Source: a virus. Taken from it: a stretch of 64,000 bases of DNA. A model generated the notes under the pieces. That model saw only the letters and a list, made by a program, of their open reading frames with translations, did not search any database and had not been told where the DNA came from. The stretch lies in IMG/VR virus record IMGVR_UViG_3300028827_000100, positions 1 to 64,000 of that record. One strand, given 5' to 3'. Every line of letters starts with the position of its first letter. The first letter of the stretch is position 1. Shown in pieces: positions 1-64,000 of this stretch. The translations under genes and the position numbers were made by a program.

Positions 1-29
1 CCCCAGATTAATCTGGGGACGTTTTTTTT
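1..29 (+). terminator. Rho-independent terminator at left edge
   Basis: A perfect 18-bp palindrome (positions 1-18, CCCCAGATT/AATCTGGGG) is followed by ACG and a run of eight T (22-29). This is the form of an intrinsic terminator on the + strand and probably ends a transcript coming from left of the window. The gene it serves is outside the window. Confidence 0.75.
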
Positions 30-438
30 AAAAAAACGGTACAGAAGCCGTCTAAAGCCGTAAAAATGGCTTAAAAACGATTTCATTAAGCCGCTTTTCT
101 GTAAGTCCTTGAAAAATAAGGATTTTATATAGTATCGGAAAAACGGTATTTTTTCTGAAAAAGAAGAGGGAATATTTCTTGCAAAGAAGTTGCAAAAATC
201 ATACCGTTTCAAGACGATTTTTTTGAAGAGTTTTTTTAGAAATTTCGCTATAAATTTATTTATTAGTAATATTTAGTTTTTATATATATATAGCGAAAGT
301 GAATGTAAAAAAGTAAGATAAGTTATTGTTTTTAAATAAAAAAACAGTCTTTTTTCAGAAAAAACACACTTCTTGAAAAAAGTGTAAAAAAATACACGAA
401 AAACTGCTTGAAAAACTGCTTTTTGGAGGGTGAAAAAA
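30..438. other. AT-rich gene-free leader with small repeats
   Basis: No convincing gene lies here. The stretch is very AT-rich, with homopolymer A and T runs. I see a 9-bp inverted repeat AAACGGTAT (141-149) / ATACCGTTT (201-209), a small hairpin ACACTT/AAGTGT (366-371/380-385), and a perfect tandem 12-mer GAAAAACTGCTT (398-409 and 410-421) directly before the ribosome-binding site of the first gene. The stretch between the terminator and the first early gene is where a promoter or control region would be expected. I could not settle on a sigma-70-like -35/-10 pair. Confidence 0.5.
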
Positions 439-753
439 ATGGTCGAAAAAGACAGAAAAAACGGTAAAAACAGCACAAAAATACATACAAAAGATGTTGT
501 TGAAACATCTGATAGCAGATTTTCTTCAGATTATGACAGAATTACACTCTTTTTTGATGCGGACAGAAAAATTCTCGAAGTTTTTTTCGTTAGAAAAAAG
601 GGTGGAGTGTATCATATTGAAAAGCACGTTTTCAGGAATGTCAAACAGACTGCTTACAGAAATGTTGCTCACTTTCTTGAAAGAGAAAGGTGGAAAGATT
701 TTTGGGAATATTTGTCCACTCTTGAACTTGCTTGCGTGACGAGGGTTCTATAA
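439..753 (+). CDS. Small phage protein, paralogue of the 1963-2217 product
   Basis: A 104-residue protein of unknown function. ATG 439 is chosen because GGAGG lies at 425-429; an in-frame GTG at 430 overlaps that site. The C-terminal two thirds resembles the protein at 1963-2217: both have a beta-strand stretch (DRITLFF / EKITVFY), then LEV, a charged turn, a short Y/F-R-x-V motif and an end of the form W/FWQF or FWEYL. The two genes flank the methyltransferase at 776, which suggests duplication around it or insertion between copies. First gene after the leader, probably early. The N-terminus is Lys-rich and may bind nucleic acid, but that is only a guess. Confidence 0.75.
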   Translation: MVEKDRKNGKNSTKIHTKDVVETSDSRFSSDYDRITLFFDADRKILEVFFVRKKGGVYHIEKHVFRNVKQTAYRNVAHFLERERWKDFWEYLSTLELACVTRVL

Positions 754-775
754 GAAAGAAAGGAGGACAGTAGAG

Positions 776-1942
776 GTGAAGAAGGTGAGAAAGATATTAA
801 AGAGAAACAGAAGCAATGTTAATGTGATAGAGTTCGGTGACTGTCGTGAAATCCTGAAGCGATGGATTGACGAAGGGGTACAAGTTCATACTTGTGTAAC
901 ATCTCCACCTTACTACGGGTTAAGAGATTACGGCGTGGATGGACAGATAGGTATGGAAGAAACACCCGAAGAATATGTTGCTAACTTGGTTGAAATATTT
1001 CGTCTTGTTCGAAAGGTGTTGCGTGACGATGGGACGTTGTGGTTGAATTTGGGGGATAGTTATGCCTCCAATTTGTATATGAGAAATGCACATAAATACA
1101 AAGACAGAAAAGATGTTAGGGGTGGGGAGTATAAAATTAAAGCAAAAGATTTGATGGGTATCCCGTGGCGAGTAGCCTTCGCACTGCAAGCCGATGGCTG
1201 GTACTTGAGACAAGATATAATCTGGCACAAGCCAAATCCGATGCCAGAGGCTGTAGCTGATAGATGTACAAAGGCGCATGAATATATATTTCTGTTGAGT
1301 AAATCCAAGAAATATTATTATGACCAACTGGCTACACTGGAACCAGCTATTAGCGGAATTAAATCCCCTGGAAAGTCAAGAACAGATAGTTACCACAAAT
1401 TAATTTTACCGGATGGCACACCCCCGTTTCAGCAAGAAGTCAAATCTTGGGGAAGTATTGATGGTAATCGAAACAAACATTCTGTTTGGACTGTTACTCT
1501 AACCCCATACAAAGAGGCTCATTTTGCGACGTATCCACCGTCTTTGATAGAGCCGTGCATTCTTGCCGGAACATCCGAAAAAGGGTGTTGTCCGGTTTGT
1601 GGTTCTCCGTGGGAGCGCAAAATTAAAAGGAGAAAAACAGGTTCTGTCAAGCCAAGAACTTTTGGTAAATCTGGGAACAAAGACAGGACAGATATTGGAT
1701 GGGTATATGAAGGTTTGATTACAACAACCGTTGGTTGGAGACCTACTTGCAGTTGTAATGCGGGAGACCCCGTACCATGCATTGTTCTTGACCCATTTAT
1801 GGGGAGTGGTACAACAGCGGCGGTGGCTGTAAAGCATAATCGAAATTATATAGGTTGCGAACTGAACAAAGAATATAAAAAGTTACAAGATGAAAGAATT
1901 AAGTTGGCGAAAATCGACAAATATGGTTTTTTTTGGTTTTAA
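776..1942 (+). CDS. DNA methyltransferase (N4-cytosine/N6-adenine type)
   Basis: A 388-residue AdoMet-dependent DNA amino-methyltransferase. The catalytic motif IV is SPPYYG (about residues 43-48), near the N-terminus. The AdoMet-binding motif I, LDPFMGSGTT, lies near residue 340, so the order is the beta-class arrangement. SPPY favours N4-cytosine methylation, though N6-adenine cannot be excluded. Between them sit two cysteine pairs (CCPVC near residue 265 and CSC...C near 325) that could hold zinc. GTG 776 is used because AGGAGG ends 10 nt upstream. No restriction endonuclease is adjacent, so it is probably an orphan enzyme protecting phage DNA from host restriction or marking it. A second, different methyltransferase is at 8209. 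Confidence 0.93.
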   Translation: MKKVRKILKRNRSNVNVIEFGDCREILKRWIDEGVQVHTCVTSPPYYGLRDYGVDGQIGMEETPEEYVANLVEIFRLVRKVLRDDGTLWLNLGDSYASNLYMRNAHKYKDRKDVRGGEYKIKAKDLMGIPWRVAFALQADGWYLRQDIIWHKPNPMPEAVADRCTKAHEYIFLLSKSKKYYYDQLATLEPAISGIKSPGKSRTDSYHKLILPDGTPPFQQEVKSWGSIDGNRNKHSVWTVTLTPYKEAHFATYPPSLIEPCILAGTSEKGCCPVCGSPWERKIKRRKTGSVKPRTFGKSGNKDRTDIGWVYEGLITTTVGWRPTCSCNAGDPVPCIVLDPFMGSGTTAAVAVKHNRNYIGCELNKEYKKLQDERIKLAKIDKYGFFWF

Positions 1943-1962
1943 TGATTGAAGGGTTTTAAAGT

Positions 1963-2217
1963 ATGATTTTTGGAAAAGAGTTTGATTCAAAAAGATATGG
2001 GCGTGAAAAGATAACGGTTTTCTACAATGAGAACATGGCACAGCTTGAAGTTTATGTTGAAAGGGAAAAAGATGCGACTGTAAAAAGATATAAATATAGA
2101 GATGTGGCTCTGATAAATGCAGTGAGAATGAAAAAACATCTTGTAAACGGAAACGTTGGCAAGTTCTGGCAGTTTGCAAGAAAACATGAACTTATGGATG
2201 AAATGGACATATACTGA
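1963..2217 (+). CDS. Small phage protein, paralogue of the 439-753 product
   Basis: An 84-residue protein of unknown function. It lacks the basic N-terminal extension of its relative at 439 but shares the core (strand, LEV, Y-R-D/N-V, FWQF near the end). The ribosome-binding site is weak (GAAGGG about 10 nt before ATG). It lies 20 nt after the methyltransferase stop, so the three genes 439/776/1963 look co-transcribed. Confidence 0.75.
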   Translation: MIFGKEFDSKRYGREKITVFYNENMAQLEVYVEREKDATVKRYKYRDVALINAVRMKKHLVNGNVGKFWQFARKHELMDEMDIY

Positions 2218-2234
2218 ATGAGGGGGTGTTGATT

Positions 2235-2774
2235 GTGATAGCTTTTGATATTGATGGTGTTGTTGTGGATGTATATGATTCCGTGCACAGGGAAATCAGA
2301 AGGAGGACCGGTTTGTCTGAAACGTATTGTGAACCGTCTTATGATTTTTATCTTGATTACGGCCTTACACACGAAGACTTCATGGAAGCTTTTTCACATC
2401 TCGTTATGACGCACAAATTCAAGCCGATGAAAAATTCATTTCGTGTTCTCAAAAAATATGCGGACAAAACCGGAATGATATATTTTATAACGAACAGACC
2501 TGAACATCTGATTCCATATACGAGAGAGTGGTTTCTGGAGTACAGAGCCTGTTTCCCGTTTGAGATAGTGAATGTGGATGGTTCAAAAACAGAGGCGGCA
2601 AGGAAAATTGGATGTGATGGTATAGTGGATGACCACATGGACAACGTCAGAGATTTTGTAAATTCCGGCATGAAAGGTTTTTTGTTCTTCCAGCCGTGGC
2701 ACACTTTTTACGACCTGTCTGGATTGAATGTTGTAAATAGCTGGAGTGAACTTGCTGAAATTCTTGGCGTGTAA
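2235..2774 (+). CDS. HAD-superfamily phosphatase, 5'-nucleotidase-like
   Basis: About 179 residues. The N-terminus carries the HAD nucleophile motif FDIDG (DxD), followed mid-protein by FITNRP (motif II, Thr) and a C-terminal IVDDHMDN (motif IV acidic pair). This is the layout of NT5C/NrdC-like 5'-nucleotidases often found in phages, where they adjust nucleotide pools. GTG 2235 is preferred because GGGGG lies 8 nt upstream; GTG 2226 and TTG 2229 are possible in-frame alternatives. The exact substrate cannot be read from sequence. Confidence 0.85.
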   Translation: MIAFDIDGVVVDVYDSVHREIRRRTGLSETYCEPSYDFYLDYGLTHEDFMEAFSHLVMTHKFKPMKNSFRVLKKYADKTGMIYFITNRPEHLIPYTREWFLEYRACFPFEIVNVDGSKTEAARKIGCDGIVDDHMDNVRDFVNSGMKGFLFFQPWHTFYDLSGLNVVNSWSELAEILGV

Positions 2775-2803
2775 ATTCATTTAAGTAGGGGGTGATTCTT
2801 TGA

Positions 2804-2968
2804 ATGAGAGATGCTTTTGAAAAAACACTGTGCATGGATAACTTGCTTGTTGCTCAAAAAGTCTTGAGATATTTGGCGAAAGATGAGACAAATGCTGAAT
2901 TTGACAACACAGCCATTAATCATGTAATGAAACTGTTGGATGAAAAAATACGTGAAGTAAACAAATAA
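2804..2968 (+). CDS. 54-residue hypothetical protein
   Basis: A short, uninterrupted frame from ATG 2804 to TAA 2966-2968, with GGGGG about 14 nt upstream. It fills the gap between the HAD gene and the IS110-like gene. The predicted product is helical and mixed-charge (starts MRDAFEKTL, ends IREVNK). No family recognised. It is supported mainly by position, ribosome-binding site and codon habit like its neighbours. Confidence 0.6.
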   Translation: MRDAFEKTLCMDNLLVAQKVLRYLAKDETNAEFDNTAINHVMKLLDEKIREVNK

Positions 2969-2998
2969 GTTTTATCCGGTATGAGAGGAGGAAAAAAA

Positions 2999-3862
2999 AT
3001 GTTTGAAGTGATTGAAAAACTGAATAAGGATTTGAAGGAAGCGGCAAAGAGACTTGAAGGGAGGGAATGCAGGTATCTCGTTGATGCATATTACATGATT
3101 CAAGAGTATAGAAAGTCTCTTGCAAATCAAATCAGGATGTCCGGCGATGAACCTAACGCCCTGATTGGCTGGATGTTTGAGCAGGCAAAGGTTGTTGAGA
3201 ACAACATCAAAAGAGCGTTAGATGTTTACACTGACGAAAATCCTGTTGGCGTCTGGATGAAATCAATCAAAGGCATTGGCCCTGTTCTTGCGGCAGGATT
3301 ACTTGCTCATATAGACATAGAGAAAGCACCTACTGTTGGGCACATCTGGTCATTTGCCGGACTTGACCCCACGAAGAAGTGGGGGAAGGGGCAGAAGAGA
3401 CCGTGGAATGCACGGTTGAAAACTTTATGCTGGAAGATAGGAGATTGTTTTGTTAAGGTCTCAAATCGCCCTGATGATTTGTATGGTAAGCTGTACAAGG
3501 AGAGAAAAGAATATGAAATCAGCAAAAACTTGAGAGGGGAATATGCAGAGCAGGCGGCAGAAATTTTGAGAACAAAAAATATAGGTCGTGACACGGAAGC
3601 GTACAAATATTATGTTCAGGGGCTTCTGCCGCCGGGCCATATAGACATGAGGGCAAGAAGATATGCTGTTAAACAGTTCCTTGCTGATTTACACTATGTA
3701 TGGTATAGATACCATTTTAAGAAGGAGCCGCCAAAACCGTATCCTATAGCTATACTTGGCCATGCTCATGAGAGGGAAAAGCCATTGTTTAGAACGATTG
3801 TTCCGGCAAAGCGAGCCATAGAAAAGGATAGTACCCGGAATAGGGAGCGAAAAAGTATATAG
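2999..3862 (+). CDS. Orphan IS110-like protein (C-terminal Tnp/HhH part only)
   Basis: A 287-residue protein. ATG 2999 is used because AGGAGG lies just upstream and inside the longer frame from 2981. Residues 88-107 form a helix-hairpin-helix (IKGIGPVLAAGLL). It is followed by AGLDP at 120-124 and a basic stretch GKGQKRPWNARLKTL, the arrangement of the C-terminal domain of IS110/IS116/IS902 recombinases (Pfam Transposase_20). The usual N-terminal DEDD RuvC-like domain is absent: residues 1-85 are helical. No Ser stands where the catalytic Ser of the Tnp domain is normally found after GLDP; TKKWGKG is there instead. A further helical tail (150-245) is not typical of IS110. No IS ends are seen. 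The repeat array at 3775-4054 starts within the last codons. Probably a domesticated nucleic-acid-binding protein; recombinase activity looks unlikely. Confidence 0.85.
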   Translation: MFEVIEKLNKDLKEAAKRLEGRECRYLVDAYYMIQEYRKSLANQIRMSGDEPNALIGWMFEQAKVVENNIKRALDVYTDENPVGVWMKSIKGIGPVLAAGLLAHIDIEKAPTVGHIWSFAGLDPTKKWGKGQKRPWNARLKTLCWKIGDCFVKVSNRPDDLYGKLYKERKEYEISKNLRGEYAEQAAEILRTKNIGRDTEAYKYYVQGLLPPGHIDMRARRYAVKQFLADLHYVWYRYHFKKEPPKPYPIAILGHAHEREKPLFRTIVPAKRAIEKDSTRNRERKSI

Positions 3863-4054
3863 CCATAAGGATGGATAGCACCAACTTGGTTGAGTGAGCC
3901 TTATGAATTGCGGATGGGTTTATGCCATGTGAGTAGAGTGAGCCATCGAAAAAGAGCGAGTCATGATTAGTGAGAGTACCAAAAAAGTTAGAACGGGTCA
4001 TATCCATTGAGAGTACCACAACACCCGTGCGAATTATGTGACGAGAGTGCACCA
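3775..4054 (+). repeat. Degenerate 18/36-nt repeat array downstream of the IS110-like gene
   Basis: 10-nt cores recur with mostly 8-nt variable segments between them. Cores start at 3775, 3809, 3827, 3845, 3856, 3874, 3892, 3918, 3936, 3954, 3972, 3991, 4009, 4027 and 4045. Two types tend to alternate. Type A ends in GCCA/GTCA (AAGCGAGCCA, TATATAGCCA, GAGCGAGTCA, GAACGGGTCA). Type B resembles GAGAGTACCA (GATAGTACCC, GATAGCACCA, GAGAGTACCA twice, GAGTGCACCA). From 3936 to 4054 the spacing is 18, 18, 19, 18, 18, 18. Segments after type A cores all begin with T. The array overlaps the 3' end of the IS110-like gene by about 90 bp and leaves 3863-4089 without a gene. It is not a CRISPR: the units are too short and degenerate. 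It may be a transcribed RNA, perhaps guide-like, or a binding array for the adjacent protein. Confidence 0.7.
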
Positions 4055-4089
4055 AAATTCAAATTAAAACGAAAGGGGGTGATGATTGC

Positions 4090-4416
4090 ATGAAAGTAGG
4101 TGATACTGGCAATGTTAACGTGGAGAATCTTAAGGTTGAGGATGGTGCTACAAAAATGAATATAGTCGGCGGGTTTGGGATTGTGCATGATTATCTTTCT
4201 GAATTGAGTGCTGTAATTGATACTCTTGAGACAAGACTCAAACCTGTAACAGGGAAGATGTCCCTAAAGCCATGCGATGAAGAAAAGAAGATTAGCGGTG
4301 TCAGTTTTGTGGGGCATTTAGAATCCGAGGTTGGCGTAAATTTACGGGAGACGATTGCGCACGTACAGGAGGCAACTGAAAGATTGCATAATATAATTAT
4401 GAATCTTGAAATTTAA
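4090..4416 (+). CDS. Hypothetical protein downstream of the repeat array
   Basis: A 108-residue protein starting at ATG 4090 with a strong GGGGGTGATG ribosome-binding site in the gap after the repeat array. The N-terminus is Gly/Val/Asp-rich and the C-terminal half looks helical (SEVGVNLRETIAHVQEATER). No known family recognised. Two hairpins follow at once, so it probably closes a transcription unit that includes the IS110-like gene and array. It could be functionally linked to them, but that is only positional inference. Confidence 0.75.
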   Translation: MKVGDTGNVNVENLKVEDGATKMNIVGGFGIVHDYLSELSAVIDTLETRLKPVTGKMSLKPCDEEKKISGVSFVGHLESEVGVNLRETIAHVQEATERLHNIIMNLEI

Positions 4417-4419
4417 GTT

Positions 4420-4493
4420 CCCGCCATTAGCGGCGTGGCGGGCGAATACCTCCTTCTGATTTCGGGGTCGCATTTTGCGACCCCACTTTTTTT
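4420..4493 (+). terminator. Tandem hairpins, the second a rho-independent terminator
   Basis: The first hairpin is CCCGCCA (4420-4426) / TGGCGGG (4436-4442) with a 9-nt loop and no T tract. The second is GGGGTCGC (4464-4471) / GCGACCCC (4477-4484) with loop ATTTT, followed by ACTTTTTTT to 4493, a canonical terminator. It separates the 439-4416 unit from the genes beginning at 4510. Confidence 0.85.
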
Positions 4494-4509
4494 ATAATTG
4501 GAGTGAAAT

Positions 4510-4902
4510 ATGGAATGCAGGTATTTTGAGATAGAATGCAAGTATGCAGACGTGGACAGCAACGGGTTTGTCTGCCTTGGTTCTCCCGACGTTTGTCCAT
4601 ACGGAGAACCTGTAATGGAGAAAATCAAAGAAGGGCATACAAGGCACTGTGCATGTAGGATTGTTCACGGTGACGGCAAGTGCGAATGCGGCATGAGCGA
4701 CGGTTCACCCGAAAAGAAGCAACGGGAGTGCCCATCCTGTGGAGCGAAAGGGGCTTGGAAGGATTCAGTTGATTTGACTGATACGAAAGTTGATGTTGAA
4801 TTTGGTTGCCTGTTTTGTCATTGCAGGTGGCGGGAAAGATATATCTTAACGTATGTTGGAACTCAAATCCTGAAACAGGGAAATCAGAAAAATGAAGTGT
4901 AA
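4510..4902 (+). CDS. Cysteine-rich putative zinc protein
   Basis: A 130-residue protein with about 14 cysteines. The C-terminal half has a zinc-ribbon pattern: CPSCGAKGAW, about 30 residues later GCLFCHCRW. The N-terminal half has additional Cys/His clusters (HCACRI, CECG). Zinc ribbons of this kind usually bind nucleic acid or other proteins. The role here is unknown. First gene after the terminator at 4464-4493. No clear promoter seen in the 16 nt between. Confidence 0.8.
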   Translation: MECRYFEIECKYADVDSNGFVCLGSPDVCPYGEPVMEKIKEGHTRHCACRIVHGDGKCECGMSDGSPEKKQRECPSCGAKGAWKDSVDLTDTKVDVEFGCLFCHCRWRERYILTYVGTQILKQGNQKNEV

Positions 4903-4961
4903 AGCGGTTATATTCAAAATTGAAATTGTTGATACAAGGGGATAATTTTGCGGAGTTATCA

Positions 4962-5159
4962 ATGAAAAGATTAAAAATGACAATTGAGCTTGAATGTGAT
5001 GATAGGCTATTTAATGAAAGCGATCCTGAAGAGGTATCTTGGTTTTTCAATTATGTCATGAAAAAGAAGTTGTTATTGCATAGTAATGAAATTGGAGATG
5101 TTGTTGGGACTGTCAAAGTGATTAAATGCGATAATTTAACCATGGAAGGGAAGGGATAA
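4962..5159 (+). CDS. Hypothetical protein
   Basis: A 65-residue protein from ATG 4962, chosen because GGAG lies 6 nt upstream; an in-frame TTG at 4920 has no site. The sequence suggests alternating strands and one helix (ESDPEEVSWFFNYVMKKK). No family recognised. It is separated by 1 nt from the next start, so translation is probably coupled. Confidence 0.7.
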   Translation: MKRLKMTIELECDDRLFNESDPEEVSWFFNYVMKKKLLLHSNEIGDVVGTVKVIKCDNLTMEGKG

Positions 5160-5160
5160 G

Positions 5161-5433
5161 ATGACGTTGTATAGCATTGTCAAGGAGTGGTTGAAAGAGC
5201 ATGGCTATGACGGTCTTGTGTTAGATGGAAAGACCTGCCGTGGTTGTGGCCTTGATGCTCTTATGTCCTGTCTGGAGCCGGATGTGAACTGTGCACCGGC
5301 GAAAAGAGTTTTATGCAAGGATTGTAGAAGCAGGAAGGGTTGTTCTGTATACAGGGATTACAAAGAGGGAAAAATTCAGGGAGTTCCACATTGTTATAAA
5401 ATCCCGGAAGGAACTTTAGGGAGGAGTGAATGA
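5161..5433 (+). CDS. Cysteine-rich hypothetical protein
   Basis: A 90-residue protein with seven Cys in pairs (CRGCG, CKDC, plus single Cys), suggesting one bound zinc. Starts one base after the previous stop and its TGA overlaps the next ATG. This belongs to a run of small cysteine-rich phage proteins (4510, 5161, 5563, 6056, 7634, 10243) typical of early accessory regions. Function unknown. Confidence 0.75.
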   Translation: MTLYSIVKEWLKEHGYDGLVLDGKTCRGCGLDALMSCLEPDVNCAPAKRVLCKDCRSRKGCSVYRDYKEGKIQGVPHCYKIPEGTLGRSE

Positions 5434-5570
5434 TTAAAGTCAGTATAACAGCCATTAAAGAAGAAGGTTTGGAATGGTTGAGGTCATATACCATCTATTT
5501 GCCTTACCAAGACTGGACAATCATTGAAACCTTATTAAACAGGTTTGGCAGGAAGATCGACGATGCCTAA
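5430..5570 (+). CDS. 46-residue hypothetical protein
   Basis: An uninterrupted short frame from ATG 5430 (ATGA overlap with the previous stop, GGAGG at 5421-5425) to TAA 5568-5570. Mixed strand/helix composition with WLRSYTIYLP. No family recognised. Its start and stop both overlap neighbours, which supports it as a real coupled gene. Confidence 0.65.
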   Translation: MIKVSITAIKEEGLEWLRSYTIYLPYQDWTIIETLLNRFGRKIDDA

Positions 5571-5697
5571 CGTAAAGAAAGCAACATCTGTTGTCATTGT
5601 AACGGAGCCGGAGTATACGAACGAACCTTGGGAGCCGGACTCCAGCGAAAGAATCTGCCCGTTCTGCGATGGGACGGGGGTGATGGAGGATGAGTGA
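5563..5697 (+). CDS. 44-residue protein with CPFCDGTG motif
   Basis: Starts at ATG 5563, overlapping the previous gene by 8 nt, with AGGAAG upstream; stops at TGA 5695-5697, overlapping the next ATG. It contains ICPFCDGTGVM near the C-terminus, a CxxCxGxG half-motif like one repeat of the DnaJ zinc finger. With only one such motif, zinc binding would need dimerisation. The role is unknown. Confidence 0.6.
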   Translation: MPNVKKATSVVIVTEPEYTNEPWEPDSSERICPFCDGTGVMEDE

Positions 5698-6026
5698 TGA
5701 CCTTTGACGAATACCAGAAGAAAGCAAGACAAGTCGCAATCTATCCCAACAAGGGAAACAACATCATCTATCCAGCACTGGGTCTTTGCGGCGAGGCTGG
5801 AGAAGTTGCGGAGAAAATCAAAAAAATCCTTAGAGATAAGGGTGGCAATGTAAGTATAGAGGATAGAGAATCTATTGCCTACGAGTTGGGAGATGCCCTG
5901 TGGTACATATATGCACTGGCAGACGAGCTGGAACTATCCTTAGATGACATTGCAAGGATGAACCTTGAAAAACTGTTCTCTCGAAAAAGGAGAGGCAAAC
6001 TACAGGGAGATGGTGATGACAGGTAA
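5697..6026 (+). CDS. MazG-like nucleotide pyrophosphohydrolase
   Basis: A 109-residue single-domain protein of the all-alpha NTP pyrophosphatase superfamily. It has GLCGEAGEVAEKIKK (the ExxE helix) and about 40 residues later YELGDALWYIYALAD (the ExxD helix); these four acidic residues coordinate Mg2+. These enzymes hydrolyse (d)NTPs to monophosphates. Phage versions are thought to adjust nucleotide pools or host (p)ppGpp signalling; the substrate here is not determinable. ATG 5697 is preferred because GGAGG lies 6 nt upstream. Confidence 0.9.
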   Translation: MTFDEYQKKARQVAIYPNKGNNIIYPALGLCGEAGEVAEKIKKILRDKGGNVSIEDRESIAYELGDALWYIYALADELELSLDDIARMNLEKLFSRKRRGKLQGDGDDR

Positions 6027-6055
6027 GATTTCACATGAGAAAGGGGGTGGGTAAT

Positions 6056-6253
6056 GTGGATGGGTGTCAGGTGGTAAGTGGCAAGTGTCCGTATGGCATT
6101 GTAAATGCGTCTGATACTTTCATGAAAAATTGTATAAGGTGTGATCCCGTGCTTGGCAAGAAGTTTTTACTTGAATCTATTGCAAAAAGAAGTTTCATAG
6201 AGGTTTCAAGGCGAAGCATGAAAATGAAAAAGAGGGGCGGGGGTAATAAGTGA
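6056..6253 (+). CDS. Small cysteine-containing hypothetical protein
   Basis: A 65-residue protein from GTG 6056, preceded by GGGGGTGGG; ATG 6035 gives a 7-residue extension but lacks a site. It contains GKCPYGIV and NCIRCDP, a four-Cys set that could hold zinc, and a basic C-terminus (SRRSMKMKKRGGG). Last gene before the promoter region of the ring-nuclease gene. Confidence 0.65.
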   Translation: MDGCQVVSGKCPYGIVNASDTFMKNCIRCDPVLGKKFLLESIAKRSFIEVSRRSMKMKKRGGGNK

Positions 6254-6264
6254 TATTTATACGG

Positions 6265-6330
6265 CTATAAGTTATAGTCTTATATCTACAATAAATAGTC
6301 GAAAAGTCTTAAATGTGATATAATATATAT
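6265..6330 (+). promoter_or_regulatory. Extended -10 promoter with palindromic site upstream
   Basis: TGATATAAT (6316-6324) is a perfect extended -10 element (TG-N-TATAAT). The -35 position 17 bp upstream (TAGTCG) matches TTGACA poorly, which is normal for extended -10 promoters. Upstream lies CTATAA-G-TTATAG (6265-6277), a perfect inverted repeat and a candidate operator. The predicted leader contains CCGGG/CCCGG, a weak hairpin before the AGGAGG at about 6366. This gives the 6379 gene its own promoter. Confidence 0.7.
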
Positions 6331-6378
6331 GCCGGGGGTGGAGTGTCCCGGTAATAAAAAAAAGAAGGAGGTATTTTT

Positions 6379-6720
6379 ATGCTGGGTCCAGTTGCCATTC
6401 TTAATTCCCCAATTCTGACAGGGTGGGGTGTTTATTCATGGACACCCCTCACAGTGGAGGAGGCCAAAGAGCTCATAGCCAAGCATGGTTATGAGTCAGC
6501 GGTGGGGCATGAGGCTACCGCCGCTTTTCTCTCACGCCTCTTGGGGGTTGAAATCCCAATGAGGCGAATCCGTGTCGCCATGGGTGGCGATACGGAGGGG
6601 GAATTTCTTCACGCAATCGTCTTGCGGTTGCGTGAGAGACTCCCGGAGGGGAAGGTCCTCTCCGAAGAGGAGATGGCCAAGGTCGAGTATGACCTTGGTT
6701 ATCTCGAATGGGGGATGTAA
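6379..6720 (+). CDS. DUF1874 / AcrIII-1-type ring nuclease (anti-CRISPR)
   Basis: A 113-residue protein matching the DUF1874 family (AcrIII-1/Crn2). Members degrade cyclic tetra-adenylate and so switch off type III CRISPR immunity. Visible family marks: LNSPILTGWG at the N-terminus (family LANAFS-like strand); SAVGHEATAAFLSRLLG with His44 matching the catalytic His of SIRV1 gp29; IPMRR; and RLPEGKVLSEEEM near residues 88-99. It sits between its own extended -10 promoter and a strong terminator, with AGGAGG 7 nt upstream. Third-position G/C is clearly higher than in its neighbours (many CTC, CCC, ATC codons), which suggests recent acquisition. Family members also occur in bacteria and plasmids. 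The anti-CRISPR role is inferred from family. Confidence 0.85.
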   Translation: MLGPVAILNSPILTGWGVYSWTPLTVEEAKELIAKHGYESAVGHEATAAFLSRLLGVEIPMRRIRVAMGGDTEGEFLHAIVLRLRERLPEGKVLSEEEMAKVEYDLGYLEWGM

Positions 6721-6742
6721 TCCCCCTCCTCAATCCACCCGC

Positions 6743-6768
6743 AAGCCCCGCTTCGGCGGGGCTTTTTT
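6743..6768 (+). terminator. Rho-independent terminator after ring-nuclease gene
   Basis: AAGCCCCGC-TTCG-GCGGGGCTT followed by TTTT: a stem of nine or more base pairs with a UUCG tetraloop. Strong canonical intrinsic terminator, 22 nt after the stop codon of the ring nuclease. Confidence 0.95.
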
Positions 6769-6807
6769 ATTGCGCAAAACTAAACTAACTTTTAGGAGGT
6801 AAAAAAA

Positions 6808-7053
6808 ATGAACTTTCATGATTTTTTGGAAAAGTTTGATTATGGTGAAATATATGAGGATGAGACCGGGGCGTATGTGAAATTGCTTTCCCCGGATGAG
6901 GAGGGTATTGACAGGATTGAAGTGTGGAAATTGAGTCCAAATGGATTAACGGGTGATGGCTATTCCCCCTACCACGGGGAGTATTATGACGGGTTGATAA
7001 ATCCCGGCTTTGACGATGACAGCGAAAAGGCAAAATTAATTGAGGTAGTGTAA
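6808..7053 (+). CDS. Acidic hypothetical protein
   Basis: An 81-residue acidic protein (about 20 Asp/Glu), ATG 6808 after TAGGAGGT. Contains YSPYHGEYYDGLINPGFDDD. No family recognised. Its stop overlaps the next ATG (TAATG), so it is translationally coupled to the RuvC-like gene. Confidence 0.75.
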   Translation: MNFHDFLEKFDYGEIYEDETGAYVKLLSPDEEGIDRIEVWKLSPNGLTGDGYSPYHGEYYDGLINPGFDDDSEKAKLIEVV

Positions 7054-7529
7054 TGAAATATTACATAGGGATTGATAACGGGGTAACGGGGCATGTTGCT
7101 GTCGTAAGTGAAGATGGCAGGGTGTTGCATTATGCCCCAGTCCCGACAAAAAAAGAGCTTTCGTATACGAAGAAAGTACAACATATAACTCGAATTGACA
7201 ATCCGGCCTTGCGAAAGCTCTTGAGAAAATACAAGATGAAAGGGTTGACAAAAGTGGTCATAGAAAGGCCGCTTGTTACCCCGAAAAGATTTAAGGCGAG
7301 CCTTTCTGCAATGAGGGCACTTGAGTCTGTTCTTGTTGCTATAGAACATCTCAAACTTCCTTATCAGTACATAGACAGTAAGGAGTGGCAAAAAGCACTC
7401 CTGCCCGACAAGGTGAAAGAGACCAAAAAGGCGGCAGTGCAGGTTGCAGGGAGACTTTTCCCTGACGTCGATACCAAAGACGCCGATGCCTTGCTGATTG
7501 CAGAATACGCACGCAGAAACAATCTTTAG
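7053..7529 (+). CDS. RuvC-like Holliday junction resolvase
   Basis: A 158-residue protein of the RuvC/RNase H-like superfamily, resembling the short phage RuvC resolvases. Motifs: IGIDNG (Asp8), VVIERP (Glu71) and DTKDADALLIAEYA (Asp143/Asp145), the acidic set that binds two Mg2+ and cleaves branched DNA. In phages it resolves recombination and replication junctions before packaging. Length fits the family (about 150-190). It ends 3 nt before the tRNA gene. Confidence 0.9.
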   Translation: MKYYIGIDNGVTGHVAVVSEDGRVLHYAPVPTKKELSYTKKVQHITRIDNPALRKLLRKYKMKGLTKVVIERPLVTPKRFKASLSAMRALESVLVAIEHLKLPYQYIDSKEWQKALLPDKVKETKKAAVQVAGRLFPDVDTKDADALLIAEYARRNNL

Positions 7530-7532
7530 GGT

Positions 7533-7616
7533 GTCGGGGTGGTGGAATTGGCAGACACGGAGGTCTCAAAAATCTCTGGCTTGTCCGTGCGGGTTCGAGT
7601 CCCGCTCCCGACACCA
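7533..7616 (+). tRNA. tRNA-Leu(CAA)
   Basis: Acceptor GTCGGGG (7533-7539) pairs with TCCCGAC. The D-arm is TGGTGGAATTGGCAGAC. The anticodon stem GAGGT/ATCTC closes the loop CTCAAAA, giving anticodon CAA, which reads TTG. A short class II variable arm is present. The T-arm GCGGG-TTCGAGT-CCCGC is perfect. Discriminator A and an encoded CCA end it. TTG is frequent in the phage genes, so the tRNA probably supports late translation or replaces a degraded host tRNA. Confidence 0.93.
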
Positions 7617-7633
7617 CAGAAAAGGAGGCAAGA

Positions 7634-7996
7634 ATGGAAAAGTGTCATATATGCGGTGGGGTAGACACCTGCCCTGCTGGAAAATACAGTGATGTAAAAG
7701 CACCTGTTGACAATGTTGATATTCGATATTGGACAGGAGAGAAAATACCGGAAGGGTGGGTCTTGACTCACAGCCGCAAGCGATACTCTGTTATAGTGAG
7801 AGAGAAAAACGGTGACGGATACGGGCTGATATTCGTTGGTAGTATGCAAAGGCACAGGATTGAAGCTCATTATGGAGTTAGACCTGTTTGGGTCGGGCAG
7901 TGTGAGTATGCGATATATGTTCGGCCATGGGTGGAAGGGTATTTGACCCATAAACCTTTCAGTGAATTGGGGGAGGTGTGTCATGAATGGTTTTGA
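7634..7996 (+). CDS. Hypothetical protein with N-terminal CxxC pair
   Basis: A 120-residue protein, ATG 7634 after AAAGGAGG. Begins with CHICGG and a further Cys after three residues (possible metal site), then mainly beta-strand sequence. No family recognised. Its 3' end overlaps the next gene by 14 nt. Situated between the tRNA and the second methyltransferase operon. Confidence 0.75.
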   Translation: MEKCHICGGVDTCPAGKYSDVKAPVDNVDIRYWTGEKIPEGWVLTHSRKRYSVIVREKNGDGYGLIFVGSMQRHRIEAHYGVRPVWVGQCEYAIYVRPWVEGYLTHKPFSELGEVCHEWF

Positions 7997-8198
7997 CGTA
8001 ATGGGAATTTTACTTGGCAGTGTGATGTTTGTGTTTTTTATAGAGAACATTTCGGACTTTCTGTCTTACAGGGTTGAGTCGAGAAGGTGCGGCCCTTATT
8101 TGAAAAGAGAATATGTTGCAATATCAAAGAAGCATATGTGGAATGCGGTACTTTATCTGCTACTCGCAATTGCCGTGTTTGTTGCGGTTTTTGTTTAG
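7983..8198 (+). CDS. Small membrane protein
   Basis: 71 residues from ATG 7983 (GGGGGAGGTG upstream). Two hydrophobic segments: about residues 5-22 (VMGILLGSVMFVFF) and the last 18 (AVLYLLLAIAVFVAVFV), with a basic link (SRRCGPYLKRE). Probably an inner-membrane protein. No family recognised; superinfection-exclusion and host-takeover roles are both possible but unsupported. Confidence 0.75.
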   Translation: MNGFDVMGILLGSVMFVFFIENISDFLSYRVESRRCGPYLKREYVAISKKHMWNAVLYLLLAIAVFVAVFV

Positions 8199-8208
8199 GA
8201 GGAAAAGG

Positions 8209-9600
8209 GTGAGTGTTGAATTGTTTACTACTCAAGATTCGATAGCATGGCTTTTGCTTGGCAAATGTGAAAGGGCTATGGGGGAAATGCCAGACAACTA
8301 TGTGGATACTATTATTACTGACCCGCCTTATGGCCTTCAGTTTATGGGGAAGAAGTGGGATTATGATGTGCCAAGTGTAGAGACGTTTCAGGAAATGTTG
8401 AGGGTGGCAAAGCCCGGCGCAACATTGCTTTGCTTTGCGGGCGCAAGAACTCAACATCGGATGGCAGTGAATATTGAAGATGCGGGATGGGAACTGAAGG
8501 ATTGCATTATGTGGATTTACGGATCAGGATTCCCGAAGGCGACAGATATAAGTAAACAGATTGACAGGAAATTTGGGGTTAAGGGGGAAGTTATGGACAA
8601 GAGAAAGGGTTGTAGTCGAAAGCGTATTTATAATGTGGCGGTATATTCTGGATCATCAGGCAGGGAATATGAGATAGTTGCTCCTACCACCCCCGAAGCA
8701 AAACTCTGGAACGGCTGGAAATCACATGGGCTCAAACCTGCCTATGAACCTATTCTCGTAGCAATGAAACCAAACGAAGGTAGCTATGCACAGAACGCAT
8801 TGAAATGGGGTGTGAGCGGGTTGAATATAGATGGTGCGAGGATAGAATTAAAGGGTATTGAAGAACATACTACGGAAGCAAAAAGCGGTCTTGGTAAAAG
8901 GATATATGGAAAATATAAAAATAAACCAACCATAACATCTGATTTGCCGAGATATAACATTAAAGGTCGCTACCCCGCCAATATCATCCTTGACGAAGAA
9001 GCCGCAAGAATGCTGGATGAACAAATAGGCGACCAAGGCGGTGCATCACGATTCTTCTATGTTGCCAAGGCATCAAGGGCAGAAAGAAACATGGGGCTTG
9101 AAGACTTACCCGCCAAAGAGAGGGCCAATATCAATAAAATGATGGGAAGTGATGACAACAGTATGCTTACAGGTAGTGGAAATAAGCGGAATAATAAATT
9201 GCAAAACTTCCACCCCACTGTCAAACCTCTGGAGTTAATAGTATATTTGTGCAACCTTACCAAAACTCCATTTGGCGGGGTTGTACTTGATCCATATATG
9301 GGAAGTGGCACAACCGGAATTGCGTGCCTCATTACAGGTAGGGATTTTATTGGTATTGAAATGAAGCCTGATTATTATAAAGTGGCTTGTGAGAGAAGTA
9401 AGTATGTGAGTAGAAAGTTGCTCAAAATCAAACATAATCCTTTTGAACTCATATCTAATCTGGATGATTCAAATGAACTTGAAAGGTTGATTAAGAATTA
9501 TTCAAGGTTTGTGTGTGGGCACAAACTTAACAATCCAAAATTGAATAAAAGTAAGGGGGGTGAAAAAAACAGGCAAGGTGATACACTTTTTAAATATTGA
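8209..9600 (+). CDS. DNA methyltransferase (beta class, DPPY)
   Basis: About 463 residues from GTG 8209, chosen for AGGAGG at 8197-8202. Motif IV TDPPYG lies at residues 37-42. Motif I, LDPYMGSGTTG, lies near residue 360, followed by FIGIEMKPDYYKVA. The long central part includes a GGASRFFYVAKASRAERN segment seen in phage site-specific methyltransferases. DPPY fits N6-adenine modification, N4-cytosine being less likely. Organisation differs from the enzyme at 776 (SPPY), so the phage probably modifies two sequences. The C-terminal tail after residue 400 is Lys/Asn-rich and may be a recognition or accessory region. No restriction partner is seen. Confidence 0.93.
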   Translation: MSVELFTTQDSIAWLLLGKCERAMGEMPDNYVDTIITDPPYGLQFMGKKWDYDVPSVETFQEMLRVAKPGATLLCFAGARTQHRMAVNIEDAGWELKDCIMWIYGSGFPKATDISKQIDRKFGVKGEVMDKRKGCSRKRIYNVAVYSGSSGREYEIVAPTTPEAKLWNGWKSHGLKPAYEPILVAMKPNEGSYAQNALKWGVSGLNIDGARIELKGIEEHTTEAKSGLGKRIYGKYKNKPTITSDLPRYNIKGRYPANIILDEEAARMLDEQIGDQGGASRFFYVAKASRAERNMGLEDLPAKERANINKMMGSDDNSMLTGSGNKRNNKLQNFHPTVKPLELIVYLCNLTKTPFGGVVLDPYMGSGTTGIACLITGRDFIGIEMKPDYYKVACERSKYVSRKLLKIKHNPFELISNLDDSNELERLIKNYSRFVCGHKLNNPKLNKSKGGEKNRQGDTLFKY

Positions 9601-9641
9601 TTGAGAAATTTTAAATATCAATTGAGAAAGGAGAGACAGGT

Positions 9642-10067
9642 ATGAAGCCAGAAGATTTCAACAGGATAGTGGATTGTTTCCATTTGATTGAGAAGAAGGT
9701 GTCGTCAATCAAATCAAGGCAGTATTCGGATGACAATGACCGCCTTTACAATTTCAAGGAAGGTGCGAAAGACCTCAATATCGACCCGATAACTCACTGC
9801 CGCCACCTTATGCAGAAACACTTGACGGCACTGAAGCAGTTTTGCGAGGACATTACGGAGCAGGCAAAGTATGGAAAGCCCTTTGAGTTTCCGGTATCAA
9901 AGATTGTGGAGTATGTCAAGGACATCAGGTTGTATTGCCTACTGCTGTTTTCACTCATAGCCGAACTTTCGCAGGATACAACCGTTGAAAACCTGATTGA
10001 CGAACTCATGGTCGAGGCTGGATATGTCGGGCGTATCACAGAAACAGAAGAAGTGGAAATGGATTGA
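9642..10067 (+). CDS. Nmad1/DUF1599-like protein
   Basis: A 141-residue all-helical protein. The central part (YNFKEGAKDLNIDPITHCRH, then a conserved KHL, and later IRLYCLLLFSLIAEL) resembles phage proteins with the nucleotide-modification-associated domain 1 (DUF1599-like). These often sit near base-modification or methylation genes. The methyltransferase directly upstream fits this. The resemblance is recognised by pattern only. GGAGAG precedes ATG 9642. Confidence 0.6.
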   Translation: MKPEDFNRIVDCFHLIEKKVSSIKSRQYSDDNDRLYNFKEGAKDLNIDPITHCRHLMQKHLTALKQFCEDITEQAKYGKPFEFPVSKIVEYVKDIRLYCLLLFSLIAELSQDTTVENLIDELMVEAGYVGRITETEEVEMD

Positions 10068-10233
10068 GCCGGATGATGTATACGGCGGCATATTAATCCA
10101 TATAGCCACGGAAGAGCAGATAATAAAGCATATGAGAGAAAGGCTCAAAATGCAAGGCACGGACGACGAACTCCTTGACGAGTTCGTCGTTGTGCATTGG
10201 GCCGTCCCTGTCAAGGGGGATGAAACTTTATAG
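10024..10233 (+). CDS. Hypothetical protein
   Basis: 69 residues from ATG 10024, overlapping the previous gene by 44 nt; the in-frame start at 9997 has no site. Charged, with helix TEEQIIKHMRERLKMQG. A near-perfect inverted repeat lies within the coding sequence around 10157-10192 (GGACGACGAACTCCTTGACG / GACGAGTTCGTCG). No family recognised. Confidence 0.65.
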   Translation: MSGVSQKQKKWKWIEPDDVYGGILIHIATEEQIIKHMRERLKMQGTDDELLDEFVVVHWAVPVKGDETL

Positions 10234-10242
10234 GAGTGAGAA

Positions 10243-10647
10243 ATGAACGGGTGTAAAGATTGTATGTTGAAAGACACTTATCAGTGTCAGTTATATTCAA
10301 TGAAGGCATGCAGGGAATTGTGGAAATGGATTTTTGCAAACAGCGGAAAAAAACATGAATGGCCGGGATGGGAAAAATTCGGAAAGGCAAAGGCAGACTG
10401 TCCGGCCTGTGAACATGCGGCTCTCATGTGGTCGAATGGTGGTGATGGCGGAATTTGTGATTATTGCTTTCTTCGTGGAATTGCGTGGGACGAATACTGC
10501 TTGGAAGACCCATCCCTTTTTCTTCTTTGGGAAAACTCGTCAAGTGAGATTGAGGCGAAATACTATGCGTCATGGATGGTCTTTTGTATAGAAGAGGCGA
10601 TTGAAAATTTTAAAAGGAAGGAGTGTTTGTGCAATGTACAGGGTTGA
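10243..10647 (+). CDS. Cysteine-rich putative zinc protein
   Basis: 134 residues. N-terminal CKDCMLKDTYQC, central CPACEH and GICDYCF, and a C-terminal CLC: enough for two zinc sites. Aromatic-rich, with a conserved-looking WPGWEKFGKAKADCPAC. No family recognised. The last 14 nt overlap the next gene. Confidence 0.75.
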   Translation: MNGCKDCMLKDTYQCQLYSMKACRELWKWIFANSGKKHEWPGWEKFGKAKADCPACEHAALMWSNGGDGGICDYCFLRGIAWDEYCLEDPSLFLLWENSSSEIEAKYYASWMVFCIEEAIENFKRKECLCNVQG

Positions 10648-11038
10648 AAGTGTTTTTGCTATTTTGTGCATGTTTGTTGTTTTATCTTTTTTTCTTGGCA
10701 TTGACGTGAATGCAGAGGGTTATTCTGAATCCTGGTATCAGGAAAAGTTCTGTTCTCAAGTACAGGGTGAACGTGAAGTAAGACTTGACGATGGAACAAG
10801 AGTGGACTGTCTTACGGGTGAATACGCATATGAGTTGGGATTTGCAAAGTCGTGGGATTCGATACCACAGGCATTACATTATGCAATCAAGACAGGAAGA
10901 AAGCCTGCTATTGTGTTGATAGTCGAAGACTGGAGCAGGGATATAAAATACATTGTCAGGATTGTGAACTATATGCAGGCTTTGACAGGGCAGAGAATCA
11001 GAATTGCTGTGATGTACGGCGACAAAGTATATTGGTAA
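10634..11038 (+). CDS. Exported PD-(D/E)XK-like protein (putative nuclease fold)
   Basis: 134 residues from ATG 10634, with AAGGAAGGAG upstream. The first 24 residues are a Sec-type signal peptide (hydrophobic AILCMFVVLSFFLGI, then VNA-EG cleavage site). The mature part has strand-acidic patterns like restriction-endonuclease folds: REVRLDDGTRVDCLT, then EYAYELGF, then a helix SIPQALHYAIKTGRKP and strand AIVLIVE. The usual ExK is not clear (ELG). I recall many short exported bacterial and phage proteins with this arrangement, function unknown. Acting in the periplasm is inferred. Confidence 0.65.
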   Translation: MYRVESVFAILCMFVVLSFFLGIDVNAEGYSESWYQEKFCSQVQGEREVRLDDGTRVDCLTGEYAYELGFAKSWDSIPQALHYAIKTGRKPAIVLIVEDWSRDIKYIVRIVNYMQALTGQRIRIAVMYGDKVYW

Positions 11039-11047
11039 GGGGTAGCC

Positions 11048-11335
11048 ATGAGAACTACACAATTTATAGGGCTGAACAGAAGGGCTGAAGAATACAAGAA
11101 AAAGCACTTTGTGAATTTTAGCGAGTTTTGCGGTGAAGTGATCGGAATGTTCGGTGAGCCAGTTTGCGATTTAAAGAGATATAAATGTAAGGATGGCAGG
11201 GTCATAGAAGAATATGAACAGTGTGTTCCGTGGTCAAGCGGCCCTGTAATATTTACAGCGTTTAGGGACGCAAAAACAAAAGAACCGATAAAAGAGACGC
11301 TTTGGACAGAAGACGAGATAGAAAAATATTTGTAA
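11048..11335 (+). CDS. Hypothetical protein
   Basis: A 95-residue protein, ATG 11048 after AAGGGGTAGCC. Two well-spaced Cys (VCDLKRYKC) and KEPIKETLWTEDEIEKYL at the end. No family recognised. Followed by the DHHA1-like fragment, which is in a different frame. Confidence 0.7.
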   Translation: MRTTQFIGLNRRAEEYKKKHFVNFSEFCGEVIGMFGEPVCDLKRYKCKDGRVIEEYEQCVPWSSGPVIFTAFRDAKTKEPIKETLWTEDEIEKYL

Positions 11336-11345
11336 GGAGGGTAAG

Positions 11346-11471
11346 TGGACTGTTTCCCTGTATTCAACAAGAGACGATGTGGATTGCGGGGCAATAGCAA
11401 AAAGGTATGGTGGTGGCGGCCACAGGGGTGCGGCAGGGTTTCAGTGTGAAGAACTGCCGTTTGAGATATAG
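11346..11471 (+). pseudogene. DHHA1-domain fragment (DHH phosphoesterase remnant)
   Basis: Frame TGG 11346 to TAG 11469-11471 reads as 41 residues: VSLYST, then DVDCGAIAKRYGGGGHRGAA, then ELPF. The GGGGHRGAAG core is the hallmark of the C-terminal DHHA1 domain of DHH phosphoesterases (nanoRNase / c-di-AMP phosphodiesterase relatives). No DHH domain lies upstream. The frame has no start codon: AAGGAGGGTAA ends exactly before GTG-GAC in another frame, so a one-base shift separates the ribosome-binding site/GTG from the domain. It is either a decayed stub or a small protein broken by an indel or sequencing error. Confidence 0.65.
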
Positions 11472-11498
11472 GGCAATGCCATAGAAAAAGGAGGAGAT

Positions 11499-11954
11499 AT
11501 GACAGTTAAGTTTGAAAGCGAACAGGAAATGAGAAATGCCGATGTTCCCTGGTTTGACACGAAAGAGGAGTTAGTCGAGTACATCACGGCTCTTGAGTCG
11601 ATGTCTCATGATTATGGTACGGCTGTGTATGCCGTAAGCATGGCTACCGTTGCCATGTTTAATTACATGGCAAGGAAACTTGGAATTACGGGATTTCAAG
11701 CAGGTTGTGCCGATTTAGATGTAATCAGGAGAACGAGACATCTGGAGGATGGGTTCAGGCTGATTGATTACAACAGGCTGTTGTACCCTCAATACCTCAA
11801 TGAGGAGCATTTCCCAACGCATGAACAATTGTTAATGGAGAACAGAGGACATCTTGCCCGCAAAGCAAGAAAGTTGCTCAAAGAAAGCCCGGATGCTCAT
11901 CCCAATGTCATAGCGAGATGGGAATATGTTGCAAGTTTGGGGGATGAATCATGA
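11499..11954 (+). CDS. Conserved phage protein of unknown function
   Basis: 151 residues, ATG 11499 after AAGGAGGAG. The central segment SHDYGTAVYAVSMATVAMFN, followed by a YMARKLGITGFQAGCADLD stretch, looks strongly conserved and helical, and I recall similar segments in other phage proteins without a known role. The C-terminus is basic (RGHLARKARKLLKES). Stop overlaps the next ATG (ATGA). Confidence 0.8.
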   Translation: MTVKFESEQEMRNADVPWFDTKEELVEYITALESMSHDYGTAVYAVSMATVAMFNYMARKLGITGFQAGCADLDVIRRTRHLEDGFRLIDYNRLLYPQYLNEEHFPTHEQLLMENRGHLARKARKLLKESPDAHPNVIARWEYVASLGDES

Positions 11955-12193
11955 ATATTTTTGCAATGGCTTTTGTTGAGACGAGTTTCATAAAGACGAA
12001 TATGGAGAGTTTCAAGAAACATTTTTCACTTGAAAACGTGGAGACGGTATTGAATATTGCCTATAATGAGCTTGGGGTGTCCATATCCGCAGTAGATGCG
12101 GATGGCGATTTCATACTGAACAATATAAGTAAGGATGATTACCTGTCGTGGAAGGAAGGTGTAGAATCGGCATCACCTGTTTTCGTTAAGTGA
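11951..12193 (+). CDS. Hypothetical protein
   Basis: 80 residues starting at ATG 11951 within the previous stop (ATGA). Hydrophobic start MNIFAMAFVET, then VETVLNIAYNELGVSIS. Acidic overall. No family recognised. Coupled translation with 11499 is likely. Confidence 0.7.
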   Translation: MNIFAMAFVETSFIKTNMESFKKHFSLENVETVLNIAYNELGVSISAVDADGDFILNNISKDDYLSWKEGVESASPVFVK

Positions 12194-12200
12194 GGGTGTT

Positions 12201-12425
12201 ATGAGAATGTATGAATGGGACTATGAGTCCAATACTTACAGGATAATCCCTGATTCTTTTCATGTTCAGGTGTTGTGCAACTGTGATGAGGCAGAATTGA
12301 TGTATGGCATTTCAAGGTTGTCTTTCAGGGGAGAGCCTCTTACGAGAGAAGAGGTGAAAGAGAAAGTTGTCTTGAGCGAAAAGCTTTACGGTTCTCTTGT
12401 AAGCGGAAAATGGTTTCTGAAATAA
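12201..12425 (+). CDS. Hypothetical protein
   Basis: 74 residues, ATG 12201 after GAGGGTGTT. Strand-rich N-terminus (YEWDYESNTYRII), then LSFRGEPLTREEVKEKVV. No family recognised. Last gene of the early accessory region; a structured intergenic element follows. Confidence 0.7.
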   Translation: MRMYEWDYESNTYRIIPDSFHVQVLCNCDEAELMYGISRLSFRGEPLTREEVKEKVVLSEKLYGSLVSGKWFLK

Positions 12426-12460
12426 AATCAGAAAAAAATAACCGTATTACGCACCGCCCC

Positions 12461-12510
12461 TTTTTTCCTTACGAGGGGTGAAGTGTGCCTGTTTTCAGGT
12501 GTCATCCCTC
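12461..12510 (+). promoter_or_regulatory. Structured intergenic element shared with 46498-46533
   Basis: Positions 12461-12496 match 46498-46533 at 30 of 36 bases (core TTACGAGGGG, then GTGYGCCT). Here the element can also fold: GAGGGGTGA (12473-12481) pairs with TCATCCCTC (12502-12510) with one G-U pair, and inside it CCTG-TTTT-CAGG (12488-12499). The position between two gene clusters suggests a leader, attenuator or promoter-associated signal. No -10 box is obvious. Confidence 0.55.
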
Positions 12511-12535
12511 AATTTCATTTTAAGGGGTGATCATT

Positions 12536-13054
12536 GTGGAAATTAAAATTGCTTCTTCAGACAGAAATGTTTTGACAGAGGGGAAGGTTTATATCGGTTC
12601 TGGCGCTTATAGGGATGAGAGGGGTGTTGTCTGGAGTCTTGTGAGGGAGGGGGATGGATGGACTATCAGAAGACTCGCAGACAAAAACAGATATACTCAC
12701 ATTCTGAAGTGCAACGGGAGGGATGCAACGGATATTACCGTTGTGCCTTCAGAAGTTACAGCCTACCTTGATACGAATCCAGCCGTGTATACAGCATCGG
12801 TTACAATAGTAGACAACAACGAAAACGAATGGGAAAGTTTCGGGAAGCTCAACTTCAGAATTTCCATGTACAGGCGGGGAAGAAAGTATATCGTTGTTGC
12901 TGAAGACGAAGCCGATGACGAAAACAAAAAGGTTGTTCAGCTTCCAGAAAAAATATCCAGCGTGCTTGAAGGTCTTGAAGATATACAAATAGCAGAAGTA
13001 TTTGCCGACATGCTTCGGAACAAGAGTTTGTACGGCATTATATTTGGGGGGTGA
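12536..13054 (+). CDS. Hypothetical protein, first of the acidic cluster
   Basis: About 172 residues from GTG 12536 with AAGGGG 8 nt upstream; GTG 12527 is in frame but overlaps the site. The N-terminal 120 residues look beta-rich (RDERGVVWSLVREGDGWTIR, ASVTIVDNNENEW). The C-terminal 40 residues are helical with hydrophobic LEDIQIAEVFADMLRNK. No family recognised. Confidence 0.75.
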   Translation: MEIKIASSDRNVLTEGKVYIGSGAYRDERGVVWSLVREGDGWTIRRLADKNRYTHILKCNGRDATDITVVPSEVTAYLDTNPAVYTASVTIVDNNENEWESFGKLNFRISMYRRGRKYIVVAEDEADDENKKVVQLPEKISSVLEGLEDIQIAEVFADMLRNKSLYGIIFGG

Positions 13055-13057
13055 TGT

Positions 13058-13777
13058 ATGGCGAATTTCAAATATTTGAAAGGGCCTTACGAAGATGTGG
13101 ATGGTGACTATTACATAGTAATTCAAAAAGGGGGTTATGATGTATATGGAACGAGTGGAGGGGTGGGTTTCGGAAGCTCGATAGATGCCGCAAATATAAT
13201 AACTATTTTGGAGGGGCATGTCTGTCAGGGTGCTGGAGAGTATTTGGCTACTGTTGGTGGTGATGTAAGAAAAATGGAGGATGCTGTTGACCTTATTGTG
13301 AGAGCAGATGCGCCCGATGAAATATTGGAATGTCTTGACAATACAGTTGCTGAAATAATGGAAGAATATCCAGCTTTAGACGAGTCTCTATGGAGTGAAA
13401 TTGAGTACAGTTGGATAGAAGATATATTTTATAACAGTTTTATTTATGATGTTTTGGACTGGCTGAATATTAATGAGGCAAAATTTTATGGTGATGGTGG
13501 CTATGATAGTGTTGTTGATGCCACATCCACAATGTTTAAATTTTATTTTGAGATTGTTCATGACATGGGGCCTTATGCTGTTTCAGTAGAGGATTTTGTT
13601 GATGCCCTGTTTTCTGTTAATATTCATGCTCATCCAGAAATTCAAGAGCTTGTTGAAACTTTACCTGTTGTGATGAATGAGCCGGAACAATTTTATTCAG
13701 AGGATGAGATAGAAAGGGCATACAGGATATATGAGCATATCAAAGCTGAATATTACGGGCAGGAAAAATTAATATAA
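13058..13777 (+). CDS. Conserved phage protein, paralogue of the 18563-19291 product
   Basis: 239 residues, acidic. It shares with 18563-19291 the APDEILE motif, an EYPALDES/AYPILDEE segment, and a C-terminal helix of the form RIYEHIKAEYYGQEKLI / EYYEHILAEERGQERLF. This family (a motif like YPxLDExxxSExE after a charged helix) recurs in my memory of many unrelated phage genomes with no assigned role. The two copies differ enough to be an old duplication. GGGGGGTGATGT precedes ATG 13058. Confidence 0.8.
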   Translation: MANFKYLKGPYEDVDGDYYIVIQKGGYDVYGTSGGVGFGSSIDAANIITILEGHVCQGAGEYLATVGGDVRKMEDAVDLIVRADAPDEILECLDNTVAEIMEEYPALDESLWSEIEYSWIEDIFYNSFIYDVLDWLNINEAKFYGDGGYDSVVDATSTMFKFYFEIVHDMGPYAVSVEDFVDALFSVNIHAHPEIQELVETLPVVMNEPEQFYSEDEIERAYRIYEHIKAEYYGQEKLI

Positions 13778-13788
13778 GGAGGCATACC

Positions 13789-14358
13789 ATGACAAGAAAG
13801 GAAGTTTCAGAAAGAATAAGCAAGGTAAAATCCTATATAACACCTGAAAGCAACAGGAATTTTGTAGACGACCTTGCAAAAAGAATTGCAGACAGGAAAA
13901 CCGTAAGAAAAGTAAAGAGTAAGAGGTATGCTCCAGTGGAAGAAAAGCCGGACTTCAGGCAGGCCGCAGACGCACTTCAGCAGACCAGAATGTTTGAGAG
14001 GGCGTTTGCAAAGCGTGTGCGTGATGAAATAATGAATGTGGAAGTTCCGGTTGTTTCCATTGTAAATGCCGCAAGAAAGTACAGGGGTGACAGGACAGTT
14101 GAGGTTCTTTCACATATGCTTGTCAGGAATGCTGTGGATGAGACCACAAAGAACTACTTTGAAAAGTATCTTGGTGAGTATGGTCGCCAGTTGACGAGAG
14201 ACCTGAAAGAGATGCTGAAAGAGCGCACCCTGAAAGTTTCGTCTCTTATGGAAATAAGGGAAAAGATGGCAAGTTCATTTGGAGAGTGCCGGGCCACAAA
14301 CATCATAGACGACATCCTTTACAGGGTTGTTTATGGTGAAGGTTCGGCTGTAAGGTAA
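13789..14358 (+). CDS. Basic helical hypothetical protein
   Basis: 189 residues, unusually basic for this cluster (many Lys/Arg, e.g. KTVRKVKSKRYAPV). Nearly all predicted helix. ATG 13789 after AAGGAGGC. No family recognised. Being basic among acidic neighbours, it could be the nucleic-acid- or partner-binding member of the cluster; this is inference only. Confidence 0.75.
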   Translation: MTRKEVSERISKVKSYITPESNRNFVDDLAKRIADRKTVRKVKSKRYAPVEEKPDFRQAADALQQTRMFERAFAKRVRDEIMNVEVPVVSIVNAARKYRGDRTVEVLSHMLVRNAVDETTKNYFEKYLGEYGRQLTRDLKEMLKERTLKVSSLMEIREKMASSFGECRATNIIDDILYRVVYGEGSAVR

Positions 14359-14370
14359 AAAGGGAAGGGT

Positions 14371-14865
14371 ATGACGACAGAAGAATTTGTTGACAGTATA
14401 AACGATTTGATAAATACCAATGCGCTGGATATAGCGAAAAACTACTTTACGCTTGACCTCTACAATTACATTGGGACTATAGAAGTTGTGAATCCTGAAG
14501 GGGAGTTAAAAAGTATTTTTGATGCAAATTCAGTTCCGCAGGGTGAAGAGGGATATGACGACATCGTCAGATGTGATTTGTTTCGGGAGCTGTCCAATGT
14601 TCCAGATGGAGTTTACATTTTGATTGTATCGTTCGATGACGACGTTGACTATTACACCGTGGAAGTTTACGTCGATCCATCAGAACTTGTTGATGTGGAT
14701 TGGTGGCAGGAGAGAGAGCATGCATCTGTTTCCGTATACGTTGGAGATGTTGAAATATTTTACGAAAGTGACGAAGACGCCATGTCTTCAGTGGAAGAGG
14801 GTTTCTATACGTGGGAAAGTGATGTACGTTTGATGGAATATTTGATAGAGCATAGAATAATATAA
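14371..14865 (+). CDS. Acidic hypothetical protein
   Basis: 164 residues, strongly acidic (for example DDDVDYYTVEVYVDPSELVD). Alternating strands in the middle, helical ends. ATG 14371 after AAGGGAAGGGT. No family recognised. A DNA-mimic role is conceivable from charge but unsupported by any motif. Confidence 0.75.
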   Translation: MTTEEFVDSINDLINTNALDIAKNYFTLDLYNYIGTIEVVNPEGELKSIFDANSVPQGEEGYDDIVRCDLFRELSNVPDGVYILIVSFDDDVDYYTVEVYVDPSELVDVDWWQEREHASVSVYVGDVEIFYESDEDAMSSVEEGFYTWESDVRLMEYLIEHRII

Positions 14866-14913
14866 CGTTTGCGTTACAAACATGCGAAGAAAACAGAAAG
14901 GGGATGATTTAAG

Positions 14914-15717
14914 ATGATACCTGTTATTGATTTGATAAAAGCCGCTGTTTTTACCGGCGACGAAGAACTCGTTTCGTTTGTCAGGGTTAGTGCCATTGAT
15001 TCCATGCTTACTCTTACCGACAGGTTTGAGAAGAAGGCAATAGATGAGGCGGCGAAAAAATATTACAGGGAATATTTTGGTGAGGTAAATTCAGACTATG
15101 CTTCTGCACTTTCGATGGACGCAGTTGATTTTATGAAGGCAAAAGTGAGTTCTGCTTCTTCCATGTCGCTTGCGAGATTTGCCTCGTCCAATTTTGACGG
15201 TGGCTGGCTGTATGAAAAGTATATAACAGCCCTTGTCAAACTTGCAGACGTTCAGCTCGATATAGAGCGTGCGTTTGAAAGTTCTGGATGGAAAAAGGCA
15301 GATGACTACACGATTGAGAATATGCACTTTCAGCATGAAAAGAGACCTAAAAGCAACGATATTCTGATTACGATAGACCTTGACCCGATGGATGGAACGT
15401 GGTCGTATGTCATTACCGGAAAGATTGACAGGAAAAGTATCAGCGAGTCTGGAAGCGGTTTTACATATATGGGCGAGGCGGTATATGACATTCTTGAGGT
15501 GCTTGGGGCTTATGGTATAACGTCTGGCCGTGGTCGGAAGACGAAGAAGCGTAAATCAAACTTTATAGAGTTGAAAGCTAAAGAGCACATTGTAGACCTT
15601 GCAAACGACGTCCTTGTAAGAGAGGGTGAAGTGTTTTATGTTGACGTTGATACCGCAATGCTCGAAGAGGACTTGGGCAGGGTGTATGCAATACTCGAAT
15701 TTGAAGACAACTCTTAA
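14914..15717 (+). CDS. Hypothetical protein
   Basis: 267 residues, ATG 14914 after AAAGGGGATG. N-terminal half helical; residues about 150-215 strand-rich (NDILITIDLDPMDGTWSYVI, then GSGFTYMGEAVYDILEVLG), followed by a basic patch RGRKTKKRKS and an acidic end. No family recognised. The 120-200 segment may be a separate small domain. Confidence 0.75.
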   Translation: MIPVIDLIKAAVFTGDEELVSFVRVSAIDSMLTLTDRFEKKAIDEAAKKYYREYFGEVNSDYASALSMDAVDFMKAKVSSASSMSLARFASSNFDGGWLYEKYITALVKLADVQLDIERAFESSGWKKADDYTIENMHFQHEKRPKSNDILITIDLDPMDGTWSYVITGKIDRKSISESGSGFTYMGEAVYDILEVLGAYGITSGRGRKTKKRKSNFIELKAKEHIVDLANDVLVREGEVFYVDVDTAMLEEDLGRVYAILEFEDNS

Positions 15718-15740
15718 ATCTTAAAAAGGAGGTTGGGTAA

Positions 15741-16232
15741 ATGCCGGAAAAACTAACTATTGAGGTTTATTCTATTGATGAGCTTTCAGGTGATGCAAGG
15801 AAAAACGCAATTGAGCAGGTAGAAAAAGAGTATGATTTTCCATTTGAATGGTGGTATGAAAATTTACTTGATAATTATGCTGAGCTGGGCATAGAGGTAA
15901 AATCCTTTGATGTTTATTATGGTCTTGCCAAAGGTGAGTTCATACTTGATGCTGAAGAGGTTGCAGAAAATCTGATACGGGAAACGGGTGGGGATTTACA
16001 GGAAATAGGTCGAAGGTATAAGGAAGAGTTTGAAGCTCTGGATGAAAATTCAGAAGAATATGATTTTGATCGTGAACAGCTTGAGGAACAATTTAAAAAA
16101 GAAATTTTGCAGGTTGTTGTTGATGACCTCAGGTCAGAATACGAGTATTATACTTCTGAAGAAGGCGTTGTTGATTTCGCAGTAGCCAACGACATAATGT
16201 TTCTGGAGAACGGTAATATTTTTAATGGATAA
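15741..16232 (+). CDS. Conserved phage protein (ELSGDARKNAI family)
   Basis: 163 residues. The N-terminus has DELSGDARKNAIEQ, then a WWYENL and a LGIEVKSFDVYYGLAKGEF segment. This matches a pattern I know from many phage genomes: ELS-x-x-A-x-x-x-A-I, an aromatic motif, then a short strand ending near G-x-F. No biochemical role is known to me. Acidic; ATG 15741 after AAGGAGG. Confidence 0.75.
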   Translation: MPEKLTIEVYSIDELSGDARKNAIEQVEKEYDFPFEWWYENLLDNYAELGIEVKSFDVYYGLAKGEFILDAEEVAENLIRETGGDLQEIGRRYKEEFEALDENSEEYDFDREQLEEQFKKEILQVVVDDLRSEYEYYTSEEGVVDFAVANDIMFLENGNIFNG

Positions 16233-16327
16233 ACGGTAGGAGGTTTGAGAGTATAGGCGTATGAAGACAGGGGGTTATATTTGCAAAACCGTTACGGGTA
16301 TAAATCTTAACACTTAAGGAAGTAGTT

Positions 16328-16765
16328 ATGCCGAGAAAACCGATTTTTTCAGATATCACTTTTGAATCCAGGGGTTCTTTTTATGGATGTGAAGTTTTGT
16401 TATACAAAAGGGGAGACGCTGCCGTGGTTGATGAGATATGTCCACTTGATGATGTTCACAGCCCCAAAGAAATTGTCGATATTTATAACACCTTCTATGG
16501 CATTAAGGACTACCGTGACATTGAAAAGTTTATTGAAGAAAATGAAGGAAAGGAAATTTTGGCAAGATTTTCCACGTATGTATATGCTGACGAGGTTGCC
16601 GATGTAATTTCTGAAGGTGATCGTGGGGGTATAATAGGTTATGTAGGTGTGCGTGATGATGATTTGGCAGAATATGCTGTGATTGCTATAATTAGCGGTT
16701 GGTTGAATTATTATGGCTCAATTGATGATGAATATATAACAGTGGATGAGCTTGATGAACTTTAA
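16328..16765 (+). CDS. Acidic hypothetical protein
   Basis: 145 residues, ATG 16328 with GGAAG upstream. The 95-nt gap before it holds no convincing gene. Contains SPKEIVDIYNTFYGIKDYRD and ends EYITVDELDEL. No family recognised. AT-rich codon use like the genes at 13058 and 23603. Confidence 0.7.
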   Translation: MPRKPIFSDITFESRGSFYGCEVLLYKRGDAAVVDEICPLDDVHSPKEIVDIYNTFYGIKDYRDIEKFIEENEGKEILARFSTYVYADEVADVISEGDRGGIIGYVGVRDDDLAEYAVIAIISGWLNYYGSIDDEYITVDELDEL

Positions 16766-16786
16766 AACAAAAAAAAGGGGTTGGGT

Positions 16787-17446
16787 ATGAGAACTGTTGA
16801 AGAAATTTTCAATGTTGATGGTCTTGCCAACGACATCAACAGTACAATTGAGGAGCTTGCTTCAAATCCGGTGGAATATTCAACGCCGGAAGGGTATGCC
16901 GTTTACAGCATCGGCACTGTAGTGAGTGGTGCGTCTGGACGGTATCAAGTTGTTGAATTGATGGACATTCTTGGAGTTGACTATGCAGAGTGGTTGCTTG
17001 AGGGGGCAGATTCACCCGAAGAAAAGCAGGCTGTCCGTGATGCTGTTGCAGATGGTGATTATGAAAGGTTGCGTGAGATGGTAATGTATAATGAGTGGAC
17101 AGTTGAATGGATGATGGATGCGCTGGATAATTTGTCCACAATGCTAACGGATGAATTTTCCGACCTCCCAAATGGGGTAGGTGTGTATGTTGATTTCAAC
17201 GAGGTAGATGGAGCTATAGACATATTTGTTTCTTTGACTCCTGAAGAGTTTGTAGACGAATTGAGTATCGATCCTCAACTGGATGCATTTGAAAGCAACG
17301 TGGTTGTTTTCAGATATAACTCTGGAAGATTCTCTGGAAGTTTTGAGTTTGAAGTTCAGATACCTGATGACTGTGAAAGTTTGGAGTGTGTTGAATCTTA
17401 TGCGAAGTCCGAATTTGCGGATGTAATAAGTAACGCTTGGAGGTAG
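16787..17446 (+). CDS. Acidic hypothetical protein
   Basis: 219 residues, ATG 16787 (AAAAGGGG upstream; TTG 16781 is in frame). The N-terminal 125 residues look helical, with GVDYAEWLLEGADSPEEKQA. The C-terminal 90 residues alternate strands (GAIDIFVSLTPEEFVDELS, FSGSFEFEVQIPDD). No family recognised. Ends 3 nt before the repeat-WYL fusion gene. Confidence 0.75.
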   Translation: MRTVEEIFNVDGLANDINSTIEELASNPVEYSTPEGYAVYSIGTVVSGASGRYQVVELMDILGVDYAEWLLEGADSPEEKQAVRDAVADGDYERLREMVMYNEWTVEWMMDALDNLSTMLTDEFSDLPNGVGVYVDFNEVDGAIDIFVSLTPEEFVDELSIDPQLDAFESNVVVFRYNSGRFSGSFEFEVQIPDDCESLECVESYAKSEFADVISNAWR

Positions 17447-17449
17447 AGC

Positions 17450-18532
17450 TTGTTCGTCAAGAGGGCCGTCGAAGAATATGTTTTAAAAGATATAAAGCTC
17501 CCGGACAGGGAGATAGACGTACATGTTTATATCAGCGACATCTCATTCGACTTTGGCCCTCGTGGCGGTATACGCCTGAAGGACTATACGGTTGTAGATG
17601 TTGTTCCGTCAGAAGAATTGACGGAAGAAGATTATGACACCCTTGTAGACTCAATAGAAGATTGGCAAATAGAAGAACTTGAACAGAAAATACTGAACAG
17701 ATTGCGCTATATATCCGGTGGCTCCTACAAGATAAAGGGAGTGGATACCGGCGAGCGCAAGGTGGATGTTCTCGTCAAGGTTAGGGGTGTTGACTATCAC
17801 ATTTCGCCATCTGGCAATGTAACTCTGAATGACTATTTCGTTATAGACATCGTTCCGGTTGAAGAAGTAAGTGAAGAGGAGTACGACAATCTTGTTGACG
17901 AGATAGAGAGAAACAGAACGGATGAGCTTGAAGACAAGATAATAAAAAGACTGCAACGTGCGTCAGACAGGTCGTATGTATTGCGGGATGTTGTTATTCC
18001 CGGAAAGTCTGTTGATGTAACTGTTCAGATAGACGATGTAGAATACAGAATTGAAGACGGCGAAGTAGAGATTGAAGACTACAGCGTTATTGACGTTGAT
18101 ACATCTGTTGAGTTGTCGGATGCGGAGTATGAAGTCCTTGTTGACGCAATAGAAGACAGGCATATAGACGAACTTGAAGACCAGATAGCGGAGCGTGTAC
18201 AGGAGACGGTTGAGCAGACAAGGGAAGATGAAAAAGACATTACACTGTGTGATGCTATTTTCGGCACACTCGTTTTGAAAATAAGATATGGCGGTGGAGA
18301 CAGAATAATAGAGCCACATGCGTACGGCAGACATATAACGACGGGCAGGGAAGTATTGAGGGCGTGGCAACAATCGGGACACAGCAATTCCGGTATAAGG
18401 CGTGGCTGGAAGCTGTTTCTCGTTGACGAGATAAGAAATATAAAAGTGCTGAAAGGAGCAAAGTCTGGAGCACCAAGACCATTGTACAATCCAGACGACA
18501 GGCACATGGACGTTATATATTGTGCATTGTAA
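17450..18532 (+). CDS. Three tandem repeats fused to a WYL-like domain
   Basis: 360 residues from TTG 17450 (TTGGAGG upstream). Residues 1-262 are three repeats of about 85 residues. Each has a start like YVLKDI / YKIKGV / YVLRDV; a V-D-V/H-V strand; then DYTVVDV / DYFVIDI / DYSVIDV; then LTEEDYDTLVDSIE-type and IEELEQKI-type helices. The C-terminus (about 268-360) resembles small WYL-like ligand-binding domains: LKIRYGGGDRIIEPHAYGRH, GREVLRAWQ, GWKLFLVDEI and a final RPLYNPDD. WYL domains sense nucleic acids or ligands in regulators; fusion to three acidic repeats is unusual. No helix-turn-helix is seen. The assignment is by pattern. Confidence 0.75.
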   Translation: MFVKRAVEEYVLKDIKLPDREIDVHVYISDISFDFGPRGGIRLKDYTVVDVVPSEELTEEDYDTLVDSIEDWQIEELEQKILNRLRYISGGSYKIKGVDTGERKVDVLVKVRGVDYHISPSGNVTLNDYFVIDIVPVEEVSEEEYDNLVDEIERNRTDELEDKIIKRLQRASDRSYVLRDVVIPGKSVDVTVQIDDVEYRIEDGEVEIEDYSVIDVDTSVELSDAEYEVLVDAIEDRHIDELEDQIAERVQETVEQTREDEKDITLCDAIFGTLVLKIRYGGGDRIIEPHAYGRHITTGREVLRAWQQSGHSNSGIRRGWKLFLVDEIRNIKVLKGAKSGAPRPLYNPDDRHMDVIYCAL

Positions 18533-18562
18533 AGATAGTCCTGTATAAGGGAGGTAAAAAAA

Positions 18563-19291
18563 ATGACTAAACATCCAGAGTATCCATTGCTTGAAGCTAA
18601 CAGGTGGAGACGTGCCGACAATTATGCCGGAGAGACTTTTGAAGATTATTACGTGATTGTTGGCAGGTCAAGAGATTCCAATATTCTCGAAGAAGCAAAT
18701 TTTGAAGCGGCTTTGGAGAGGCTTGGCGGGGAGGATGATGTTAACGTTGTTATTGCAAGAGCAAGTCACTGGGCTGTTGGGTGGGTTGAAAGTTTGCTGG
18801 TATCCGACACTGCACCTGATGAAATTTTGGAAGAGGCAGAGCAGATTCTTGAGGACTTGCAGGCATACCCAATTCTCGACGAAGAGATTTACGTGGAGAA
18901 GGAAGAAGAAAAAATGCGAGAGGATGCGGTCACATATTCCAATGATATATATGAAGCGTTGAACATAGACACTGACAAAGTTGTGGAGCTTGGTCTTGAT
19001 AAGGTGGGGGATTTTGGCAAGTTTATAGAAATGCTACCAGCAATAATTATAGGTGATTTGTACTATTATTACAGAGAAGATTATCCACTTGATGAAGATA
19101 TTATCAGGGGAAGGCTTGATGGAGCGGTTGAGAATATGGGATGGGAAGAAGAGCTTAAACGGCTCTACAGACTTGCTCCCCTCATAGCACTTGACGAATC
19201 TGAATACACCAATGAAGAAGTGGAGAGCGCAAAAGAATATTACGAGCACATTCTTGCAGAAGAACGTGGACAGGAACGGTTGTTTGAATAG
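18563..19291 (+). CDS. Conserved phage protein, paralogue of the 13058-13777 product
   Basis: 242 residues, ATG 18563 after GGGAGGT. Family marks: YYVIVGRSRDSNILEEANF, ASHWAVGWVESLLV, APDEILEEAEQILED and YPILDEE, then a C-terminal EYYEHILAEERGQERLF. It is the more typical copy; I recall similar WAVGWVE/YPxLDE proteins in many phages and some bacteria, with unknown role. Acidic, probably soluble. Confidence 0.85.
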   Translation: MTKHPEYPLLEANRWRRADNYAGETFEDYYVIVGRSRDSNILEEANFEAALERLGGEDDVNVVIARASHWAVGWVESLLVSDTAPDEILEEAEQILEDLQAYPILDEEIYVEKEEEKMREDAVTYSNDIYEALNIDTDKVVELGLDKVGDFGKFIEMLPAIIIGDLYYYYREDYPLDEDIIRGRLDGAVENMGWEEELKRLYRLAPLIALDESEYTNEEVESAKEYYEHILAEERGQERLFE

Positions 19292-19300
19292 AGGGATGTT

Positions 19301-19951
19301 ATGGAATATGCCACCACAATAAATGTAAACGGGGAAGATATAAAAGTTGAAAGGTTGAGAGATGGAGCGCACACGCTTGCTGGCAGTTTCGACAAGGCGT
19401 CGAGGTGGTATCCAGATGAAGAATATGTAGTGCCCGGCAGTTTTGAAGTTCGCTCACCGTCGAGAAGGTGGCCGTTTTCATATCTGAAACATTTTTATAC
19501 CTTGAAGTATGCGCAGATGCTTGCTTATCACAGGCCGGATTTGTATATGTATTTGCAGGGGATTGACAACAAGAGCGTTGACAGAATGGACAATACTGAT
19601 ACGAGTATTACGGCAAAGGTGGCAGCCGAGCTGTTGAAAATAGCAGAAGAATTGCTCGAAGACGAAATACCTACAGACGACGACGTTGTAACAAAGAGTG
19701 ATATACCAGAAGAACACGTGGACGCCATTGAAGGCGGCTACGGTGCAAATCTTGACATAGAAGATGTTGACGAAACACAGCTTGTCATGGGGATACAGCA
19801 TGAACTTGAACATACCGTGGATTCAAATTTGTCAGAGGATGAGAGAATAGAGATAGCAACTGATATTGCTCTTGACCATCTTGCGGAAGACCCGGAGTAT
19901 TATACAAATCTTCAGGTATATGAAGAAAGCAGAATAGAGAAAGTGGAATGA
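19301..19951 (+). CDS. DUF5661-like acidic protein
   Basis: 216 residues. The last 60 residues read MGIQHELEHTVDSN, then IATDIALDHLAEDPEYYTN, a pattern I associate with DUF5661 (short domain with EHT/EIALDHLxExPxYY, frequent in phage and plasmid proteins). The middle has a helix AAELLKIAEELLED, like the short helix found in several other proteins of this window. Role unknown. RBS weak (GAGGGATGTT). Confidence 0.75.
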   Translation: MEYATTINVNGEDIKVERLRDGAHTLAGSFDKASRWYPDEEYVVPGSFEVRSPSRRWPFSYLKHFYTLKYAQMLAYHRPDLYMYLQGIDNKSVDRMDNTDTSITAKVAAELLKIAEELLEDEIPTDDDVVTKSDIPEEHVDAIEGGYGANLDIEDVDETQLVMGIQHELEHTVDSNLSEDERIEIATDIALDHLAEDPEYYTNLQVYEESRIEKVE

Positions 19952-20010
19952 ATGTGACTAATATTGCGGGTTGACGCAGGCGGATTGATAAAACAGGAGG
20001 TTGCGTTACG

Positions 20011-20712
20011 ATGCCGAGAAAAAGACAGCTTGAAACCGTATACAGGTATGAGCCTCGAAGTGTAAAACCGAGAGGGGTTGAGAAGCCAAAGAAAATAGAA
20101 CGAATAACAGAAAGAGAAGTAAAGAAAGCCTTTGACAAGATATGGAAGAAAACGGAAAAGTTGAGGGAGCTGAAAGATACACAGCTTGAAATCCAGAGAA
20201 ATCTCGATGCTGTTAAGAAGGAATTGGAACAGGAAATTGCAGATGTCGGCAGGGAACTGGAAAAGTACATGAGAGAGTTCAACACTGCCTTTGATGCGGT
20301 TGGGTATGTTCTTGACAGAGTGTATGCTCTTGAAGACAAAGAGGGTGTTATACTTGCGGCTGTCAGGCAAATGTCTGTTTATGAATCGGATGAAGCAGGT
20401 GTAGAGCCGAAGAAGAAAAGCCCGTCTGTGATATTGCAGACATTGAAAGATATGGGAAAAGTTACTGACGAAATGATAGCAGAGGCAGAACAGCAAATAG
20501 ACGACTTCAACAAAGCACTCGAAAAGATAGGAAGGTATTTATATACGTTCCCACCCGCAAAGAAGGATGTGATAGCATCCAGAGTCAGATTGGCTGGAAT
20601 AGTTGATTTTTTGAAAGGGCTGTGGAACAGGGTTAAGAAGTTTGCATCAAATATGTTTGAATACGCCGCAGAGTTTGACGCTCTTGCGGACGAACTTGAA
20701 TCTTTTGTTTAG
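20011..20712 (+). CDS. Coiled-coil hypothetical protein
   Basis: 233 residues. Basic N-terminus (MPRKRQLETVYRYEPRSVKP), then a long charged coiled coil (about 40-110), a second helix (about 140-175) and a hydrophobic-helical end (GIVDFLKGLWNRVKKFASNM). ATG 20011 is preceded by CAGGAGG. No family recognised. It could be structural or a scaffold for neighbours. Confidence 0.75.
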   Translation: MPRKRQLETVYRYEPRSVKPRGVEKPKKIERITEREVKKAFDKIWKKTEKLRELKDTQLEIQRNLDAVKKELEQEIADVGRELEKYMREFNTAFDAVGYVLDRVYALEDKEGVILAAVRQMSVYESDEAGVEPKKKSPSVILQTLKDMGKVTDEMIAEAEQQIDDFNKALEKIGRYLYTFPPAKKDVIASRVRLAGIVDFLKGLWNRVKKFASNMFEYAAEFDALADELESFV

Positions 20713-20722
20713 TGGTGTGACA

Positions 20723-21046
20723 ATGAGAAAAAGGGCTTACGTTGTAAAAGATTTTATTAATTTAATGCGACAGTATTTCCACGGCGTAAATAGGATTGTA
20801 AGTAGTAGTGGCGAGATTATCGCAATAGAGGGATGGTGTTCATCAAGGCACGATGATTATGGTAGCTACAGAATCATGCTTAATTTGTATGAAGAGGGTG
20901 GTCAGGTTTTCGGTGATAAACTTAATGTATTATATTACGCACCGGATGGTGAGGAGTTTGTGCACAGTAGCACCTTTGTCGAAGGTGATTTGGGCGAAGT
21001 TGAGCGGGAATTGCAGGTTGTTTCCAATGTTATTGATTGTTTTTAA
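20723..21046 (+). CDS. Small protein, first of a three-gene paralogous set
   Basis: 107 residues from ATG 20723; a longer frame from 20642 overlaps the previous gene and has no site. Shared pattern with 21062 and 21655: FINLMRQYFHGV / FENLMRRYFEHV / IENAMKKHFEDV at the N-terminus, a beta-rich body with EGWC, and a C-terminal GDLGEVERELQVV-type helix. Function unknown. Confidence 0.7.
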   Translation: MRKRAYVVKDFINLMRQYFHGVNRIVSSSGEIIAIEGWCSSRHDDYGSYRIMLNLYEEGGQVFGDKLNVLYYAPDGEEFVHSSTFVEGDLGEVERELQVVSNVIDCF

Positions 21047-21061
21047 GTTTTGGAGATTGCA

Positions 21062-21652
21062 ATGGAACTTAAAAAGTTTGAAAATTTAATGCGGCGGTAT
21101 TTTGAACACGTCAGTGTTGTTCCCGGTATAAGCCATTCTGATATAGAGGGATGGTGCTTTATTGGGGGCGGGCAGGACGCATACAGAATTGTGTTGCCAC
21201 TTTGCAGTGAAGACAATGGTGGCAACAGGCTTTCTGGTTGCGCTATTGAAGTTACATACTATGTCGGGAACAGGGAAAAAGAAAAAATGGACATTCCCCT
21301 CGTTACAGGGGATTTGGATGAGGTTGAGTGGACGTTGGGCAATCTGGTAAAGATGCTTGGGATGGAGTGTGGTAACAAGGATGTAAGGATATCTTCGAGA
21401 GAAATGCTACCAGCATTTGACTGGAGTGGTGGAGTATCTCCGCATTCTATAATATATCAGGTAAAGAGGGACAGGGTTGAAGAAATTGAAATTGGTGAAG
21501 GATTGTTTTTTGATGGCAAGTGGGAAAACTCACCATATGTTACCGTAAAAACGGAAAACGGAGGGTATCAAACGGTTAAATTCAGAACGTTTCAGCAAGC
21601 AGAGGAGTTTTACAGCTATATTACGTCAATTGATGAAAACAGGGAAGGGTAA
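21062..21652 (+). CDS. Second paralogue, longer with extra C-terminal domain
   Basis: 196 residues from ATG 21062, with GGAG 7 nt upstream. The N-terminal 105 residues align with 20723 (LMRRYFEHV, DIEGWCF, GDLDEVEWTLGNLV). The additional C-terminal part, about 90 residues, contains FDGKWENSPYVTVKTENGGY and looks beta-rich. Function unknown. Confidence 0.7.
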   Translation: MELKKFENLMRRYFEHVSVVPGISHSDIEGWCFIGGGQDAYRIVLPLCSEDNGGNRLSGCAIEVTYYVGNREKEKMDIPLVTGDLDEVEWTLGNLVKMLGMECGNKDVRISSREMLPAFDWSGGVSPHSIIYQVKRDRVEEIEIGEGLFFDGKWENSPYVTVKTENGGYQTVKFRTFQQAEEFYSYITSIDENREG

Positions 21653-21654
21653 AA

Positions 21655-21984
21655 ATGAAACTTAAAGAAATTGAAAATGCCATGAAAAAACATTTTGAGG
21701 ATGTTTGGAGTGACGACAGGTGGTTCGGTGGCGCAATAGTTACTGGTTCTTATTATACGGATGATGTGAATGTGAATTACGAGGTTATTGCTTATGCAAA
21801 TCCTATTGCAGGCATTGATGACGAATGGCAGGTAACAAGCGTTGAACTTGGAATGGTAGATTATTCCGACAATGAAGACGAATACGAGTATACACTTGTT
21901 GAAAGGCATGGGGTATATTCAAATGATATACACAAATTTGAAAAAGTGATAAGTTTGATAAGTTCTTTTTTGCTTAACATATAG
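21655..21984 (+). CDS. Third paralogue, short
   Basis: 109 residues, ATG 21655 with GGGAAGGG upstream, two bases after the previous stop. LKEIENAMKKHFEDV at the start matches the two preceding genes. The body is strand-rich and acidic, ending in helix KFEKVISLISSFLL. Function unknown. Confidence 0.7.
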   Translation: MKLKEIENAMKKHFEDVWSDDRWFGGAIVTGSYYTDDVNVNYEVIAYANPIAGIDDEWQVTSVELGMVDYSDNEDEYEYTLVERHGVYSNDIHKFEKVISLISSFLLNI

Positions 21985-22032
21985 GGGTGCTATCTTGTTG
22001 ATGAAAATACTGTACTTGAGGAGGAAATGGGG

Positions 22033-22416
22033 ATGGGATATGCCGGAAAGCATCAAAAACTTGATTTGAGGGATGTGGTAAAGAATGTTGCCATAGCCAG
22101 AGTTGAAACGTTCTTTTTGGGCGATGAAATAGATGAGCCGATCAGGGTTGGTGTTGTATGGGACGATTCCGGGTTCACCCCGCTTGGTGCTATGTTTGTT
22201 GCTGATGAGGCAACTTCTCCGTATGAAGTTATAGAAGCCTCGTTTGAGGTATTGACAAGTTATTATCTTGAAAACTGCATGGAATACATACAGGAAGCTA
22301 TTGATGAGGGTTATGATTTTGATGAAGGTTGGAGTGGCGAATATTGGGAACTTACTCTCAACGAGGCCATGTCAATTAAGGAATTGAGGGATGCTATCAA
22401 TTCATACTTGGAATAA
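22033..22416 (+). CDS. Acidic hypothetical protein
   Basis: About 127 residues from ATG 22033, spaced 8 nt from GAGGAGG; ATG 22027 is too close to it. Contains RDVVKNVAIARVETFFLGD and a helix YLENCMEYIQEAIDEGYDFD. No family recognised. Confidence 0.7.
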   Translation: MGYAGKHQKLDLRDVVKNVAIARVETFFLGDEIDEPIRVGVVWDDSGFTPLGAMFVADEATSPYEVIEASFEVLTSYYLENCMEYIQEAIDEGYDFDEGWSGEYWELTLNEAMSIKELRDAINSYLE

Positions 22417-22428
22417 AGGGTGGTAAAA

Positions 22429-23388
22429 GTGATAAAGAAAGCTTCAGATTTTTTTCAGGTCTGGATGCATTCGGATGGTACTTACAGGATAGTGGATTCG
22501 CACAGAGACTATATAGGTGAAATCGCAGAAACGATGAACCTTGAAGAGTTGAAAAAGTTTGGTCTCACTGTAGAAGATGCAAGGAAAATAGCAGAAAACT
22601 GGGATGTGGAATCGAGTGAGCGTGAATTGCCAGATTATATATGGCGCAAAATAATGCACAATGACAACTACAGGCTGGGTCTGTATGACAGAAACAGGAT
22701 ATACATAGAAACAGTTGAATACAGTGACAGGCTGTTGAGACTTTTTCAGAGAAACATGCCGGAAGAAATGTACAGGGCGAAGACGGTTATTTGGGACAAC
22801 ATAGACAGCAACGAGCCGCCTATCGAGGTTTCGTTTGACAGATTCATGGATGCAAGAAACCTTGATGAGTTGACTGGAAGGAGTAATGAGGACATGCCGG
22901 AATATCATCAAATTATAACGCAGTATCACGAAGGCAGAAAGAAGAAGTCGTGTCAGTCCGTGGAATCAATAGCACTTGCAATCATATCGCTTGCAGAGCA
23001 ATTGCTTGCCGGGGCAAGCCCGGACAGCGTTGCGGATGAAATAGTCAACGTTGTTGATTCGATTGGCGTGTGGCAGGGGGAAACAAGTGATATAGACAGA
23101 TATTTCGTCGATATAGATTCCGAAAGCGGGAGCATTTCAAAATACGACTATCTTAAATCGAGATTGTACTGGCACGATGGAAAGGGGCCTGTTCAGGTGA
23201 AAGACTTTTACAGGTATCTTGAGCCTGAAGATTTGTCTGGCGATATGTTGAGACATGACGTTGTTGCATTGACAACATATGAGACTCTAATGGAAGAGGG
23301 TGAAGTTCTTACACCTGAAATAGTTGAACTGTTGCTTTCTTTTATGAAAGAAAATCCTTACGTGCTTGGAGTTCCAAGTGTCGCATAG
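22429..23388 (+). CDS. Hypothetical protein
   Basis: 319 residues from GTG 22429 (AAAGGG 8 nt upstream; GTG 22420 overlaps the site). N-terminal 170 residues: FFQVWMHSDGTYRIVDSHRD, then charged helices. Around residue 185 a helix SIALAIISLAEQLLAG. The C-terminal part is helical and acidic. No family recognised. Confidence 0.75.
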   Translation: MIKKASDFFQVWMHSDGTYRIVDSHRDYIGEIAETMNLEELKKFGLTVEDARKIAENWDVESSERELPDYIWRKIMHNDNYRLGLYDRNRIYIETVEYSDRLLRLFQRNMPEEMYRAKTVIWDNIDSNEPPIEVSFDRFMDARNLDELTGRSNEDMPEYHQIITQYHEGRKKKSCQSVESIALAIISLAEQLLAGASPDSVADEIVNVVDSIGVWQGETSDIDRYFVDIDSESGSISKYDYLKSRLYWHDGKGPVQVKDFYRYLEPEDLSGDMLRHDVVALTTYETLMEEGEVLTPEIVELLLSFMKENPYVLGVPSVA

Positions 23389-23399
23389 GGGGTGAGTGG

Positions 23400-23606
23400 A
23401 TGTCTAAAACATATGTATTTGAAATTGACCACCCTGGGGAATGGGGTGCCGGAATTTGGCCTTACGATGATGTTGTGAGTATTACGGTAAAGAGTGGGAA
23501 TCCAGGTGGTGAAGAAGGTGAATTTGAAGAGTTCATGCTTGCGTGTTTGCAGGAATGGTATTGGGGAGCAAATGTTACATTGAAATATACAAGGGGTGGA
23601 AAATGA
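23400..23606 (+). CDS. Hypothetical protein
   Basis: 68 residues, ATG 23400 after GGGGGTGAGTGG. Strand-rich with GEWGAGIWPYDDVVSITVKS. No family recognised. Stop overlaps the next ATG (ATGA). Confidence 0.65.
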   Translation: MSKTYVFEIDHPGEWGAGIWPYDDVVSITVKSGNPGGEEGEFEEFMLACLQEWYWGANVTLKYTRGGK

Positions 23607-24115
23607 ATCCGGTAGAACTTAAAAATGATATGTCGTTTTGGCAGGAGATGGCAGAAGAAATATCTTATGATATAAGTTATGAAAATTTGAGCAAGGCTCT
23701 TTTAGAAGATATTGTGTCACAGTATGGCGATTATGAGGTTAGAATTTATGATGGTGTATCATATATTGTTTTGAATATGAAAATGAGAGGGTTGCCTGAT
23801 TGGGGTGAACTGCTGAATGCTGTCAGGGAGAAGTATCCAGACATTTCCGATGACGAATTTGAAGAACTGGAAGATGAATTGGGAGATTATTTAGATGATA
23901 AATTTTATCATGAAGTTTCCTCTTTTCATGGTGATTTGGTGGCGGAGGTTGGCAGTGAGGTTTCTGTTGTAGGAAGAAGTGGTGGTTGGTGGGGTTTTGA
24001 TGCTACTGATATTGATTTTATTATAAGGCCGGCATGTTTGAGAGATGTCGTGTTGAATGACGACGATATTGTAAGTGATATTGAGAATGCCGTCGACAGC
24101 GAGGGGGGCTTTTGA
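23603..24115 (+). CDS. Acidic hypothetical protein
   Basis: 170 residues from ATG 23603 (AAGGGGTGG upstream, overlapping the preceding stop). N-terminal helices (MSFWQEMAEEISYDISYENL), strand-rich centre, then EELEDELGDYLDD. Very AT-rich codons. No family recognised. Confidence 0.7.
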   Translation: MNPVELKNDMSFWQEMAEEISYDISYENLSKALLEDIVSQYGDYEVRIYDGVSYIVLNMKMRGLPDWGELLNAVREKYPDISDDEFEELEDELGDYLDDKFYHEVSSFHGDLVAEVGSEVSVVGRSGGWWGFDATDIDFIIRPACLRDVVLNDDDIVSDIENAVDSEGGF

Positions 24116-24119
24116 TATT

Positions 24120-24284
24120 GTGTATAATGACATTGCCTATGTTAATTTGGGCGAATGTATTGATGTTTCCAAAGAGTGGGAAACTAAATTGACATCGTTT
24201 TCAAATATCATGAGAGAAACGGCAGAGCGTTGGGAATCGTCACCAGATTGGTGGGTTGAAGATTTTTCGTGGAGGAAGGAATAA
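24120..24284 (+). CDS. Small hypothetical protein
   Basis: 54 residues if GTG 24120 is the start; GAGGGGGG lies about 11 nt upstream, within the end of the previous gene. Contains ECIDVSKEWETKLTSFS and a Trp-rich C-terminus (RWESSPDWWVEDFSWRKE). Start is uncertain. No family recognised. Confidence 0.5.
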   Translation: MYNDIAYVNLGECIDVSKEWETKLTSFSNIMRETAERWESSPDWWVEDFSWRKE

Positions 24285-24299
24285 TAGGGGTGTTCTGAA

Positions 24300-25031
24300 A
24301 TGGCTAAATACTCACTTGAAAATTTACCGGACAAAAACATTACAATGCAGTTTGATACTGATTGGCTTTTGGTTGATGTATTTAAATTGCTTGAAAGTCC
24401 TATTGAAGATACCATTGAGACCATGCAGGTGCAGGTATGGTCAGCGCATTACGAGCCTGTTAACATAGCAGAGACCATGCTTCATGTTGATGTTAGGGAT
24501 GGAGAGTATATTGATGCCAATGGTAATGTTATCAGTGAAGAAGCTGAAAGAGAAATAGAACAGGCTGTGTGGAGCGCAGAAGAATCCGGTATTATGAAAG
24601 CATTTGTGAATATGGCACTTGCAAAACTTGAAGAAGTGCTGGAACAATTTTCAGGTATACATGTGGAATATGATTACTATGACGAAGATGGGTTGATTGT
24701 TGACATTGTTGCAGAACCAAAAGGTATTTTGGACGCAAAGGTTGATTTTGACAAGACATATGTCAAGATGAACCTTGACATTGTTCATATAATAAATGGG
24801 ATGATAACAGGTTATGGGCTTGTTGGTATAGATGAGACTGAATGGAACAGTTTGAACGAAATAAAAGAATATATACGAACGAGATTTCACTGGCTCAATG
24901 AATATTGGGATATATATGGTGGCAGAAAGCCGTGGCTGTCTTACGACATTGCAGATGAAGGTTTCGACGAAGAATATTTTATTGAGCTTATTAGGGATAT
25001 TGAGCAAAGGTATGGGTTGGCATTGCTGTAA
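24300..25031 (+). CDS. Acidic hypothetical protein
   Basis: 243 residues, ATG 24300 after AGGGGTGTTC. N-terminal LPDKNITMQFDTDWLLVDVF, then LHVDVRDGEYIDANGNVISE, then a helix MNALAKLEE-like (ALAKLEEVLEQFSG) and a strand-rich second half ending in FIELIRDIEQRYGLALL. No family recognised. Confidence 0.75.
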   Translation: MAKYSLENLPDKNITMQFDTDWLLVDVFKLLESPIEDTIETMQVQVWSAHYEPVNIAETMLHVDVRDGEYIDANGNVISEEAEREIEQAVWSAEESGIMKAFVNMALAKLEEVLEQFSGIHVEYDYYDEDGLIVDIVAEPKGILDAKVDFDKTYVKMNLDIVHIINGMITGYGLVGIDETEWNSLNEIKEYIRTRFHWLNEYWDIYGGRKPWLSYDIADEGFDEEYFIELIRDIEQRYGLALL

Positions 25032-25058
25032 AAAAAGTAAGTGTAAAGGAGGATGGGT

Positions 25059-26090
25059 ATGACCGTGCATGAATTTTTAAAGGGCGCAACGCAGGAAGAA
25101 AAGGATACACTTGTTGAGTACGCAAAGATGCTTGGGAAAAGTACGTCGAAACTTACAGCGACGGATATGTACAACTATCTTACGTGGATAGAACAGGGTA
25201 TGCCGTCAGACTTTGATGTAAAAAAGAAAAGAAGAAAGAAATCGTTTTTTGACAGGAAGGCGGCAACGGAAGATGAATTGATTGCCGGATTTGCAGAGTT
25301 CAAGGGTGTTAATCCTAAAGATATTGAAATGTCAAAAGTCCCCACCTACAGCGACGTCGAGGTTGAAGTGGATGGTGAGGAGTGGTCTCTGTTTGAAAGT
25401 TACGATTCAGCGGAAGAGGTTGCAAGAGAGGTGTTGAGAGATAATATTGAGTCTGATTTGGAAGCATACAGCGATACGTTAATAAACAACTACCTCGATG
25501 AGGACAGGATAAGGGCAGACCTATCGTACGACGCTGGAAATGCTATTGCGGAAGAGATAATGGAGGGCGTATACGATGATGTGCTTGAAGAGTATTTTTC
25601 AGATGGCGATGGTGTGGACGAATATATGGAGTGGGTTGAAGAAAAAATAGCAGAAGATACAATATGGGGTGAGCTTGATGACGATATAGATTTTGAGAAT
25701 CCAGAATCAATAAGGGACAAGTATACAGAAGAGGATTTTGAAGACTTTGGTTTTGATGAGGACGATATTGAAAAAGCCATAGAGACAGTAAAGGATTATG
25801 AATCCATCTACCCGGTTGAAACATTTATAGAAGAACGTGGCAGAGAGATTGTGGCTGATGGCGAAGGGCCGTATGATAAGTTTGTTGAAAGTTATATAGA
25901 GAGTATGTTGAGTGAGATAAATTCATTCTTTACGAATGAACAACTATTAAACTATGTTGATATAGATTCTTTTGTTGATGATGTTGTCAGATATGACGGC
26001 ATAGGTTTTGTTCTCAATTCTTATGATGGTGAATACGAGGAGTTTGATTACGGGGATGGGCAAATTGGAATAGCAATAAGACTGGATTAG
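25059..26090 (+). CDS. Large acidic conserved phage protein
   Basis: 343 residues, extremely acidic in the second half. ATG 25059 is spaced 6 nt from AAGGAGG. A basic patch KKKRRKKSFFDRK lies near residue 55. The region from about 100 (VEVDGEEWSLFESYDSAEEV) to the end (FVLNSYDGEYEE) matches a pattern recurring in phage proteins: VxVDGxEYxVxxxYDxAE, many D/E, then SYDGxE near the C-terminus. Role unknown. Confidence 0.75.
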   Translation: MTVHEFLKGATQEEKDTLVEYAKMLGKSTSKLTATDMYNYLTWIEQGMPSDFDVKKKRRKKSFFDRKAATEDELIAGFAEFKGVNPKDIEMSKVPTYSDVEVEVDGEEWSLFESYDSAEEVAREVLRDNIESDLEAYSDTLINNYLDEDRIRADLSYDAGNAIAEEIMEGVYDDVLEEYFSDGDGVDEYMEWVEEKIAEDTIWGELDDDIDFENPESIRDKYTEEDFEDFGFDEDDIEKAIETVKDYESIYPVETFIEERGREIVADGEGPYDKFVESYIESMLSEINSFFTNEQLLNYVDIDSFVDDVVRYDGIGFVLNSYDGEYEEFDYGDGQIGIAIRLD

Positions 26091-26101
26091 GGACGGTGTG
26101 T

Positions 26102-26656
26102 ATGAACAGCATTGATGTTGCAAGAAGGTTAATCCATATTGCAGAAGAACTTGTAGGTGGCACAACTGGCGGTGAAGACGAAGTTGTGCTTTCGGCAAAA
26201 GAAGTTCTTTACGATTTGGTTGATTTTGTATCTCCTTTTGTTGGTGATTATGCTTACACTATCAGAACTTCTGTGGAAATTTATGTTCCAGACAATACAA
26301 AGTCCGGTCATGTATATGTTTCTGGAGAAGGAGATGCAGAAGACCTTGGTGTACATGTATCGAGTACGCTTGATGGTATGGATGGTTGGGATATGTTTTT
26401 TGGTGAAGGTCATGTTGAATATATCAACGATCAGGGGTTGTGGTATATAGATATTCCCGCAAAGTACAGGAGCATGAATATTGGCGTTTCCGGCATTCCT
26501 GTTCCTTCTGAAGAAGACCTGTTGAAAATACAGAGTCAAATGGATGATATGTGGTTTGAAATTGAAAGAGCATATGCGTCCATATACCATTTTGTTGTCA
26601 ATATATACGATGAGAGTAACAGGTTTGTCGGCGATATAAAAATTGGGATAGCATAA
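26102..26656 (+). CDS. Hypothetical protein with N-terminal ARRLIxIAEELV helix
   Basis: 184 residues, ATG 26102. Begins MNSIDVARRLIHIAEELVG, a short amphipathic helix that recurs (28164 gene N-terminus, inside 19301 and 22429). The body alternates strands with a long acidic character. No family recognised. Such N-terminal helices are common in phage structural or neighbouring proteins, but their role is not known to me. Confidence 0.7.
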   Translation: MNSIDVARRLIHIAEELVGGTTGGEDEVVLSAKEVLYDLVDFVSPFVGDYAYTIRTSVEIYVPDNTKSGHVYVSGEGDAEDLGVHVSSTLDGMDGWDMFFGEGHVEYINDQGLWYIDIPAKYRSMNIGVSGIPVPSEEDLLKIQSQMDDMWFEIERAYASIYHFVVNIYDESNRFVGDIKIGIA

Positions 26657-26667
26657 GGGGGTATAAT

Positions 26668-27804
26668 ATGCCTAACGAGAAGGTTGCGTCTGTTGTGGCT
26701 AAAATAAAAAAGCAAGGTTCGAGTGTCGAAAGGGATGAGCTGAAAAAAGAACTTGCAAGAATGATTGTAAATGGTGAAATAACAAAGCCTGAGGCTGTAC
26801 AGGTTTTGAACTTCTTTGACATTGAGGCCGGAGTAAAAAGGGCGCAGGATGGACAGCCGGACGTTGAAGCGATAGGCAAAGAGCTTGATAGGGCACAGGA
26901 ACAGTACGAGAAAGAACTTGAAAAATCCATAGGGGAAACAGAAGACTTTGAAAGCAAGGATGAAAATTTCGATGGAAAGAGGCTCTCAAATACGCAATGC
27001 ACGGCAGACCCATCCATACAGGTTACACTTGAAAGAAATATATGTCAGGACTTTGAGAAAATAGAGAAATGCGTCAGGGACTTTTGTTCTTTTTATCCTT
27101 CCACGAGAAAAGTTGTGCTTACGGAAACAGAAGCAAGTATATCCAAAGTATCTTTTGAAGTTGGGGACAGGGTTGTTTGCCCCAAGGGCTGGCATGGCAC
27201 TGTACAGGCCGTTAAGCCGAACAGGGTTATGGTTGAGTGGGATCACGACGGAACAAGAAGTGAAATAGACCCTGCAAAACTGAAAAGGGAATCGTCAAAA
27301 AATGACGACGACTACATAGAGGTGGATGGAAGAGTTTTCAGAATGGAAGGAAACACTTTTGGTGAGAAGATAAGAAATATCAGAGACAAACTTATGTCCG
27401 TGTTTGGTGCTAACAGAACAAGTGAAATAATAAATGGAATGGTGCACGACAAAAGGGCAAGTTCATTCCAGGGTGTAAGGTTGCACGGTTTGAAACTTGA
27501 AGCCGGAAAGAGATATGGCGTACTGGTAAAAGACTTTGATGGCGTGAAGACTGCCGGAGTGCTTGCATCTGTAGAATCGTACAAAGATGGGAGTGTTGCT
27601 GTGGTAGTTGACTTGGGCAATACCAGACTGTCAGTACCCGGTTCTTTCGTTTTGAAAGCGAGTGTTATATGCGGTTATTACATAGGTACGGACGGAACGT
27701 GTGTAAGGAATTGTCCTGAAGAAGGGGTGCTTGCCGGTGGGCCGTGTGCATATACGGAAATAGAACAGCCTCTGTGCGCATGCTATACAGAGGTAAGAGA
27801 ATAG
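26668..27804 (+). CDS. Hypothetical protein with SH3/KOW-like segment
   Basis: 378 residues. N-terminal 100 residues helical. At about 170-210 an SH3/KOW-like strand pattern: FEVGDRVVCPKGWHGTVQAV, then VMVEWDHDGTRSEIDPAKLK. Later strand-rich (RYGVLVKDFDGVKTAGVL), then a Cys-rich C-terminus with six Cys (ICGYY, CVRNC, CAYTE, CACYT), probably metal-binding or disulfide-bonded. No overall family recognised. ATG 26668 after AGGGGGT. Confidence 0.75.
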   Translation: MPNEKVASVVAKIKKQGSSVERDELKKELARMIVNGEITKPEAVQVLNFFDIEAGVKRAQDGQPDVEAIGKELDRAQEQYEKELEKSIGETEDFESKDENFDGKRLSNTQCTADPSIQVTLERNICQDFEKIEKCVRDFCSFYPSTRKVVLTETEASISKVSFEVGDRVVCPKGWHGTVQAVKPNRVMVEWDHDGTRSEIDPAKLKRESSKNDDDYIEVDGRVFRMEGNTFGEKIRNIRDKLMSVFGANRTSEIINGMVHDKRASSFQGVRLHGLKLEAGKRYGVLVKDFDGVKTAGVLASVESYKDGSVAVVVDLGNTRLSVPGSFVLKASVICGYYIGTDGTCVRNCPEEGVLAGGPCAYTEIEQPLCACYTEVRE

Positions 27805-27813
27805 GAGGTGTTT

Positions 27814-28164
27814 ATGCCATACGGAAGAGAAGAAGGAAGAAGATGTATAGAAATGAGGATTGACGAGATACGTGATCCTGTTGACAGGACGGTTGTATAC
27901 GACGTTGAGGTTGCGATAGAGTTTTATCAGTATTATGATGAGTCAACAAGAGCATATGAGACTACAGGTGAAGAAATCATAGACCTTGTTGTGTATCGTT
28001 CTGTTTTCGACAGCGATTTTTACGAGACTATCCAGTATGACATGATTGCAATGAACGACTTTTTCTATGGGGATTCTCTGAACAAACGGGCAAAGGATAC
28101 AATACTCGACGCTATATGGCGTGAGTTTTCGGAAAAATGGTATATAGGGGGGGTGGAGTGTTAA
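27814..28164 (+). CDS. Hypothetical protein
   Basis: 116 residues from ATG 27814 (AGGAGG upstream; GTG 27808 is too close to the site). N-terminus PYGREEGRRCIEMRIDEI, then strands and helices with acidic bias. No family recognised. Stop overlaps the next start by one base. Confidence 0.7.
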   Translation: MPYGREEGRRCIEMRIDEIRDPVDRTVVYDVEVAIEFYQYYDESTRAYETTGEEIIDLVVYRSVFDSDFYETIQYDMIAMNDFFYGDSLNKRAKDTILDAIWREFSEKWYIGGVEC

Positions 28165-28541
28165 TGGATGCAAGAAGCAGAGTTCTTATTGCAGGCAGGC
28201 TTGTAAGAATTGCACAGGAAATTCTGAATATGGAATCGGGAAGAAAAACGGGTGCAACAATTTCACAGATTGTGGAGGCGTTTGCTTCCGGCAAGCCTGC
28301 CCGGGGAAATTCATCCATGTATTCAACCGGAGACAAATTGTTTTCGTACTCAACTGTGTTGATGCAAAGGTTGAGTGATGGAACCGTGGTTGCAAATGTT
28401 ACAAGATATTCGGTTACAACATCACAACAGCGAAATAAGGCGTTGAGAATTATCCAGCCGGATATATGCGTTGACAACATTCCGAGAGGTGAGAGTGATT
28501 TGCAGGAGTATGTGAACACAAATTCAGTGAATTGTGGATAA
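28164..28541 (+). CDS. Hypothetical protein with N-terminal AGRLVRIAQEIL helix
   Basis: 125 residues from ATG 28164 (GGGGGGGGTGG upstream). Begins MDARSRVLIAGRLVRIAQEI, matching the helix at the N-terminus of the 26102 product. Then KTGATISQIVEAFASGKPAR and strand-rich YSTVLMQRLSDGTVVANVTR. No family recognised. Confidence 0.7.
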   Translation: MDARSRVLIAGRLVRIAQEILNMESGRKTGATISQIVEAFASGKPARGNSSMYSTGDKLFSYSTVLMQRLSDGTVVANVTRYSVTTSQQRNKALRIIQPDICVDNIPRGESDLQEYVNTNSVNCG

Positions 28542-28545
28542 TATC

Positions 28546-28758
28546 ATGCCAAGGTCGAGAGTCAAGGATTATATATTTGACGCAAACAGGCTTATTGACG
28601 AGATAAGGGAAACAAAAAAACTTGGTACAGACGAGATGTACCTTGACGAACTTGAGGATTTGCTGAACAGGATATATTCAACGTACAACTCAATAGAGAA
28701 AAGCATTGATGACATTAGGAGTATACTGAACTCGATAGACAGGAAGTTGATGAAATGA
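28546..28758 (+). CDS. Small coiled-coil protein
   Basis: 70 residues from ATG 28546; GTG 28534 (overlapping the previous gene) is an alternative, and neither has a strong ribosome-binding site. Heptad-like sequence LEDLLNRIYSTYNSIEKSID, then IRSILNSIDRKLMK. No family recognised. Stop overlaps the next ATG (ATGA). Confidence 0.65.
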   Translation: MPRSRVKDYIFDANRLIDEIRETKKLGTDEMYLDELEDLLNRIYSTYNSIEKSIDDIRSILNSIDRKLMK

Positions 28759-29222
28759 AGAAGTCGGAAGTTGTGAAACAGTGTAGAACGATGATGGTGT
28801 TTTCTGCACGACCCGGAGAGAAGCAGGTATTTTGTCCACTTTGCAGAAAGTGGAAGTTTGAGAGTCAATTGTGTGAATATTCTCCGGTTGGAAAGAATCT
28901 TGAGGAGATGGTGAAGGATGCGGAAAAGGAAAAGGAAAGGGAAAGGAAGAGAGTTAACGGGCAGAGATTTCATGGCGACGGTTTAAATCAGGTAAGGGTG
29001 AAGGAAAATATTGAAAGGGTCGGCAATGCCATTGAGAAAGGTGAAGGTCTGTTTTTTGTATATGTGGATTCAAAAGGTGAAGTGAGCGAGAGGGTTGTTG
29101 TCCCGGTTGAGGTACAGGGGTATACGGTTCTGGCGAAGTATAACGGGGAATGGAGAAGGTTTTATCTTGACAGAATGTATGCTGTTCGAGAAAGGAAGAT
29201 TGTGGAGGAGGAAAAGGAATGA
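28755..29222 (+). CDS. Hypothetical protein with CPLC zinc half-site
   Basis: 155 residues, ATG 28755. Contains FCPLCRKWKFESQLC, a probable three-Cys metal site, followed by a Lys/Glu-rich helix and a beta-rich C-terminal part (VVVPVEVQGYTVLAKYNGEW). The last bases overlap the endolysin start (ATGA). No family recognised. Confidence 0.7.
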   Translation: MKKSEVVKQCRTMMVFSARPGEKQVFCPLCRKWKFESQLCEYSPVGKNLEEMVKDAEKEKERERKRVNGQRFHGDGLNQVRVKENIERVGNAIEKGEGLFFVYVDSKGEVSERVVVPVEVQGYTVLAKYNGEWRRFYLDRMYAVRERKIVEEEKE

Positions 29223-29695
29223 GCAGGTCACTCAATTTATTGCATCCGCTTTTGCTTGACAAGTTTTTCGAGTTTAAGAAGGCAATGTCTGAAGCAGGTC
29301 TCGATTTCATCGTTACGTGTACCGGACGTTCGATACTTGAACAGATTGCTCTGTATGCACAGGGAAGAATGGATATATTTGACGTGAACAAGTTGAGAGA
29401 CGTTGCCGGACTTCCAGCAATTGGTTCGGAGTACAACAAAAAAGTTACATGGACTCTAAACTCACGCCACGTGATAAATATGTTTGATTCTGATTTAAAC
29501 AACGACTATTCAAGAGCATTTGACATTGCTCTTGAAAAATATTCGAGACCGCATTGGAATTTGAAAGTAGACGTAAACGAAAATGAGATACCGGATTACG
29601 AAGAGGCCGGAAGGATAGGAGAGAGTGTTGGTCTTGAGTGGGGTGGCAGGTGGAAACACAAGGATTATGTTCACTTTCAGTTGCCGGGGGTGTGA
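29219..29695 (+). CDS. Endolysin, M15-family peptidase (L-Ala-D-Glu endopeptidase type)
   Basis: 158 residues, peptidoglycan peptidase of the VanY/CwlK M15 type. An N-terminal helix (LLDKFFEFKKAMSEAG) precedes strand IVTCTGRSILEQIALYAQGR. The metal-binding motif is SRHVINMFD...AFDIAL (His and Asp ligands), and the C-terminal GGRWKHKDYVHFQ supplies the second His. It cuts the stem peptide of the cell wall at lysis. No signal sequence is present, so it needs the adjacent holin-like protein. Start overlaps the previous stop, AGGAGG upstream. Confidence 0.92.
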   Translation: MSRSLNLLHPLLLDKFFEFKKAMSEAGLDFIVTCTGRSILEQIALYAQGRMDIFDVNKLRDVAGLPAIGSEYNKKVTWTLNSRHVINMFDSDLNNDYSRAFDIALEKYSRPHWNLKVDVNENEIPDYEEAGRIGESVGLEWGGRWKHKDYVHFQLPGV

Positions 29696-29698
29696 GAA

Positions 29699-30064
29699 AT
29701 GTATGCACAGTATATAGCAATAGGGTTTGTATTTATAGTTGGACTTGTGTGCTTTGTAACAGGTATGCTTGCCGGTTCAAAGCAGAAAGTCAATCCGTGG
29801 ACTCTGTTTTGTGAAAAGGGAAAGAATGATGGAAGGCTCTCGATAACAAGGGTCGTTATAATCACAATACTTGTGTGGTTTCTGTATGAAGCGGATAAAA
29901 TCATCAACGCTACAATGGATACGATTAAGGCAGGTGGCAACATAGTTGTGCCGGATTTTCCAGAGGGTCTTGTGTGGCTGATTTGTGTAATATACGGGGT
30001 TAACAAGGGAGCACCTGTTTTTGAAAATATTGCTGAAAAGATGGGAAGGAAACATGGGGGTTAG
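29699..30064 (+). CDS. Holin-like membrane protein
   Basis: 121 residues, three hydrophobic segments: about 5-26 (IAIGFVFIVGLVCFVTGML), 51-66 (RVVIITILVWFLYEA) and 88-106 (EGLVWLICVIYGVNKGA). It lies 3 nt after the endolysin and before the spanins. The topology and position fit a holin that opens the inner membrane for the endolysin. The motif W-L-I-C-V-I-Y-G-V-N-K resembles other phage holins I know. ATG 29699. Confidence 0.8.
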   Translation: MYAQYIAIGFVFIVGLVCFVTGMLAGSKQKVNPWTLFCEKGKNDGRLSITRVVIITILVWFLYEADKIINATMDTIKAGGNIVVPDFPEGLVWLICVIYGVNKGAPVFENIAEKMGRKHGG

Positions 30065-30065
30065 A

Positions 30066-30593
30066 ATGGAAGAGCTTTCTATACAGGTATCGTCCCTAAA
30101 GACGAGTGTTGACCACATAGCAAAGGCGATAGACGAGCTGAAAAAGAGCCACGAGACAATTGTTGCCACACTTTCAAAGCTCGATGCCATGAACGAGAAG
30201 TTCAGAGCCAACGACGATTCGCACAGAATGATATGGGAATCCATACACTCTCTCGAAAAACTTGTTCGGGATGAAATCAAAAGCCTGTCTGCTTTTAGAC
30301 GTGACCAGTGCATGGATTGTATAGACAGGCTTTCGAGCATAGAAAGATTTGTAGAGGGGAGGGCCGAACCTTTTTTCGACATGGTTGATTCTCTCGAAGA
30401 CAATCACGGTATAGATTTGAAATCTATCATGATGTGGGTTGCGTCTGTAAGGAAAAACATAACTGGGGTAGTTAAGCCGCTGGTTGTATGGTTTATCATT
30501 GCTGTGACTGGTTTCATGCTTTTCATGTATGCAACTCACTACCCCTTTTCAAAATCGGATAAGAGCAAGCCACAGATTACAACGACCGAGTAG
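30066..30593 (+). CDS. Coiled-coil protein with C-terminal membrane anchor
   Basis: 175 residues from ATG 30066; the frame extends upstream into the holin gene but has no better site. Residues 5-110 are heptad-rich (VSSLKTSVDHIAKAIDELKK). At 142-162 there is one membrane segment (PLVVWFIIAVTGFMLFMY). The arrangement resembles XhlA-type lysis accessory proteins, though size and orientation differ. It is in the lysis cassette. Confidence 0.75.
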   Translation: MEELSIQVSSLKTSVDHIAKAIDELKKSHETIVATLSKLDAMNEKFRANDDSHRMIWESIHSLEKLVRDEIKSLSAFRRDQCMDCIDRLSSIERFVEGRAEPFFDMVDSLEDNHGIDLKSIMMWVASVRKNITGVVKPLVVWFIIAVTGFMLFMYATHYPFSKSDKSKPQITTTE

Positions 30594-30601
30594 GGGGTTG
30601 T

Positions 30602-30757
30602 ATGTCCTGTTACAACGTGTATATGTACATTGCCTTTGTAATTATAGCCGTGTCTATCTGGAAGATATGTTCGCATATAAGATTTTTTGTAAGGCACGGG
30701 ACAAAAAAGAAAGGGTGGTGGAAACGTGATGTCGATGTTGATGAAATTGGCAGGTAG
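30602..30757 (+). CDS. 51-residue single-span membrane protein
   Basis: ATG 30602 (AGGGGGTTGT upstream) to TAG 30755-30757. One membrane segment at about 7-23 (VYMYIAFVIIAVSIWKI), then a basic tail (RHGTKKKGWWKR). It overlaps the i-spanin gene by 29 nt in another frame. It could be an antiholin or small lysis regulator; this is positional inference. Confidence 0.65.
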   Translation: MSCYNVYMYIAFVIIAVSIWKICSHIRFFVRHGTKKKGWWKRDVDVDEIGR

Positions 30758-31142
30758 TGTTGCAGGATACAAAATGTACATAGCAGTTGCAGTTGCCGCA
30801 TTTCTGGTCGGGGCTGGCGGCGGCAGTTGCACGATGTCAAAAATAAAAAATATAGAGATAGAGAAGGGGAAAGTGGAGATAGAAAAACTTGGCGCAAAGG
30901 TTGAGAGGCTTGAAAACGAGAACAAAAGTATAAAAGATGCACTTGCAGGGTGTGACCTTGAAAAGAAGACAATTATTGATTCCTGTGACACAAGGGCAGA
31001 AAAATACAGGGTGATGGTTGAAAGGTTGAGAAAAATATGTTTCGCCGAAAACGGCAATGGAGGAGAACATGAAACGATTGGTGATACCGGCAATAGCACT
31101 ATTAACAATCTTCTTAACAGCATGTTCCCTGTGCAAAAGTGA
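30729..31142 (+). CDS. Rz: i-spanin (Rz-like)
   Basis: 137 residues. An N-terminal membrane segment at about 16-33 (MYIAVAVAAFLVGAGGG) is followed by a long coiled coil (EIEKGKVEIEKLGAKVERLE) and a tail with Cys. This is the topology of the inner-membrane spanin subunit, which spans the periplasm with the o-spanin to fuse the membranes at lysis. The o-spanin start lies inside it in another frame, the classical Rz/Rz1 overlap. ATG 30729 after AAAGGGTGGTGG. Confidence 0.85.
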   Translation: MSMLMKLAGSVAGYKMYIAVAVAAFLVGAGGGSCTMSKIKNIEIEKGKVEIEKLGAKVERLENENKSIKDALAGCDLEKKTIIDSCDTRAEKYRVMVERLRKICFAENGNGGEHETIGDTGNSTINNLLNSMFPVQK

Positions 31143-31395
31143 AGTAAGGACTGAAATAAAATACATAACACCTGAAATTCCGTCTATACCTGAAAGTCCT
31201 ACATATGAGCCGGTTACTTTCAGGGAGTATTCGATTGACGGGGTTACGTATCAGATGCTTGATACTGAAAACGCAAGAGCACTCTTGTTTAATGTTGAAT
31301 TGATGAAAGGACAAATTGAACAGCTCAAGCAGATTATATTCCAGATAGAGCAAACTGTTAGCACAGGGGAGGGTGGAGAAGATGGTACACGCTGA
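31069..31395 (+). CDS. Rz1: o-spanin lipoprotein (Rz1-like)
   Basis: 108 residues from ATG 31069 (GGAGG upstream), overlapping the i-spanin by 74 nt in another frame. Signal peptide MKRLVIPAIALLTIFLTAC with lipobox LTAC (Cys19) predicts an outer-membrane lipoprotein. A Pro-rich segment (PEIPSIPESPTYEP) is typical of Rz1 proteins. With the i-spanin it indicates a host with an outer membrane. Confidence 0.88.
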   Translation: MKRLVIPAIALLTIFLTACSLCKSEVRTEIKYITPEIPSIPESPTYEPVTFREYSIDGVTYQMLDTENARALLFNVELMKGQIEQLKQIIFQIEQTVSTGEGGEDGTR

Positions 31396-31759
31396 ATACC
31401 CGTCTTATTCCGACAATGGTATACATGCGACCATAGACCTCTTTGGATGTGATATGGAACAGATAGAAAATCCGAAGTACGTGATGAAAATTCTCAAAGG
31501 AGCGTCGGAGAAGGCGGGGGCGAAAATACTTGGGGAGATGGAACACAAGTTCAAACCGATGGGTTACACGGCCATTTTGATGTTGAGTGAGTCACATATA
31601 TCCATCCACACCTTTCCCGAAAGGGGGAGTTGTTCGATAGATGTATATGTGTGCTCTATCATGAAAAAAATGGATTTGCAGAAAGCAATAGAATATATCT
31701 GCAAAGCATTTATTCACAGCTACAAGCAGGTAAATACTTATGTAAGAGGGATAAGATAA
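31382..31759 (+). CDS. speD: S-adenosylmethionine decarboxylase proenzyme (class 1B)
   Basis: 125 residues from ATG 31382; a GTG at 31373 is in frame but lies on the ribosome-binding sequence. The pyruvoyl site is SESHISIHTFPERG, where Ser71 becomes the pyruvoyl group after self-cleavage following Glu70. His76 and Cys91 match the processing and catalytic residues (His68 and Cys83 of the Thermotoga maritima enzyme). It makes decarboxylated AdoMet, the aminopropyl donor for spermidine and longer polyamines, which stabilise nucleic acids in thermophiles and neutralise packaged DNA. The start overlaps the o-spanin by 14 nt. A virus-borne SpeD is uncommon. Confidence 0.95.
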   Translation: MVHAEYPSYSDNGIHATIDLFGCDMEQIENPKYVMKILKGASEKAGAKILGEMEHKFKPMGYTAILMLSESHISIHTFPERGSCSIDVYVCSIMKKMDLQKAIEYICKAFIHSYKQVNTYVRGIR

Positions 31760-31772
31760 AGAGGAGGTCGGT

Positions 31773-32081
31773 ATGGGCAGAAAGAAAAAGAGAGAGCACG
31801 AAGAAGACAGGTCAAAAAGAGAAGAAAAAAGTTTGAAGAAGAGAATAGAGTCTTTCTTCAGGGCGTGTGAGAAACTTGAAGACGTAAACAGTATCCGCAT
31901 CTATGACAAGAGTGGAACTGGAGAAAAGATGCTGTTTGTTGTTGACAGCAAACTTTCAAGGCAATCCGGGGTCAGCGAGTTGATTAAGAATGAATTTGCT
32001 GATTCTTCATGCAAAATTGTGTATGTCAGGTTGCCGGAAAAATTAAAGCCTGAAACAAAATTTGAATATGTAGTGGGGTGA
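31773..32081 (+). CDS. Hypothetical protein with basic N-terminus
   Basis: 102 residues, ATG 31773 after GAGGAGG. The first 30 residues are a mixed Lys/Arg/Glu helix (MGRKKKREHEEDRSKREEK). The rest alternates strands and helix (SIRIYDKSGTGEKMLFVVD). No family recognised. Confidence 0.7.
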   Translation: MGRKKKREHEEDRSKREEKSLKKRIESFFRACEKLEDVNSIRIYDKSGTGEKMLFVVDSKLSRQSGVSELIKNEFADSSCKIVYVRLPEKLKPETKFEYVVG

Positions 32082-32085
32082 CATG

Positions 32086-32445
32086 ATGGAAAAAATAGCA
32101 GTTGTAAAGAAGTGCAAGGAAAAAGACAGAAGAAATGCTGATGACGTGTGGTGTGTATACTCACACGACGAAAGCAGATTGCTTGGAAGGTACAAAACTA
32201 AAAGCGAAGCAAATAAAAGACTTCAGCAGGTTGAATATTTCAAACAGAAAGGAAGGATTGAACCTGTACACAACGAGCTTGGCGACCTGTTTTATGCTCT
32301 CGATTCACTTGCCACCATACTTGAAACAATAGACCTTGATGAAACAACAGTGCAAAGATACCCAAGTCAGATAGATGCGGCGACATGGCACTTGCTTGAA
32401 GCGGGACGTATTCTGTACGGCATTATGCCGGAGAACGTATCTTGA
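32086..32445 (+). CDS. Hypothetical protein
   Basis: 119 residues from ATG 32086 (GGGGTG upstream; 32083 is also ATG). The N-terminal half has WCVYSHDESRLLGRYKTKSE, then ANKRLQQVEYFK, a pattern seen in small phage proteins (strand, turn, then A-x-x-R-L-x-x-V-x-Y-F-K). The second half is helical. Role unknown. Confidence 0.7.
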   Translation: MEKIAVVKKCKEKDRRNADDVWCVYSHDESRLLGRYKTKSEANKRLQQVEYFKQKGRIEPVHNELGDLFYALDSLATILETIDLDETTVQRYPSQIDAATWHLLEAGRILYGIMPENVS

Positions 32446-32457
32446 CGGGGGTGTGAA

Positions 32458-33015
32458 ATGTATGGAGTTGGACACTACAGCAATTATGAATATGAGGCAA
32501 TAAGGCTTATACCCGGCGATGTTGTTCTTGCAAAGAAGCATGGGAATGTGGTGTCAGAAATTATAAGTGGATATAAAACTTCAAAATTTTCACACGTTAT
32601 GCCGGTTCTCGACTCGAACAGACTTGTAAGTGCGGAGTGGCCGAGGGTTGTATTCAGAAGTATATACGACTTTTGCAACGAAGACTACAGAATAAAGATA
32701 ATTAGACCGACTGTTGAATTGACACGTGAAGATGTCAGAAAGTGGTGTGCGGCTGGCGAAGAAGCTGTAAATAAAAAATATGATTTGTATTCATTCATAG
32801 GTCACATACTGAATAAGGTTGGTTTTCAGAAGAACAGCATGTTCAACTGTGCGGAAGTGACGTTGAGGTGCTTCAACTCGATTAACAGATATGTAAGCAT
32901 ACCTTTTGATTTTGTCAGCCCGCACACTTTTGAGGTGATGTCTTATACCAACGATTTTATTACGGTTTTCAGTGCCGATGTTATGTCGGCAAGTTTCAGA
33001 AAGATATTTGTTTAA
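32458..33015 (+). CDS. Permuted papain-fold (NlpC/P60-like) hydrolase
   Basis: 185 residues. Motifs of YiiX/DUF830-type circularly permuted NlpC/P60 enzymes: LIPGDVVLAKKHG, a His strand FSHVMPVL, then KYDLYSFIG and MFNCAEVTLRCF with the likely catalytic Cys. In the permuted family His comes before Cys, as here. Substrate unknown: wall peptide or lipid/amide bond. Near the lysis genes it may help cell-wall remodelling or entry. ATG 32458. Confidence 0.75.
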   Translation: MYGVGHYSNYEYEAIRLIPGDVVLAKKHGNVVSEIISGYKTSKFSHVMPVLDSNRLVSAEWPRVVFRSIYDFCNEDYRIKIIRPTVELTREDVRKWCAAGEEAVNKKYDLYSFIGHILNKVGFQKNSMFNCAEVTLRCFNSINRYVSIPFDFVSPHTFEVMSYTNDFITVFSADVMSASFRKIFV

Positions 33016-33026
33016 GGGGGTGTGGT

Positions 33027-33320
33027 ATGGACAGGTTGCTGAAATATATCCCTGCAACAATAATGATATTGAGTTCTGTTATAGGTGTTGTTATATACAT
33101 GGAAAACAACTATGCAAAAGCAGAGGATGTTCAGAGGGTGGAGCAAAGGCTCGACCAGAAAATACTTGAAGACAGATATTGGCAGATACAGAGCAGGATA
33201 TGGAGAATAGAGGACAGGCTCGAAAAGAGCAAAGACCCTGTTCTCAAAAAGGAATTGCGGGAACTTGAAGAAGAAAAAGAGATGATAAAGGGGAAACTTG
33301 ACAGGATAGGGAATGAGTGA
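33027..33320 (+). CDS. Membrane-anchored coiled-coil protein
   Basis: 97 residues. One N-terminal membrane segment (IPATIMILSSVIGVVIYM), then a coiled coil (DVQRVEQRLDQKI through KELRELEEEKEMIKG). Looks like a small i-spanin or tail-fibre-adjacent anchor. Overlaps the next gene by 8 nt. No family assigned. Confidence 0.7.
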   Translation: MDRLLKYIPATIMILSSVIGVVIYMENNYAKAEDVQRVEQRLDQKILEDRYWQIQSRIWRIEDRLEKSKDPVLKKELRELEEEKEMIKGKLDRIGNE

Positions 33321-33456
33321 ATGTTATTACAATCCACTCATAGCGGTAAAAATTGTAGATGGTATATGTTTCAGTTATATATCCACAATTGAGCTTTGTG
33401 ACAGATGTCCATACAAACCTATTGGAGGTGTGAATGTTCAGGGCAAAAGTCTTTAG
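33313..33456 (+). CDS. 47-residue cysteine-containing protein
   Basis: ATG 33313 to TAG 33454-33456, spaced normally from GGATAGGG, overlapping neighbours on both sides. Contains ECYYNPLIAVKIVDGICF and ELCDRCPYKP, four Cys. It fills the only gap here and has neighbour-like codons. No family recognised. Confidence 0.5.
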   Translation: MSECYYNPLIAVKIVDGICFSYISTIELCDRCPYKPIGGVNVQGKSL

Positions 33457-33682
33457 GGGGCCGACAGAAGGTTTTTTATATACCGGGGATGAGCACACAA
33501 ACATTCCGCTACAGCATGGAAAAATTTTTGTTGGAAGTGTTGACAATCTTGCTGTTGGAGTTGTTGTAAGCGGCGATATAACAATAGACGATGCGGGCGT
33601 TTCAGCTTTTACACAGCAGGCCGAAGATAAAATAGGCCAGTATGCAGAAAACAACATTTTACCTTTGGTGGTGGCGTTATGA
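33434..33682 (+). CDS. Small virion-module protein
   Basis: 82 residues, ATG 33434 after TTGGAGGTG. Beta-rich (VFRGPTEGFLYTGDEHTNIP, then VVVSGDITIDDAGVSAF), with a helix at the C-terminus. Begins a run of beta-rich structural-looking proteins. No family recognised. Overlaps the next ATG. Confidence 0.65.
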   Translation: MFRAKVFRGPTEGFLYTGDEHTNIPLQHGKIFVGSVDNLAVGVVVSGDITIDDAGVSAFTQQAEDKIGQYAENNILPLVVAL

Positions 33683-34632
33683 AATTTTTGGTTGGAGTTG
33701 ATATAGGGAATTATTCGTTTAATGTTGCAACAAAGACGATAACGTTCAGTAATCTCCCCGATCTTGTTTCGCAGGAACAGATACTTCTCGTTACCAACGT
33801 GAAGACCGGTACTGTGATTTATCAGTTCAATTCATATGATTTAGGTGGTACTTTTTCCGGTGGAGTTTTGACGTTGCGTACAGACCTTTCCGGGATGACT
33901 GATACAGACCCATTGCAGATATTTATTGAATATCCACACCCTATGAACGTGGAGAGTTTGCTTCGCAAAGGTGTGGCAGGTGGTGAACGTTCAAGATTTG
34001 ATACATCGCACGTATACAATCCAGAAACTTTCTTTCCACGCAATCATATGTTCAATATAAATACAAGAGAAATATTGAACAATACGCAACAGTATCCAAC
34101 TTTGCCGCTTGAATGGGTTGACCTGAATTGGATTACAGATTATCCAACTTCTGTAGTTGGAAACGGGAACAACAACGATTATCCGGACGGATTCAACGTT
34201 TTGTTTTATCACAATCCTACAATGACGAATGAAAGCGGATTTTATGTATATCCAAAACAGAACAGAACTCTGTATATTAAGGAAATTCACGTCATGTGCG
34301 AAGTTGCAAACAGAACAGATGTTAGCAAACCTATTGATAAAAATGGACAGGTAATGATATGGTCGCATTCTGGTTCTGAATATTGCAGAGCACGGACGAT
34401 AAGCGACCTCACCACAATAGCAGACTTTTCTTTTGTCAGGCCGTCATTGTTCAATCCGAATATGTGGACATACAAATACATAGTCAGGTCTGAACCGCCC
34501 GGCAGAATTGTAGGTGACAGCGGGGATTATTTTCAGATAAAGATGTCGGGTGATTCATTCCCGGACAACGACTACATGACAAGTTTGTATTTCTTTTTCA
34601 AGATGTGGGAACTTCACACGGACAAGGAGTAA
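33679..34632 (+). CDS. Virion structural protein (tail-fibre/receptor module)
   Basis: 317 residues, predominantly beta-strand and rich in Asn, Thr, Tyr and Pro, typical of fibre or appendage proteins. N-terminal strands (VGVDIGNYSFNVATKTITFS), central NHMFNINTREILNNTQQY and C-terminal FQIKMSGDSFPDNDYMTSLY. First of eight such genes preceding the packaging genes. No precise family recognised. ATG 33679. Confidence 0.65.
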   Translation: MKFLVGVDIGNYSFNVATKTITFSNLPDLVSQEQILLVTNVKTGTVIYQFNSYDLGGTFSGGVLTLRTDLSGMTDTDPLQIFIEYPHPMNVESLLRKGVAGGERSRFDTSHVYNPETFFPRNHMFNINTREILNNTQQYPTLPLEWVDLNWITDYPTSVVGNGNNNDYPDGFNVLFYHNPTMTNESGFYVYPKQNRTLYIKEIHVMCEVANRTDVSKPIDKNGQVMIWSHSGSEYCRARTISDLTTIADFSFVRPSLFNPNMWTYKYIVRSEPPGRIVGDSGDYFQIKMSGDSFPDNDYMTSLYFFFKMWELHTDKE

Positions 34633-34643
34633 GGAGAGTACAA

Positions 34644-35609
34644 ATGATAGAGACTTCAACGTATGCTGAAATCAAGGAGATAATAATATCGAGGCATATT
34701 TACCCTGTTATAGTTGAGTATGAGAATTATGTTGTTATTATAGCGTCGGATGGAGTTGTTGATGCGAGATATAACATTCTAAAGAAATCCGCAGAGTTTG
34801 CGGATTTGATAGCAGACAACTGGAAAACGGTCAGAAGGTCTGTATTAAGTTCCGGCAACAGAGTTATAACAAACATAACAAGAGATACGAGAGAGCCTGT
34901 CTGTGGTCTTTCAGCCCAACCGCACCTCGACAAAACGATAACAAATGTCACGTTTGATTCTATTGAATTTACAACATCGCCGTTGGTGAATGAATCTTTA
35001 ACAGCGGCGGTTGCAGAAAATACATTCAGTATACCTGTTGGTTCTTCCGTAAACTTTACTGTTGGAATGAGAGTTGTTGTAGAAGAGGCTGGAAAGCAAT
35101 TGTCTATAGGTATAGTTGAAAGTATACCGGACGGTACTACTGTTAACATAGTTCCCGGAACTAAAGATGCGTATACAACATCTGCCTTGTTGAGGCAATG
35201 CGTGAAAGGCAGGCAGGTGTATGTCAATTATGGAAATTCGTTAAGTAAATTCAGGGTGACGGTGTGCACGCCTACAAGTATAACAGTTGACAACAGGGGT
35301 ATAGATTTGACTTCGGTAACACAGACAGGAAATACAATCAGATTTAACGAAGAAGAACTGAAACTTGGTTCGATAACTATGGGAGGGTTTAACGACGCTT
35401 CATATGTTCTCGATGTGGTTTCGCAGGAGTTTTATGGAGACCTGAACAGATATATAATTTTTGAGAACTGGGGAAAGAGCCTTCCACAGGTTCATGGCGA
35501 AGCGTCAGTTATTGGGGCAAATTACGGATATTTTCTTGGCAGTGCTTACGATTTCAAACAGAAAGTGCCGGAAATATCGATGAGTCTTCTTGGGGAAATC
35601 TGGAGTTAG
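34644..35609 (+). CDS. Virion structural protein
   Basis: 321 residues from ATG 34644 (AAGGAGAG upstream). Mostly beta; Val/Thr-rich strands such as FTVGMRVVVEEAGKQLSIGI resemble repeating small beta domains. C-terminal QKVPEISMSLLGEIWS. It sits between other fibre-like genes. No family recognised; probable appendage component by context. Confidence 0.65.
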   Translation: MIETSTYAEIKEIIISRHIYPVIVEYENYVVIIASDGVVDARYNILKKSAEFADLIADNWKTVRRSVLSSGNRVITNITRDTREPVCGLSAQPHLDKTITNVTFDSIEFTTSPLVNESLTAAVAENTFSIPVGSSVNFTVGMRVVVEEAGKQLSIGIVESIPDGTTVNIVPGTKDAYTTSALLRQCVKGRQVYVNYGNSLSKFRVTVCTPTSITVDNRGIDLTSVTQTGNTIRFNEEELKLGSITMGGFNDASYVLDVVSQEFYGDLNRYIIFENWGKSLPQVHGEASVIGANYGYFLGSAYDFKQKVPEISMSLLGEIWS

Positions 35610-35619
35610 GAGGTAATTG

Positions 35620-36363
35620 ATGGCAGATGGAGAAATAGTATATCCAGTTGACTATACAACTTTATTGAAAAACAGGAGGCTGGCAAACGCTCCCCTGAAT
35701 TGTGTTGAATATGAAAAGACGGTTGAACTGCATGTTCCTACTGAATATGGAATATATGAAACAATACTGAAAAAGGACAGTGGGAATCAGGACTATCAGG
35801 ATTTTATCAATAACAGGAAGCAGTATTGCAACAGTCTCGAAGCAATAGCGTTGAGAGACCACAGGGTCGTGACGCACAATTTTGCAGACAGTTCGACGTG
35901 GATAAACGGAGCTGGAGACAGCACGTTTACAATCGCACCCGAAGATGGAAAAGTTTTTATAGTCACTTTCATGATGATAAGGTTTCCAAAGAAGCTGAAA
36001 CTCGAAAGCACCAACAGGTTGACATTCAAGGTGTGGCTGTCGCCCGATGGTATAAGTGCTCCAGTTCCAGTAATAAATCTTCAGTATGGTTCTTTGAAAG
36101 AATTGAGAAAGAAAAGCAACACACCAACATTTATACCCCCGGATATAGTTGAAGATATGGGGAGTGATAAAATGATAGAGATGATTTTTCACTATGCGGA
36201 CAACGATACACTGAAAGGGTCTCCAATAAGATTGCACAGCTCCCTGAATGAAAAGATAGAAATATATCTTGAAGCGCATCAGCCAGTAAAAGACATATCG
36301 GGTGGTTCGATAACGGATGACTGCATAGCAGTTGCAAACGGAAAGCAGGTAATAGAATTTTAG
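35620..36363 (+). CDS. Virion structural protein
   Basis: 247 residues from ATG 35620 (GGAGG upstream; TTG 35617 also in frame). Beta-rich centre FTIAPEDGKVFIVTFMMIRF and LTFKVWLSPDGISAPVPV, suggesting a jelly-roll-like fibre tip domain as in the 33679 product. No family recognised. Confidence 0.65.
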   Translation: MADGEIVYPVDYTTLLKNRRLANAPLNCVEYEKTVELHVPTEYGIYETILKKDSGNQDYQDFINNRKQYCNSLEAIALRDHRVVTHNFADSSTWINGAGDSTFTIAPEDGKVFIVTFMMIRFPKKLKLESTNRLTFKVWLSPDGISAPVPVINLQYGSLKELRKKSNTPTFIPPDIVEDMGSDKMIEMIFHYADNDTLKGSPIRLHSSLNEKIEIYLEAHQPVKDISGGSITDDCIAVANGKQVIEF

Positions 36364-36372
36364 GAGGGTTGT

Positions 36373-36693
36373 ATGAGAAAGATGATAATGACCGGAGTTA
36401 GCGGTGGTCTTGAAAGACTGTCTCCGGGCGAAGAAGTGGCAATAAGGCCGAGAGAGCCATATACACTTTACAAGCTCACAAACATCGGCCACTCCGGCGA
36501 CGTCGAGATAATAACTACAAATGGAGATGTTGAAGTAAAGATGGATAAGGATGATGGTGAGGGTTCGTGGATAGGTTATCCGTTTTATTCAACAGAAAAC
36601 AGGTATTACAAAATCAGAAATGTTGACAGTGGAGATATAAACATTTCATACGAAATAGAAATATATCAGATAATAGACTACAGGACGACATAA
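36373..36693 (+). CDS. Small virion-module protein
   Basis: 106 residues, ATG 36373 after AGGAGGGT. Beta-rich with LYKLTNIGHSGDVEIITT and YYKIRNVDSGDINISYEIE, the features of a compact beta-sandwich. No family recognised. Confidence 0.65.
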   Translation: MRKMIMTGVSGGLERLSPGEEVAIRPREPYTLYKLTNIGHSGDVEIITTNGDVEVKMDKDDGEGSWIGYPFYSTENRYYKIRNVDSGDINISYEIEIYQIIDYRTT

Positions 36694-36703
36694 GGAGGTA
36701 AGG

Positions 36704-37003
36704 ATGCCACTTATTACACAGCATACGGAAACGATTACAACTGAAAAGAAAATAGTAATGACAATAGTTAATACGGAAGACAGAGCGGTTGAATATCATA
36801 TTAGAACGATAAAAAAAGATACAGCCGGCAATACCATAAGCACAAGCATGAGTGTTGTGCGGGTTGAAAGAGGTGATTTTGAAGACCTTGCGAAACAACT
36901 CCCGGTTGATGTCGATGGGAATCAATTGACAAACGCAAAGCCAATATACGACAACGTTGCAGACATATCGTACCGATGGTTGCAGGAGAGGGGATTGATA
37001 TGA
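36704..37003 (+). CDS. Small virion-module protein
   Basis: 99 residues, ATG 36704 after AAGGAGGT. N-terminal strands with TITTEKKIVMTIVNTEDRAV and C-terminal ADISYRWLQERGLI. No family recognised. Stop overlaps the next ATG (ATGA). Confidence 0.65.
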   Translation: MPLITQHTETITTEKKIVMTIVNTEDRAVEYHIRTIKKDTAGNTISTSMSVVRVERGDFEDLAKQLPVDVDGNQLTNAKPIYDNVADISYRWLQERGLI

Positions 37004-37467
37004 AGTTTGTTATAAAAGCTGAAAATCATACTGTTGTTGCCACTCACAACGACAATCAGGAAATTGAAGATTTGTATCCGTTGTGTTACTTCCTTACTTT
37101 GCCGGACAGCACACCTGTGCCTGAAAACGGGATCTCCCCTTTGTTCGGCATGACTGTTGATGAAGCGAAGATAGTCAAAAAGGACGAGGTAAAGAGGGTT
37201 GCAAGAAGAAAAATACTGAAGATTATACCGGAGTGGAAGCAGGCAAACTACAACGCAAGGGCTTCCGAACTTATTGACAAGAAGGCGTCGGGTCAACAGT
37301 TGACACAGGATGAGCAAATAGAGCTTGACAGCATCAGGTCTGTTTGGGAAACCGTTAAGAATATAAGACTTGCTTCAGACTCCATAGAAATTGAAATAGA
37401 CAATCTTGTGGATATAAATGCAGTTGCAACCTATGACGTTGAAACAAATACTTTGTGGCCTGTATAG
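37000..37467 (+). CDS. Putative tail-fibre assembly-type protein
   Basis: 155 residues from ATG 37000 (GGAGAGGGG upstream). N-terminal strands, then a long basic helix DEVKRVARRKILKIIPEWKQ and a further helix with QQLTQDEQIELDSIRSVWE. Its size, helical body and place directly before the fibre-like genes recall fibre chaperones, but I have no motif-level proof. Confidence 0.5.
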   Translation: MKFVIKAENHTVVATHNDNQEIEDLYPLCYFLTLPDSTPVPENGISPLFGMTVDEAKIVKKDEVKRVARRKILKIIPEWKQANYNARASELIDKKASGQQLTQDEQIELDSIRSVWETVKNIRLASDSIEIEIDNLVDINAVATYDVETNTLWPV

Positions 37468-37476
37468 GAGGGCGAT

Positions 37477-38595
37477 ATGCCATCTGTTGGGAGTTTGACA
37501 GAACCTTTTTACAACAAAACATACAACGTCCCCGGTAGCACGATTGTGGACGAATCGAGCACTACCCTGTATCAGTTTCTTGAAGAGCTGGAAAGAACGA
37601 GGTTTGACAACAAGAACACAAACGACTACTATGATACATTTGTTGCCTCAATAAATGCTCCACGTTCAGAGTATCAGTTCAGGGATTCACTTCGCAATCT
37701 TGATAGTGTAAAAGTTGTGATAGACGGGAGTGCATCAACAGTACCTATCACCGGAAGTGTTCAAAGTGCGTCTGTCTTGAATGATGTATGGACTCTTACC
37801 ATCGGAAATGTTGCAAACGTATCTCTGGTTGCAGTTGATGACATTGTTGTTAAAGATGATTTTGTATATTATGGTATTTTGTCTGGATGCTGGAAGATAA
37901 CTTCAGTTGACACACAAAATTCGACTATTACAGTTGAGAAGTACAGCAAAAGAGATTTGAGTGGGGTTACTGGGTATACATTTAATGCCACTGTGTACCC
38001 TGTCGTATACAGGTTCAGTTCCAATTGGGCGTATATAGAGAATTGTTATATGGAATTTAGCAATATTTTATTCAGGGCCGGAACGACGTTTACAAAACTT
38101 TTGACGTATGGGTCAAAACTGAAATTCACCAACTGTGTATTTGACAATATAACTTTGACATGCCATGATACTTTTATATACGACAGTGGGTTTATGGCGT
38201 TTACACAGTATGGGGTTGAGTTTTACGATTGTAGAGTTTACAAAAACAATTATACGGATATAATTTCTTCTCACTATAGTGAGAACAATACAAATTTTAT
38301 TACAGCGGTAAATTCACACTTTAATTATTTAAGGGTTTTGTCAGATTCATTTGGGAACGGTATTGATGCGGTATCGAGTTCGTTTAATCTGTCAAGATTT
38401 TATATATATAACAATACAAACGGACTGAAACTTTCTTCTTCGTCTGTTATTGACGGTTACATTTTTGCGGGTGGGAATCAAACCGATATATATGCAGAGA
38501 ACAATTCCATGGTGAAAATTCCAATGAGTGGAGTTACCACGACTTCGCCTGCCATAGGCGTGGTTGGAAACAGGGAAGCCTTGATAACAACATAA
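37477..38595 (+). CDS. Beta-helix-like tail-spike or fibre protein
   Basis: 372 residues. N-terminal 80 residues helical/linker (NKTYNVPGSTIVDESSTTLY). From about 190 onward, short repeated strands with stacked Asn/Ser/Cys (KLKFTNCVFDNITL, VEFYDCRVYKNNYTD, NFITAVNSHFNYL) look like a right-handed parallel beta-helix, the fold of many spikes. No catalytic motif noted. Host binding is inferred. Confidence 0.7.
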   Translation: MPSVGSLTEPFYNKTYNVPGSTIVDESSTTLYQFLEELERTRFDNKNTNDYYDTFVASINAPRSEYQFRDSLRNLDSVKVVIDGSASTVPITGSVQSASVLNDVWTLTIGNVANVSLVAVDDIVVKDDFVYYGILSGCWKITSVDTQNSTITVEKYSKRDLSGVTGYTFNATVYPVVYRFSSNWAYIENCYMEFSNILFRAGTTFTKLLTYGSKLKFTNCVFDNITLTCHDTFIYDSGFMAFTQYGVEFYDCRVYKNNYTDIISSHYSENNTNFITAVNSHFNYLRVLSDSFGNGIDAVSSSFNLSRFYIYNNTNGLKLSSSSVIDGYIFAGGNQTDIYAENNSMVKIPMSGVTTTSPAIGVVGNREALITT

Positions 38596-38605
38596 GGGGT
38601 TTGGT

Positions 38606-40933
38606 ATGGCATATATTGGAAAATACAACATCAATGCAAACGTTGAATTGACTCTTGAAAATTTCAGTGGGCAGAGCCCGGATTCAACTCCACAGATCAG
38701 AATCAGCTCGATAGCAAAAAGCGGACAAAGGAGTGTTGTTTTAGACTGGTCTGATATGAGTGGGACTAATCCGTATACATATACATATATTCCGACTGTT
38801 GAAGCAAACTATCTTGCTGAATATAAAATCATTTTTTCCGGGAAGGTGTACGTATATGAAGACTCGTTTGTTGTGGAATCGTCTTTGGCCGGTTCTGAAA
38901 ACGACATAAGACATATTTATGTAGGATGGTTCAACAACGACAACAAAATATTTTACATGCCAAGAAAGCCCGATGGGTCACCGATAACAGATTCCGCTTT
39001 CGGGTCTCATGTCGTTGTCAAGGTATGGAGTGGTTCTTCTTGGATAACTTATGCCGATTACACAATAGTAAATGCAGGCTACCTTGCGGATGGTGGTGTG
39101 TGTTTTGGTATACTTTTTGGTGGTGAGTTTGTGAATAGATACGGTGGTAATCCCGGACAGACTTTGACTGTTATGGTTGAGTCAAGTGATTATGCTAACT
39201 ACCCAGTTATTCCAGTTATTTATGAAATAAAAAATGAATATAGTGAAAATGAAAAATACCTTCTCAATCTCTTGCTTGAGAAGGTAAACGGGATTTCAAA
39301 CGGAAGTTGTGAATATGCAGATGATTGGAGCAATCCATATGAAGTTGGAGTGTATTCATATGAGCACACAACTATAGACGATTCACGCAACGTTATAGCA
39401 ATGAACTACAGTCCAAAAGAGCTTGTGTGGGACAAAATAGAAAATGTCACATATTTCAGCGATCCAATAGGGCTTCCTTCGGCAAAAAAGGCAAGAAACA
39501 AATTGTGCAACATTTTGTATGATTCTATTTATGCTGTAAGGTGGTTCAGATATGGCATAATGATGCTTGTGGAATATGGTGGAATCTATAAATTGCTAAT
39601 GTCTTCTATAGGAAGTGCTGGAAAAACTTTGTCATTTATCAACGATGGGATTTTGGATTACGACATTTCAAACTTATATTCAGTTTTTTGGAATGACAGA
39701 CTTGGGAAAATGTATTTGCTGTTTAACAACAGCGGCAATGTAAGAATTATAGTGGTTGATGGAAATACTCTCATGTCGGCTGGGTATTGGGGTGAATCGC
39801 AGAATGTACCATATGAGGTAATAGATACCACCATACAGATTGCAGACTATACTTCTTATATATTTACACCACTTACAGGGGTGGCACGAAGTGCATTTGC
39901 AGTTGATTCAAGTGAGAATTTTGCCATAGTTGACTACAGCGGCGGCAAGGTTGATATATACAACTTGAGAACGAGCAATTCAACTCCACTGTATACCATA
40001 AATGAATTTTATGCGTCTGTGTCATTTGATGAGAATGACAGAATGTATCTTGGTTCATCTGTAGCTAATGGGTATCAGTCAAATTATCCTGTTGTTGACA
40101 TTTACGACAAAGCAATAAACGGAACGGTTGTAAGTCAGATAGTACAGTATACGGAGGGGCAGGATACATCATGGGATGTTATATGTCTTGAGGTGCGTGG
40201 TGGTGTATGCAAGTATTATGAAAGTGACTATGGCTATCTTTACACGTCTGTTGACAGAGGTTTCAGGAGAATACCTACTTTGAGTGATATAGATTCCAAA
40301 ACATCAAAGATGCAGTTTGACGCAAACAACTATATACTTTCTTCCAATCAAACGGGCGATGGAGTTGTGGGTTCTATAGTTGTTAGCATAAATGTTAAAC
40401 TCAATACTGGCGGTGTTCCGATTCCCGATGTTACGGTAACTGTAAAAAATTCAGATGGAAGCGTTGACCTTACAAGGGTTGTGACGGATACAAATGGTGT
40501 TGCAACTGTTGGTCTTGATGCCGGCGATTATCAGGTAGTATTGTCTAAAGCTGGATATGTATTTACTGTACCTGAAACAATAACTGTTGATGTAAATAAC
40601 AACTCTTTTGATTTATATGGTGATGAGCTTGTTATAAGTGTTCCAACTGCTGTTGATGCATGCACTGTATATGAATTTGGGTATACACAGGACGATCAGA
40701 CACCATTGCCGGAACTTGAAGGTATAGCAAAGATAGTATCGTTGCCGTATGATTACAACGGCAAACTCCACACGGGCAAACAGATGCGTGGTGAGTACGA
40801 CAGCAGTCAGGGTATTATATACTGGCAGATTGTGTATGGTGCTACTGTGGATTTCAGGATTCCAGACCTTGGTGTAAATGTTAGAAGGGTCATACCTTCT
40901 GTTGCTCAAGCAAGGTTGAGTGAGATAACGTAA
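38606..40933 (+). CDS. Large receptor-binding/fibre protein with Ig-like domain
   Basis: 775 residues. N-terminal about 200 residues beta-rich (YNINANVELTLENFSGQSPD). The middle has blade-like repeats (IVDYSGGKVDIYN, RMYLGSSVANGY), possibly a beta-propeller. At about 590-670 lies a carboxypeptidase-regulatory/Ig-like domain: VNVKL-like start, then VPIPDVTVTVKNSDGSVDL, VVTDTNGVATVGLDAGDYQV. Such domains are common in phage fibres and bind surface polysaccharide. Largest gene of the appendage module. Confidence 0.7.
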   Translation: MAYIGKYNINANVELTLENFSGQSPDSTPQIRISSIAKSGQRSVVLDWSDMSGTNPYTYTYIPTVEANYLAEYKIIFSGKVYVYEDSFVVESSLAGSENDIRHIYVGWFNNDNKIFYMPRKPDGSPITDSAFGSHVVVKVWSGSSWITYADYTIVNAGYLADGGVCFGILFGGEFVNRYGGNPGQTLTVMVESSDYANYPVIPVIYEIKNEYSENEKYLLNLLLEKVNGISNGSCEYADDWSNPYEVGVYSYEHTTIDDSRNVIAMNYSPKELVWDKIENVTYFSDPIGLPSAKKARNKLCNILYDSIYAVRWFRYGIMMLVEYGGIYKLLMSSIGSAGKTLSFINDGILDYDISNLYSVFWNDRLGKMYLLFNNSGNVRIIVVDGNTLMSAGYWGESQNVPYEVIDTTIQIADYTSYIFTPLTGVARSAFAVDSSENFAIVDYSGGKVDIYNLRTSNSTPLYTINEFYASVSFDENDRMYLGSSVANGYQSNYPVVDIYDKAINGTVVSQIVQYTEGQDTSWDVICLEVRGGVCKYYESDYGYLYTSVDRGFRRIPTLSDIDSKTSKMQFDANNYILSSNQTGDGVVGSIVVSINVKLNTGGVPIPDVTVTVKNSDGSVDLTRVVTDTNGVATVGLDAGDYQVVLSKAGYVFTVPETITVDVNNNSFDLYGDELVISVPTAVDACTVYEFGYTQDDQTPLPELEGIAKIVSLPYDYNGKLHTGKQMRGEYDSSQGIIYWQIVYGATVDFRIPDLGVNVRRVIPSVAQARLSEIT

Positions 40934-40948
40934 AGGGGGTGATGTTAG

Positions 40949-41347
40949 GTGGTGTTGTCAAAGTCTGAAATTATAGAGTTACTTGGTGGCAGGTACCTTT
41001 CGTTTATAGAGTGGCTGAACACGTCAACAGAGCCGGACGTTATTGCTGTCAGGGATTACTGGAATGCGAATGTAAGTTTTGACAGTGATAATCAAATAGT
41101 TTCTGAACTTGCGCAGGTAGTAAAGGATAAGTTTGGAGTTGATTTGTACGAAGAAGGAAAGTTGATATATGTGAAGAAAAACAAATACAGGGTGTCTGTA
41201 GGCAATGTTGAAAATATAACAGAGCTGATAAAGAAAGCGGCGATATATTCAACGGAGAGTGTTGGGTATGCAGGAAGGGATGATGAATATTATTACGTTG
41301 ATACGTATGGAGAGATAAACAGCAATTTGTTTGAACTTGTTGTTTAA
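40949..41347 (+). CDS. Hypothetical protein before the terminase genes
   Basis: 132 residues from GTG 40949 (GGGGG about 9 nt upstream; GTG 40952 follows). Helical N-terminus LSKSEIIELLGGRYLSFIEW, then a basic strand segment LIYVKKNKYRVSVGN. No family recognised. Small-terminase-like only in position. Confidence 0.65.
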   Translation: MVLSKSEIIELLGGRYLSFIEWLNTSTEPDVIAVRDYWNANVSFDSDNQIVSELAQVVKDKFGVDLYEEGKLIYVKKNKYRVSVGNVENITELIKKAAIYSTESVGYAGRDDEYYYVDTYGEINSNLFELVV

Positions 41348-41374
41348 AAAAAGGAGTGGGAAAGGAGGCAGGTG

Positions 41375-42196
41375 ATGGCAAAGGTTAGAAAAATTAAAAA
41401 GGTTTCGGGTCGGAAAAACAGGATTGGGAAAAAGGTTGACAGGAAGAAGGTCTACAGCCACAGAAACAGGGAGCAGAATCTTCCGGTTGTTTCGGATGTA
41501 TCAGAATTTTCCTTTCTTGATGACGGTCAGCACAGTTGTAGAATTTGCAGAACTCCAGCCGTGAGATTTTTCGTTGTTGAATGCATGGCAAGGGGTTTAT
41601 CTCTTTACAAAACGAGAGAACTTCTCAAAAAACATTTTAATTTTGGAATCACTCCAGCAACGATACGTGAGCATATTGAAAAGCATGATACACAGTACAC
41701 AAAGTGGTTCGGAATGGTTCAGTACAAATTTCCGACCGAAGAAGAAAGAAAGAGATACGAAGCGGCGTTTTTGAGTAGAGTGTCCATTGTAACAGAAATG
41801 TGGGACAAATACATGGTGATTTCAAAACTTTTTAGCATGGTGGTTGGTGATGCAAATAAGATAAATGAAAACGCCGTATTCAATGTTGATGATGTGGCAA
41901 AACTTTCCAACGTAATGAAGTCGTATCTGGAATCAATACTGAAACTCCAGAAGGAAAGGGATATATATGTAGAGGTTGCGAAGGTTGTGCTGTTTACAAT
42001 GGCTAACAACCTCGTTGACAGGTTGTCATCACTTGTAATGGATTTGCCGCAGGAAAGAAGGGATGCGATAGGCAAGGCAATTACGGAAGAGGTAAGGGCG
42101 GCGTTAGACCATGCAAAAAATCTTGGCAGGGAAAAAATAGAGAAGCTCATGGAGAAGGTGCAGGATGAATACAACAGGCTTGTCAAAAAGACATGA
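41375..42196 (+). CDS. terS: Small terminase subunit-like protein
   Basis: 273 residues from ATG 41375 (AAAGGAGG upstream). Basic N-terminus (VRKIKKVSGRKNRIGKK), then HSCRICR and a helical segment GLSLYKTRELLKKHFNFGIT...ATIREHIEKHD resembling a DNA-binding helix-turn-helix, followed by long helices for oligomerisation. It directly precedes and overlaps the large terminase. It would recognise phage DNA for packaging. Assigned by context plus the HTH-like segment. Confidence 0.75.
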   Translation: MAKVRKIKKVSGRKNRIGKKVDRKKVYSHRNREQNLPVVSDVSEFSFLDDGQHSCRICRTPAVRFFVVECMARGLSLYKTRELLKKHFNFGITPATIREHIEKHDTQYTKWFGMVQYKFPTEEERKRYEAAFLSRVSIVTEMWDKYMVISKLFSMVVGDANKINENAVFNVDDVAKLSNVMKSYLESILKLQKERDIYVEVAKVVLFTMANNLVDRLSSLVMDLPQERRDAIGKAITEEVRAALDHAKNLGREKIEKLMEKVQDEYNRLVKKT

Positions 42197-44087
42197 TAAT
42201 ATCCTGAAGATGAAACCTGTTGGCATTGACAGTTTTTGCCGTTCCATTTCACACAACAGTAAAATTGTTATTGAACTTCCGTCAGATACTCCGGTTGAAG
42301 CGGACGACGACCTGTTTCTGGAAGGGCTTGCTGTCAAGGTCGCCGGAGAAAAAGAAAAGAAAGTTGTAAGTGAAGAATATGGGAATATTATAGATTATGC
42401 GGTTAGAGCACTTGGTTTGAGAACGATATACAAGTATAAGCGGCAATATCAGGTGTTGAGAGACTTTTTCATGTTGCGATGTCCCGTCTGCAACGGAAAA
42501 GAAATGGATGTATGGAATATGACTGAAGAAGAAATTGAGAGAGAAGTGCTCATGCGACTTGACATGAAGTCTGAAAAACTTGTCTGTGACGGGTGCGGGC
42601 ACACCGTTGACAGGATGAAGTACAGAGACCTTGTTCTGTGTGTTGGCATGAGAAGCGGAAAAACTGTTACAGCGGCGATAATTGCCGCATATATATTTTA
42701 TCTGATTTTTGTTGTACCAAAACTTGACAGAAGGTTTCAGCTCATACCAGACCAGAGCTTGAGGGTGTCCATGGTAAGTACATCTTCGTCACAGACTGAA
42801 AAGACGGTTTGGTCTGCATTTACTTCATTGCTTGAGAACGCAATAGACGAAGATATAAAAAGAATTGTCAGGAACAATTCCAACTATGTTGAGATAGATA
42901 CGAATACAAAAGAGTGGAAAGTTGAAAACATAGAGTTTATGTCACTACACTCAAACTCCGGTTCACTTGCAGGTGGTACTGGCATACTTGCCGTGCTTGA
43001 GGAGTTTTCGAGATTTAACCTTGGCACTTCAAAGAGGAGTGCGGATGAAGTGAGAAACGTTTTGGACAGATCGCTTGCAACAACGAGGTCGGTTGCCAAA
43101 ACGTATCTCGAAGACCTCTTTACATTAATGGTAGTCATAAGTTCACCCTACTATGTTGTCGACGATCCTACAATGATGCTGTTTTATGATGTGGGCGAAT
43201 CGGGCGTTATCAATGTGAAATATGGCAGGCATATCAAAGGTGAACTGCTTGCATACCATTATCCAACTTGGGAATTTAATCCATTTATAGACAGAGGGGC
43301 ATCTTTCATAGAGAGGGCGTATTCTCTGGATGCGGCGGCGGCAGAAAGGGACTATGGGGCCAATCCTGTATCGTCGGCTGGTGGATTGTTTGAAAATGTT
43401 GAAAGCATTTACGAGAAAATTTTTCTGGATACAGACGACGGAATTATTTTTAATGTATATCCAAAACGAGAAGGAGACCTTGTAGCATTAACGGCTAAAG
43501 TTGAAAGCATAAAGAATTGTTTTGCCAAAGAGTATTATGTTCACATAGACCTTGGCTTGAATCACGACCTTCTGACTATGGTGTTTGCGAGGCCTGAAGA
43601 TGGGAATGTTTATGTTGACGGCATGCTTGTTATAAAGTCTGAACACAACATAGAGGCATACATTGATACACCGATTGAAATAATAGAAAGTATTAAAGAC
43701 AGGGTGAAAATAAATTATGTATCTTACGACAGATGGCAATCTGTTCCCGGCATACAGCGTTTGAAAAGGATGATGATTCCGGCTGGACTTTTCAGTGTCC
43801 GTGATGATGCGATAGTCACCTTGAAGTTTATGATGATGGCCGGAAAGGTTTACATACTTGACAACGACAAAAATGCAACGACAATTTTGAAACACGAAAT
43901 GAGAAGCGTGAGAAGGGTTAATGGAAAGTTAACTCATACAGATTTGCTTGTGTCTGTTTCCGGTGCTGTGAAGAACGCATTTACAGGTGTTACAAAGAAA
44001 ATGTATACCAAGGGCAGGAATGTCGTTTCCCATGTTACAGATTACAAAAACTTCATGCCGAGAACTGCAAAAATAGGCAGGCTTTAG
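42165..44087 (+). CDS. terL: Large terminase subunit (ATPase/nuclease)
   Basis: 640 residues. Walker A GMRSGKT (about 161-167), Walker B ILAVLEEF, then the C-terminal RNase H-like nuclease with YVHIDLGLNHD and VSYDRWQS. Just before Walker A there is a four-Cys zinc ribbon: CPVC (from 106) and CDGC (from 141), unusual at this position. It translocates DNA into the prohead and cuts it. Start ATG 42165 overlaps terS by 32 nt with GGTGCAGG upstream. Confidence 0.93.
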   Translation: MNTTGLSKRHDNILKMKPVGIDSFCRSISHNSKIVIELPSDTPVEADDDLFLEGLAVKVAGEKEKKVVSEEYGNIIDYAVRALGLRTIYKYKRQYQVLRDFFMLRCPVCNGKEMDVWNMTEEEIEREVLMRLDMKSEKLVCDGCGHTVDRMKYRDLVLCVGMRSGKTVTAAIIAAYIFYLIFVVPKLDRRFQLIPDQSLRVSMVSTSSSQTEKTVWSAFTSLLENAIDEDIKRIVRNNSNYVEIDTNTKEWKVENIEFMSLHSNSGSLAGGTGILAVLEEFSRFNLGTSKRSADEVRNVLDRSLATTRSVAKTYLEDLFTLMVVISSPYYVVDDPTMMLFYDVGESGVINVKYGRHIKGELLAYHYPTWEFNPFIDRGASFIERAYSLDAAAAERDYGANPVSSAGGLFENVESIYEKIFLDTDDGIIFNVYPKREGDLVALTAKVESIKNCFAKEYYVHIDLGLNHDLLTMVFARPEDGNVYVDGMLVIKSEHNIEAYIDTPIEIIESIKDRVKINYVSYDRWQSVPGIQRLKRMMIPAGLFSVRDDAIVTLKFMMMAGKVYILDNDKNATTILKHEMRSVRRVNGKLTHTDLLVSVSGAVKNAFTGVTKKMYTKGRNVVSHVTDYKNFMPRTAKIGRL

Positions 44088-44096
44088 GGGGTGTAG

Positions 44097-45944
44097 ATGC
44101 CAACTAAAAAGACAACCGGAAAAACAAAAAAGAAGACAGCGTCGTATAACGATGTGATTCCAAGAATAATTGGTGGTGCTGGTAGTGATGGTGGAATGAA
44201 GAAGAAAGCCAATCCAACTGTTGGAGGGCCGGGAACGGTTGGTGGCATTTCCGGTGGAATAGAGTCCGGCATGTCTTTTACAAGACCTGTCAGGTATGAG
44301 CCGGAGTTTGCTTCACCTGAAAGATGGTCTTTTCCAAAAAACATCAAAAAGATAAATGACTACTTCAGAATATTTTACAAGTTCGATCCGCTCGTTGGTG
44401 CTGTGATAGATATATACACAGAAATGCCATTGTCGGATTATGAGATAAGCGGCGACGGGGTTGACGGTGAAATCAAGGAAAGACTTGAAGAAATGTTTGA
44501 AGTGATTAATTTTCTGTCCTTGATGAAAAATATAGGGACAGAGTTTCTTGTTGTAGGTGAGGCGATACCACATCTCTTTTACAATAAAGACCTTGGATAT
44601 TGGGATGGGTATAGTCTTCACAGGCAGGAAGATATTGAAGTGGTGGATACTCACTTAATGGGTATAGAGCCGGTTCTTATTCTTCGACCGGACAAGGAAG
44701 AGGTTGCAAAGCTGAAAAAAATAAAAACGGCATATGAAAAATTCGGAATTGAGCAGGGTGAAACAAATCTTTACATGGAAGAGCTTTTGACAAAAAAGGA
44801 AGTTGCACTTGAAAACCTGAATGTGACGTTTATACCAAGAAGATTGCACGAGTATGAATTGCGTGGAACGAGTATATTGACGAGATTGTGGAGGGCGTTC
44901 ATGTACGAAGACGCTCTTGCAAATGCGAGTATACAGACCGCATACAGGCACGCATCTCCTGTCAAGGTTGTTAAAATGGGAGACCTTGCGAGCGGATACA
45001 TACCCACGGAAGAACAGATTAATGAATTGACAAGAGTTCTTGCGATGAGTGAGACAGACCCGCAGGCATGGGTTTTTGCTCCCCCCGGAACAACATTTGA
45101 AGCATGGGGTACAAATGACAGGATAACAGGGTTGAAATCTGATTATGAGATTATAGAAAATATGAAGTTGACAGCCCTTGGTGTAAGCAGAGATTTTATT
45201 ACGGGGGCGGCGAATTATGCATCGGCACAGGCCGGATTGCAGGTTTTGCTTTCAAGATTGCTTGCATTTAGAACTTTGATAGAACAGGCGTTTGTTTATC
45301 CAAAATTCATTTTTCCGATTGTTAAGGTGAACAAGTGGATTAGAAGGTCTGCCGCCGATTATGAACACAACGTGAGAACTACAAAAAATACGAATTATGT
45401 TATGCCGAAAATAGTGTGGAGCAAGAAGTTGAAAGTTACAGTTGATGCTGAACTGCTTGAGGCGTATTCAAGTCTTGTAAGAGATTTTGACGTTAAGTTG
45501 AGTGAGAGAACTCTTACCGAAGTAGTTGGTATTAACTGGTCAGATGAACAGAGGCGAATTATGGAAGAGAAAATGATAAAGAGTATTATGGAAAAAGGAG
45601 AGATGGAAGAAGGCGAAACGCCTGTTGGCGGTCTACCGGGTGGAGGAGGCAGAGGATTTGGTGGCTTTACCGGAGAGCCGAAAGCCCTTGGTGAGGGCGG
45701 TGGCCCTGAAGGTGGTGTTGAAGAAATTGCGCCAGAACCGAATCTGGAAGAAAGTCCCGGCGAAGTCAGAATGCACGCTTCCGCAAAAAGACAGCTTGGA
45801 GATGTATTTCTTTCCGGTGTTTACAAACCTAACGGTAGAGCAATGCGTGTTCTTGAAGACATATCTGTTGACGAACTCAAGGACAAGATAGGAAAATTGT
45901 ACAGGAACGGGAAGAAGGGTAAGGTAAAAAAAAATAAAAGGTAA
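44097..45944 (+). CDS. Portal protein
   Basis: 615 residues, located directly after the terminase. After a Lys/Gly-rich N-terminal tail, the core is YYKFDPLVG-type: INDYFRIFYKFDPLVGAVID, then DYEISGDG, VVGEAIPHLFYNKDLGYWDG and LRGTSILTRLWRAFMYEDAL. This matches large-myophage portal proteins (dodecameric ring through which DNA passes). The C-terminal 100 residues are Gly/Glu-rich. ATG 44097 after AGGGGGTGT. Confidence 0.88.
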   Translation: MPTKKTTGKTKKKTASYNDVIPRIIGGAGSDGGMKKKANPTVGGPGTVGGISGGIESGMSFTRPVRYEPEFASPERWSFPKNIKKINDYFRIFYKFDPLVGAVIDIYTEMPLSDYEISGDGVDGEIKERLEEMFEVINFLSLMKNIGTEFLVVGEAIPHLFYNKDLGYWDGYSLHRQEDIEVVDTHLMGIEPVLILRPDKEEVAKLKKIKTAYEKFGIEQGETNLYMEELLTKKEVALENLNVTFIPRRLHEYELRGTSILTRLWRAFMYEDALANASIQTAYRHASPVKVVKMGDLASGYIPTEEQINELTRVLAMSETDPQAWVFAPPGTTFEAWGTNDRITGLKSDYEIIENMKLTALGVSRDFITGAANYASAQAGLQVLLSRLLAFRTLIEQAFVYPKFIFPIVKVNKWIRRSAADYEHNVRTTKNTNYVMPKIVWSKKLKVTVDAELLEAYSSLVRDFDVKLSERTLTEVVGINWSDEQRRIMEEKMIKSIMEKGEMEEGETPVGGLPGGGGRGFGGFTGEPKALGEGGGPEGGVEEIAPEPNLEESPGEVRMHASAKRQLGDVFLSGVYKPNGRAMRVLEDISVDELKDKIGKLYRNGKKGKVKKNKR

Positions 45945-45956
45945 AGGAGGCAGGAA

Positions 45957-46322
45957 ATGGAAAAGGTGAATCCTTTTAAGGAGAGGCAGACGGTAGATGA
46001 ATCAAGGGCGAATATTCTCTATGGCAAACTGTCAGTGGCCTTTATGAAAAAGCCCGGTGGTTTGTTGTTTAAACTGTTTGACCTTGGAACATTGTCTTTT
46101 CAGGAAGACAACAGGCTCAAGGTGTACAAGGACAGGGTCGGTGATTCTGTGAGAAAGTTTTTGGCAAATATAAAAATTGGCAATGACCCGGTAAAGTGTT
46201 ATGAGGCATTGAGGTATGAATTGTTCAAGACGGCAAGGCTTGGTATAGGGGATGACAGCAAACACAATCTCTTTTGTGAGGCGGTTGACGAAATATTAAT
46301 GTCGATAGAAGAAGAGTTTTAA
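45957..46322 (+). CDS. Hypothetical head-module protein
   Basis: 121 residues, helical. ATG 45957 after AAAGGAGGC. Basic patch KVYKDRVGDSVRKFLANIK. It lies between portal and protease-like genes, so a head-assembly role is likely but unproven. No family recognised. Confidence 0.7.
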   Translation: MEKVNPFKERQTVDESRANILYGKLSVAFMKKPGGLLFKLFDLGTLSFQEDNRLKVYKDRVGDSVRKFLANIKIGNDPVKCYEALRYELFKTARLGIGDDSKHNLFCEAVDEILMSIEEEF

Positions 46323-46331
46323 GGAGGCCGT

Positions 46332-46478
46332 ATGTTTAAAAAAAATCAGAAGGTTACAGATATAAAAAGGGTTGGGGAAGCTGAAGTTGATAAGAGAATA
46401 TCAGAACTTGAAAAAAAGATAAGAAAGGTGATGAGAAACGGCAAAGCTCCACGAGACGTTAAAGTGGTGAAAAAATAA
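46332..46478 (+). CDS. 48-residue basic coiled-coil protein
   Basis: ATG 46332 (AAGGAGG 5 nt upstream) to TAA 46476-46478. Highly charged helix (EVDKRISELEKKIRKVMRNG). Fits an uninterrupted coding gap between head genes. No family recognised. Confidence 0.65.
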   Translation: MFKKNQKVTDIKRVGEAEVDKRISELEKKIRKVMRNGKAPRDVKVVKK

Positions 46479-46497
46479 CTTGTGGCGTTTTTTCTTC

Positions 46498-46533
46498 TTT
46501 ATTCTTTACGAGGGGGAAAGTGCGCCTTTTTTC
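46498..46533 (+). promoter_or_regulatory. Second copy of the 36-nt intergenic element
   Basis: 30 of 36 bases match 12461-12496, with the shared core TTACGAGGGG followed by GTGCGCCT and a T-rich end. This copy lacks the downstream half that lets the first copy fold into the long stem. GGCG (46483-46486) / CGCC (46523-46526) could close a weaker loop. It stands 20 nt before the start of the protease-like gene. Confidence 0.55.
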
Positions 46534-46552
46534 ATTTTTATGGAGGAGTGTC

Positions 46553-47272
46553 ATGCTGATTAAAACTGCAAAAGTCACAATAATTTCTGCAAGCAGGGAT
46601 ATGAGAAGCGGGGCGTTTTCATTCATGAAACGGATTGCAAACACGCCAGCCTCTTTTACAGAGGCAAAGTTTGCAGAACTTCTCGATGTGGTACACAAGC
46701 CGTATAATATATCCAACAATCCAGACGACTATATGTTTCTTGTTGCGAGAGCTTTGACGGCAGATGTACCAAACGAGAACAAAGACGCTTTCGGAGAGTA
46801 TGAGTTGTTGTCTGTCAAGGAAGCTGGAGTGTTCACATACGAGACGTTCAGGATGACACCCCTTCTTGAAGAACATGACGATTCGGACATACCCACAGTT
46901 GCAGGTGGTTTCAATATTGATGCTTATTATGACGATACTAACAGTGATGATAAATTTGTCGCTTTGCTTATAGCACTTGACACTTCAAAGAAACCTCATA
47001 TAGCGTCCAAAATTCTCAATGGTGACAAAGTGGATTTTTCAATGGGTTGTATCTGCATGAGAACAAGGTGCTCAAAGTGTGGCAATATTGCATATGATGA
47101 GAAAGATTTTTGTAATCATGTAAAAAACAAGTTTGCCTTTGGAAAGGACGTTTTTGAGTGGTGCGAAGATGTAACATACAGAGAACTTTCCCATGTTGCA
47201 GAGCCAGCCGATCCTAATGCAAGCAGTATACAGGCTTGTTATAACGATGGCGGCAAAATAATATGTAAATGA
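46553..47272 (+). CDS. Prohead protease-like / head maturation protein
   Basis: 239 residues from ATG 46553 (GGAGGAG upstream). It resembles large-myophage head proteins: an N-terminal strand/helix region, LLEEHDDSDIPTVAGGFNID, then a strongly conserved Cys patch DFSMGCICMRTRCSKCGNIA...CNHVKNKF, which may bind zinc, and a C-terminal HVAEPADPNASS. The S-x-G and H-x-x-E features could be protease residues, but I could not place a catalytic triad. Position between portal and scaffold supports the role. Confidence 0.7.
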   Translation: MLIKTAKVTIISASRDMRSGAFSFMKRIANTPASFTEAKFAELLDVVHKPYNISNNPDDYMFLVARALTADVPNENKDAFGEYELLSVKEAGVFTYETFRMTPLLEEHDDSDIPTVAGGFNIDAYYDDTNSDDKFVALLIALDTSKKPHIASKILNGDKVDFSMGCICMRTRCSKCGNIAYDEKDFCNHVKNKFAFGKDVFEWCEDVTYRELSHVAEPADPNASSIQACYNDGGKIICK

Positions 47273-47286
47273 CAAGGGGGATAAAA

Positions 47287-48885
47287 ATGGAAAAAGAGCT
47301 TCTGTGGAAGATAGCATCCGCAAACAACAGACTTGCAGTTTTGAAGTTTGCAAGGGCCATCGTGTATGCAGACAGGAATGAAAAGGAAATAGACGAAACG
47401 CTCGTAAAGAAGATTGCAGATTCAGTTGACGCCGATGACATGGAAAAGTATGTGGATGAGTTTGTTTGCAAGGTTGCTGGAATCGGTGATGGCGATTGCA
47501 ACATGGCATCGGTTGAAATTGCAGATGATATGATACGAGAGGCTGTTAAAGGTATAAAGGAAGTGGAATCATTTTATCTTGGTGAATGGAGAACTTATCC
47601 GGTATTTACAATTGAGAGCATGAGAAGGGCATACGTAAACAACAGAGTTGTTGTTGCCAGCAATGAAGAAGAAATGCTCGACAGGTCTTTCAGGATAATT
47701 TCAAACATACTTGATGACGAAGAGGAGGCTTACAATCTCGTTAAGGCTGGAATTGGAGAGTTTTTGGCTGGTAGCAAAAAGAAGAAGGCTTTGAATGTTT
47801 CAAAGGGTGATGTTGTATGTTTGAATGAAAATCCCGATGTGTGTGGAAAGGTTGTGGACGGCCCCCTCAAGTTCAGGGGGAATATGTATATAATCAGGGA
47901 CAACTCCGGTAAAGAGTTGTCTCTTTATCCGAATGAATTTCATCTGAAGTCTATAGGTGTGGCCGCAAGTGTCAATCCATATCTCAATCTCAAAAAGGTT
48001 GTTGCGGATGCTAAAACTATATACGTTTCAGACAACGAAATAGCAGAGGTTGATGAAGGTGGCAGTGTTGTTGTAAGGGACAAACAGTCGGGCGAACAGA
48101 AGAGAGAAGAAAAATATGAGTCTGCACAGGAAGCTGTTAATCAGGTTACACAGAGCGGGTTTAAGCCTGTTTCTTACTACACCGGGAGTAAGCCTGATAT
48201 AGAGGTGTCAATAATACGTGCAAATAAGGCAGTCATATACGATTTGCGAAACGGGGATAAAAAGAGAAAAATACCTGTTTTTGCAAACAACGAATTTGAC
48301 CTCATACAGGCCATATATGACGAGACGGAAAAGTTGTGCAATTGTGGACTCAAGGCTTACAGGGTTATTGAAGCCGCTGTTAAAAAGTGGTCTGCTGAAA
48401 ATGGAGAGTCGGATGGATATGATCCATTACAGGACACAATAGACCCGATAACCGCCAATCAGGACGTTGTTCTTGATACCGCATGGATGATTTATGATGC
48501 CGGAAAGGAAGTGACGCCTAAAAACATTTTTGCTAAGGTTAAAGATTTTATAGGTATGAGTGACAGCGATTACAATTCTGAAATAGCAGAATCGATAAAA
48601 ATAGTTCTTGCGGATAATGGCTGGCAATCCCTGAAGCAGAAAGAGAAACAGGAGCAGAATGTTGAAAAGGTTGCTGCCGGATGGGAAAAGTTGCCGAAGG
48701 GGTGGACGGAAGAGTCTCTTAAAAAATTCTGGAACTCGTTGACTGGAAACGTGAAACACAAAACGAAAAAGTGTATAAGGAAGTTTGAAGGTATAGTTGA
48801 TGATCCCGGAGCTTTTTGTGCTTCCTTGAGAGATAGGGTAGAGGGGACTACAAAATGGAGGGGAAGTTCAACAGAAAACTCATAG
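47287..48885 (+). CDS. Head-module protein with C-terminal GWTEESLKKFW/TTKWRG domain
   Basis: 532 residues from ATG 47287 (CAAGGGGG upstream). N-terminal 170 helical and acidic; about 170-230 a strand module (SKGDVVCLNENPDVCGKVVD). C-terminal 55 residues: LPKGWTEESLKKFWNSLTG, KCIRKFEGIVDDPGAFCASL, GTTKWRG. This last pattern is common at the ends of large phage proteins (Cys-Ile near the start, FCA, then TTxWR). Role unknown. Confidence 0.75.
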   Translation: MEKELLWKIASANNRLAVLKFARAIVYADRNEKEIDETLVKKIADSVDADDMEKYVDEFVCKVAGIGDGDCNMASVEIADDMIREAVKGIKEVESFYLGEWRTYPVFTIESMRRAYVNNRVVVASNEEEMLDRSFRIISNILDDEEEAYNLVKAGIGEFLAGSKKKKALNVSKGDVVCLNENPDVCGKVVDGPLKFRGNMYIIRDNSGKELSLYPNEFHLKSIGVAASVNPYLNLKKVVADAKTIYVSDNEIAEVDEGGSVVVRDKQSGEQKREEKYESAQEAVNQVTQSGFKPVSYYTGSKPDIEVSIIRANKAVIYDLRNGDKKRKIPVFANNEFDLIQAIYDETEKLCNCGLKAYRVIEAAVKKWSAENGESDGYDPLQDTIDPITANQDVVLDTAWMIYDAGKEVTPKNIFAKVKDFIGMSDSDYNSEIAESIKIVLADNGWQSLKQKEKQEQNVEKVAAGWEKLPKGWTEESLKKFWNSLTGNVKHKTKKCIRKFEGIVDDPGAFCASLRDRVEGTTKWRGSSTENS

Positions 48886-48896
48886 GAGGAGAAACT

Positions 48897-49103
48897 ATGC
48901 CTAACAATTCCAAAGAGGTGGCAGATTTTATAGCAAGACTTGGAATGATGATAGCGGCGGGTACTGATTTGTCAACTTTGCAGTACCATACGTTGCAGGC
49001 TGTTAATCAGATGAACATGACTGGTATAGAAAAAATGCTTTTTATAAGCATGGTAAACAAGACACTCAAAAGCATGGGTGTCAGCGGAGAAATAAAGGTA
49101 TAG
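48897..49103 (+). CDS. Small hypothetical protein
   Basis: 68 residues from ATG 48897 (ATAGGAGGAG upstream). Helical: VADFIARLGMMIAAGTDLST, then TGIEKMLFISMVNKTLKSMG. No family recognised. The following 103 bp (49104-49206) hold no gene or clear signal. Confidence 0.65.
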   Translation: MPNNSKEVADFIARLGMMIAAGTDLSTLQYHTLQAVNQMNMTGIEKMLFISMVNKTLKSMGVSGEIKV

Positions 49104-49206
49104 CAGGTTGTAAAGGCTGTTTGGTGCAAGGTGTGGTGAGTGGTATTTGGAGTAAGGGAAGTGGCAAAAGGCGACGGGTAATATATCAAAATCAAGGAGG
49201 AGTTGC

Positions 49207-50175
49207 ATGGATAGGCGACAGAAGATTAAAAGACTTGCAAGAATGTTGAGAATGCGTGCCGAAGCCAAAAGGAAGGGTGTGGCAGCATCTCCTGCAAGAA
49301 GAAAGGCTGCTCTGAAAAATGCAATTGCGAGAAAGAGAAAGTCGGTTGCAGGAAAAGCTCCGGCCATTACCGGTAGCAAAAAACTTGCGGTTCTGAAGAA
49401 GATAAACGAGCTGAAGAAGGAACTCCGCAAACGCAAACTTGCAAGAGCTGGCTCCACTTCCGCATTGAGTAAACGCAGGTTGAGAAAGCCGTCAGCACGT
49501 TCTCGTATTCTTTCCACGAACTTGAGGTCGAGGCTTCGCAGGAGAAGGGCTATAGAGGAGTCCAACAGCATCCTTGAGAGGGCAGATGACAACATCAACG
49601 AGGACACGATGAATAAGAATTATGGTATGCCCGCTCCGAAGCCAACGTTTGTTACGGGGCCACAGTTGAAGAAGCTCAAGGATGAACAGCTGAAGGATGC
49701 GCCTCCCACCCTTTTGGCAGAAGATGTCAGAGAATCTTTTAAGAGGGCAATTAAGATTGCTTACAAGAAGTTTGCAAAAAATCTTGAAGCAATCGGTCAT
49801 CCCCTCAAGGCATCTCTTTGGGAACACTTTGCCAACACTGGCAGGTTGAATCCCTCTGTCATAACGGCGGCTATTGACTCGGCATTTGAGGAGGCTGGAG
49901 ACGAGTTTCTCGAAATTCTCTTCAAGAGAGCGGAAGAAATTGCAGACTATTCACCCGAAACGATTGCTGAAATGGAAAGAGAGATTGAGTTGACGTGTCA
50001 GGTTACACCTACTGTTGAGCCGCCTGAAGAAGAGGAGGAGTTTGAAGAAGAAGAGAAAGAGGCTGAAGAAGTTGAGGAGAGACTCGTTGAAGGAAGTCTC
50101 AAAATACCAAGGAGTGCTACCAGCAAGAAAGCATCACTGCTTTCTATGGCAGTTCCATCTTACAACATCGAATAG
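49207..50175 (+). CDS. Scaffold-like bipolar-charge protein
   Basis: 322 residues. Residues 1-120 are almost all Lys/Arg/Ala (SKRRLRKPSARSRILSTNLR), the middle is helical, and the C-terminal 60 residues are Glu-rich (PPEEEEEFEEEEKEAEEVEE). The bipolar charge and the place just before decoration and major capsid genes fit a scaffold or internal core protein. ATG 49207 after AAGGAGGAG. Confidence 0.7.
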   Translation: MDRRQKIKRLARMLRMRAEAKRKGVAASPARRKAALKNAIARKRKSVAGKAPAITGSKKLAVLKKINELKKELRKRKLARAGSTSALSKRRLRKPSARSRILSTNLRSRLRRRRAIEESNSILERADDNINEDTMNKNYGMPAPKPTFVTGPQLKKLKDEQLKDAPPTLLAEDVRESFKRAIKIAYKKFAKNLEAIGHPLKASLWEHFANTGRLNPSVITAAIDSAFEEAGDEFLEILFKRAEEIADYSPETIAEMEREIELTCQVTPTVEPPEEEEEFEEEEKEAEEVEERLVEGSLKIPRSATSKKASLLSMAVPSYNIE

Positions 50176-50187
50176 GAGGATGTCACG

Positions 50188-50874
50188 ATGATAGACCTTA
50201 CAAGAAGCGTTTTTACTGTCAACCTTGGCATCCGTGACGTTGATCCGAACGCTCAAATTCTTCAGGGGCAGATAGTGGCCCTTGATACGGAAGGAAGGAT
50301 TACGCTTGCGGATGGAGTTGATGCTTATGGAGTTGCGAAATGGAACAAGGCGGATACTTTCTATTCACCTGTTGTGGATGAGTCCATACAGTTGAATGGA
50401 ACGACCCCTTCCAACCTTGACCATGCAAATATCAAGTCTGGTTCTGTCCGTGTTACAAGCTCGGATGGCTCTACTGTCTATGCCGAAACTACGGACTACA
50501 CGGTTAACTACACCAATGGTCAGATAACAAGGGTTGGTGCGGGAAATATCCCGGATGGAGCAACGGTTCTCGTCACTTACTCGTATCAGATGACGGAGTA
50601 CGAGTTGAAGGTTATTCGTGGTACGAATTACCAGAACGCAACGGACGACACACTCGGTAGTGGTAAGATGACTGTAGCACAGGATTTCTTTGAAATCTAC
50701 ACCGACCAGTACGACACTTCGCAGGGTTATACACCGGGTGATGTTTTGTATGTGGGTTCAGGTGCTACTGCCGGGCTTTTTACCACCGACAATGCCAGTG
50801 GTAAGGCTTACGGCATAGTGGTAAAAGCTCCTTCGGCATCCGATCCGTTGCTTGGAGTGCAAGTAGGAAGGTAG
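50188..50874 (+). CDS. Capsid decoration-like protein
   Basis: 228 residues, beta-rich, ATG 50188 after ATAGGAGG. Strands such as YAETTDYTVNYTNGQITRVG and GATVLVTYSYQMTEYEL. Located directly before the major capsid gene, as head decoration or vertex proteins often are. No family match that I can name. Codon use here is more G/C-rich at third positions, like the neighbouring capsid gene, consistent with high expression. Confidence 0.65.
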   Translation: MIDLTRSVFTVNLGIRDVDPNAQILQGQIVALDTEGRITLADGVDAYGVAKWNKADTFYSPVVDESIQLNGTTPSNLDHANIKSGSVRVTSSDGSTVYAETTDYTVNYTNGQITRVGAGNIPDGATVLVTYSYQMTEYELKVIRGTNYQNATDDTLGSGKMTVAQDFFEIYTDQYDTSQGYTPGDVLYVGSGATAGLFTTDNASGKAYGIVVKAPSASDPLLGVQVGR

Positions 50875-50887
50875 GAGGTAAGAGAAT

Positions 50888-52051
50888 ATGAGAAATCCAT
50901 ATAAGAAGGCTAATAATGGCAAGGGAGTCAAGAGGACTGTTGGAGCTATAAAGAAGAGAAGAAGCGTTCCAAAGATTGCTTCAAGACTGGCAAGAAAAGA
51001 TTTGCGTACAAGGATGCTGGACGACAACAGGAACATCAATCCCATGTTGAGTACCGGCGAGAGAATGTTCAACAAGGAGGGTTCTCTCAACGCATATGAC
51101 AAGAGAGATGCTATTGCGATGATACACAGGCTGTTGAACGATACCCACCTTGGCAAGGTTCGTTCTGCATCCTATAGAAAGGAATCGGATTTGAAGCCTG
51201 AAGAAAGAAGGGAGATTCTCATTCAGGCATTTAAGTCCGATGATGGAATCAGAAAGTTGGGCGAGGAGTTGCTTGCTCCGATTAAGAACGTGCTCGACTA
51301 TGAAGGTTGGGCCAGAAAGATTCTCCGAATCAAGGAGATTGGTCAGGGTGAAATCCACAGGATTTCAAAAGACATTTATGTGGTCGCCTTCATCGTTGGG
51401 CAGGATGGTCAGAGTGTAAGTTCGCAGGCCTTCGGTTCTTACATCTACCCTTCAGAGTTCAAGGTTACGGCCTTTCCTGAAGTTGACATTCAGGACATCT
51501 ACCAGATGAATTTTGATGTTCTTGAACGTCAGCAGGATTTGGCGAAGCAGATGATTATGCTGAAGGAAGACAAGGCCCTCGTTTCTGCTCTCGATCAGGC
51601 GTCTACCGCAGTCAATGATGTTGTGTATTTCTCCACGTTCAACATTGGTACTTTCGAGGACATAAGGTATCAGGTTGAGCGTCACAGGTTGATAGTTGAC
51701 AAGTTCATCGTCAACAGGCAGGAGATAAACAACCTCATCAAGAATATGCACAACTATGTTGACATTGTGACGGAGCGTGAGCTGATACTCATGGGCTATA
51801 TCGGAAACGTGCTCGGTACACAGATTATCACTACTGCCGGAACGGGTGTTCAGGAAGTTGTTCCTGCTGGTAGCGTGTACGTTGTCACACAGGGTTCGTT
51901 CCTTGGTGAGATGGGAATCAGGCTCGACCTCCAGAGCGAACAGTACAACAAGTTCAATCAGCAGGAGACGAAGAAGGGTTGGATGTTCCTTGAGATAATC
52001 GATCAGGCTATCGCAAATCCAAGGTCGGTTGCAAAAGGCGTCCGCATATAG
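50888..52051 (+). CDS. Major capsid protein
   Basis: 387 residues. Basic N-terminal 60 residues (removable arm or scaffold-domain candidate), then a HK97-like pattern with an early helix, EGWARKILRIKEIGQGEIHR, strands DIYVVAFIVGQDGQSVSS and FPEVDIQDIYQMNFDVLERQ, a long helix (E-loop/P-domain), and a C-terminal strand LGEMGIRLDLQSEQYNKFNQ. ATG 50888 after GTAGGAGG. A strong terminator follows. Length and position fit a capsid gene. Confidence 0.88.
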   Translation: MRNPYKKANNGKGVKRTVGAIKKRRSVPKIASRLARKDLRTRMLDDNRNINPMLSTGERMFNKEGSLNAYDKRDAIAMIHRLLNDTHLGKVRSASYRKESDLKPEERREILIQAFKSDDGIRKLGEELLAPIKNVLDYEGWARKILRIKEIGQGEIHRISKDIYVVAFIVGQDGQSVSSQAFGSYIYPSEFKVTAFPEVDIQDIYQMNFDVLERQQDLAKQMIMLKEDKALVSALDQASTAVNDVVYFSTFNIGTFEDIRYQVERHRLIVDKFIVNRQEINNLIKNMHNYVDIVTERELILMGYIGNVLGTQIITTAGTGVQEVVPAGSVYVVTQGSFLGEMGIRLDLQSEQYNKFNQQETKKGWMFLEIIDQAIANPRSVAKGVRI

Positions 52052-52060
52052 CCTGCATGT

Positions 52061-52094
52061 GGCGGGGTACTGTATTGTACCCCGCCTATTTTTA
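52061..52094 (+). terminator. Rho-independent terminator after the capsid gene
   Basis: GGCGGGGTAC (52061-52070) pairs with GTACCCCGCC (52077-52086) across the loop TGTATT, followed by TATTTTT. This is the position expected after the most highly expressed gene. Confidence 0.92.
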
Positions 52095-52113
52095 ATGGCA
52101 CGGGGGTGAGCAA

Positions 52114-52521
52114 GTGGTAAACAGGGTTTCATACAAGGAAACTGTAGGTGCTGGAGCAACAAAAACAATTGTTATTCCACCTGAAAATATAGAATTGAGG
52201 GATTTTACGTTTTTATCCTACCCTAATATTGCAATGACCGGGAATATAGATTTTGGTATTTATGATGAAATAGACGGGGTGATGTGGCACACGCTGAAAA
52301 GCGTGACTTTCACGAATGAAAAAAAGATTGCATTTTTCTCTCCGGAAGTTGATGGGAATTTTCCAAGAATGTTTCCTGCTACAAGGAAGGGGAACTTTGC
52401 AGGTTCAGACCTTGTAGTTGACGATAGATTCAGGCTTGCATGTCAGGTTGTAAATGGCGGGGCGGGAGATATAGAGATTGTTCTTCACTTCATGAAAATT
52501 TACAGTGATGCAGATTATTAA
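52114..52521 (+). CDS. Head/neck structural protein
   Basis: 135 residues from GTG 52114 (CGGGGGTGAG upstream). Beta-rich: ATKTIVIPPENIELRDFTFL, then FAGSDLVVDDRFRLACQVVN, IEIVLHFMKIYSD. It follows the capsid terminator, in line with a minor head protein. No family recognised. Confidence 0.7.
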   Translation: MVNRVSYKETVGAGATKTIVIPPENIELRDFTFLSYPNIAMTGNIDFGIYDEIDGVMWHTLKSVTFTNEKKIAFFSPEVDGNFPRMFPATRKGNFAGSDLVVDDRFRLACQVVNGGAGDIEIVLHFMKIYSDADY

Positions 52522-52538
52522 GGTGAAAGGAGGATGTA

Positions 52539-52769
52539 ATGGCAGAAAAGAAGAAATCTTATGTTGCAGACATTGAGGTTGTTCTCGATGCTGCCGAAAC
52601 AATATGTAAGCATATTGACAAAGCCGCTTCGAGAATTGAAAAACTGAAGAAGGTAGACCCTGTAGTTAAGCGCAACATACTGGAGCTGAAAAAGAGGTTG
52701 TATACGAAGTATCAGGTGCATTCAGTTGTCTCTGTTATAAGAGAGACTTTAGAAGCGATAAGAGATTAA
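52539..52769 (+). CDS. Small coiled-coil structural-region protein
   Basis: 76 residues, ATG 52539 after AAAGGAGG. Helical, with IEVVLDAAETICKHIDKAAS and VVSVIRETLEAIRD. No family recognised. Ends before a strong terminator. Confidence 0.7.
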   Translation: MAEKKKSYVADIEVVLDAAETICKHIDKAASRIEKLKKVDPVVKRNILELKKRLYTKYQVHSVVSVIRETLEAIRD

Positions 52770-52799
52770 TCGCTTCCTTACCCCTCTCTCGTACCGCTC

Positions 52800-52833
52800 G
52801 GTGGGGTCTAAAAGACCCCACCACCTTTTTTTT
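52800..52833 (+). terminator. Rho-independent terminator
   Basis: GGTGGGGTC-TAAAA-GACCCCACC (52800-52822), followed by ACC and a run of eight or more T to 52833. Closes the 52114-52769 unit. Confidence 0.95.
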
Positions 52834-52886
52834 AGGGGAATGCCTGTTTTTAACGGGTAAAAGGAAAAAGGACGGAGGTTAAGGTG

Positions 52887-53561
52887 ATGGACACGACAAG
52901 TTTCAGGGAAAGGGCAAGGATTAACATCGATCAGTATTTTAATCAGCAGGATTCTGTAATAGTTGTTAACAGAACGGAGCCGCTTGGAATTGTTTCAATT
53001 GCTTTGGGGGAAAAGGGCGATATGTCTTACACCCTTTTGAAGACAAGTGATCCAGTTGTGATAACGGATTATGTTCCGAAAAAACACGTTGTTGAGTCTG
53101 CAAATTTCAGAAGTATGGTACAGAGGGGTATAATAGAATTAATGACGCTTGACGAGTATGAAAAGTGGCTGGACGCAAATCCGGGCAGGGTTGAACAGAT
53201 AAGGAAGGAAATGAATATTTTAACGTCCCGTGCCACAATTTCAGATGAGACACCGGCTTCTCTTGAAGAAACGAGTGAGGCGGTGGACGAAAGCAACGCC
53301 AATATAAGCCCACGCATAATTCAGTTGATGCATGGTCTTGCGGCGGGAGATGAAAGGTCTCCTTCAGAAGAATCGGTTATTCAGGAATTGCAAAGCATGA
53401 ATATGTCACAGGAAGAAAAAGCATATGTTCTTACTCATGCTGTCGGGAAAGTGAAAAATTGGATAGTGGGAATTATATATGGCGAGGCCGCTGAAAGCAA
53501 AGAAGATGGTGAAGTGAAGAAAAAGAAAATAAAGAAGATAAAGAAGGTGAGAAGAAGTTAA
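52887..53561 (+). CDS. Hypothetical neck-region protein
   Basis: 224 residues from ATG 52887 (CGGAGG upstream; GTG 52884 also in frame). N-terminal strands (SVIVVNRTEPLGIVSIALGE), Glu-rich middle, helical C-terminus, then a very basic tail KKKKIKKIKKVRRS. Position after capsid genes and before the connector genes. No family recognised. Confidence 0.7.
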   Translation: MDTTSFRERARINIDQYFNQQDSVIVVNRTEPLGIVSIALGEKGDMSYTLLKTSDPVVITDYVPKKHVVESANFRSMVQRGIIELMTLDEYEKWLDANPGRVEQIRKEMNILTSRATISDETPASLEETSEAVDESNANISPRIIQLMHGLAAGDERSPSEESVIQELQSMNMSQEEKAYVLTHAVGKVKNWIVGIIYGEAAESKEDGEVKKKKIKKIKKVRRS

Positions 53562-53582
53562 AAGAGATTTGGGGGTGATTTA

Positions 53583-54422
53583 ATGATAGATGTTGGCTGT
53601 CCGAAGTTTGATATATTGAGAAACAATACCAACCTTGCAGGTATGCAGATGGGTTTTGTCAATTCTGAAACGAGATTGACGGTACAGGTTCTTGATGACA
53701 ACGGACAGCCGCATCAGCCCCCGGCTGGTGTTGAGCTGAAACTGTTTAATCAGGACGGGGGTGAGATAGAGACGAGTGGGCCTCCACAATATGATTCCAA
53801 CGGTCAATACTACTATTATGATTATACGCCTGAATTTGTTGGAACAACTTTGTTCAGATGGAAAAACAACGACAACAGTGACTACGGACTTCAAATGTTG
53901 TTGTCGATAGATGCGAAGATACAGTATTTTATGTTTTTGCTGAAAGGCATAATAGATAAATCCATGAAGGACAGTACGAAAACATATGGGTATACGGACG
54001 CTGATTTGTTTATGTACATAGTCAATGGTATAGCATACTTCAATGTTATACCGCCGCCGACCGCTTTTTACATTTCAAATATTCCCAATTATTTACAGGG
54101 GATAATAATAGATATTGCAACTTTGTTTGCCGTTCAGGCGCAAAGTATGTATGCAATAGACACGGACGTTATTTACAACGATCAGGGTATAAGCCTTACC
54201 ATAGACCATTTTAACAAACTTGGCTCTGTGTATAACAATTTGTATACAAGGGTTACTGAAAACGCAAAGAAAATAAAATGGACTATGATGAGGTCAAGAG
54301 CACTTGTTGCTTATAATCCACAAAGGTCGAGAGGTTTCATGTTTTCACAGATAGTAACGTCAGGATTCCCATTTATGGGAATTTATGGTGGTGTTGACGG
54401 CTCGATAATATTCAGGGGTTGA
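53583..54422 (+). CDS. Head-tail connector/neck protein
   Basis: 279 residues, ATG 53583 after GGGGGTGATTT. N-terminal Ig-like strands (ETRLTVQVLDDNGQPHQPPA), then a helical-hydrophobic part with YTDADLFMYIVNGIAYFNVI and LQGIIIDIATLFAVQAQSM, ending in strands. It lies among neck genes of a contractile-tail phage. No family named. Confidence 0.7.
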   Translation: MIDVGCPKFDILRNNTNLAGMQMGFVNSETRLTVQVLDDNGQPHQPPAGVELKLFNQDGGEIETSGPPQYDSNGQYYYYDYTPEFVGTTLFRWKNNDNSDYGLQMLLSIDAKIQYFMFLLKGIIDKSMKDSTKTYGYTDADLFMYIVNGIAYFNVIPPPTAFYISNIPNYLQGIIIDIATLFAVQAQSMYAIDTDVIYNDQGISLTIDHFNKLGSVYNNLYTRVTENAKKIKWTMMRSRALVAYNPQRSRGFMFSQIVTSGFPFMGIYGGVDGSIIFRG

Positions 54423-54423
54423 T

Positions 54424-55320
54424 ATGGGACACAGACCTTTCAGAAACATAGACCCGTGCCCGTCTGAATCTACAAGTTGGTGGAGTGGGAAAGATACCCC
54501 ATCGATAAGAGACAGATTTTTGTCTTTTAATTCGTTTGACAAAATAAGAGGGATGCAGGAAGAGCTTTTAAATGCCGGTGGCAAAAAGTGCCATGTATGG
54601 TTTAGAGTTTATACGCATGGAAGCTGTACCTGTGTTGAAGAGGATGGGCAGGCAAAATCAAATCACCCTGTTTGTTATGGAACAGGTTTTATAGGTGGAT
54701 ATGAAAAGTATGGGTATGATACCTTTGTCGTTTACAGGAAAGATTCAAATACATTGAGGGTTGTAGGTGATGGTGTTGATGAGACAGTGCCGATATTGAG
54801 CAATCAGGTTGAGTTTGACTGGATTCAGGCAAAGGACGAATACGGTGGAGACGTTGAATACAAGCTGGAAGGTAAAAGGAGCAGGGCAACTGTTGAGTTT
54901 TCATCTAACGGAGTTGACTGGAGCGGAACGTTGACATTTCCAGTTCAGACAGGACAGTTTAAGGTCAGGATTACTTCCATAGATGGTTTTCTTGAGTCGT
55001 TGCGCTTCAGGGTCAAAAAGGTCGATGATGTTTTCATAAGGTTGTCGGAAAATCCTCCAAGAAGACTTGAACAATTGTTGCGGGAAGGTTTAATTCAGGA
55101 GCCTTTTGACATTAGGGCATGGACAATATCGAGAGATTTTATAATTACGAGTGGAGATATAATAGAGTGGATTGAGGGTGTGTGGACGGGAGAGAGATAC
55201 ATAGCCACAACATTAACACAGTCTCAATTTGTTTTGGATGCTGAACAGTCCTCATTTCTTACACAAATTCTCGGAATGAGAAAGATAAGGAGTGTTGAAC
55301 AATTGTACAGGGTGTGGTGA
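54424..55320 (+). CDS. Neck/connector protein with C-C-C-Y motif
   Basis: 298 residues, 1 nt after the previous gene. N-terminus PFRNIDPCPSESTSWWSGKD, then GSCTCVEEDG and NHPVCYGTGFIGGYEKYGYD, a Cys pattern characteristic of phage neck proteins. The rest is beta-rich. No biochemical role known. Confidence 0.72.
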   Translation: MGHRPFRNIDPCPSESTSWWSGKDTPSIRDRFLSFNSFDKIRGMQEELLNAGGKKCHVWFRVYTHGSCTCVEEDGQAKSNHPVCYGTGFIGGYEKYGYDTFVVYRKDSNTLRVVGDGVDETVPILSNQVEFDWIQAKDEYGGDVEYKLEGKRSRATVEFSSNGVDWSGTLTFPVQTGQFKVRITSIDGFLESLRFRVKKVDDVFIRLSENPPRRLEQLLREGLIQEPFDIRAWTISRDFIITSGDIIEWIEGVWTGERYIATTLTQSQFVLDAEQSSFLTQILGMRKIRSVEQLYRVW

Positions 55321-55321
55321 A

Positions 55322-56197
55322 ATGTTCAAGTATGAAAGATTTATAGATGTTGCAGATGCAATAATAAAAAAAGATTTTGAGTATTGGTTTAACAATCTTG
55401 CCGCAGAAGATGTAACATTTGCTTATGAGTACATAAATCAGTATGACGATGGAAATTTTAAAATATCAAATATATTTGCTTCACAACAGGCAACATTGCC
55501 GTATGTGACATTTGAATTGAGAGACCTTTCGGAAAGCGTTGTGGATTTTAGCGGGAATATGCTTGGCAGAGTGGGTATAGTCGAATTTGATTTTGAAGGC
55601 CCCGTTTACAATCTTGACGGAGCCGTGTGGGCATTTACAAGTAAAAGGTATGGCAGGAAGTACGTGGTTGACTTTCCATCTGTTCTGTTTGATGATCCGA
55701 CAAGTGTTCCGCTTTCACATTTTACATCTGTTATATTGCCGCAGTTACCTGCTAATGCAATGTTGTTTGAGAACGGTGATACTGTAAAAATAATATTCGT
55801 GAATGATGTAATAACGGTTGAGTCTGATTTCCTTGGAGTTGTGGCGGGTGAATATGAGGGAGTGTGGCGTTCGTACAGACACAGAATTTACAATGCCAAT
55901 TTGCTCGTAAATATAGGTGCGGAGTCATACAAGACGAGAGAACAGCTTGAAGATATTGTATTGATATACTTCAAAAGGGTCAGGGATGAGAAAAGATCGC
56001 TTGGCTCTATTGAAGACATGGTTGTTGTAAACCTGTCTTCAGAGTTTAATATAACTGGAAGGAATGAAATATCTTTTGGGGCATCGGATATGTTAAGCCT
56101 TCTGTATTCTTCTTCCGTAAGCGGGAAAGTTATTATAGAAGGAACGGATATAGAAGGAGTTGAGTTGAAAAAGGTAACTGGTATAACACCACTGTAA
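55322..56197 (+). CDS. Neck/tail-completion protein
   Basis: 291 residues from ATG 55322 (ACAGGGTGTGG upstream). Helical start FIDVADAIIKKDFEYWFNNL, then beta-rich, C-terminal MVVVNLSSEFNITGRNEISF. It sits directly before the tail sheath, where tail-completion or terminator proteins are usual. No family recognised. Confidence 0.68.
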   Translation: MFKYERFIDVADAIIKKDFEYWFNNLAAEDVTFAYEYINQYDDGNFKISNIFASQQATLPYVTFELRDLSESVVDFSGNMLGRVGIVEFDFEGPVYNLDGAVWAFTSKRYGRKYVVDFPSVLFDDPTSVPLSHFTSVILPQLPANAMLFENGDTVKIIFVNDVITVESDFLGVVAGEYEGVWRSYRHRIYNANLLVNIGAESYKTREQLEDIVLIYFKRVRDEKRSLGSIEDMVVVNLSSEFNITGRNEISFGASDMLSLLYSSSVSGKVIIEGTDIEGVELKKVTGITPL

Positions 56198-56209
56198 GGA
56201 GGTAAGAAA

Positions 56210-58222
56210 ATGCCATATGTAAAACCTGGAGTTTATATTCGACAGAAATATGTACCTACAAGTTCCACACCCGGCGTTTTTCTGATTCCGTGCATAATAG
56301 GAAAAGGTCTTGAAGACAAGAGGGTGTGGGGTGAAGAAATAGTGCGTGGTCAGATAAGGGAAACGATAACAGTCGATCCCAACACTGGAGCATTTACAAT
56401 ATCCGGTGGGCAGAGTGACCAGTTGAATCAGCACACCACCCTGATAAGAGATGGTGTTGACCTTGGGCATGATGCTGTTACATGGACGAGTGCTACAGGC
56501 GGTAATGTGAAGATGGAATATGTAATTGCCGGTTCAGTATATGAAATTGTCTATCTTGCCATTGATACAACATCGGACAAGCTGAACAACAATGCTAACA
56601 GGGTACATTTTGTGGCTTCAACGCCGGACGGTTCTTCTCAATATGAGAGAGGAGTTGACTATTCATGGTCTGAAAGTACACCGGATGAAATAGACTGGAG
56701 TATATTGCAGGAAGCAAAAATAATCGGCAATGCTGAAACTTACGACTTGTCTGCAAATGACACTGTGAAAATTTCCGTGGATGGCAAAACACCTATTGAG
56801 GTTACAATAGTTGGTGCAACTCAATCCGCAGTAACGGCGGCTGAAGTTGCGACAGCGATAAATGGAGCGGCACAGACGGCATGGGGGAGTGCTTACTCAA
56901 ATATAGCTGTTGACAATGCCGGGACGATAGAATTGCACAGTGTGCAAAAGGGGTTGAATGGCAGAATTAATCTGTACGTTCCTTCTGCAAACGATGCAAC
57001 ACAGATAATTTTCAATGTTACCGCTCCATCTTACGCAACCGGAACTGGTCAGATGCCAGCACTTGGTGAATCTTACTATGTGAGGTATGATTATGACAGG
57101 GATGATGTTGAATATAACAACATGACACTCTATTACAGTTATTCTGATGCTCTTGATGCCCTTGGCCCAATGAAGCCCGGAAATGATTTGCTGATAGCTG
57201 TTGAAAGTGCGTTTCAGAATGGTGCACCGATAGTTGGCGTCATACAGGTGAAGGATGCAGACGGAGACGGTCTGTATATGGATTCGGACTGGTTCACTGC
57301 AATAGACGAGCTTGACAATGCAAGGGAGGTTACAGACGTTGTTCTTCTGTCTCACGATCAGGAAGTTAAGGCGTATCTTGTCAGGAAGATAGAGGACAGG
57401 GCTTCACAGCTTGTGGGGCATCATATGGCTGGATGGTTTGGGATGCCAGCAAACAGCAACATTGGAAACATAGATACTCCCGATACTGCCATATATGTTT
57501 CGCAAAAAACCTTGCAGGTATCAGCACAGAGTCAGGGTAGGGGCAGGTATATCAATGTATTTGTTCTTACAACCGGCGATTATGATTTTTCTGGTATAAA
57601 CAAGGAGATAGTAGATACTGATTCGAGAGTGACATTTACAGTTACACTTGGGACTGAATATGTTGCCGCCGCACTTGCAGGGTTGCAGGCAAGTTTCAAT
57701 CCGATAAGTGAATCGCTGTTAAGGCGTTCAATAGTCGGGTTTGACACAAGCAATATAATAGAGCATGATACAAAAGCGTCGTATGCTACTGCAAATGGGG
57801 TGTTTGTTTTGCAGAACATCGGTGGAAGGCTTGTTGTGTTTGACCCTGTTACAACTGATACGGGTGGTGACGAAGTTTTTTCAGAGCCGAGCGTAAGAGT
57901 CCAGAAGGACTATCTTGCTGGAAGAATAAAAAACAGGCTTGACCAGTACGTTGTCAGTGTTGTGCCGGACAATCTTGACGATTTTCTTTTTGAAATAAAG
58001 TATCACATAGCAATAGAGATAAATGCCGCTATTGTTGGGAGGGCCATAGCACCGTATACAGACGACAACAACGTTGCAAGGCCACTTGACCTCGTTAGCG
58101 ACATAAAGGTTTACAAATTTCCTACCTCAAATACCGAATACGGGTTTGTGTACTGGTTTCAGCCGAGATGGGTTTCCAAGAAGATTTTTGGTGAGTATGT
58201 CGTTGCACAACCTTTAATGTAA
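56210..58222 (+). CDS. Contractile tail sheath protein
   Basis: 670 residues, ATG 56210 after AAGGAGGT. N-terminus MPYVKPGVYIRQKYVPTSST and PGVFLIPCIIGKG, the classical sheath start. Central long beta and helix domains (YYVRYDYDRDDVEYNNM, EVTDVVLLSHDQEVKAYLV). C-terminal pattern LDQYVVSVVPDNLDDFLFEI, then AIEINAAIVGRA and VYWFQPRWVSKKIFGEYVV, which extends arms to neighbouring subunits. Identifies the phage as a myovirus. The tail tube gene follows. Confidence 0.93.
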   Translation: MPYVKPGVYIRQKYVPTSSTPGVFLIPCIIGKGLEDKRVWGEEIVRGQIRETITVDPNTGAFTISGGQSDQLNQHTTLIRDGVDLGHDAVTWTSATGGNVKMEYVIAGSVYEIVYLAIDTTSDKLNNNANRVHFVASTPDGSSQYERGVDYSWSESTPDEIDWSILQEAKIIGNAETYDLSANDTVKISVDGKTPIEVTIVGATQSAVTAAEVATAINGAAQTAWGSAYSNIAVDNAGTIELHSVQKGLNGRINLYVPSANDATQIIFNVTAPSYATGTGQMPALGESYYVRYDYDRDDVEYNNMTLYYSYSDALDALGPMKPGNDLLIAVESAFQNGAPIVGVIQVKDADGDGLYMDSDWFTAIDELDNAREVTDVVLLSHDQEVKAYLVRKIEDRASQLVGHHMAGWFGMPANSNIGNIDTPDTAIYVSQKTLQVSAQSQGRGRYINVFVLTTGDYDFSGINKEIVDTDSRVTFTVTLGTEYVAAALAGLQASFNPISESLLRRSIVGFDTSNIIEHDTKASYATANGVFVLQNIGGRLVVFDPVTTDTGGDEVFSEPSVRVQKDYLAGRIKNRLDQYVVSVVPDNLDDFLFEIKYHIAIEINAAIVGRAIAPYTDDNNVARPLDLVSDIKVYKFPTSNTEYGFVYWFQPRWVSKKIFGEYVVAQPLM

Positions 58223-58247
58223 AAAATGAAACTGGAGGTATTGTACT

Positions 58248-58700
58248 ATGGCTAAAATACCAAACACTAAAGTAAGAACAGGACATGCTGTTGCTATCAG
58301 GGTGCGTGGTGTTACGATAGGGTTTATAACTTCGTGGGCATACAATCTCAACAGGGACATATCGGCTGTTTACGAACTCAATCCGCAGACGAGTGGAGAG
58401 CCCGTGGAGAATGTTCCCGGCAACGTGACCAATTTGACAATATCAGTCCAACGTGCCGACCTGTATATATCAAAGATGGAAGAAGCATTTGGCGGTCAGG
58501 ACATATCAATGCTTTCAGACCAAAGCATTCCGTTTGAAGTGTATGAAGTATGGAACAATCCAGACGGGACGAGAGAAATGTATGTGTACACTGATTGCTG
58601 GTTTAGCAGGATAGGCAGGCGTATAGAATCAACAGGTGACAGGGTTGTTAGGGCTGATGCTGAAATCACTTATGTGAGAAGGGTAAAAGTAAGCAGTTAG
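58248..58700 (+). CDS. Tail tube protein
   Basis: 150 residues, ATG 58248 after CTGGAGG. Starts MAKIPNTKVRTGHAVAIRVR, then GVTIGFITSWAYNLNRD and SGEPVENVPGNVTNLTI, fitting the small beta-barrel tube protein of contractile tails (hexameric rings inside the sheath). Follows the sheath gene as in most myophages. Confidence 0.85.
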   Translation: MAKIPNTKVRTGHAVAIRVRGVTIGFITSWAYNLNRDISAVYELNPQTSGEPVENVPGNVTNLTISVQRADLYISKMEEAFGGQDISMLSDQSIPFEVYEVWNNPDGTREMYVYTDCWFSRIGRRIESTGDRVVRADAEITYVRRVKVSS

Positions 58701-58713
58701 TGGAGGTATTTAG

Positions 58714-59355
58714 ATGAATAAAATTGCCTATATCAAATACAGGGTGGCTAAAATAAGAAATGCTGATGACGAAGAAAACAAGTCAGAACTTGTAATAGAT
58801 TTTCTTGTTGATGTTATGGGTTCAGACGACCTTGAAGAGGCAAAAAATCAGCTCGAAGCATTACAGGAAACAAACATCATATACGAAGAAGAGGCGCAGG
58901 AAGTCCTTGATAAAATTAAGGATATACATGAAGAGGTTGCTGAAGAAATAGCAGAAGAAGATACTGGATTTGAATTTGAGCCGCCGGAAGCAGGTGGTGA
59001 AGAAGGCCCAGAAAATCAGACACCGGAAGAAGAAATATTCATACCCAAAATAGAACTTTCTGCAAGTGTGAAAAGAAATGTTGAATACATAAATGCTGAA
59101 TTGTTTGATGGCGACGGCATTGTTGAGTATCTTATCAAGGGTGGGGGTAGACCCATGAGGTTGAGGCCGATGAATATAACGGATCAGACATGGAGTCATT
59201 TTCTGGACTGGATGAAACAGGAAGGTTTTGAAACAATAGAGGAGTTTAAGAGTGCTGTCGTCAGCAATCCAGAACTGCTTGACAGGGCAATGGCTAAAAT
59301 AAAGGAAATAAAAAGGAGGGTTATGGCTGATACGGAGTTGGCATATGGTGTTTAA
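58714..59355 (+). CDS. Acidic tail-region protein
   Basis: 213 residues, ATG 58714 after GTGGAGG. Helical with a long acidic linker (EEIAEEDTGFEFEPPEAGGE) and C-terminal helices (WSHFLDWMKQEGFETIEEFK). Between tube and chaperone genes. No family recognised. Confidence 0.72.
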   Translation: MNKIAYIKYRVAKIRNADDEENKSELVIDFLVDVMGSDDLEEAKNQLEALQETNIIYEEEAQEVLDKIKDIHEEVAEEIAEEDTGFEFEPPEAGGEEGPENQTPEEEIFIPKIELSASVKRNVEYINAELFDGDGIVEYLIKGGGRPMRLRPMNITDQTWSHFLDWMKQEGFETIEEFKSAVVSNPELLDRAMAKIKEIKRRVMADTELAYGV

Positions 59356-59376
59356 AAAGGTGAAAGGGGTGAAGGT

Positions 59377-59823
59377 ATGAGAAATGATATTATTGATTCG
59401 ATTAAAAAAACATTTTGGGAGGGTTCGGAATCAAAGGAGGTCGTGCTTGCCGGAAAAACTTGGACGCTAAAATCCCTGAACAATTCAGAACAGGTATTCA
59501 GGGACAGATTTATTCCCGCCTCTGCAACAGCGTCTTTCTTGTCAGCAAGGAAGGCTCCTACCGTTGCATTAGCAATTTCTCACATTGACGGAGTACCAGT
59601 TGAAGAAGTGTTTGGTGACAGCGATGAAACAAAAGACGAAGTGGTAACCGAATTATTGAAGACAACCGGACTTGCAAAAGAAAAAAGATTTATTATTGCA
59701 GAGAGAGTTCTTGAGTTTTTGAATGAGTTGCCGCCAGAAGTTGTGGATACCCTGTACGGAGAGTATGTTGAGATAGAAAACAACAGGCGCAAAGCACTTG
59801 ATGAGATATTGAAAAAAAAATAG
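59377..59823 (+). CDS. Tail assembly chaperone (short form)
   Basis: 148 residues, ATG 59377. Strand/helix mixture with WEGSESKEVVLAGKTWTLKS and REFIIAERVLEFLNELPPEV-like helix (FIIAERVLEFLNELPPEV). Ends ILKKK at a run of nine A (59812-59820) just before TAG. Lying directly before the tape measure, with an overlapping open frame, it has the hallmarks of the gpG-type chaperone that holds the tape measure during tube assembly. Confidence 0.82.
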   Translation: MRNDIIDSIKKTFWEGSESKEVVLAGKTWTLKSLNNSEQVFRDRFIPASATASFLSARKAPTVALAISHIDGVPVEEVFGDSDETKDEVVTELLKTTGLAKEKRFIIAERVLEFLNELPPEVVDTLYGEYVEIENNRRKALDEILKKK

Positions 59824-60188
59824 ATGATACGGACGAAATTGAAGATGTAAAGACGAGAGTATTGCTTGAACTTGGATTGACACCAAACGATCCTCGTGTG
59901 GCTGAATTTACGGATGTTCACTGGTTCATATATTATCGTGCAATAATGAAGCGTGAGCATGAAAGATTTAATATGCTTAAAGAACTCATTGTTGGTTTGC
60001 TTGGGTTAAAAATACCGGCGACCGATTCCGTTTTACCTTTGTCGTATTTTATTGCACCTGAATTTTTCAGGTCTTTGATGGAAGAAGAAAGAGTAATATA
60101 TGAAAGTGACGTTGTAGATATGGATGACAGTGAAAGAATGCAGGTTCTTGACGAACTTGATAAACAACTTGAAGAGAAAGGGATTTAA
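59812..60188 (+). CDS. Frameshift extension of the tail chaperone (long form)
   Basis: A -1 shift on the A9 run at 59812-59820 moves ribosomes from the 59377 frame into this frame. It then continues IDDTDEIEDVKTRVLLELGL and so on to 60186-60188, adding about 122 residues. There is no good independent start or ribosome-binding site (the first candidate is TTG 59862), so translation by frameshift is the better explanation. The extension is helical, with HWFIYYRAIMKREHERF and a final LDELDKQLEEKG. This is the G/GT arrangement of long-tailed phages. Confidence 0.8.
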
Positions 60189-60190
60189 AG

Positions 60191-62257
60191 ATGCCGGAAG
60201 AAGGTGGTCAGATAATAGGTGGTTCAAAATATGGTTCGCCACAGGAACAGGCACAGGAGAGCAGGGAATATCAGGAAGCTGTAAAGTTTGCAAGGGAATT
60301 TGCTGAACAGAGGCGTTCGTTTGAAGAACTGTCGAGCAACCTTGGAAATCTTGCAAATACAATGAGGGAGTTTGTTGCTGAATACAGAGATGCAAGTAAA
60401 AATCTCGACGATACAATAAAGAGCACTGCAAGGAATCTTGATGAGGCTGTAAAGAATGTAAAAGACAGTATAGCCAAGAGTGCGGAAGAGTTTGCGCATG
60501 GACTTATTGCGCCAGCAGAAGAAGCCAGAAGACAGGCTGGGGTTCTTGGTGGCGTCATAGACAAAATAAGAGAAGGGATAGAAGGATTACCCTTTGGCAA
60601 GGCTGTTGTGATGGCGGGTCTTGTTGCAACGAGCGCAGGGCTGATAAGACTTGCTATAGAGTCAAATGCCCAAAAAGCCCTTGCATCGATAAGGCAGTTT
60701 ACAAGCGGCGTTGACATGGAGACGGAGGGCTTGAAGGAGGGGATTTCTTCTGTTGCGGATGAATGGAATGAAGATTGGTCTGTAATATCTGAATATTTCG
60801 GGAAAATAGGAACTGCATTAAGGGTTAATTTTAAGGAGTATGGCACGGCGTATCTTGAAGCATTTACTGATGAGATATTTTCTCTTTCTGTATCTACAGG
60901 TCTTGCAAGAGATGAGATAATATCTGATTTTGAGGATATAAGCAAATATGCTTGGGATGCGGCAGACTCTTTTGGTGGAATAGCAACATCGGCAGAAATT
61001 TTATACACAGTAGGAAAAACAAGTGCTATGGGAATAGAGATGTTCAAGGGGACTTTGATGTCGGCCCTTGAACCGATGAAAATGTATGCCCTCACACAGG
61101 AAAATATAGTTGAGGGTGCATTAAGAATGAGGGGTCTTGAAGAAATATTCGGAGGTATGGAGGGCGGTATTGCAGGATTTCAGGGGGTTATGAAGAACAT
61201 AACCTCTATTGAATCAATGATAACATCAAGTCCGGGATGGATGATGCTGTTAACCGGAAATATTCCTGAAACAGGTGGAACGAGAGAATTATGGGGTGCC
61301 ATGACTGAAGCCGCAAATGCTCTTAAAGGAGAAGGTGGCGGCGGCATATTTATAAAATACATAGACAAATTGAGTGAATATGCGGCATCACAGGCAGATT
61401 TAAATTTGATGCTGTTTGAACAGTTTGGTGGCAACATAGAGGCAATTGAAATGATAAATACAATGTTTAAGGATTTGGACAGATTGCGGAGTGTTCTTGC
61501 CGGTGTTGACAACTCAAACAAATTGTTGAGTGAGTCATTGACGACAGATAAATTCAGGGAAGCGCTGGTACAGGCTGGTCTTGAGAAAAGAAAAATAGAT
61601 GAAGCCGTAACTCTCTACAAAGAGATGATGGAGAATCAGAAAAAACTGTTTGAAAATCTCCAGAATCCACTTGAGAGATTGCGTAACATAGCAGAAAACA
61701 AACTGAAAGAAATACTCGATGCTATAGGCCAACTTTCAGGTGGAACTATAAATTTACTTACGAGCCTTGTTACCGGGTTGCAGACGCTTATTGCGACAGT
61801 TGCTATAGGACTTGACAAGTTTGGAATAACAGAGGATGTGTTTGAGAAGGTTACAGGAGTTGGTATTAAAAATGCTGAAAGATTCTTTTCAGCAGTTGCG
61901 GCAAGATTCGGATATTCGGTAGACCAATTCACATCGGGTCTTGAAGAAGTTGCGAACCTGCCGGAAAAAATAGGTGGTGCGGCAGGCAAGATAGCGGGAA
62001 ACATACTTGAATCTCTTGGGGTTGCTCCTGTAGTTATAAGAGGTGAAAAGGATATAGATTTGATAGAAAGGCTCGTGAAAAAGCAGGTTGCGAGGAGGGA
62101 GGCAAAAGACCTCGTTATACCCTCTGCATACTCTTACGATGTTGAAAGTACAACATTTACATACAAGCCACATGCTATAGATATAAATTTGAGACTAACA
62201 CCAAAGACAATTGAATATTTAAACTACATTAACGAGGTAAATCATGGCGGACGTTAA
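60191..62257 (+). CDS. Tape measure protein
   Basis: 688 residues, ATG 60191, 2 nt after the chaperone extension. Helical throughout; a long N-terminal coiled coil (SFEELSSNLGNLANTMREFV, SARNLDEAVKNVKDSIAKS-like) and internal Gly/Ala-rich hydrophobic helices (GKAVVMAGLVATSAGLIRLA; GTINLLTSLVTGLQTLIATV), as in tail length regulators. Short compared with many tape measures, implying a moderately short tail. The C-terminus is strand-rich (TFTYKPHAIDINLRLTPKTI), the end that meets the baseplate. Overlaps the next gene by 14 nt. Confidence 0.85.
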   Translation: MPEEGGQIIGGSKYGSPQEQAQESREYQEAVKFAREFAEQRRSFEELSSNLGNLANTMREFVAEYRDASKNLDDTIKSTARNLDEAVKNVKDSIAKSAEEFAHGLIAPAEEARRQAGVLGGVIDKIREGIEGLPFGKAVVMAGLVATSAGLIRLAIESNAQKALASIRQFTSGVDMETEGLKEGISSVADEWNEDWSVISEYFGKIGTALRVNFKEYGTAYLEAFTDEIFSLSVSTGLARDEIISDFEDISKYAWDAADSFGGIATSAEILYTVGKTSAMGIEMFKGTLMSALEPMKMYALTQENIVEGALRMRGLEEIFGGMEGGIAGFQGVMKNITSIESMITSSPGWMMLLTGNIPETGGTRELWGAMTEAANALKGEGGGGIFIKYIDKLSEYAASQADLNLMLFEQFGGNIEAIEMINTMFKDLDRLRSVLAGVDNSNKLLSESLTTDKFREALVQAGLEKRKIDEAVTLYKEMMENQKKLFENLQNPLERLRNIAENKLKEILDAIGQLSGGTINLLTSLVTGLQTLIATVAIGLDKFGITEDVFEKVTGVGIKNAERFFSAVAARFGYSVDQFTSGLEEVANLPEKIGGAAGKIAGNILESLGVAPVVIRGEKDIDLIERLVKKQVARREAKDLVIPSAYSYDVESTTFTYKPHAIDINLRLTPKTIEYLNYINEVNHGGR

Positions 62258-62945
62258 TTACACTGGCAATTGGCGAATAGGTAAGGTGTATAAAAACGAA
62301 AGCGGAGAGGTAGTGTCAAAAGAAAATATAGATGTTTATATAAATCCGGTGAGTGTTGTGCCTGAACTTGTACAGAGAGTAAATTATACGGATACGGTTG
62401 GTGGTACAGCAATATCTGCATGGTCATATGACCCACTTGCTAATTACAGTGGGTATAGCAGGTTTTCTTTCAGGATTGCAGGTGTTGCAATATCATATAC
62501 TGTCAGAGGGAATGTGGTAAATACAAGCCCAAGTCATCAAACGGTAATGGCTTCGGCGATAGCAAACAATTTCAACATCACGATAGGTAACAGGAATGAG
62601 CTTGAAGCATCACGTGCAAATGAAGATGCGAAGGCCGGAGTTTTTAAGGATATAAAGAGAAACGCCATAGACCTGTTTACATTTTTCAACGCAAAATTTG
62701 TTGATGTTATAGATGGTGAGACAGTTTATGCTGAATGGGAAATAGACATTTCGACACCGTTAATGAGCCCGGTTGATTTTGACAACAGAAAGGAATACTT
62801 GAGTGTCGTTGGCATTGTGACAACGCCATTCACTCTCAACGAAGATGCTGGACGTCCATATATGCCAACATGGAGTGTTGGGTTTACAGTCTTTGATGAG
62901 GATGTTGAGAGTGTCATGAATCATATAAAATCGTTTTCGAGGTAA
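62244..62945 (+). CDS. Baseplate/tail-tip region protein
   Basis: 233 residues, ATG 62244 within the tape measure end. Beta-rich (WRIGKVYKNESGEVVSKENI; FSFRIAGVAISYTVRGNVVN). Follows the tape measure, the usual place of baseplate hub or tail-initiator genes. No family assigned. Confidence 0.7.
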   Translation: MADVNYTGNWRIGKVYKNESGEVVSKENIDVYINPVSVVPELVQRVNYTDTVGGTAISAWSYDPLANYSGYSRFSFRIAGVAISYTVRGNVVNTSPSHQTVMASAIANNFNITIGNRNELEASRANEDAKAGVFKDIKRNAIDLFTFFNAKFVDVIDGETVYAEWEIDISTPLMSPVDFDNRKEYLSVVGIVTTPFTLNEDAGRPYMPTWSVGFTVFDEDVESVMNHIKSFSR

Positions 62946-62949
62946 TTGT

Positions 62950-64000
62950 ATGTACAGACAATCTTATTCGTACAAATTGCTGATAAATGGTATTGAGATA
63001 CCGCACAACATGATTAGTGATTTTGATATTTCATACAACGTTGTTCCAGAGTTGTCAATATGTAATATAGGGTTGATAGATTCAAAAAAAGAACTGGTAT
63101 ATAATCCTAATAGGGTTTCAAAGAGCAATTTAACAAGGCTTATTGAAAATGCCGCCCTGAAAAGAGGTGTAAGGCTTGAATACATGAAGCCTTATTTCAA
63201 GGATAACGACGTTGTTACTCTTTTCATAAAAGTTGGTAACGAATGGCATTGGGGTTTCTTTGGATATGTCAGTTCTGTCTCGCTGGGGATAGGTGTTGCA
63301 GGTGAAGCTCCGATAACATTACATGCAGAAAGTTCACTGAAACCGTTTAGATACAATTACATATCTTTTAATTCATTGCTTGTACCGTCTGAATTGAAAG
63401 AAAAAGATTTGGAGGGCTTGTATACAGCATACTATTCCCCTTTTGACGGGATTGATACACACGGAAAAGATATTTACGAACAGGTTAAATTTATTTTTGA
63501 CAACAGCAGATACAGGGCGAGTGAAGTAGTTGTCGGTGATGGGTCGTTTTCTGATATGACAGAGATTGTTATAGGTAGCCCTGAAGACATGATAGGCATT
63601 TTTGATTCTTTTAAGAGTATTACAAGAATTGGGAGTGATGCAGACCTTGAACAGTATATAAGTTCCGTTATTAAATCAGAAGGATGGGGAACTGAAACAT
63701 TATATCCGCAAAGACAGATATACATGATAAAGATAGATACAGACAAAAGCAAAACATGGAAAACATTGACCGCAAACGTTGAGTTTAGTGCTCCATCGCT
63801 GTCGCAACCTGCAATAAATAACAAACTTGATTATTTGCATCAATGCGTATCCAATTGGACTTATATCGTTTATACACTTCAAAACGGGGACGTTGTTATA
63901 GAGCCGTTGTTGTTTGGAACAATTGCAGGTTATACTGTACTTGATTCAAAGAGGGTTGGCAGTAATTCTACATATACTTTTAATGGTACATCTATTGCCA
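62950..64000 (+). CDS. Baseplate/tail protein, cut by the window end
   Basis: Open from ATG 62950 to the window end, 350 codons without a stop, so the gene is partial at its 3' end. N-terminus YSYKLLINGIEIPHNMISDF, then INYNVVPELSIC-like strands (ISYNVVPELSICNIGLIDSK) and a strand-rich body with GWGTETLYPQRQIYMIKID. A baseplate hub or tail-lysin role is possible by position, but the missing end prevents an assignment. ATG is preceded only by GAGGTAATT. Confidence 0.75.
   Translation, partial: MYRQSYSYKLLINGIEIPHNMISDFDISYNVVPELSICNIGLIDSKKELVYNPNRVSKSNLTRLIENAALKRGVRLEYMKPYFKDNDVVTLFIKVGNEWHWGFFGYVSSVSLGIGVAGEAPITLHAESSLKPFRYNYISFNSLLVPSELKEKDLEGLYTAYYSPFDGIDTHGKDIYEQVKFIFDNSRYRASEVVVGDGSFSDMTEIVIGSPEDMIGIFDSFKSITRIGSDADLEQYISSVIKSEGWGTETLYPQRQIYMIKIDTDKSKTWKTLTANVEFSAPSLSQPAINNKLDYLHQCVSNWTYIVYTLQNGDVVIEPLLFGTIAGYTVLDSKRVGSNSTYTFNGTSIA

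What the first reader, a model, noticed from the sequence alone, without database searches (positions are those of the whole stretch)
2999..4054. Orphan IS110-like protein coupled to a degenerate 18/36-nt array
The sequence shows a protein with the IS110 C-terminal HhH/Tnp part, immediately followed (overlapping its last ~90 bp) by an array of short cores and variable segments and then a gene-free stretch. IS110 enzymes are known to use a structured bridge RNA with short target-specific guide loops encoded next to the transposase. Here there is no IS element. My inference is a phage-domesticated system in which a non-transposing IS110 relative acts with an RNA (or DNA) array, for example to recognise many sequences.
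Basis: partly seen in the sequence, partly recalled or inferred. Interest (0 to 1): 0.92.

Follow-up and report, generated by a model that had tools for sequence, protein, structure and literature searches.

The report
Phage TIGR-TasA RNA-guided DNA-binding locus
The protein and its 18/36-base array are a member of the recently described TIGR-Tas family of RNA-guided DNA-binding systems, carried by a phage; in a relative of this system two of the guides match a rival phage-like element in the same bacterium, which hints at what such systems are for.

Summary
Window 2999-3862 encodes a 287-aa Nop-domain protein with no nuclease. It is followed by, and overlaps, an array of alternating ~10-nt cores and ~8-nt variable segments (3809-4054). 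A core profile built from homologues only scores 74.7 on this array, 15.1 at the next-best place on the same strand of the window (at most 14.5 elsewhere in the 106-kb record), and at most 26.3 in 2000 shuffles.

It is a TIGR-TasA system (Faure et al. 2025): NCBIfam TIGR_Tas 216 bits (cut-off 100), IS110 model 28 bits (cut-off 140), fold closest to TasR/TasH, and dual-repeat arrays beside 90 of 91 homologues. Kind: new member, with a short degenerate array.

New here is a natural target lead in a relative (59-60% identical, prophage of Acidobacteriaceae KBS 96). The published tandem rule (spacer A followed by reverse complement of B) gives a 16/16 and a 14/16 match 0.9 kb apart, both in early genes of a second small phage-like element of that genome. 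Wrong-geometry controls gave none, and 79 other genomes never gave two different guides that close. This favours RNA-guided interference between mobile elements. The window's own targets stay unknown.

The parts
2999..3862 (+). tasA: 287-aa solo Nop-domain TIGR-associated protein, no nuclease domain; last 16-18 codons are array sequence read in frame
   Evidence: NF052498 TIGR_Tas_endo 216.3 bits, cut-off 100; PDB 9mty TasR E=9e-15 and TasH E=6e-10 by sequence, top fold matches
2987..2991 (+). ribosome-binding site GGAGG of tasA
   Evidence: sequence
3809..4054 (+). TIGR dual-repeat array, alternating edge-type (GAGCGAGCCA-like) and loop-type (GAGAGTACCA-like) 10-nt cores with mostly 8-nt spacers
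   Evidence: homologue-derived profile
3809..3854 (+). block 1: edge AAGCGAGCCA, spacer TAGAAAAG, loop GATAGTACCC, spacer GGAATAGG, start of edge GAGCGA; lies inside the tasA frame
3845..3865 (+). edge repeat split by 11 nt (GAGCGA-AAAAGTATATA-GCCA); the insert holds the tasA stop codon 3860-3862
   Evidence: sequence
3866..3901 (+). block 2: spacer TAAGGATG, loop GATAGCACCA, spacer ACTTGGTT, edge GAGTGAGCCT
3902..3935 (+). irregular 34-nt stretch (a spacer plus a core broken by insertion, or one expanded spacer)
3936..4054 (+). block 3, best-kept part: cores at 3936, 3954, 3972, 3991, 4009, 4027, 4043/4045; spacers TCGAAAAA, TGATTAGT, AAAAAGTTA, TATCCATT, CAACACCC, TGTGACGA (TGTGAC if the last core is read from 4043)
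   Evidence: chain score 74.7
4464..4493 (+). intrinsic terminator (9-bp stem, T7) downstream of ORF 4090-4416; likely end of a transcript covering tasA, array and that ORF
   Evidence: no transcript data

Best explanation
This is a phage-encoded TIGR-TasA system. The array is transcribed with or after tasA and should be cut within the edge repeats into ~36-nt guide RNAs (edge half, spacer A, loop repeat, spacer B, edge half). A TasA dimer should hold one guide through the box C/D-like ends of the two repeats. Spacer A would pair with one DNA strand and spacer B with the other, next to it, so that the target reads A + reverse complement of B. Having no nuclease, TasA would bind and probably bend the target and block transcription or replication rather than cut. 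For this clade the best lead is that guides aim at early or replication genes of rival phages or phage satellites. Shown here: protein family, fold, array anatomy, array conservation, and natural target matches in one relative. Inferred from the literature: RNA processing, dimer, pairing, bending. Inferred only: the blocking effect, and the same role in this phage. The confidence given is for the identity and working principle; the role against rival elements is about 0.4.
For: Family: NCBIfam TIGR_Tas 216 bits against cut-off 100, IS110 28 against 140. Sequence and fold nearest TasR 9mty and TasH. Array anatomy. Dual-repeat arrays in 90 of 91 homologue loci, next to the gene. Cores held, spacers turned over, unit gain and loss partly in steps of 36/54/72/108 nt. 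Target lead in the KBS 96 prophage: a 16/16 match at 6329962-6329977 and a 14/16 match at 6329052-6329067. They lie in an HTH_17 regulator and an O-like replication gene of a small element with integrase, repressor, TerS, capsid and protease. Controls: 11 wrong-geometry queries gave 0 hits; 79 other genomes gave 16/16 at 0.0042 per guide-genome and never two different guides within 2 kb. The TIGR prophage carries a homologue of the targeted replication gene (59% over 123 residues) whose equivalent site differs at 7 of the 14 matched bases.
Against: No RNA or binding data exist for this locus. The window's array is short and degenerate: an 11-nt insert in one edge repeat, a 34-nt irregular stretch, one broken alternation. 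Four guides of the window match viral contigs only at chance level and no contig twice. The target lead rests on one relative. In Halomonas the best match (15/16) is in ccmF and looks like chance; in a Pyrinomonadaceae MAG the 16/16 match is a low-complexity host intergenic site; Propionivibrio gave none.
Confidence: 0.9

Rival explanations
1. A decaying TIGR locus: TasA is intact but the array has drifted and makes few or no working guides.
For: Degenerate cores, the 11-nt insert and the 34-nt irregular stretch; lag-36 signal too weak to stand out on its own; only ~6 units, where most relatives have 12-94 cores.
Against: The best-kept block keeps loop cores at full match (GAGAGTACCA twice), and its variant edge cores (GAACGGGTCA, GAGCGAGTCA) resemble the regular edge repeat GAACGAGTCA of L043, L053 and L086. 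Loosely kept arrays also occur beside intact genes (L007, L012, L063).
Confidence: 0.3
2. A domesticated IS110 transposase with a bridge-RNA-derived array, acting in recombination.
For: Distant relation to the IS110 C-terminal domain (Pfam 29 bits; IS621 E=3e-5 by profile).
Against: No DEDD domain, IS110 model 28 bits against a cut-off of 140, IS110 folds rank below all TIGR Tas structures, dual-repeat arrays instead of one two-loop RNA.
Confidence: 0.03
3. The repeats are DNA sites bound by the protein (iterons, centromere-like), not a source of guide RNAs.
For: Short regular cores next to the gene for their likely binder; no RNA data here.
Against: Spacers have near-constant length and turn over faster than cores; three relatives of the family make 36-nt RNAs from such arrays (PMC12045711); target matches follow the RNA tandem-spacer rule.
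Confidence: 0.04
4. Guides act on the phage's own genome, as regulators.
For: Solo TasA lacks a nuclease, so self-binding would not be lethal.
Against: Of 698 guide pairs tested against the held DNA of their own records (most of each record), none match exactly; matches with 1-2 mismatches are no more frequent than for shuffled pairs. No excess in 2.8 Mb of held virus DNA.
Confidence: 0.08

Closest known systems
TIGR-TasA, dual-repeat clade (e.g. Flavonifractor plautii FpTIGR; Faure et al. 2025, PMC12045711)
   Same: Solo Nop-domain protein, adjacent array of two alternating ~10-nt repeats with short spacers, 36-nt unit, phage location
   Different: 8-nt rather than 9-nt spacers (as in the Salicola phage system, 16 nt in all), GAGNGNRCCA-type cores, short degenerate array that begins inside the tasA frame
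TIGR-TasH of Salicola phage CGphi29
   Same: Nop domain alignable (27.5% over 59%; TasH E=6e-10 in PDB), phage-borne, 16-nt total spacer
   Different: TasH has an N-terminal HNH nuclease; none here
TIGR-TasR (PDB 9mty)
   Same: Best solved relative by sequence and fold
   Different: TasR has a RuvC nuclease and cuts; none here
IS110 / IS621 bridge-RNA recombinases
   Same: Distantly related RNA-binding domain
   Different: No DEDD domain, no IS element, array instead of bridge RNA; family cut-off not met
CRISPR arrays
   Same: Repeats alternating with variable spacers
   Different: No cas genes seen next to it; two alternating 10-nt repeats, 8-nt spacers read as pairs

Membership tests
TIGR-Tas | Tas Nop-domain protein | tested here: met
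   NF052498 216.3 bits, cut-off 100; over cut-off in only 1 of 396 genomes of the phylum of G067
TIGR-Tas | Nop fold with coiled coil, closest to TasR/TasH | tested here: met
   Model pLDDT 86, top 11 PDB matches all TIGR Tas
TIGR-Tas | Adjacent array of two alternating 8-12-nt repeats with short spacers, ~36-nt unit | tested here: met
   degenerate in parts. Homologues 90 of 91
TIGR-Tas | Array starts and ends with edge repeat, followed by terminator | tested here: inconclusive
   Starts with an edge core at 3809; no clear final edge repeat after 4054; terminator only at 4464
TIGR-Tas | 36-nt processed RNAs bound by the protein | not testable with these tools
   Needs RNA data
TIGR-Tas | Tandem-spacer pairing with opposite DNA strands | tested here: inconclusive
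   No targets for this locus; natural matches of that geometry in a relative
TasA subtype | No nuclease domain | tested here: met
   287 aa; no RuvC/HNH hit
IS110 transposase | IS110 equivalog model above cut-off, N-terminal DEDD domain | tested here: not met
   28.5 bits against 140; no N-terminal domain
IS110 transposase | Bridge RNA with donor and target loops inside an IS element | tested here: not met
   A repeat array lies there instead; no IS reading frame around it

The most novel reading that the evidence does not exclude
TIGR-TasA systems of this clade are phage weapons against rival mobile elements: guides recognise early-control and replication genes of satellites or co-resident prophages, including homologues of the carrier's own replication gene, sparing the carrier by sequence divergence, and silence them without cutting.
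Probability: 0.4. Interest if true: 0.85.

Novelty: new member of a known kind. Interest (0 to 1): 0.55.

Why it matters
The discoverers of TIGR-Tas state that genuine natural targets are hard to find and that the function of nuclease-free TasA is unclear (PMC12045711). The window locus adds a degenerate member. The follow-up gives a concrete natural target lead in an isolate genome (Acidobacteriaceae KBS 96), with the published pairing geometry, in early genes of a rival phage-like element. That makes the role of TasA directly testable.

Tried and rejected
Tandem-repeat finder and plain lag-36 self-identity do not detect the window array. Guide-target search in own records and in 2.8 Mb of virus DNA: no excess over other orientations or shuffled pairs. 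Window guides against IMG/VR: 12, 35, 26 and 21 exact hits, which is chance for that collection (my estimate from its size), no contig shared. Halomonas 15/16 hit in ccmF: judged chance. Pyrinomonadaceae 16/16 hit: host intergenic, low complexity, undecided. Propionivibrio: none. Plasmids: no homologue; phage records: only four distant ones. PADLOC: no hit. A first array caller overran in G+C-rich loci and was replaced. An Acidobacteriota-wide search for more prophage TIGR loci found only KBS 96 above the cut-off. An earlier count said '91/92 homologue loci'; the right count is 90 of 91.

Full report
WHAT IS THERE. Window 2999-3862 encodes a 287-residue protein with a good ribosome-binding site. 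NCBIfam settles the family: TIGR_Tas_endo NF052498, 216 bits against a curated cut-off of 100, while the IS110 model reaches 28 against 140. By sequence the closest solved structures are TIGR TasR (9mty, E=9e-15) and TasH (E=6e-10), with IS110 recombinases far behind. An AlphaFold model (pLDDT 86) gives the same order by fold: the first 11 PDB matches are all TIGR Tas complexes, then IS110. No RuvC or HNH domain is present, so it is a TasA.

THE ARRAY. The array is too degenerate for repeat finders. A profile of the two core types built only from homologues scores 74.7 at 3936-4054. The next-best place on the same strand of the window scores 15.1, nothing in the rest of the 105,878-base record exceeds 14.5, and 2000 dinucleotide shuffles reach at most 26.3. 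Thirteen core positions lie in three blocks from 3809 to 4054. Unit anatomy: edge-type core (GAGCGAGCCA-like), 8-nt spacer, loop-type core (GAGAGTACCA-like), 8-nt spacer. Two irregularities stand out: an edge repeat split by 11 nt at 3845-3865, whose insert supplies the tasA stop codon, and a 34-nt stretch at 3902-3935. Because 18 nt is six codons, the ORF runs into the array. In homologues the first downstream core usually begins between about 6 nt before and 16 nt after the stop; here it begins 53 nt before it. The tail is also the least certain part of the model. A strong terminator lies at 4464-4493.

HOMOLOGUES. Two viral-collection scans and one genome-collection scan gave 91 homologue loci, some near-duplicates. 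The best self-similarity lag is 36 nt in 76 of 93 sequences. Arrays are called in 90 of 91, upstream, downstream or on both sides of the gene; the exception is L002, on a 209-kb contig of which only 3 kb either side was read. Core sequences vary between loci (GATCGAGACA, GAACGAGTCA, GATTGAAACA and others) but alternate in the same way. Between related arrays the cores differ at 2.8-3.6% of positions and spacers at 10.7%, and whole units of 36, 54, 72 or 108 nt are gained or lost.

COMPARISON WITH THE LITERATURE. Faure et al. (PMC12045711) describe exactly this: solo Nop TasA, dual-repeat arrays, 36-nt tigRNAs, and tandem spacers pairing with opposite strands. They report 8-nt 3' overhangs and no PAM, and leave natural targets and the role of TasA open. 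From the overhang rule I deduced that the target should read A + reverse complement of B, with A and B on either side of the loop repeat. Which core is the loop repeat was inferred from arrays that begin and end with the edge type.

TARGETS. Inside held virus records there is no excess of such targets, own or foreign. In isolate KBS 96, whose prophage carries a TasA 59-60% identical to the window's, one of six guides matches the host chromosome 16/16 at 6329962-6329977. A second matches 14/16 at 6329052-6329067, 0.9 kb away. Both lie in a small integrated element: integrase, HTH_3 repressor, two HTH_17 genes, O-like replication gene, terminase small subunit, capsid, prohead protease, tail-like protein. 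No ORF listed in it looks like a portal or large terminase, so it is a satellite of the capsid-bearing type or a reduced prophage. The 16/16 site is in the first codons of an HTH_17 gene, the 14/16 site near the end of the replication gene.

CONTROLS. Eleven 16-mers of wrong geometry gave no hit in the same genome. The same six targets in 79 other genomes gave two 16/16 hits and 43 hits of 14 nt or more, never two different guides within 2 kb. From these rates the joint chance of the KBS 96 result is about 4 in a million (0.025 x 0.54 x 2000/6.69 million), before allowing for four hosts tested. The TIGR prophage has its own homologue of the targeted replication gene (59% over 123 residues) in which the corresponding site differs at 7 of the 14 matched bases. 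So the guide distinguishes rival from self. Three other hosts gave weaker or no evidence.

MECHANISM. Shown: family, fold, array, constraint, target geometry in one relative. Taken from the literature: processing, dimer, pairing, bend. Inferred: without a nuclease, TasA blocks transcription or replication of the bound gene, and the window's system plays a similar role against rivals of its phage. The window's own targets were not found, and its array may be partly decayed.

VERDICT. A new member of a known kind. The identity is close to certain. The role is a supported lead, not a demonstration.

Noticed in passing
L217:14347-20000 and L218:1-2053 (Acidobacteriaceae KBS 96, about 6.324-6.332 Mb): Small integrated element with integrase, repressor, HTH_17 genes, replication gene, TerS, capsid and protease but no visible portal or large terminase; it holds both guide matches of the other prophage's TIGR array.
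   Followed up: yes
L224:13371-14207 (KBS 96 TIGR prophage): Carrier prophage encodes a homologue of the targeted replication gene; the equivalent site differs at 7 of 14 bases.
   Followed up: partly
L231:14687-14702: 16/16 match of a guide of L091 in a host intergenic region upstream of an M23-peptidase-like gene, near a contig end; low complexity, could be chance.
   Followed up: partly
L002: TasA homologue on a 209-kb viral contig without a recognisable array within about 3 kb.
   Followed up: no
L042/L055, L022/L026, L048/L062, L080/L083: Two different TIGR-bearing virus contigs come from the same metagenome in each pair, a setting for guide-against-rival tests.
   Followed up: no
L036, L052, L073, L092: Arrays with unit lengths other than 36 nt (34, 37, 35, 34) and unusual loop cores such as GAACATCA.
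   Followed up: no
window 776-1942 and 8113-9600: Two DNA methyltransferase genes flank the region (PF01555 E=3e-47; phrog_67 E=6e-60).
   Followed up: no
window 7533-7616: tRNA-Leu (CAA) gene in the phage.
   Followed up: no

What the first reader, a model, noticed from the sequence alone, without database searches (positions are those of the whole stretch)
3775..4054. Array alternates two core types with constant 8-nt variable segments
Read by eye: cores of type A (end GCCA/GTCA) and type B (like GAGAGTACCA) alternate in about 36-nt dimers, most clearly at 3809/3827, 3856/3874, 3954/3972, 3991/4009 and 4027/4045. All segments after type A begin with T; those after type B do not. Steps from 3936 to 4045 are 18, 18, 19, 18, 18, 18. 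The regular spacing with variable fill is what a multi-guide or multi-site array would look like. The cores do not pair with each other, so simple hairpins do not explain them.
Basis: seen in the sequence. Interest (0 to 1): 0.85.

Follow-up and report, generated by a model that had tools for sequence, protein, structure and literature searches.

The report
Phage TIGR guide-RNA array beside TasA
A tailed phage carries a small RNA-binding protein gene followed by a string of paired 8-letter guide segments, a further member of the recently described TIGR-Tas family of RNA-guided DNA-binding systems, whose natural targets are still unknown.

Summary
The array is real and is a known kind of system: a dual-repeat TIGR array (Tandem Interspaced Guide RNA) directly behind a nuclease-less Tas gene (TasA), in a 105,878-base tailed-phage record. 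Repeat models trained only on relatives find it in the window with score 79.9; 20 random 64-kb sequences reach at most 16.6. Of 152 loci checked, 146 carry such arrays beside the tas gene. Their consensus is edge GAGCGAGCCA, loop GAGAGNACCA and 8-nt segments. The type-A core matches the edge repeat of the experimentally studied Salicola phage CGphi29 array. The protein's best sequence and fold matches are TasH and TasR, ahead of IS110-type recombinases, and it has no nuclease domain. Edge positions 3:8 and 4:7 and loop position 3:8 covary as base pairs, as in the published TasR structure. The window array parses as 8-nt segments from 3809 to 4054, with one 9-nt segment and two repeats split by inserts. 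No convincing target was found in the phage's own genome, near related tas genes, or in 2.35 Mb of one prophage's host. Novelty lies in details: split repeats, and fast whole-unit turnover of arrays between near-identical tas genes.

The parts
2981..3862 (+). tasA: solo Nop-domain Tas protein, ORF of 293 aa; the likely true start is ATG 2999, behind GAGGAGG (287 aa). The last ~18 codons run into the array.
   Evidence: Pfam Transposase_20 1.4e-6, phrog_4285 1.3e-52; PDB TasR 9e-15 and TasH 6e-10 by phmmer, 7.5e-33 and 1.2e-46 by profile; AlphaFold2 pLDDT 88.7, VIA-align Z 19.9 to TasH and 18.7 to TasR; start site
3809..4062 (+). TIGR array: edge and loop repeats of about 10 nt with 8-nt spacers
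   Evidence: profile-chain score 79.9 for the best chain (3936-4054) against null maximum 16.6; full parse
3809..3818 (+). edge repeat 1, AAGCGAGCCA; spacer TAGAAAAG 3819-3826
   Evidence: edge score 12.6; parse
3827..3836 (+). loop repeat 1, GATAGTACCC; spacer GGAATAGG 3837-3844
   Evidence: loop score 8.4
3845..3865 (+). edge repeat 2 split by an 11-nt insert, GAGCG-AAAAAGTATAT-AGCCA; spacer TAAGGATG 3866-3873. The tas stop codon 3860-3862 lies at its second half.
   Evidence: sequence; similar mid-repeat splits in relatives such as L073 and L103
3874..3883 (+). loop repeat 2, GATAGCACCA; spacer ACTTGGTT 3884-3891
   Evidence: loop score 12.8
3892..3901 (+). edge repeat 3, GAGTGAGCCT; spacer TATGAATT 3902-3909
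   Evidence: edge score 11.1
3910..3927 (+). probable lengthened loop repeat 3, GCGGATGGGTTTATGCCA (8 nt longer); spacer TGTGAGTA 3928-3935
   Evidence: position between 8-nt spacers and the GCCA end; weak, by inference
3936..3945 (+). repeat GAGTGAGCCA (edge score 15.6, loop score 12.1); spacer TCGAAAAA 3946-3953
3954..3963 (+). edge repeat GAGCGAGTCA; spacer TGATTAGT 3964-3971
   Evidence: edge score 14.9
3972..3981 (+). loop repeat GAGAGTACCA; spacer AAAAAGTTA 3982-3990 (9 nt)
   Evidence: loop score 16.2
3991..4000 (+). edge repeat GAACGGGTCA, with the A3-T8 variant of the 3:8 pair; spacer TATCCATT 4001-4008
   Evidence: edge score 8.0; covariation
4009..4018 (+). loop repeat GAGAGTACCA; spacer CAACACCC 4019-4026
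   Evidence: loop score 16.2
4027..4036 (+). degenerate edge repeat GTGCGAATTA; spacer TGTGACGA 4037-4044
   Evidence: in register in the chain, low score 1.6
4045..4054 (+). last loop repeat GAGTGCACCA; following AAATTCAA 4055-4062 has no closing edge repeat
   Evidence: loop score 13.7
4090..4416 (+). downstream 108-aa ORF of unknown family, possibly in the same transcript; not shown to belong to the system
   Evidence: no Pfam or PHROG match
4464..4484 (+). intrinsic-terminator-like hairpin (9 pairs, 7 of them G-C, then ACTTTTTTTA), candidate end of the tas-array transcript
   Evidence: consensus scan only

Best explanation
A TIGR-TasA system. The tas gene makes a small, nuclease-less Nop-domain protein; the array behind it is transcribed on the same strand as a precursor RNA. 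By analogy with the tested FpTasA, TaTasR and SpTasH systems, the precursor is cut in the middle of each edge repeat into about 36-nt tigRNAs (half edge, spacer A, loop, spacer B, half edge), each bound by a TasA dimer through the box C/D-like repeat ends. Spacer A pairs with one DNA strand and spacer B with the other at adjacent places (target = spacer B, 0-2 nt, reverse complement of spacer A). Without a nuclease, TasA would bind and bend the target, most likely blocking transcription or replication of a competitor element or host gene. Shown here: array, partner gene, their conservation, the covarying repeat pairs and the fold. Inferred from the family: transcription, processing and DNA targeting. 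Speculative: the biological outcome.
For: Array statistics against null. 146 of 152 loci have such arrays, 201 of 202 arrays on the tas strand, usually starting within -6 to +14 nt of the tas stop codon. E-N-L spacing is 8 nt in 817 of 853 pairs. The type-A core matches the edge repeat of the Salicola CGphi29 array, whose SpTasH is experimentally characterised (PMC12045711). Edge 3:8 (GC 139, AT 15, TA 7 of 164 arrays) and 4:7 (CG 111, TA 40), and loop 3:8 (GC 141, TA 9) are the top covarying pairs, matching the box C/D pair and the extra edge pair of the TasR structure. Sequence profile: TasH 1.2e-46 and TasR 7.5e-33, against IS621 1.1e-5. Fold: Z 19.9 and 18.7, against 13.8 for IS621.
Against: The window array has irregularities: two split repeats, one ambiguous edge/loop assignment, a weak edge at 4027 and no closing edge repeat, so it could be partly decayed. 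No RNA data were available. No convincing target was found.
Confidence: 0.93

Rival explanations
1. An IS110-type RNA-guided transposase with a bridge/seek RNA next to it; the repeats would be remnants of the bridge RNA.
For: Pfam names the domain Transposase_20 and PHROGs calls the family 'transposase'; IS621 is a weaker sequence and fold relative.
Against: No DEDD catalytic domain in 293 aa; best relatives are TasH and TasR. Bridge RNAs are single two-loop units, not arrays of 36-nt units (PMC12045711); 146 of 152 loci have arrays.
Confidence: 0.02
2. The repeats are protein-coding: an 18-nt period equals 6 codons, and long reverse-strand ORFs cross some arrays (for example L001).
For: 18 nt is a multiple of 3; the window has an 88-aa reverse ORF and L001 a 287-aa one.
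Against: No frame is consistently open: over 125 arrays the first 200 nt are stop-free in 2-14 on forward frames and 36-52 on each reverse frame, with 31-34 on reverse frames after spacer shuffling. 19-nt steps and inserts break the frame. Repeat columns covary as base pairs.
Confidence: 0.02
3. A DNA-level multi-site array: operator, origin or iteron sites bound by a phage protein, with the variable 8-mers as passive spacers.
For: Short conserved cores at a regular 18-nt step next to a gene for a nucleic-acid-binding protein; no RNA data exist for this locus.
Against: Arrays lie on one strand with tas in 201 of 202 cases; covariation fits RNA pairing inside repeats; a homologous phage system makes 36-nt RNAs from such arrays (PMC12045711).
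Confidence: 0.02
4. A decayed, non-functional TIGR relic.
For: Split repeats, a degenerate edge at 4027, overlap of the array with the 3' end of the tas frame, no closing edge repeat.
Against: The tas frame is intact and keeps the conserved residues. The clean part of the array scores 11.4 per core, above 62% of relatives' arrays. Splits and CDS overlap also occur in relatives.
Confidence: 0.15

Closest known systems
SpTIGR-TasH of Salicola phage CGphi29 (NC_020844)
   Same: Edge repeat core GCGAGCCA, 8-nt spacers, 36-nt unit, array directly downstream of the tas gene, phage-encoded; homologous Nop domain (tblastn 3e-8; profile 1.2e-46).
   Different: SpTasH has an N-terminal HNH nuclease, the window protein has none; the SpTIGR loop repeat is AGACAACCA, here GAGAGTACCA.
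TIGR-TasA with a dual-repeat array (for example Flavonifractor plautii FpTIGR)
   Same: Solo Nop-domain effector with alternating edge and loop repeats.
   Different: FpTIGR has 9-nt spacers (18 nt of variable sequence in all, PMC12045711), here 8; FpTIGR sequences were not compared here.
TIGR-TasR (PDB 9mty)
   Same: Nop domain and coiled coil; repeats ending in CCA with a box C/D pair and an extra edge pair.
   Different: TasR has a RuvC nuclease domain; its repeats begin with UG, those here with GAG.
IS110-family recombinases (IS621, ISCro4) with bridge RNA
   Same: Shared RNA-binding domain and fold.
   Different: DEDD domain, mobility and a single bridge RNA; none of these was found here.
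CRISPR arrays
   Same: Repeats separated by variable spacers.
   Different: Two alternating ~10-nt repeats, 8-nt spacers, no cas genes found beside it, single Nop effector.

Membership tests
TIGR-Tas (dual-repeat type) | Nop-domain Tas protein encoded beside the array | tested here: met
   Sequence and fold matches to TasH and TasR; array starts in the last codons of the gene
TIGR-Tas (dual-repeat type) | Two distinct alternating repeats of 8-12 nt | tested here: met
   Edge and loop matrices from relatives chain through the window array; one ambiguous assignment at 3936/3954
TIGR-Tas (dual-repeat type) | Short spacers (9 nt usual, 8 nt in SpTIGR) giving a ~36-nt unit | tested here: met
   All window spacers 8 nt except one of 9; 817 of 853 relatives' spacers 8 nt
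TIGR-Tas (dual-repeat type) | Box C/D-like ends of edge and loop repeats that pair and covary, with an extra pair in the edge | tested here: met
   MI 0.63 (edge 3:8), 0.48 (edge 4:7), 0.26 (loop 3:8), the top pairs. Tested across relatives; some window repeats break a pair.
TIGR-Tas (dual-repeat type) | Array begins and ends with truncated edge repeats and a rho-independent terminator | tested here: inconclusive
   No closing edge repeat after 4054; nearest terminator-like hairpin at 4464-4484, behind a 108-aa ORF. The paper calls this typical, not universal.
TIGR-Tas (dual-repeat type) | Processing to 36-nt tigRNAs bound by Tas | not testable with these tools
   Needs small-RNA sequencing
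TIGR-Tas (dual-repeat type) | tigRNA-guided binding of both strands of a DNA target | not testable with these tools
   In-silico target searches negative or inconclusive
TasA subtype | No HNH or RuvC domain | tested here: met
   293 aa; the fold match to TasH begins at model residue 24, aligned to TasH residue 65 behind its N-terminal HNH part; no nuclease family in Pfam
IS110 family transposase | N-terminal DEDD catalytic domain | tested here: not met
   Pfam finds only Transposase_20 above its cut-off; the fold match to IS621 begins at its residue 125, behind its N-terminal part
CRISPR-Cas | One repeat type of 25-36 nt with cas genes | tested here: not met
   Two alternating ~10-nt repeats; neighbouring genes are a DNA methylase, a nucleotidase-like protein and unknowns

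The most novel reading that the evidence does not exclude
TIGR-TasA arrays are rewritten much faster than their tas gene by gain, loss and replacement of whole 36-nt dual-guide units in the interior of the array, with the end units often kept and no sign of addition at one end. That would be a guide-turnover mode unlike CRISPR and without adaptation genes, which would let phages retarget a nuclease-free DNA binder.
Probability: 0.4. Interest if true: 0.65.

Novelty: new member of a known kind. Interest (0 to 1): 0.42.

Why it matters
TIGR-Tas was described only in 2025; its natural targets, the job of nuclease-less TasA and how arrays gain spacers are stated open questions (PMC12045711). This locus adds a phage member of a large TasA subfamily with uniform 8-nt spacers. 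The comparison set assembled here (146 loci with arrays, about 1,690 dual-spacer units) makes array turnover and target searches directly testable.

Tried and rejected
(1) Autocorrelation alone: only modest support. (2) Tandem Repeats Finder and an exact 7-mer chain missed the window array because its cores vary. (3) Targets in the phage's own 105.9 kb: nothing with fewer than 3 mismatches of 16-17. (4) Targets within 10 kb of related tas genes: no exact hits, one-mismatch hits as in permuted pairs. (5) Cross-search of 1,686 units against 1.98 Mb non-redundant sequence: counts as in permuted controls; one-mismatch hits at gaps 0 and 1 (61 and 59) are slightly above the roughly 45-50 of controls, not convincing after many tests. 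(6) Halomonas sp. NO4 prophage array against 2.35 Mb of its host: one exact 16-bp match with a 1-bp gap, but spacer B occurs 915 times in that G+C-rich genome and 1% of shuffled pairs do as well, so inconclusive. (7) Rfam: no match. (8) Conserved neighbour gene: the largest neighbour family reaches 10 of 107 non-redundant loci, so the system looks self-contained. (9) Protein-coding reading of the array: rejected. (10) Alignment A1 was too diverse to scan with, so closer sets were used.

Full report
What was reported. The sequence shows this. Autocorrelation gives only modest support by itself (lag 18 over 3862-4056, z 4.3, corrected p 0.016), so an independent test was needed.

Relatives. The array begins in the last codons of a 293-aa gene (2981-3862; likely start ATG 2999 behind GAGGAGG) that Pfam and PHROGs call an IS110-type 'transposase'. 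Scans of viral and genome contigs gave about 145 loci with relatives of this protein. Reading the DNA after the stop codon of L001 (about 46% identity) shows a clean array GCGAGCCG-N8-GAGAGTGCCG and a second one upstream. L004 has the same design in different letters (TAATATATCA / AAAAGATTCA, 35-nt period).

Independent test. A pattern search in the relatives gave 853 edge-spacer-loop pairs in 110 loci, 817 with 8-nt spacers. Weight matrices from these, which do not include the window, were chained over the window: score 79.9 with seven cores at 3936-4054. The rest of the window reaches 15.0, the rest of the phage genome 15.3, and 20 random 64-kb sequences at most 16.6. Across 152 loci checked 146 have arrays; 201 of 202 arrays are on the tas strand, most starting within -6 to +14 nt of the tas stop codon, some upstream, 30 loci with both. 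In 2.35 Mb of a host genome the strict pattern occurs only in its own prophage array.

Parse of the window array. From 3809 to 4054 every variable segment is 8 nt except one of 9. Two repeats are interrupted: an edge repeat by 11 nt between its halves (3845-3865) and probably a loop repeat by 8 nt (3910-3927). Similar splits occur in relatives, mostly near the middle of the repeat. The elements 3936 and 3954 both look like edges, so one loop was lost or converted. The last edge (4027) is degenerate and no closing edge follows. Nine of 134 downstream arrays overlap the tas frame by about 10 nt or more, so the overlap here is unusual but not unique.

Identity. The 2025 TIGR-Tas paper (PMC12045711; [quoted passage not shown] TasA is the nuclease-less form. 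The Salicola phage CGphi29 system tested there (SpTasH) was found from the window protein by tblastn, and its array has the same edge core, GCGAGCCA. Profile search of solved structures gives TasH 1.2e-46, TasR 7.5e-33, IS621 1.1e-5. The AlphaFold2 model (pLDDT 88.7) matches TasH at Z 19.9 and TasR at Z 18.7, with IS621 at 13.8.

Pairing inside repeats. In 164 arrays the two strongest covarying column pairs of the edge repeat are 3:8 (G-C, A-T, T-A) and 4:7 (C-G, T-A); in the loop repeat only 3:8. The TasR structure has a box C/D pair in both repeats and an additional pair in the edge only. The comparative data thus recover the same pairs for TasA arrays. The window's GAACGGGTCA is an A-T example of the 3:8 pair.

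Mechanism. By analogy, the array is transcribed with or after tasA, cut in the middle of edge repeats to ~36-nt tigRNAs and loaded on a TasA dimer; the two spacers pair with opposite DNA strands. From the reported 8-nt 3' overhangs I deduced the target order spacer B, 0-2 nt, reverse complement of spacer A (inference). Without a nuclease the likely effect is blocking or bending DNA. Transcription, processing and targeting at this locus are not shown.

Targets. No site with fewer than 3 mismatches exists in the phage's own genome. No excess over permuted spacer pairs was seen near related tas genes or across 1.98 Mb of relatives' flanks. One prophage array (Halomonas) has one exact host match, not convincing given base composition. 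Targets remain unknown.

Array turnover. tas genes 93-98% identical can carry arrays sharing few or no spacers (L001/L089, L115/L118, L058/L060), while others share collinear blocks with whole units inserted or missing inside and end units kept (L030/L037 both ends, L022/L025 the last). Spacer differences in aligned units are mostly 0-1 or about 5, i.e. same or replaced. This is preliminary: few pairs were examined, and several of them share sequences.

Verdict. A real TIGR-TasA locus, a new member of a known kind. Confidence in the identity is high; guide activity, targets and biological role are open.

Noticed in passing
L030/L037, L022/L025, L035/L036, L001/L089, L115/L118: Arrays turn over faster than their tas genes: near-identical genes with few shared spacers, whole 36-nt units gained or lost inside the array, end units often kept.
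   Followed up: partly
L026:17517-18678 (minus strand): An array of 64 cores on the opposite strand with no second Tas protein found in the locus; possibly served in trans.
   Followed up: partly
L004:3459-3680: A TIGR-like array with A+T-rich repeats TAATATATCA / AAAAGATTCA and 35-nt period behind a 485-aa Tas relative; TAATATATCA fits the 3:8 and 4:7 pairing rule with new letters.
   Followed up: partly
L073, L103, L094, L080: Edge repeats split near the middle by inserts of 2-14 nt while neighbouring spacers stay 8 nt, as in the window at 3845-3865.
   Followed up: partly
L043:10807-12534 and 5 other loci: A ParB-like ORF directly behind tas in 6 loci, resembling the published TasParB association; judged from its first residues only.
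   Followed up: no
window 42165-52051: Terminase, portal and major head genes; the portal is 38% identical over 71% to Virus Rctr197k from a methane-oxidation enrichment culture, a hint to habitat.
   Followed up: partly
window 7533-7616: A tRNA-Leu gene (anticodon caa), just after a Holliday-junction-resolvase-like ORF at 7053-7529.
   Followed up: no
window 776-1942 and 8113-9600: ORF 776-1942 is an N6/N4-type DNA methylase; ORF 8113-9600 contains a DPPYG-type motif and looks like a second one (motif seen by eye).
   Followed up: no

Follow-up and report, generated by a model that had tools for sequence, protein, structure and literature searches.

The locus examined here raises two questions: whether a short gene in a virus record encodes a ring nuclease of the AcrIII-1 family, whose members break down cyclic tetra-adenylate (cA4), the alarm signal in bacterial type III CRISPR immunity, and how a gene of this kind is packaged for expression by its carrier. 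The window, that is, the whole stretch of DNA analyzed, covers the opening 64 kb of a virus record of 105,878 bp. This record encodes a terminase, portal, major head protein, and baseplate wedge, as well as its own replisome (DNA polymerase, helicases, clamp loader, and a UvsX-like recombinase). Because head, baseplate, and replication genes are present together, we assign the record to an uncultured tailed phage. No phage sequence matched the first 25 kb by megablast. As a guide to the host, the head and portal proteins pointed to nothing but Virus Rctr197k, which comes from a DAMO/AAA enrichment culture.

The gene encodes a DUF1874 protein

The gene and its ribosome-binding site are located as follows.
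6379..6720, + strand: acrIII-1/DUF1874 ring nuclease coding sequence, ATG start, 113 aa; N9, S10, H44, R63, R87, and E90 conserved
6365..6372, + strand: Shine–Dalgarno AAGGAGGT of acrIII-1, read from the sequence and graded good

The first-pass annotation had recognized the DUF1874 family from three motifs, and LNSPILTGWG, GHEATAAFLSRLLG including His44, and RLPEGKVL are all found in the 113-aa ORF. The family assignment was borne out by a profile search, in which PF08960 (STIV_B116-like, DUF1874) was matched with an E value of 8.2e-25 and 87.3 bits, versus a curated cut-off of 26 bits. The match extends over residues 5 to 105 of the protein and positions 1 to 100 of the 101 in the profile. 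PF08960 is the only Pfam family that matches the protein, which also matched PHROG 5063; a search of NCBIfam gave no match. Only this one PF08960 gene is present in the whole 105,878-bp record.

Active site and fold

N9, S40, G43, H44, R63, R87, and E90 are invariant across a 42-member family alignment, and every one of these family-invariant residues is kept in the phage protein. The residues of the cA4 site (N9, S10, R63, R87, and E90) are likewise present. R87 and E90 occupy the positions of R85 and E88 in SIRV1 gp29, both of which are reportedly important in that enzyme (a 2020 Nature paper). When the family profile was aligned to solved chains, the column of His44 held Ala in 6SCF and His495 in Csx1-Crn2; 6SCF is a SIRV1 gp29 variant carrying Ala, and the wild-type entry 2X4I has His47 in the same column. 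Ser10 aligned with Ser452 of Csx1-Crn2 in the same comparison. Mutation of these counterparts is informative: in Csx1-Crn2, cA4 cleavage is lost in the H495A variant, and S452Y leaves cA4 binding severely impaired (PMC7293037), and the H47A variant of SIRV1 gp29 is inactive (PMC7213978).

An AlphaFold2 model of the monomer built on the 42-row alignment reached a pLDDT of 92.5 and replaced a model from the phage protein sequence alone, which was useless (pLDDT of 49.7). The model superimposes on AFV3-109 (2J6B; Z 14.5, 2.3 Å, 102 residues), Crn2 (8Y7F; Z 14.2, 2.0 Å, 108 residues), STIV B116 (Z 13.9), and SIRV1 gp29 in both its entries (2X4I, Z 12.1; 6SCF, Z 11.9, 3.6 Å, 106 residues). The next, unrelated fold scores only Z 3.2, versus 11.9 to 14.5 over 97 to 108 residues for the solved AcrIII-1 and Crn2 structures. 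AFV3-109 also matches the phage protein in sequence (E 9e-17). Judged from its sequence and modeled fold, ORF 6379-6720 is a convincing and quite ordinary AcrIII-1 that has all the testable defining features, and it is predicted to cleave cA4.

A promoter–leader with two further copies in the phage genome

The region upstream of the gene contains four elements.
6266..6283, + strand: TATAAGTTATAGTCTTAT, an imperfect palindrome that lies 53 nt before the -10; putative regulator site
6316..6324, + strand: -10 region TGATATAAT, by itself not above chance
6319..6338, + strand: core TATAATAYATATGCCGGGGG, promoter and start of the leader; also at record positions 80537 and 95120
6330..6353, + strand: 8-bp hairpin in the 5′ leader, about -13 kcal/mol; also in the copy at 80537, not in the copy at 95120

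Transcription of the gene had previously been attributed to an extended -10 promoter. This element was rejected as the conserved promoter feature: the motif TGNTATAAT at 6316-6324 occurs twice in the window, versus 3.0 occurrences expected by chance, and its TG is not conserved in the two other copies of the promoter–leader. The promoter is believable because the 20-nt core, which runs across the -10 into the beginning of the leader, recurs twice elsewhere in the record, giving three copies (6319, 80537, and 95120) with one C/T difference. In two of the three, the leader folds into a hairpin of 8 to 10 bp. The copy at 80537 precedes a 162-aa gene (80587-81075) without an assigned function. The copy at 95120 precedes gene 95198-95722, which is flanked by the clamp loader and UvsX-like genes and has a weak match to a UvsY-like recombination mediator (E 0.0036). 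Aligning the copies revealed additional sequence in common upstream of the core. The promoter of this UvsY-like gene also has the palindrome in common with acrIII-1: sites at 6266 and at record 95066 (spacing 54) share the imperfect palindrome TATWAGTWATAGWCTTAT, 53 to 54 nt before the -10, although the pattern was derived from these two sites themselves and its count is no test. A search of IMG/VR with the leader core gave no match.

As read from these repeats, the promoter–leader is a phage-native family of three copies. No -35 consensus is common to them, which makes it plausible that a phage-encoded or phage-modified activator acts at this promoter family. Since the promoter–leader is shared with the UvsY-like gene of the replication and recombination block, early expression of the ring nuclease, together with the replication genes, is supported, not proven; both the start of the mRNA and its timing are predictions.

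The terminator lies in an exactly repeated module

Two features follow the coding sequence.
6743..6767, + strand: intrinsic terminator (GCCCCGC-TTCG-GCGGGGC plus T tract), hairpin 6743-6764
6717..6807, + strand: 91-bp module comprising the CDS end, the terminator, and the Shine–Dalgarno sequence of the next gene; equal to record 88908-88998

The terminator hairpin has a 9-bp stem and a TTCG loop (dG -17.9) and is followed by a T tract. No other perfect stem of this class occurs in the window, and 20 shuffles produced none as strong. Together with the shared promoter–leader, the terminator upholds the first-pass description of a stand-alone gene flanked by a promoter and a strong terminator. 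Rfam matches to rsmX and asX2 over the terminator scored far below the gathering scores, and neither RNA was retained as a candidate.

The two copies of the module are identical at 91 of 91 positions and lie 82 kb apart. The record contains no longer exact repeat, and assembly could have joined through this one. The genes 5′ of both copies have foreign-like GC3, and the genes 3′ of both are unrelated. The module core had no match in IMG/VR, and in named phages its matches were all weak and centered on the common terminator core. Preceding the second copy is a Lys-rich 108-aa ORF (record 88585-88911; L003:4585-4911) with KKDAKKKDAKK repeats and a GC3 of 0.69. This ORF carries its own consensus promoter, TTGACA-N17-TAAAAT, gave no substantial family match and no relative in IMG/VR, and is a candidate second moron. 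Either the two cassettes entered by the same route, or the 3′ end was copied between them by recombination. The repeated module, with two copies in one genome, suggests that foreign genes are acquired by a shared route. That it marks a cassette mechanism for taking in and expressing defense-related morons, with the 108-aa product as another host-takeover or anti-defense protein, is a tentative idea that we think rather unlikely to be correct.

Nucleotide composition

The GC content of acrIII-1 (0.55) is the highest among the 113 + strand genes of the whole record (z 4.3), and its GC3 (0.60) is the second highest (z 3.0); the single gene above it in GC3 is very probably the 108-aa ORF. The other 112 + strand genes have a GC of 0.407 ± 0.033 and a GC3 of 0.406 ± 0.065. 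Encoding the same protein with phage codon usage yields a GC3 of 0.42 ± 0.04, and 0 of 5000 simulations reached 0.60, in agreement with the earlier remark that third-position G/C is distinctly raised. A general GC3 excess of viral acrIII-1 genes was discarded as too small (mean +0.04, 23 of 37 positive, with related rows that are not independent). The tests applied here support the family assignment, the catalytic residue, the fold, the alien composition, and the stand-alone transcription unit.

Relatives in phages and in type III CRISPR loci

Homologues from named phages are up to 45% identical to the phage protein. A single-sequence scan of IMG/VR with the ring nuclease found no relative, whereas an alignment of four members retrieved 39 relatives there, and a search of genomes gave 23. 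Cellular homologues that are close in sequence sit in type III CRISPR loci, several of them beside CARF effectors. A Chromatiaceae homologue (L060) is accompanied by Cas10, RAMP, and a Csx1-CARF-like gene, and others by Cas6 (L065), by Cas_APE2256 (L064), or by a Cas_NE0113 gene and a weakly Cas10-like gene (L069). In three further gammaproteobacteria, Cas10 lies 5 to 8 kb from the homologue, and a Planctomycete homologue likewise lies in a type III locus. A Planctomycete-related ORF of 690 aa (L127:5091-7163; G479 C12) carries the DUF1874 domain at its C-terminal end, and a Cas10-like gene is found about 5 kb from it on the contig. Its N-terminal part had no Pfam match; the ORF is possibly a Crn2 fusion other than Marinitoga Csx1-Crn2, or a read-through frame.

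The PADLOC profile PDLC01147, labeled Csx16, matches every DUF1874 protein tried, and its best matches are those in type III loci. The phage protein scores 101.6 bits, compared with 120 to 185 for members next to CRISPR genes, 118 for the Fervidicola protein, 114 for viral contig L017, 66 to 92 for phage and archaeal virus members, and 63 for one clostridial member. The Csx16 label thus appears to cover Crn2-like proteins, and the name may mislead annotation of Crn2 and AcrIII-1. Some trees put the phage gene among cellular Crn2, and another row set places it at the base of or next to the YddF/phage clade (87/84). These trees rest on about 110 columns, the position shifts with the row set, and AU tests reject no placement. 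An origin from cellular Crn2 is therefore not claimed.

Genomic neighborhood

No Cas10 was found in the 105.9-kb record and no cas genes among the acrIII-1 neighbors tested, so that acrIII-1 lies in a virus record outside any cas locus. Among the fetched relatives of a flanking gene, none had the flanks seen here. About 2.3 kb from the ring nuclease gene is a TIGR-Tas locus, in which a 293-aa gene (window 2981-3862, + strand) matches the TIGR-Tas system RNA-guided endonuclease NCBIfam NF052498 with 216 bits versus a cut-off of 100. It is followed at window 3889-4061 (+ strand) by degenerate repeats with a 36 to 37 nt period, at 3953, 3990, and 4026 and also at 3889 and 3933. By sequence these look like a short TIGR array, with a period that fits the 36-nt size of tigRNAs (PMC12045711). 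Two N6/N4 DNA methyltransferase genes (PF01555; window 776-1942 and 8113-9600) flank the ring nuclease, and both are likely anti-restriction enzymes. With its methyltransferases, TIGR-Tas, and acrIII-1, the first 10 kb looks like a counter-defense region. A MazG-like pyrophosphohydrolase gene (PF03819, window 5694-6026) lies just upstream of the cassette, and a tRNA-Leu (CAA) gene is located in the accessory region at window 7533-7616.

Discussion

Taken together, we consider it highly likely that this gene is a phage acrIII-1 that would counter type III CRISPR immunity by cleaving cA4, and that it is carried as a moron under an early, phage-native promoter. Early in infection, transcription would start from the promoter shared with the replication and recombination gene. 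The protein, a dimer by analogy with its family, would bind the cyclic tetra-adenylate produced by host Cas10, and His44 would cut the cA4 ring into two linear A2>P molecules; with cA4 lost, Csx1/Csm6-type CARF effectors would remain off. As a lone foreign gene with a promoter and a terminator of its own, acrIII-1 would fit the definition of a moron.

The same enzyme could have been taken from a host type III locus, as a Crn2, and serve a role apart from countering immunity in lytic infection, such as damping cA4 toxicity so that the infected cell survives longer. In keeping with such a capture, the PDLC01147 score of 101.6 bits, although below the 120 to 185 of CRISPR-adjacent members, exceeds the 66 to 92 of other phage and virus members; some trees group the gene with cellular Crn2; and its composition is alien and GC-rich. 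However, the tree placement changes with the row set, no placement being supported or rejected, and the record was found to lack Cas10, and we regard a captured Crn2 with another role as improbable. Several viral homologues are labeled DNA-binding proteins in public records, which would accord with a different substrate or a DNA-binding role, but all cA4-site residues are kept, and the family members that have been assayed, SIRV1 gp29 and Csx1-Crn2, cleave cA4 rapidly, making this very improbable. It is marginally less probable still that the gene is a useless passenger, present by chance in one assembled genome. The single-sequence IMG/VR scan did return no close relative, and no relative turned up with matching flanks; against this, the frame is open and retains all catalytic residues, a good ribosome-binding site, a strong terminator, and a promoter–leader of the shared phage type.

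Anti-type III activity by cA4 cleavage, the preferred reading, places the gene in a known kind, as AcrIII-1 has already been reported in 36 of 28,114 phage genomes (PMC12409355). What is new is its packaging, in which a phage-native promoter–leader family is combined with an exact 3′ module held in common with a second foreign-looking gene. These shared elements provide a handle for finding further anti-defense genes in this group of phages, through their expression signals instead of their sequence. The locus also contributes an AcrIII-1 from a bacterial phage, one that shares only about 50% identity with anything found and falls clearly into neither the phage nor the cellular Crn2 group. It bears on the direction in which the enzyme has moved between viruses and hosts, for which a virus-first origin has been argued (PMC12409355).

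Comparison with known systems

Among characterized relatives, SIRV1 gp29 (6SCF and 2X4I) has the PF08960 domain, the same fold (Z 11.9-12.1), and H47, R66, R85, and E88 in place of phage H44, R63, R87, and E90. It differs in being an archaeal virus protein of about 20% identity, and the phage protein has five extra residues around positions 69 to 78. AFV3-109 (2J6B) is the closest solved structure in both sequence (36-40% identity) and fold (Z 14.5), although it comes from an archaeal filamentous virus. Crn2, whether in Marinitoga Csx1-Crn2 (8Y7F) or stand-alone, has the same domain and active site (Z 14.2) but is cellular and encoded within type III CRISPR loci, whereas the phage gene stands alone in a virus. 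Proteins from Hydrogenobaculum phage 1 (DUF1874), a Fusobacterium phage (YddF-like), Fervidicola, and Bacillota MAGs are full-length homologues of 38-52% identity with the same invariant residues, and their genes occur in other neighborhoods. Like phage morons, the locus is a lone, foreign-looking gene with its own predicted promoter and terminator; unlike them, its promoter copies a phage-native family, and its 3′ module is an exact duplicate that another foreign-looking gene also carries.
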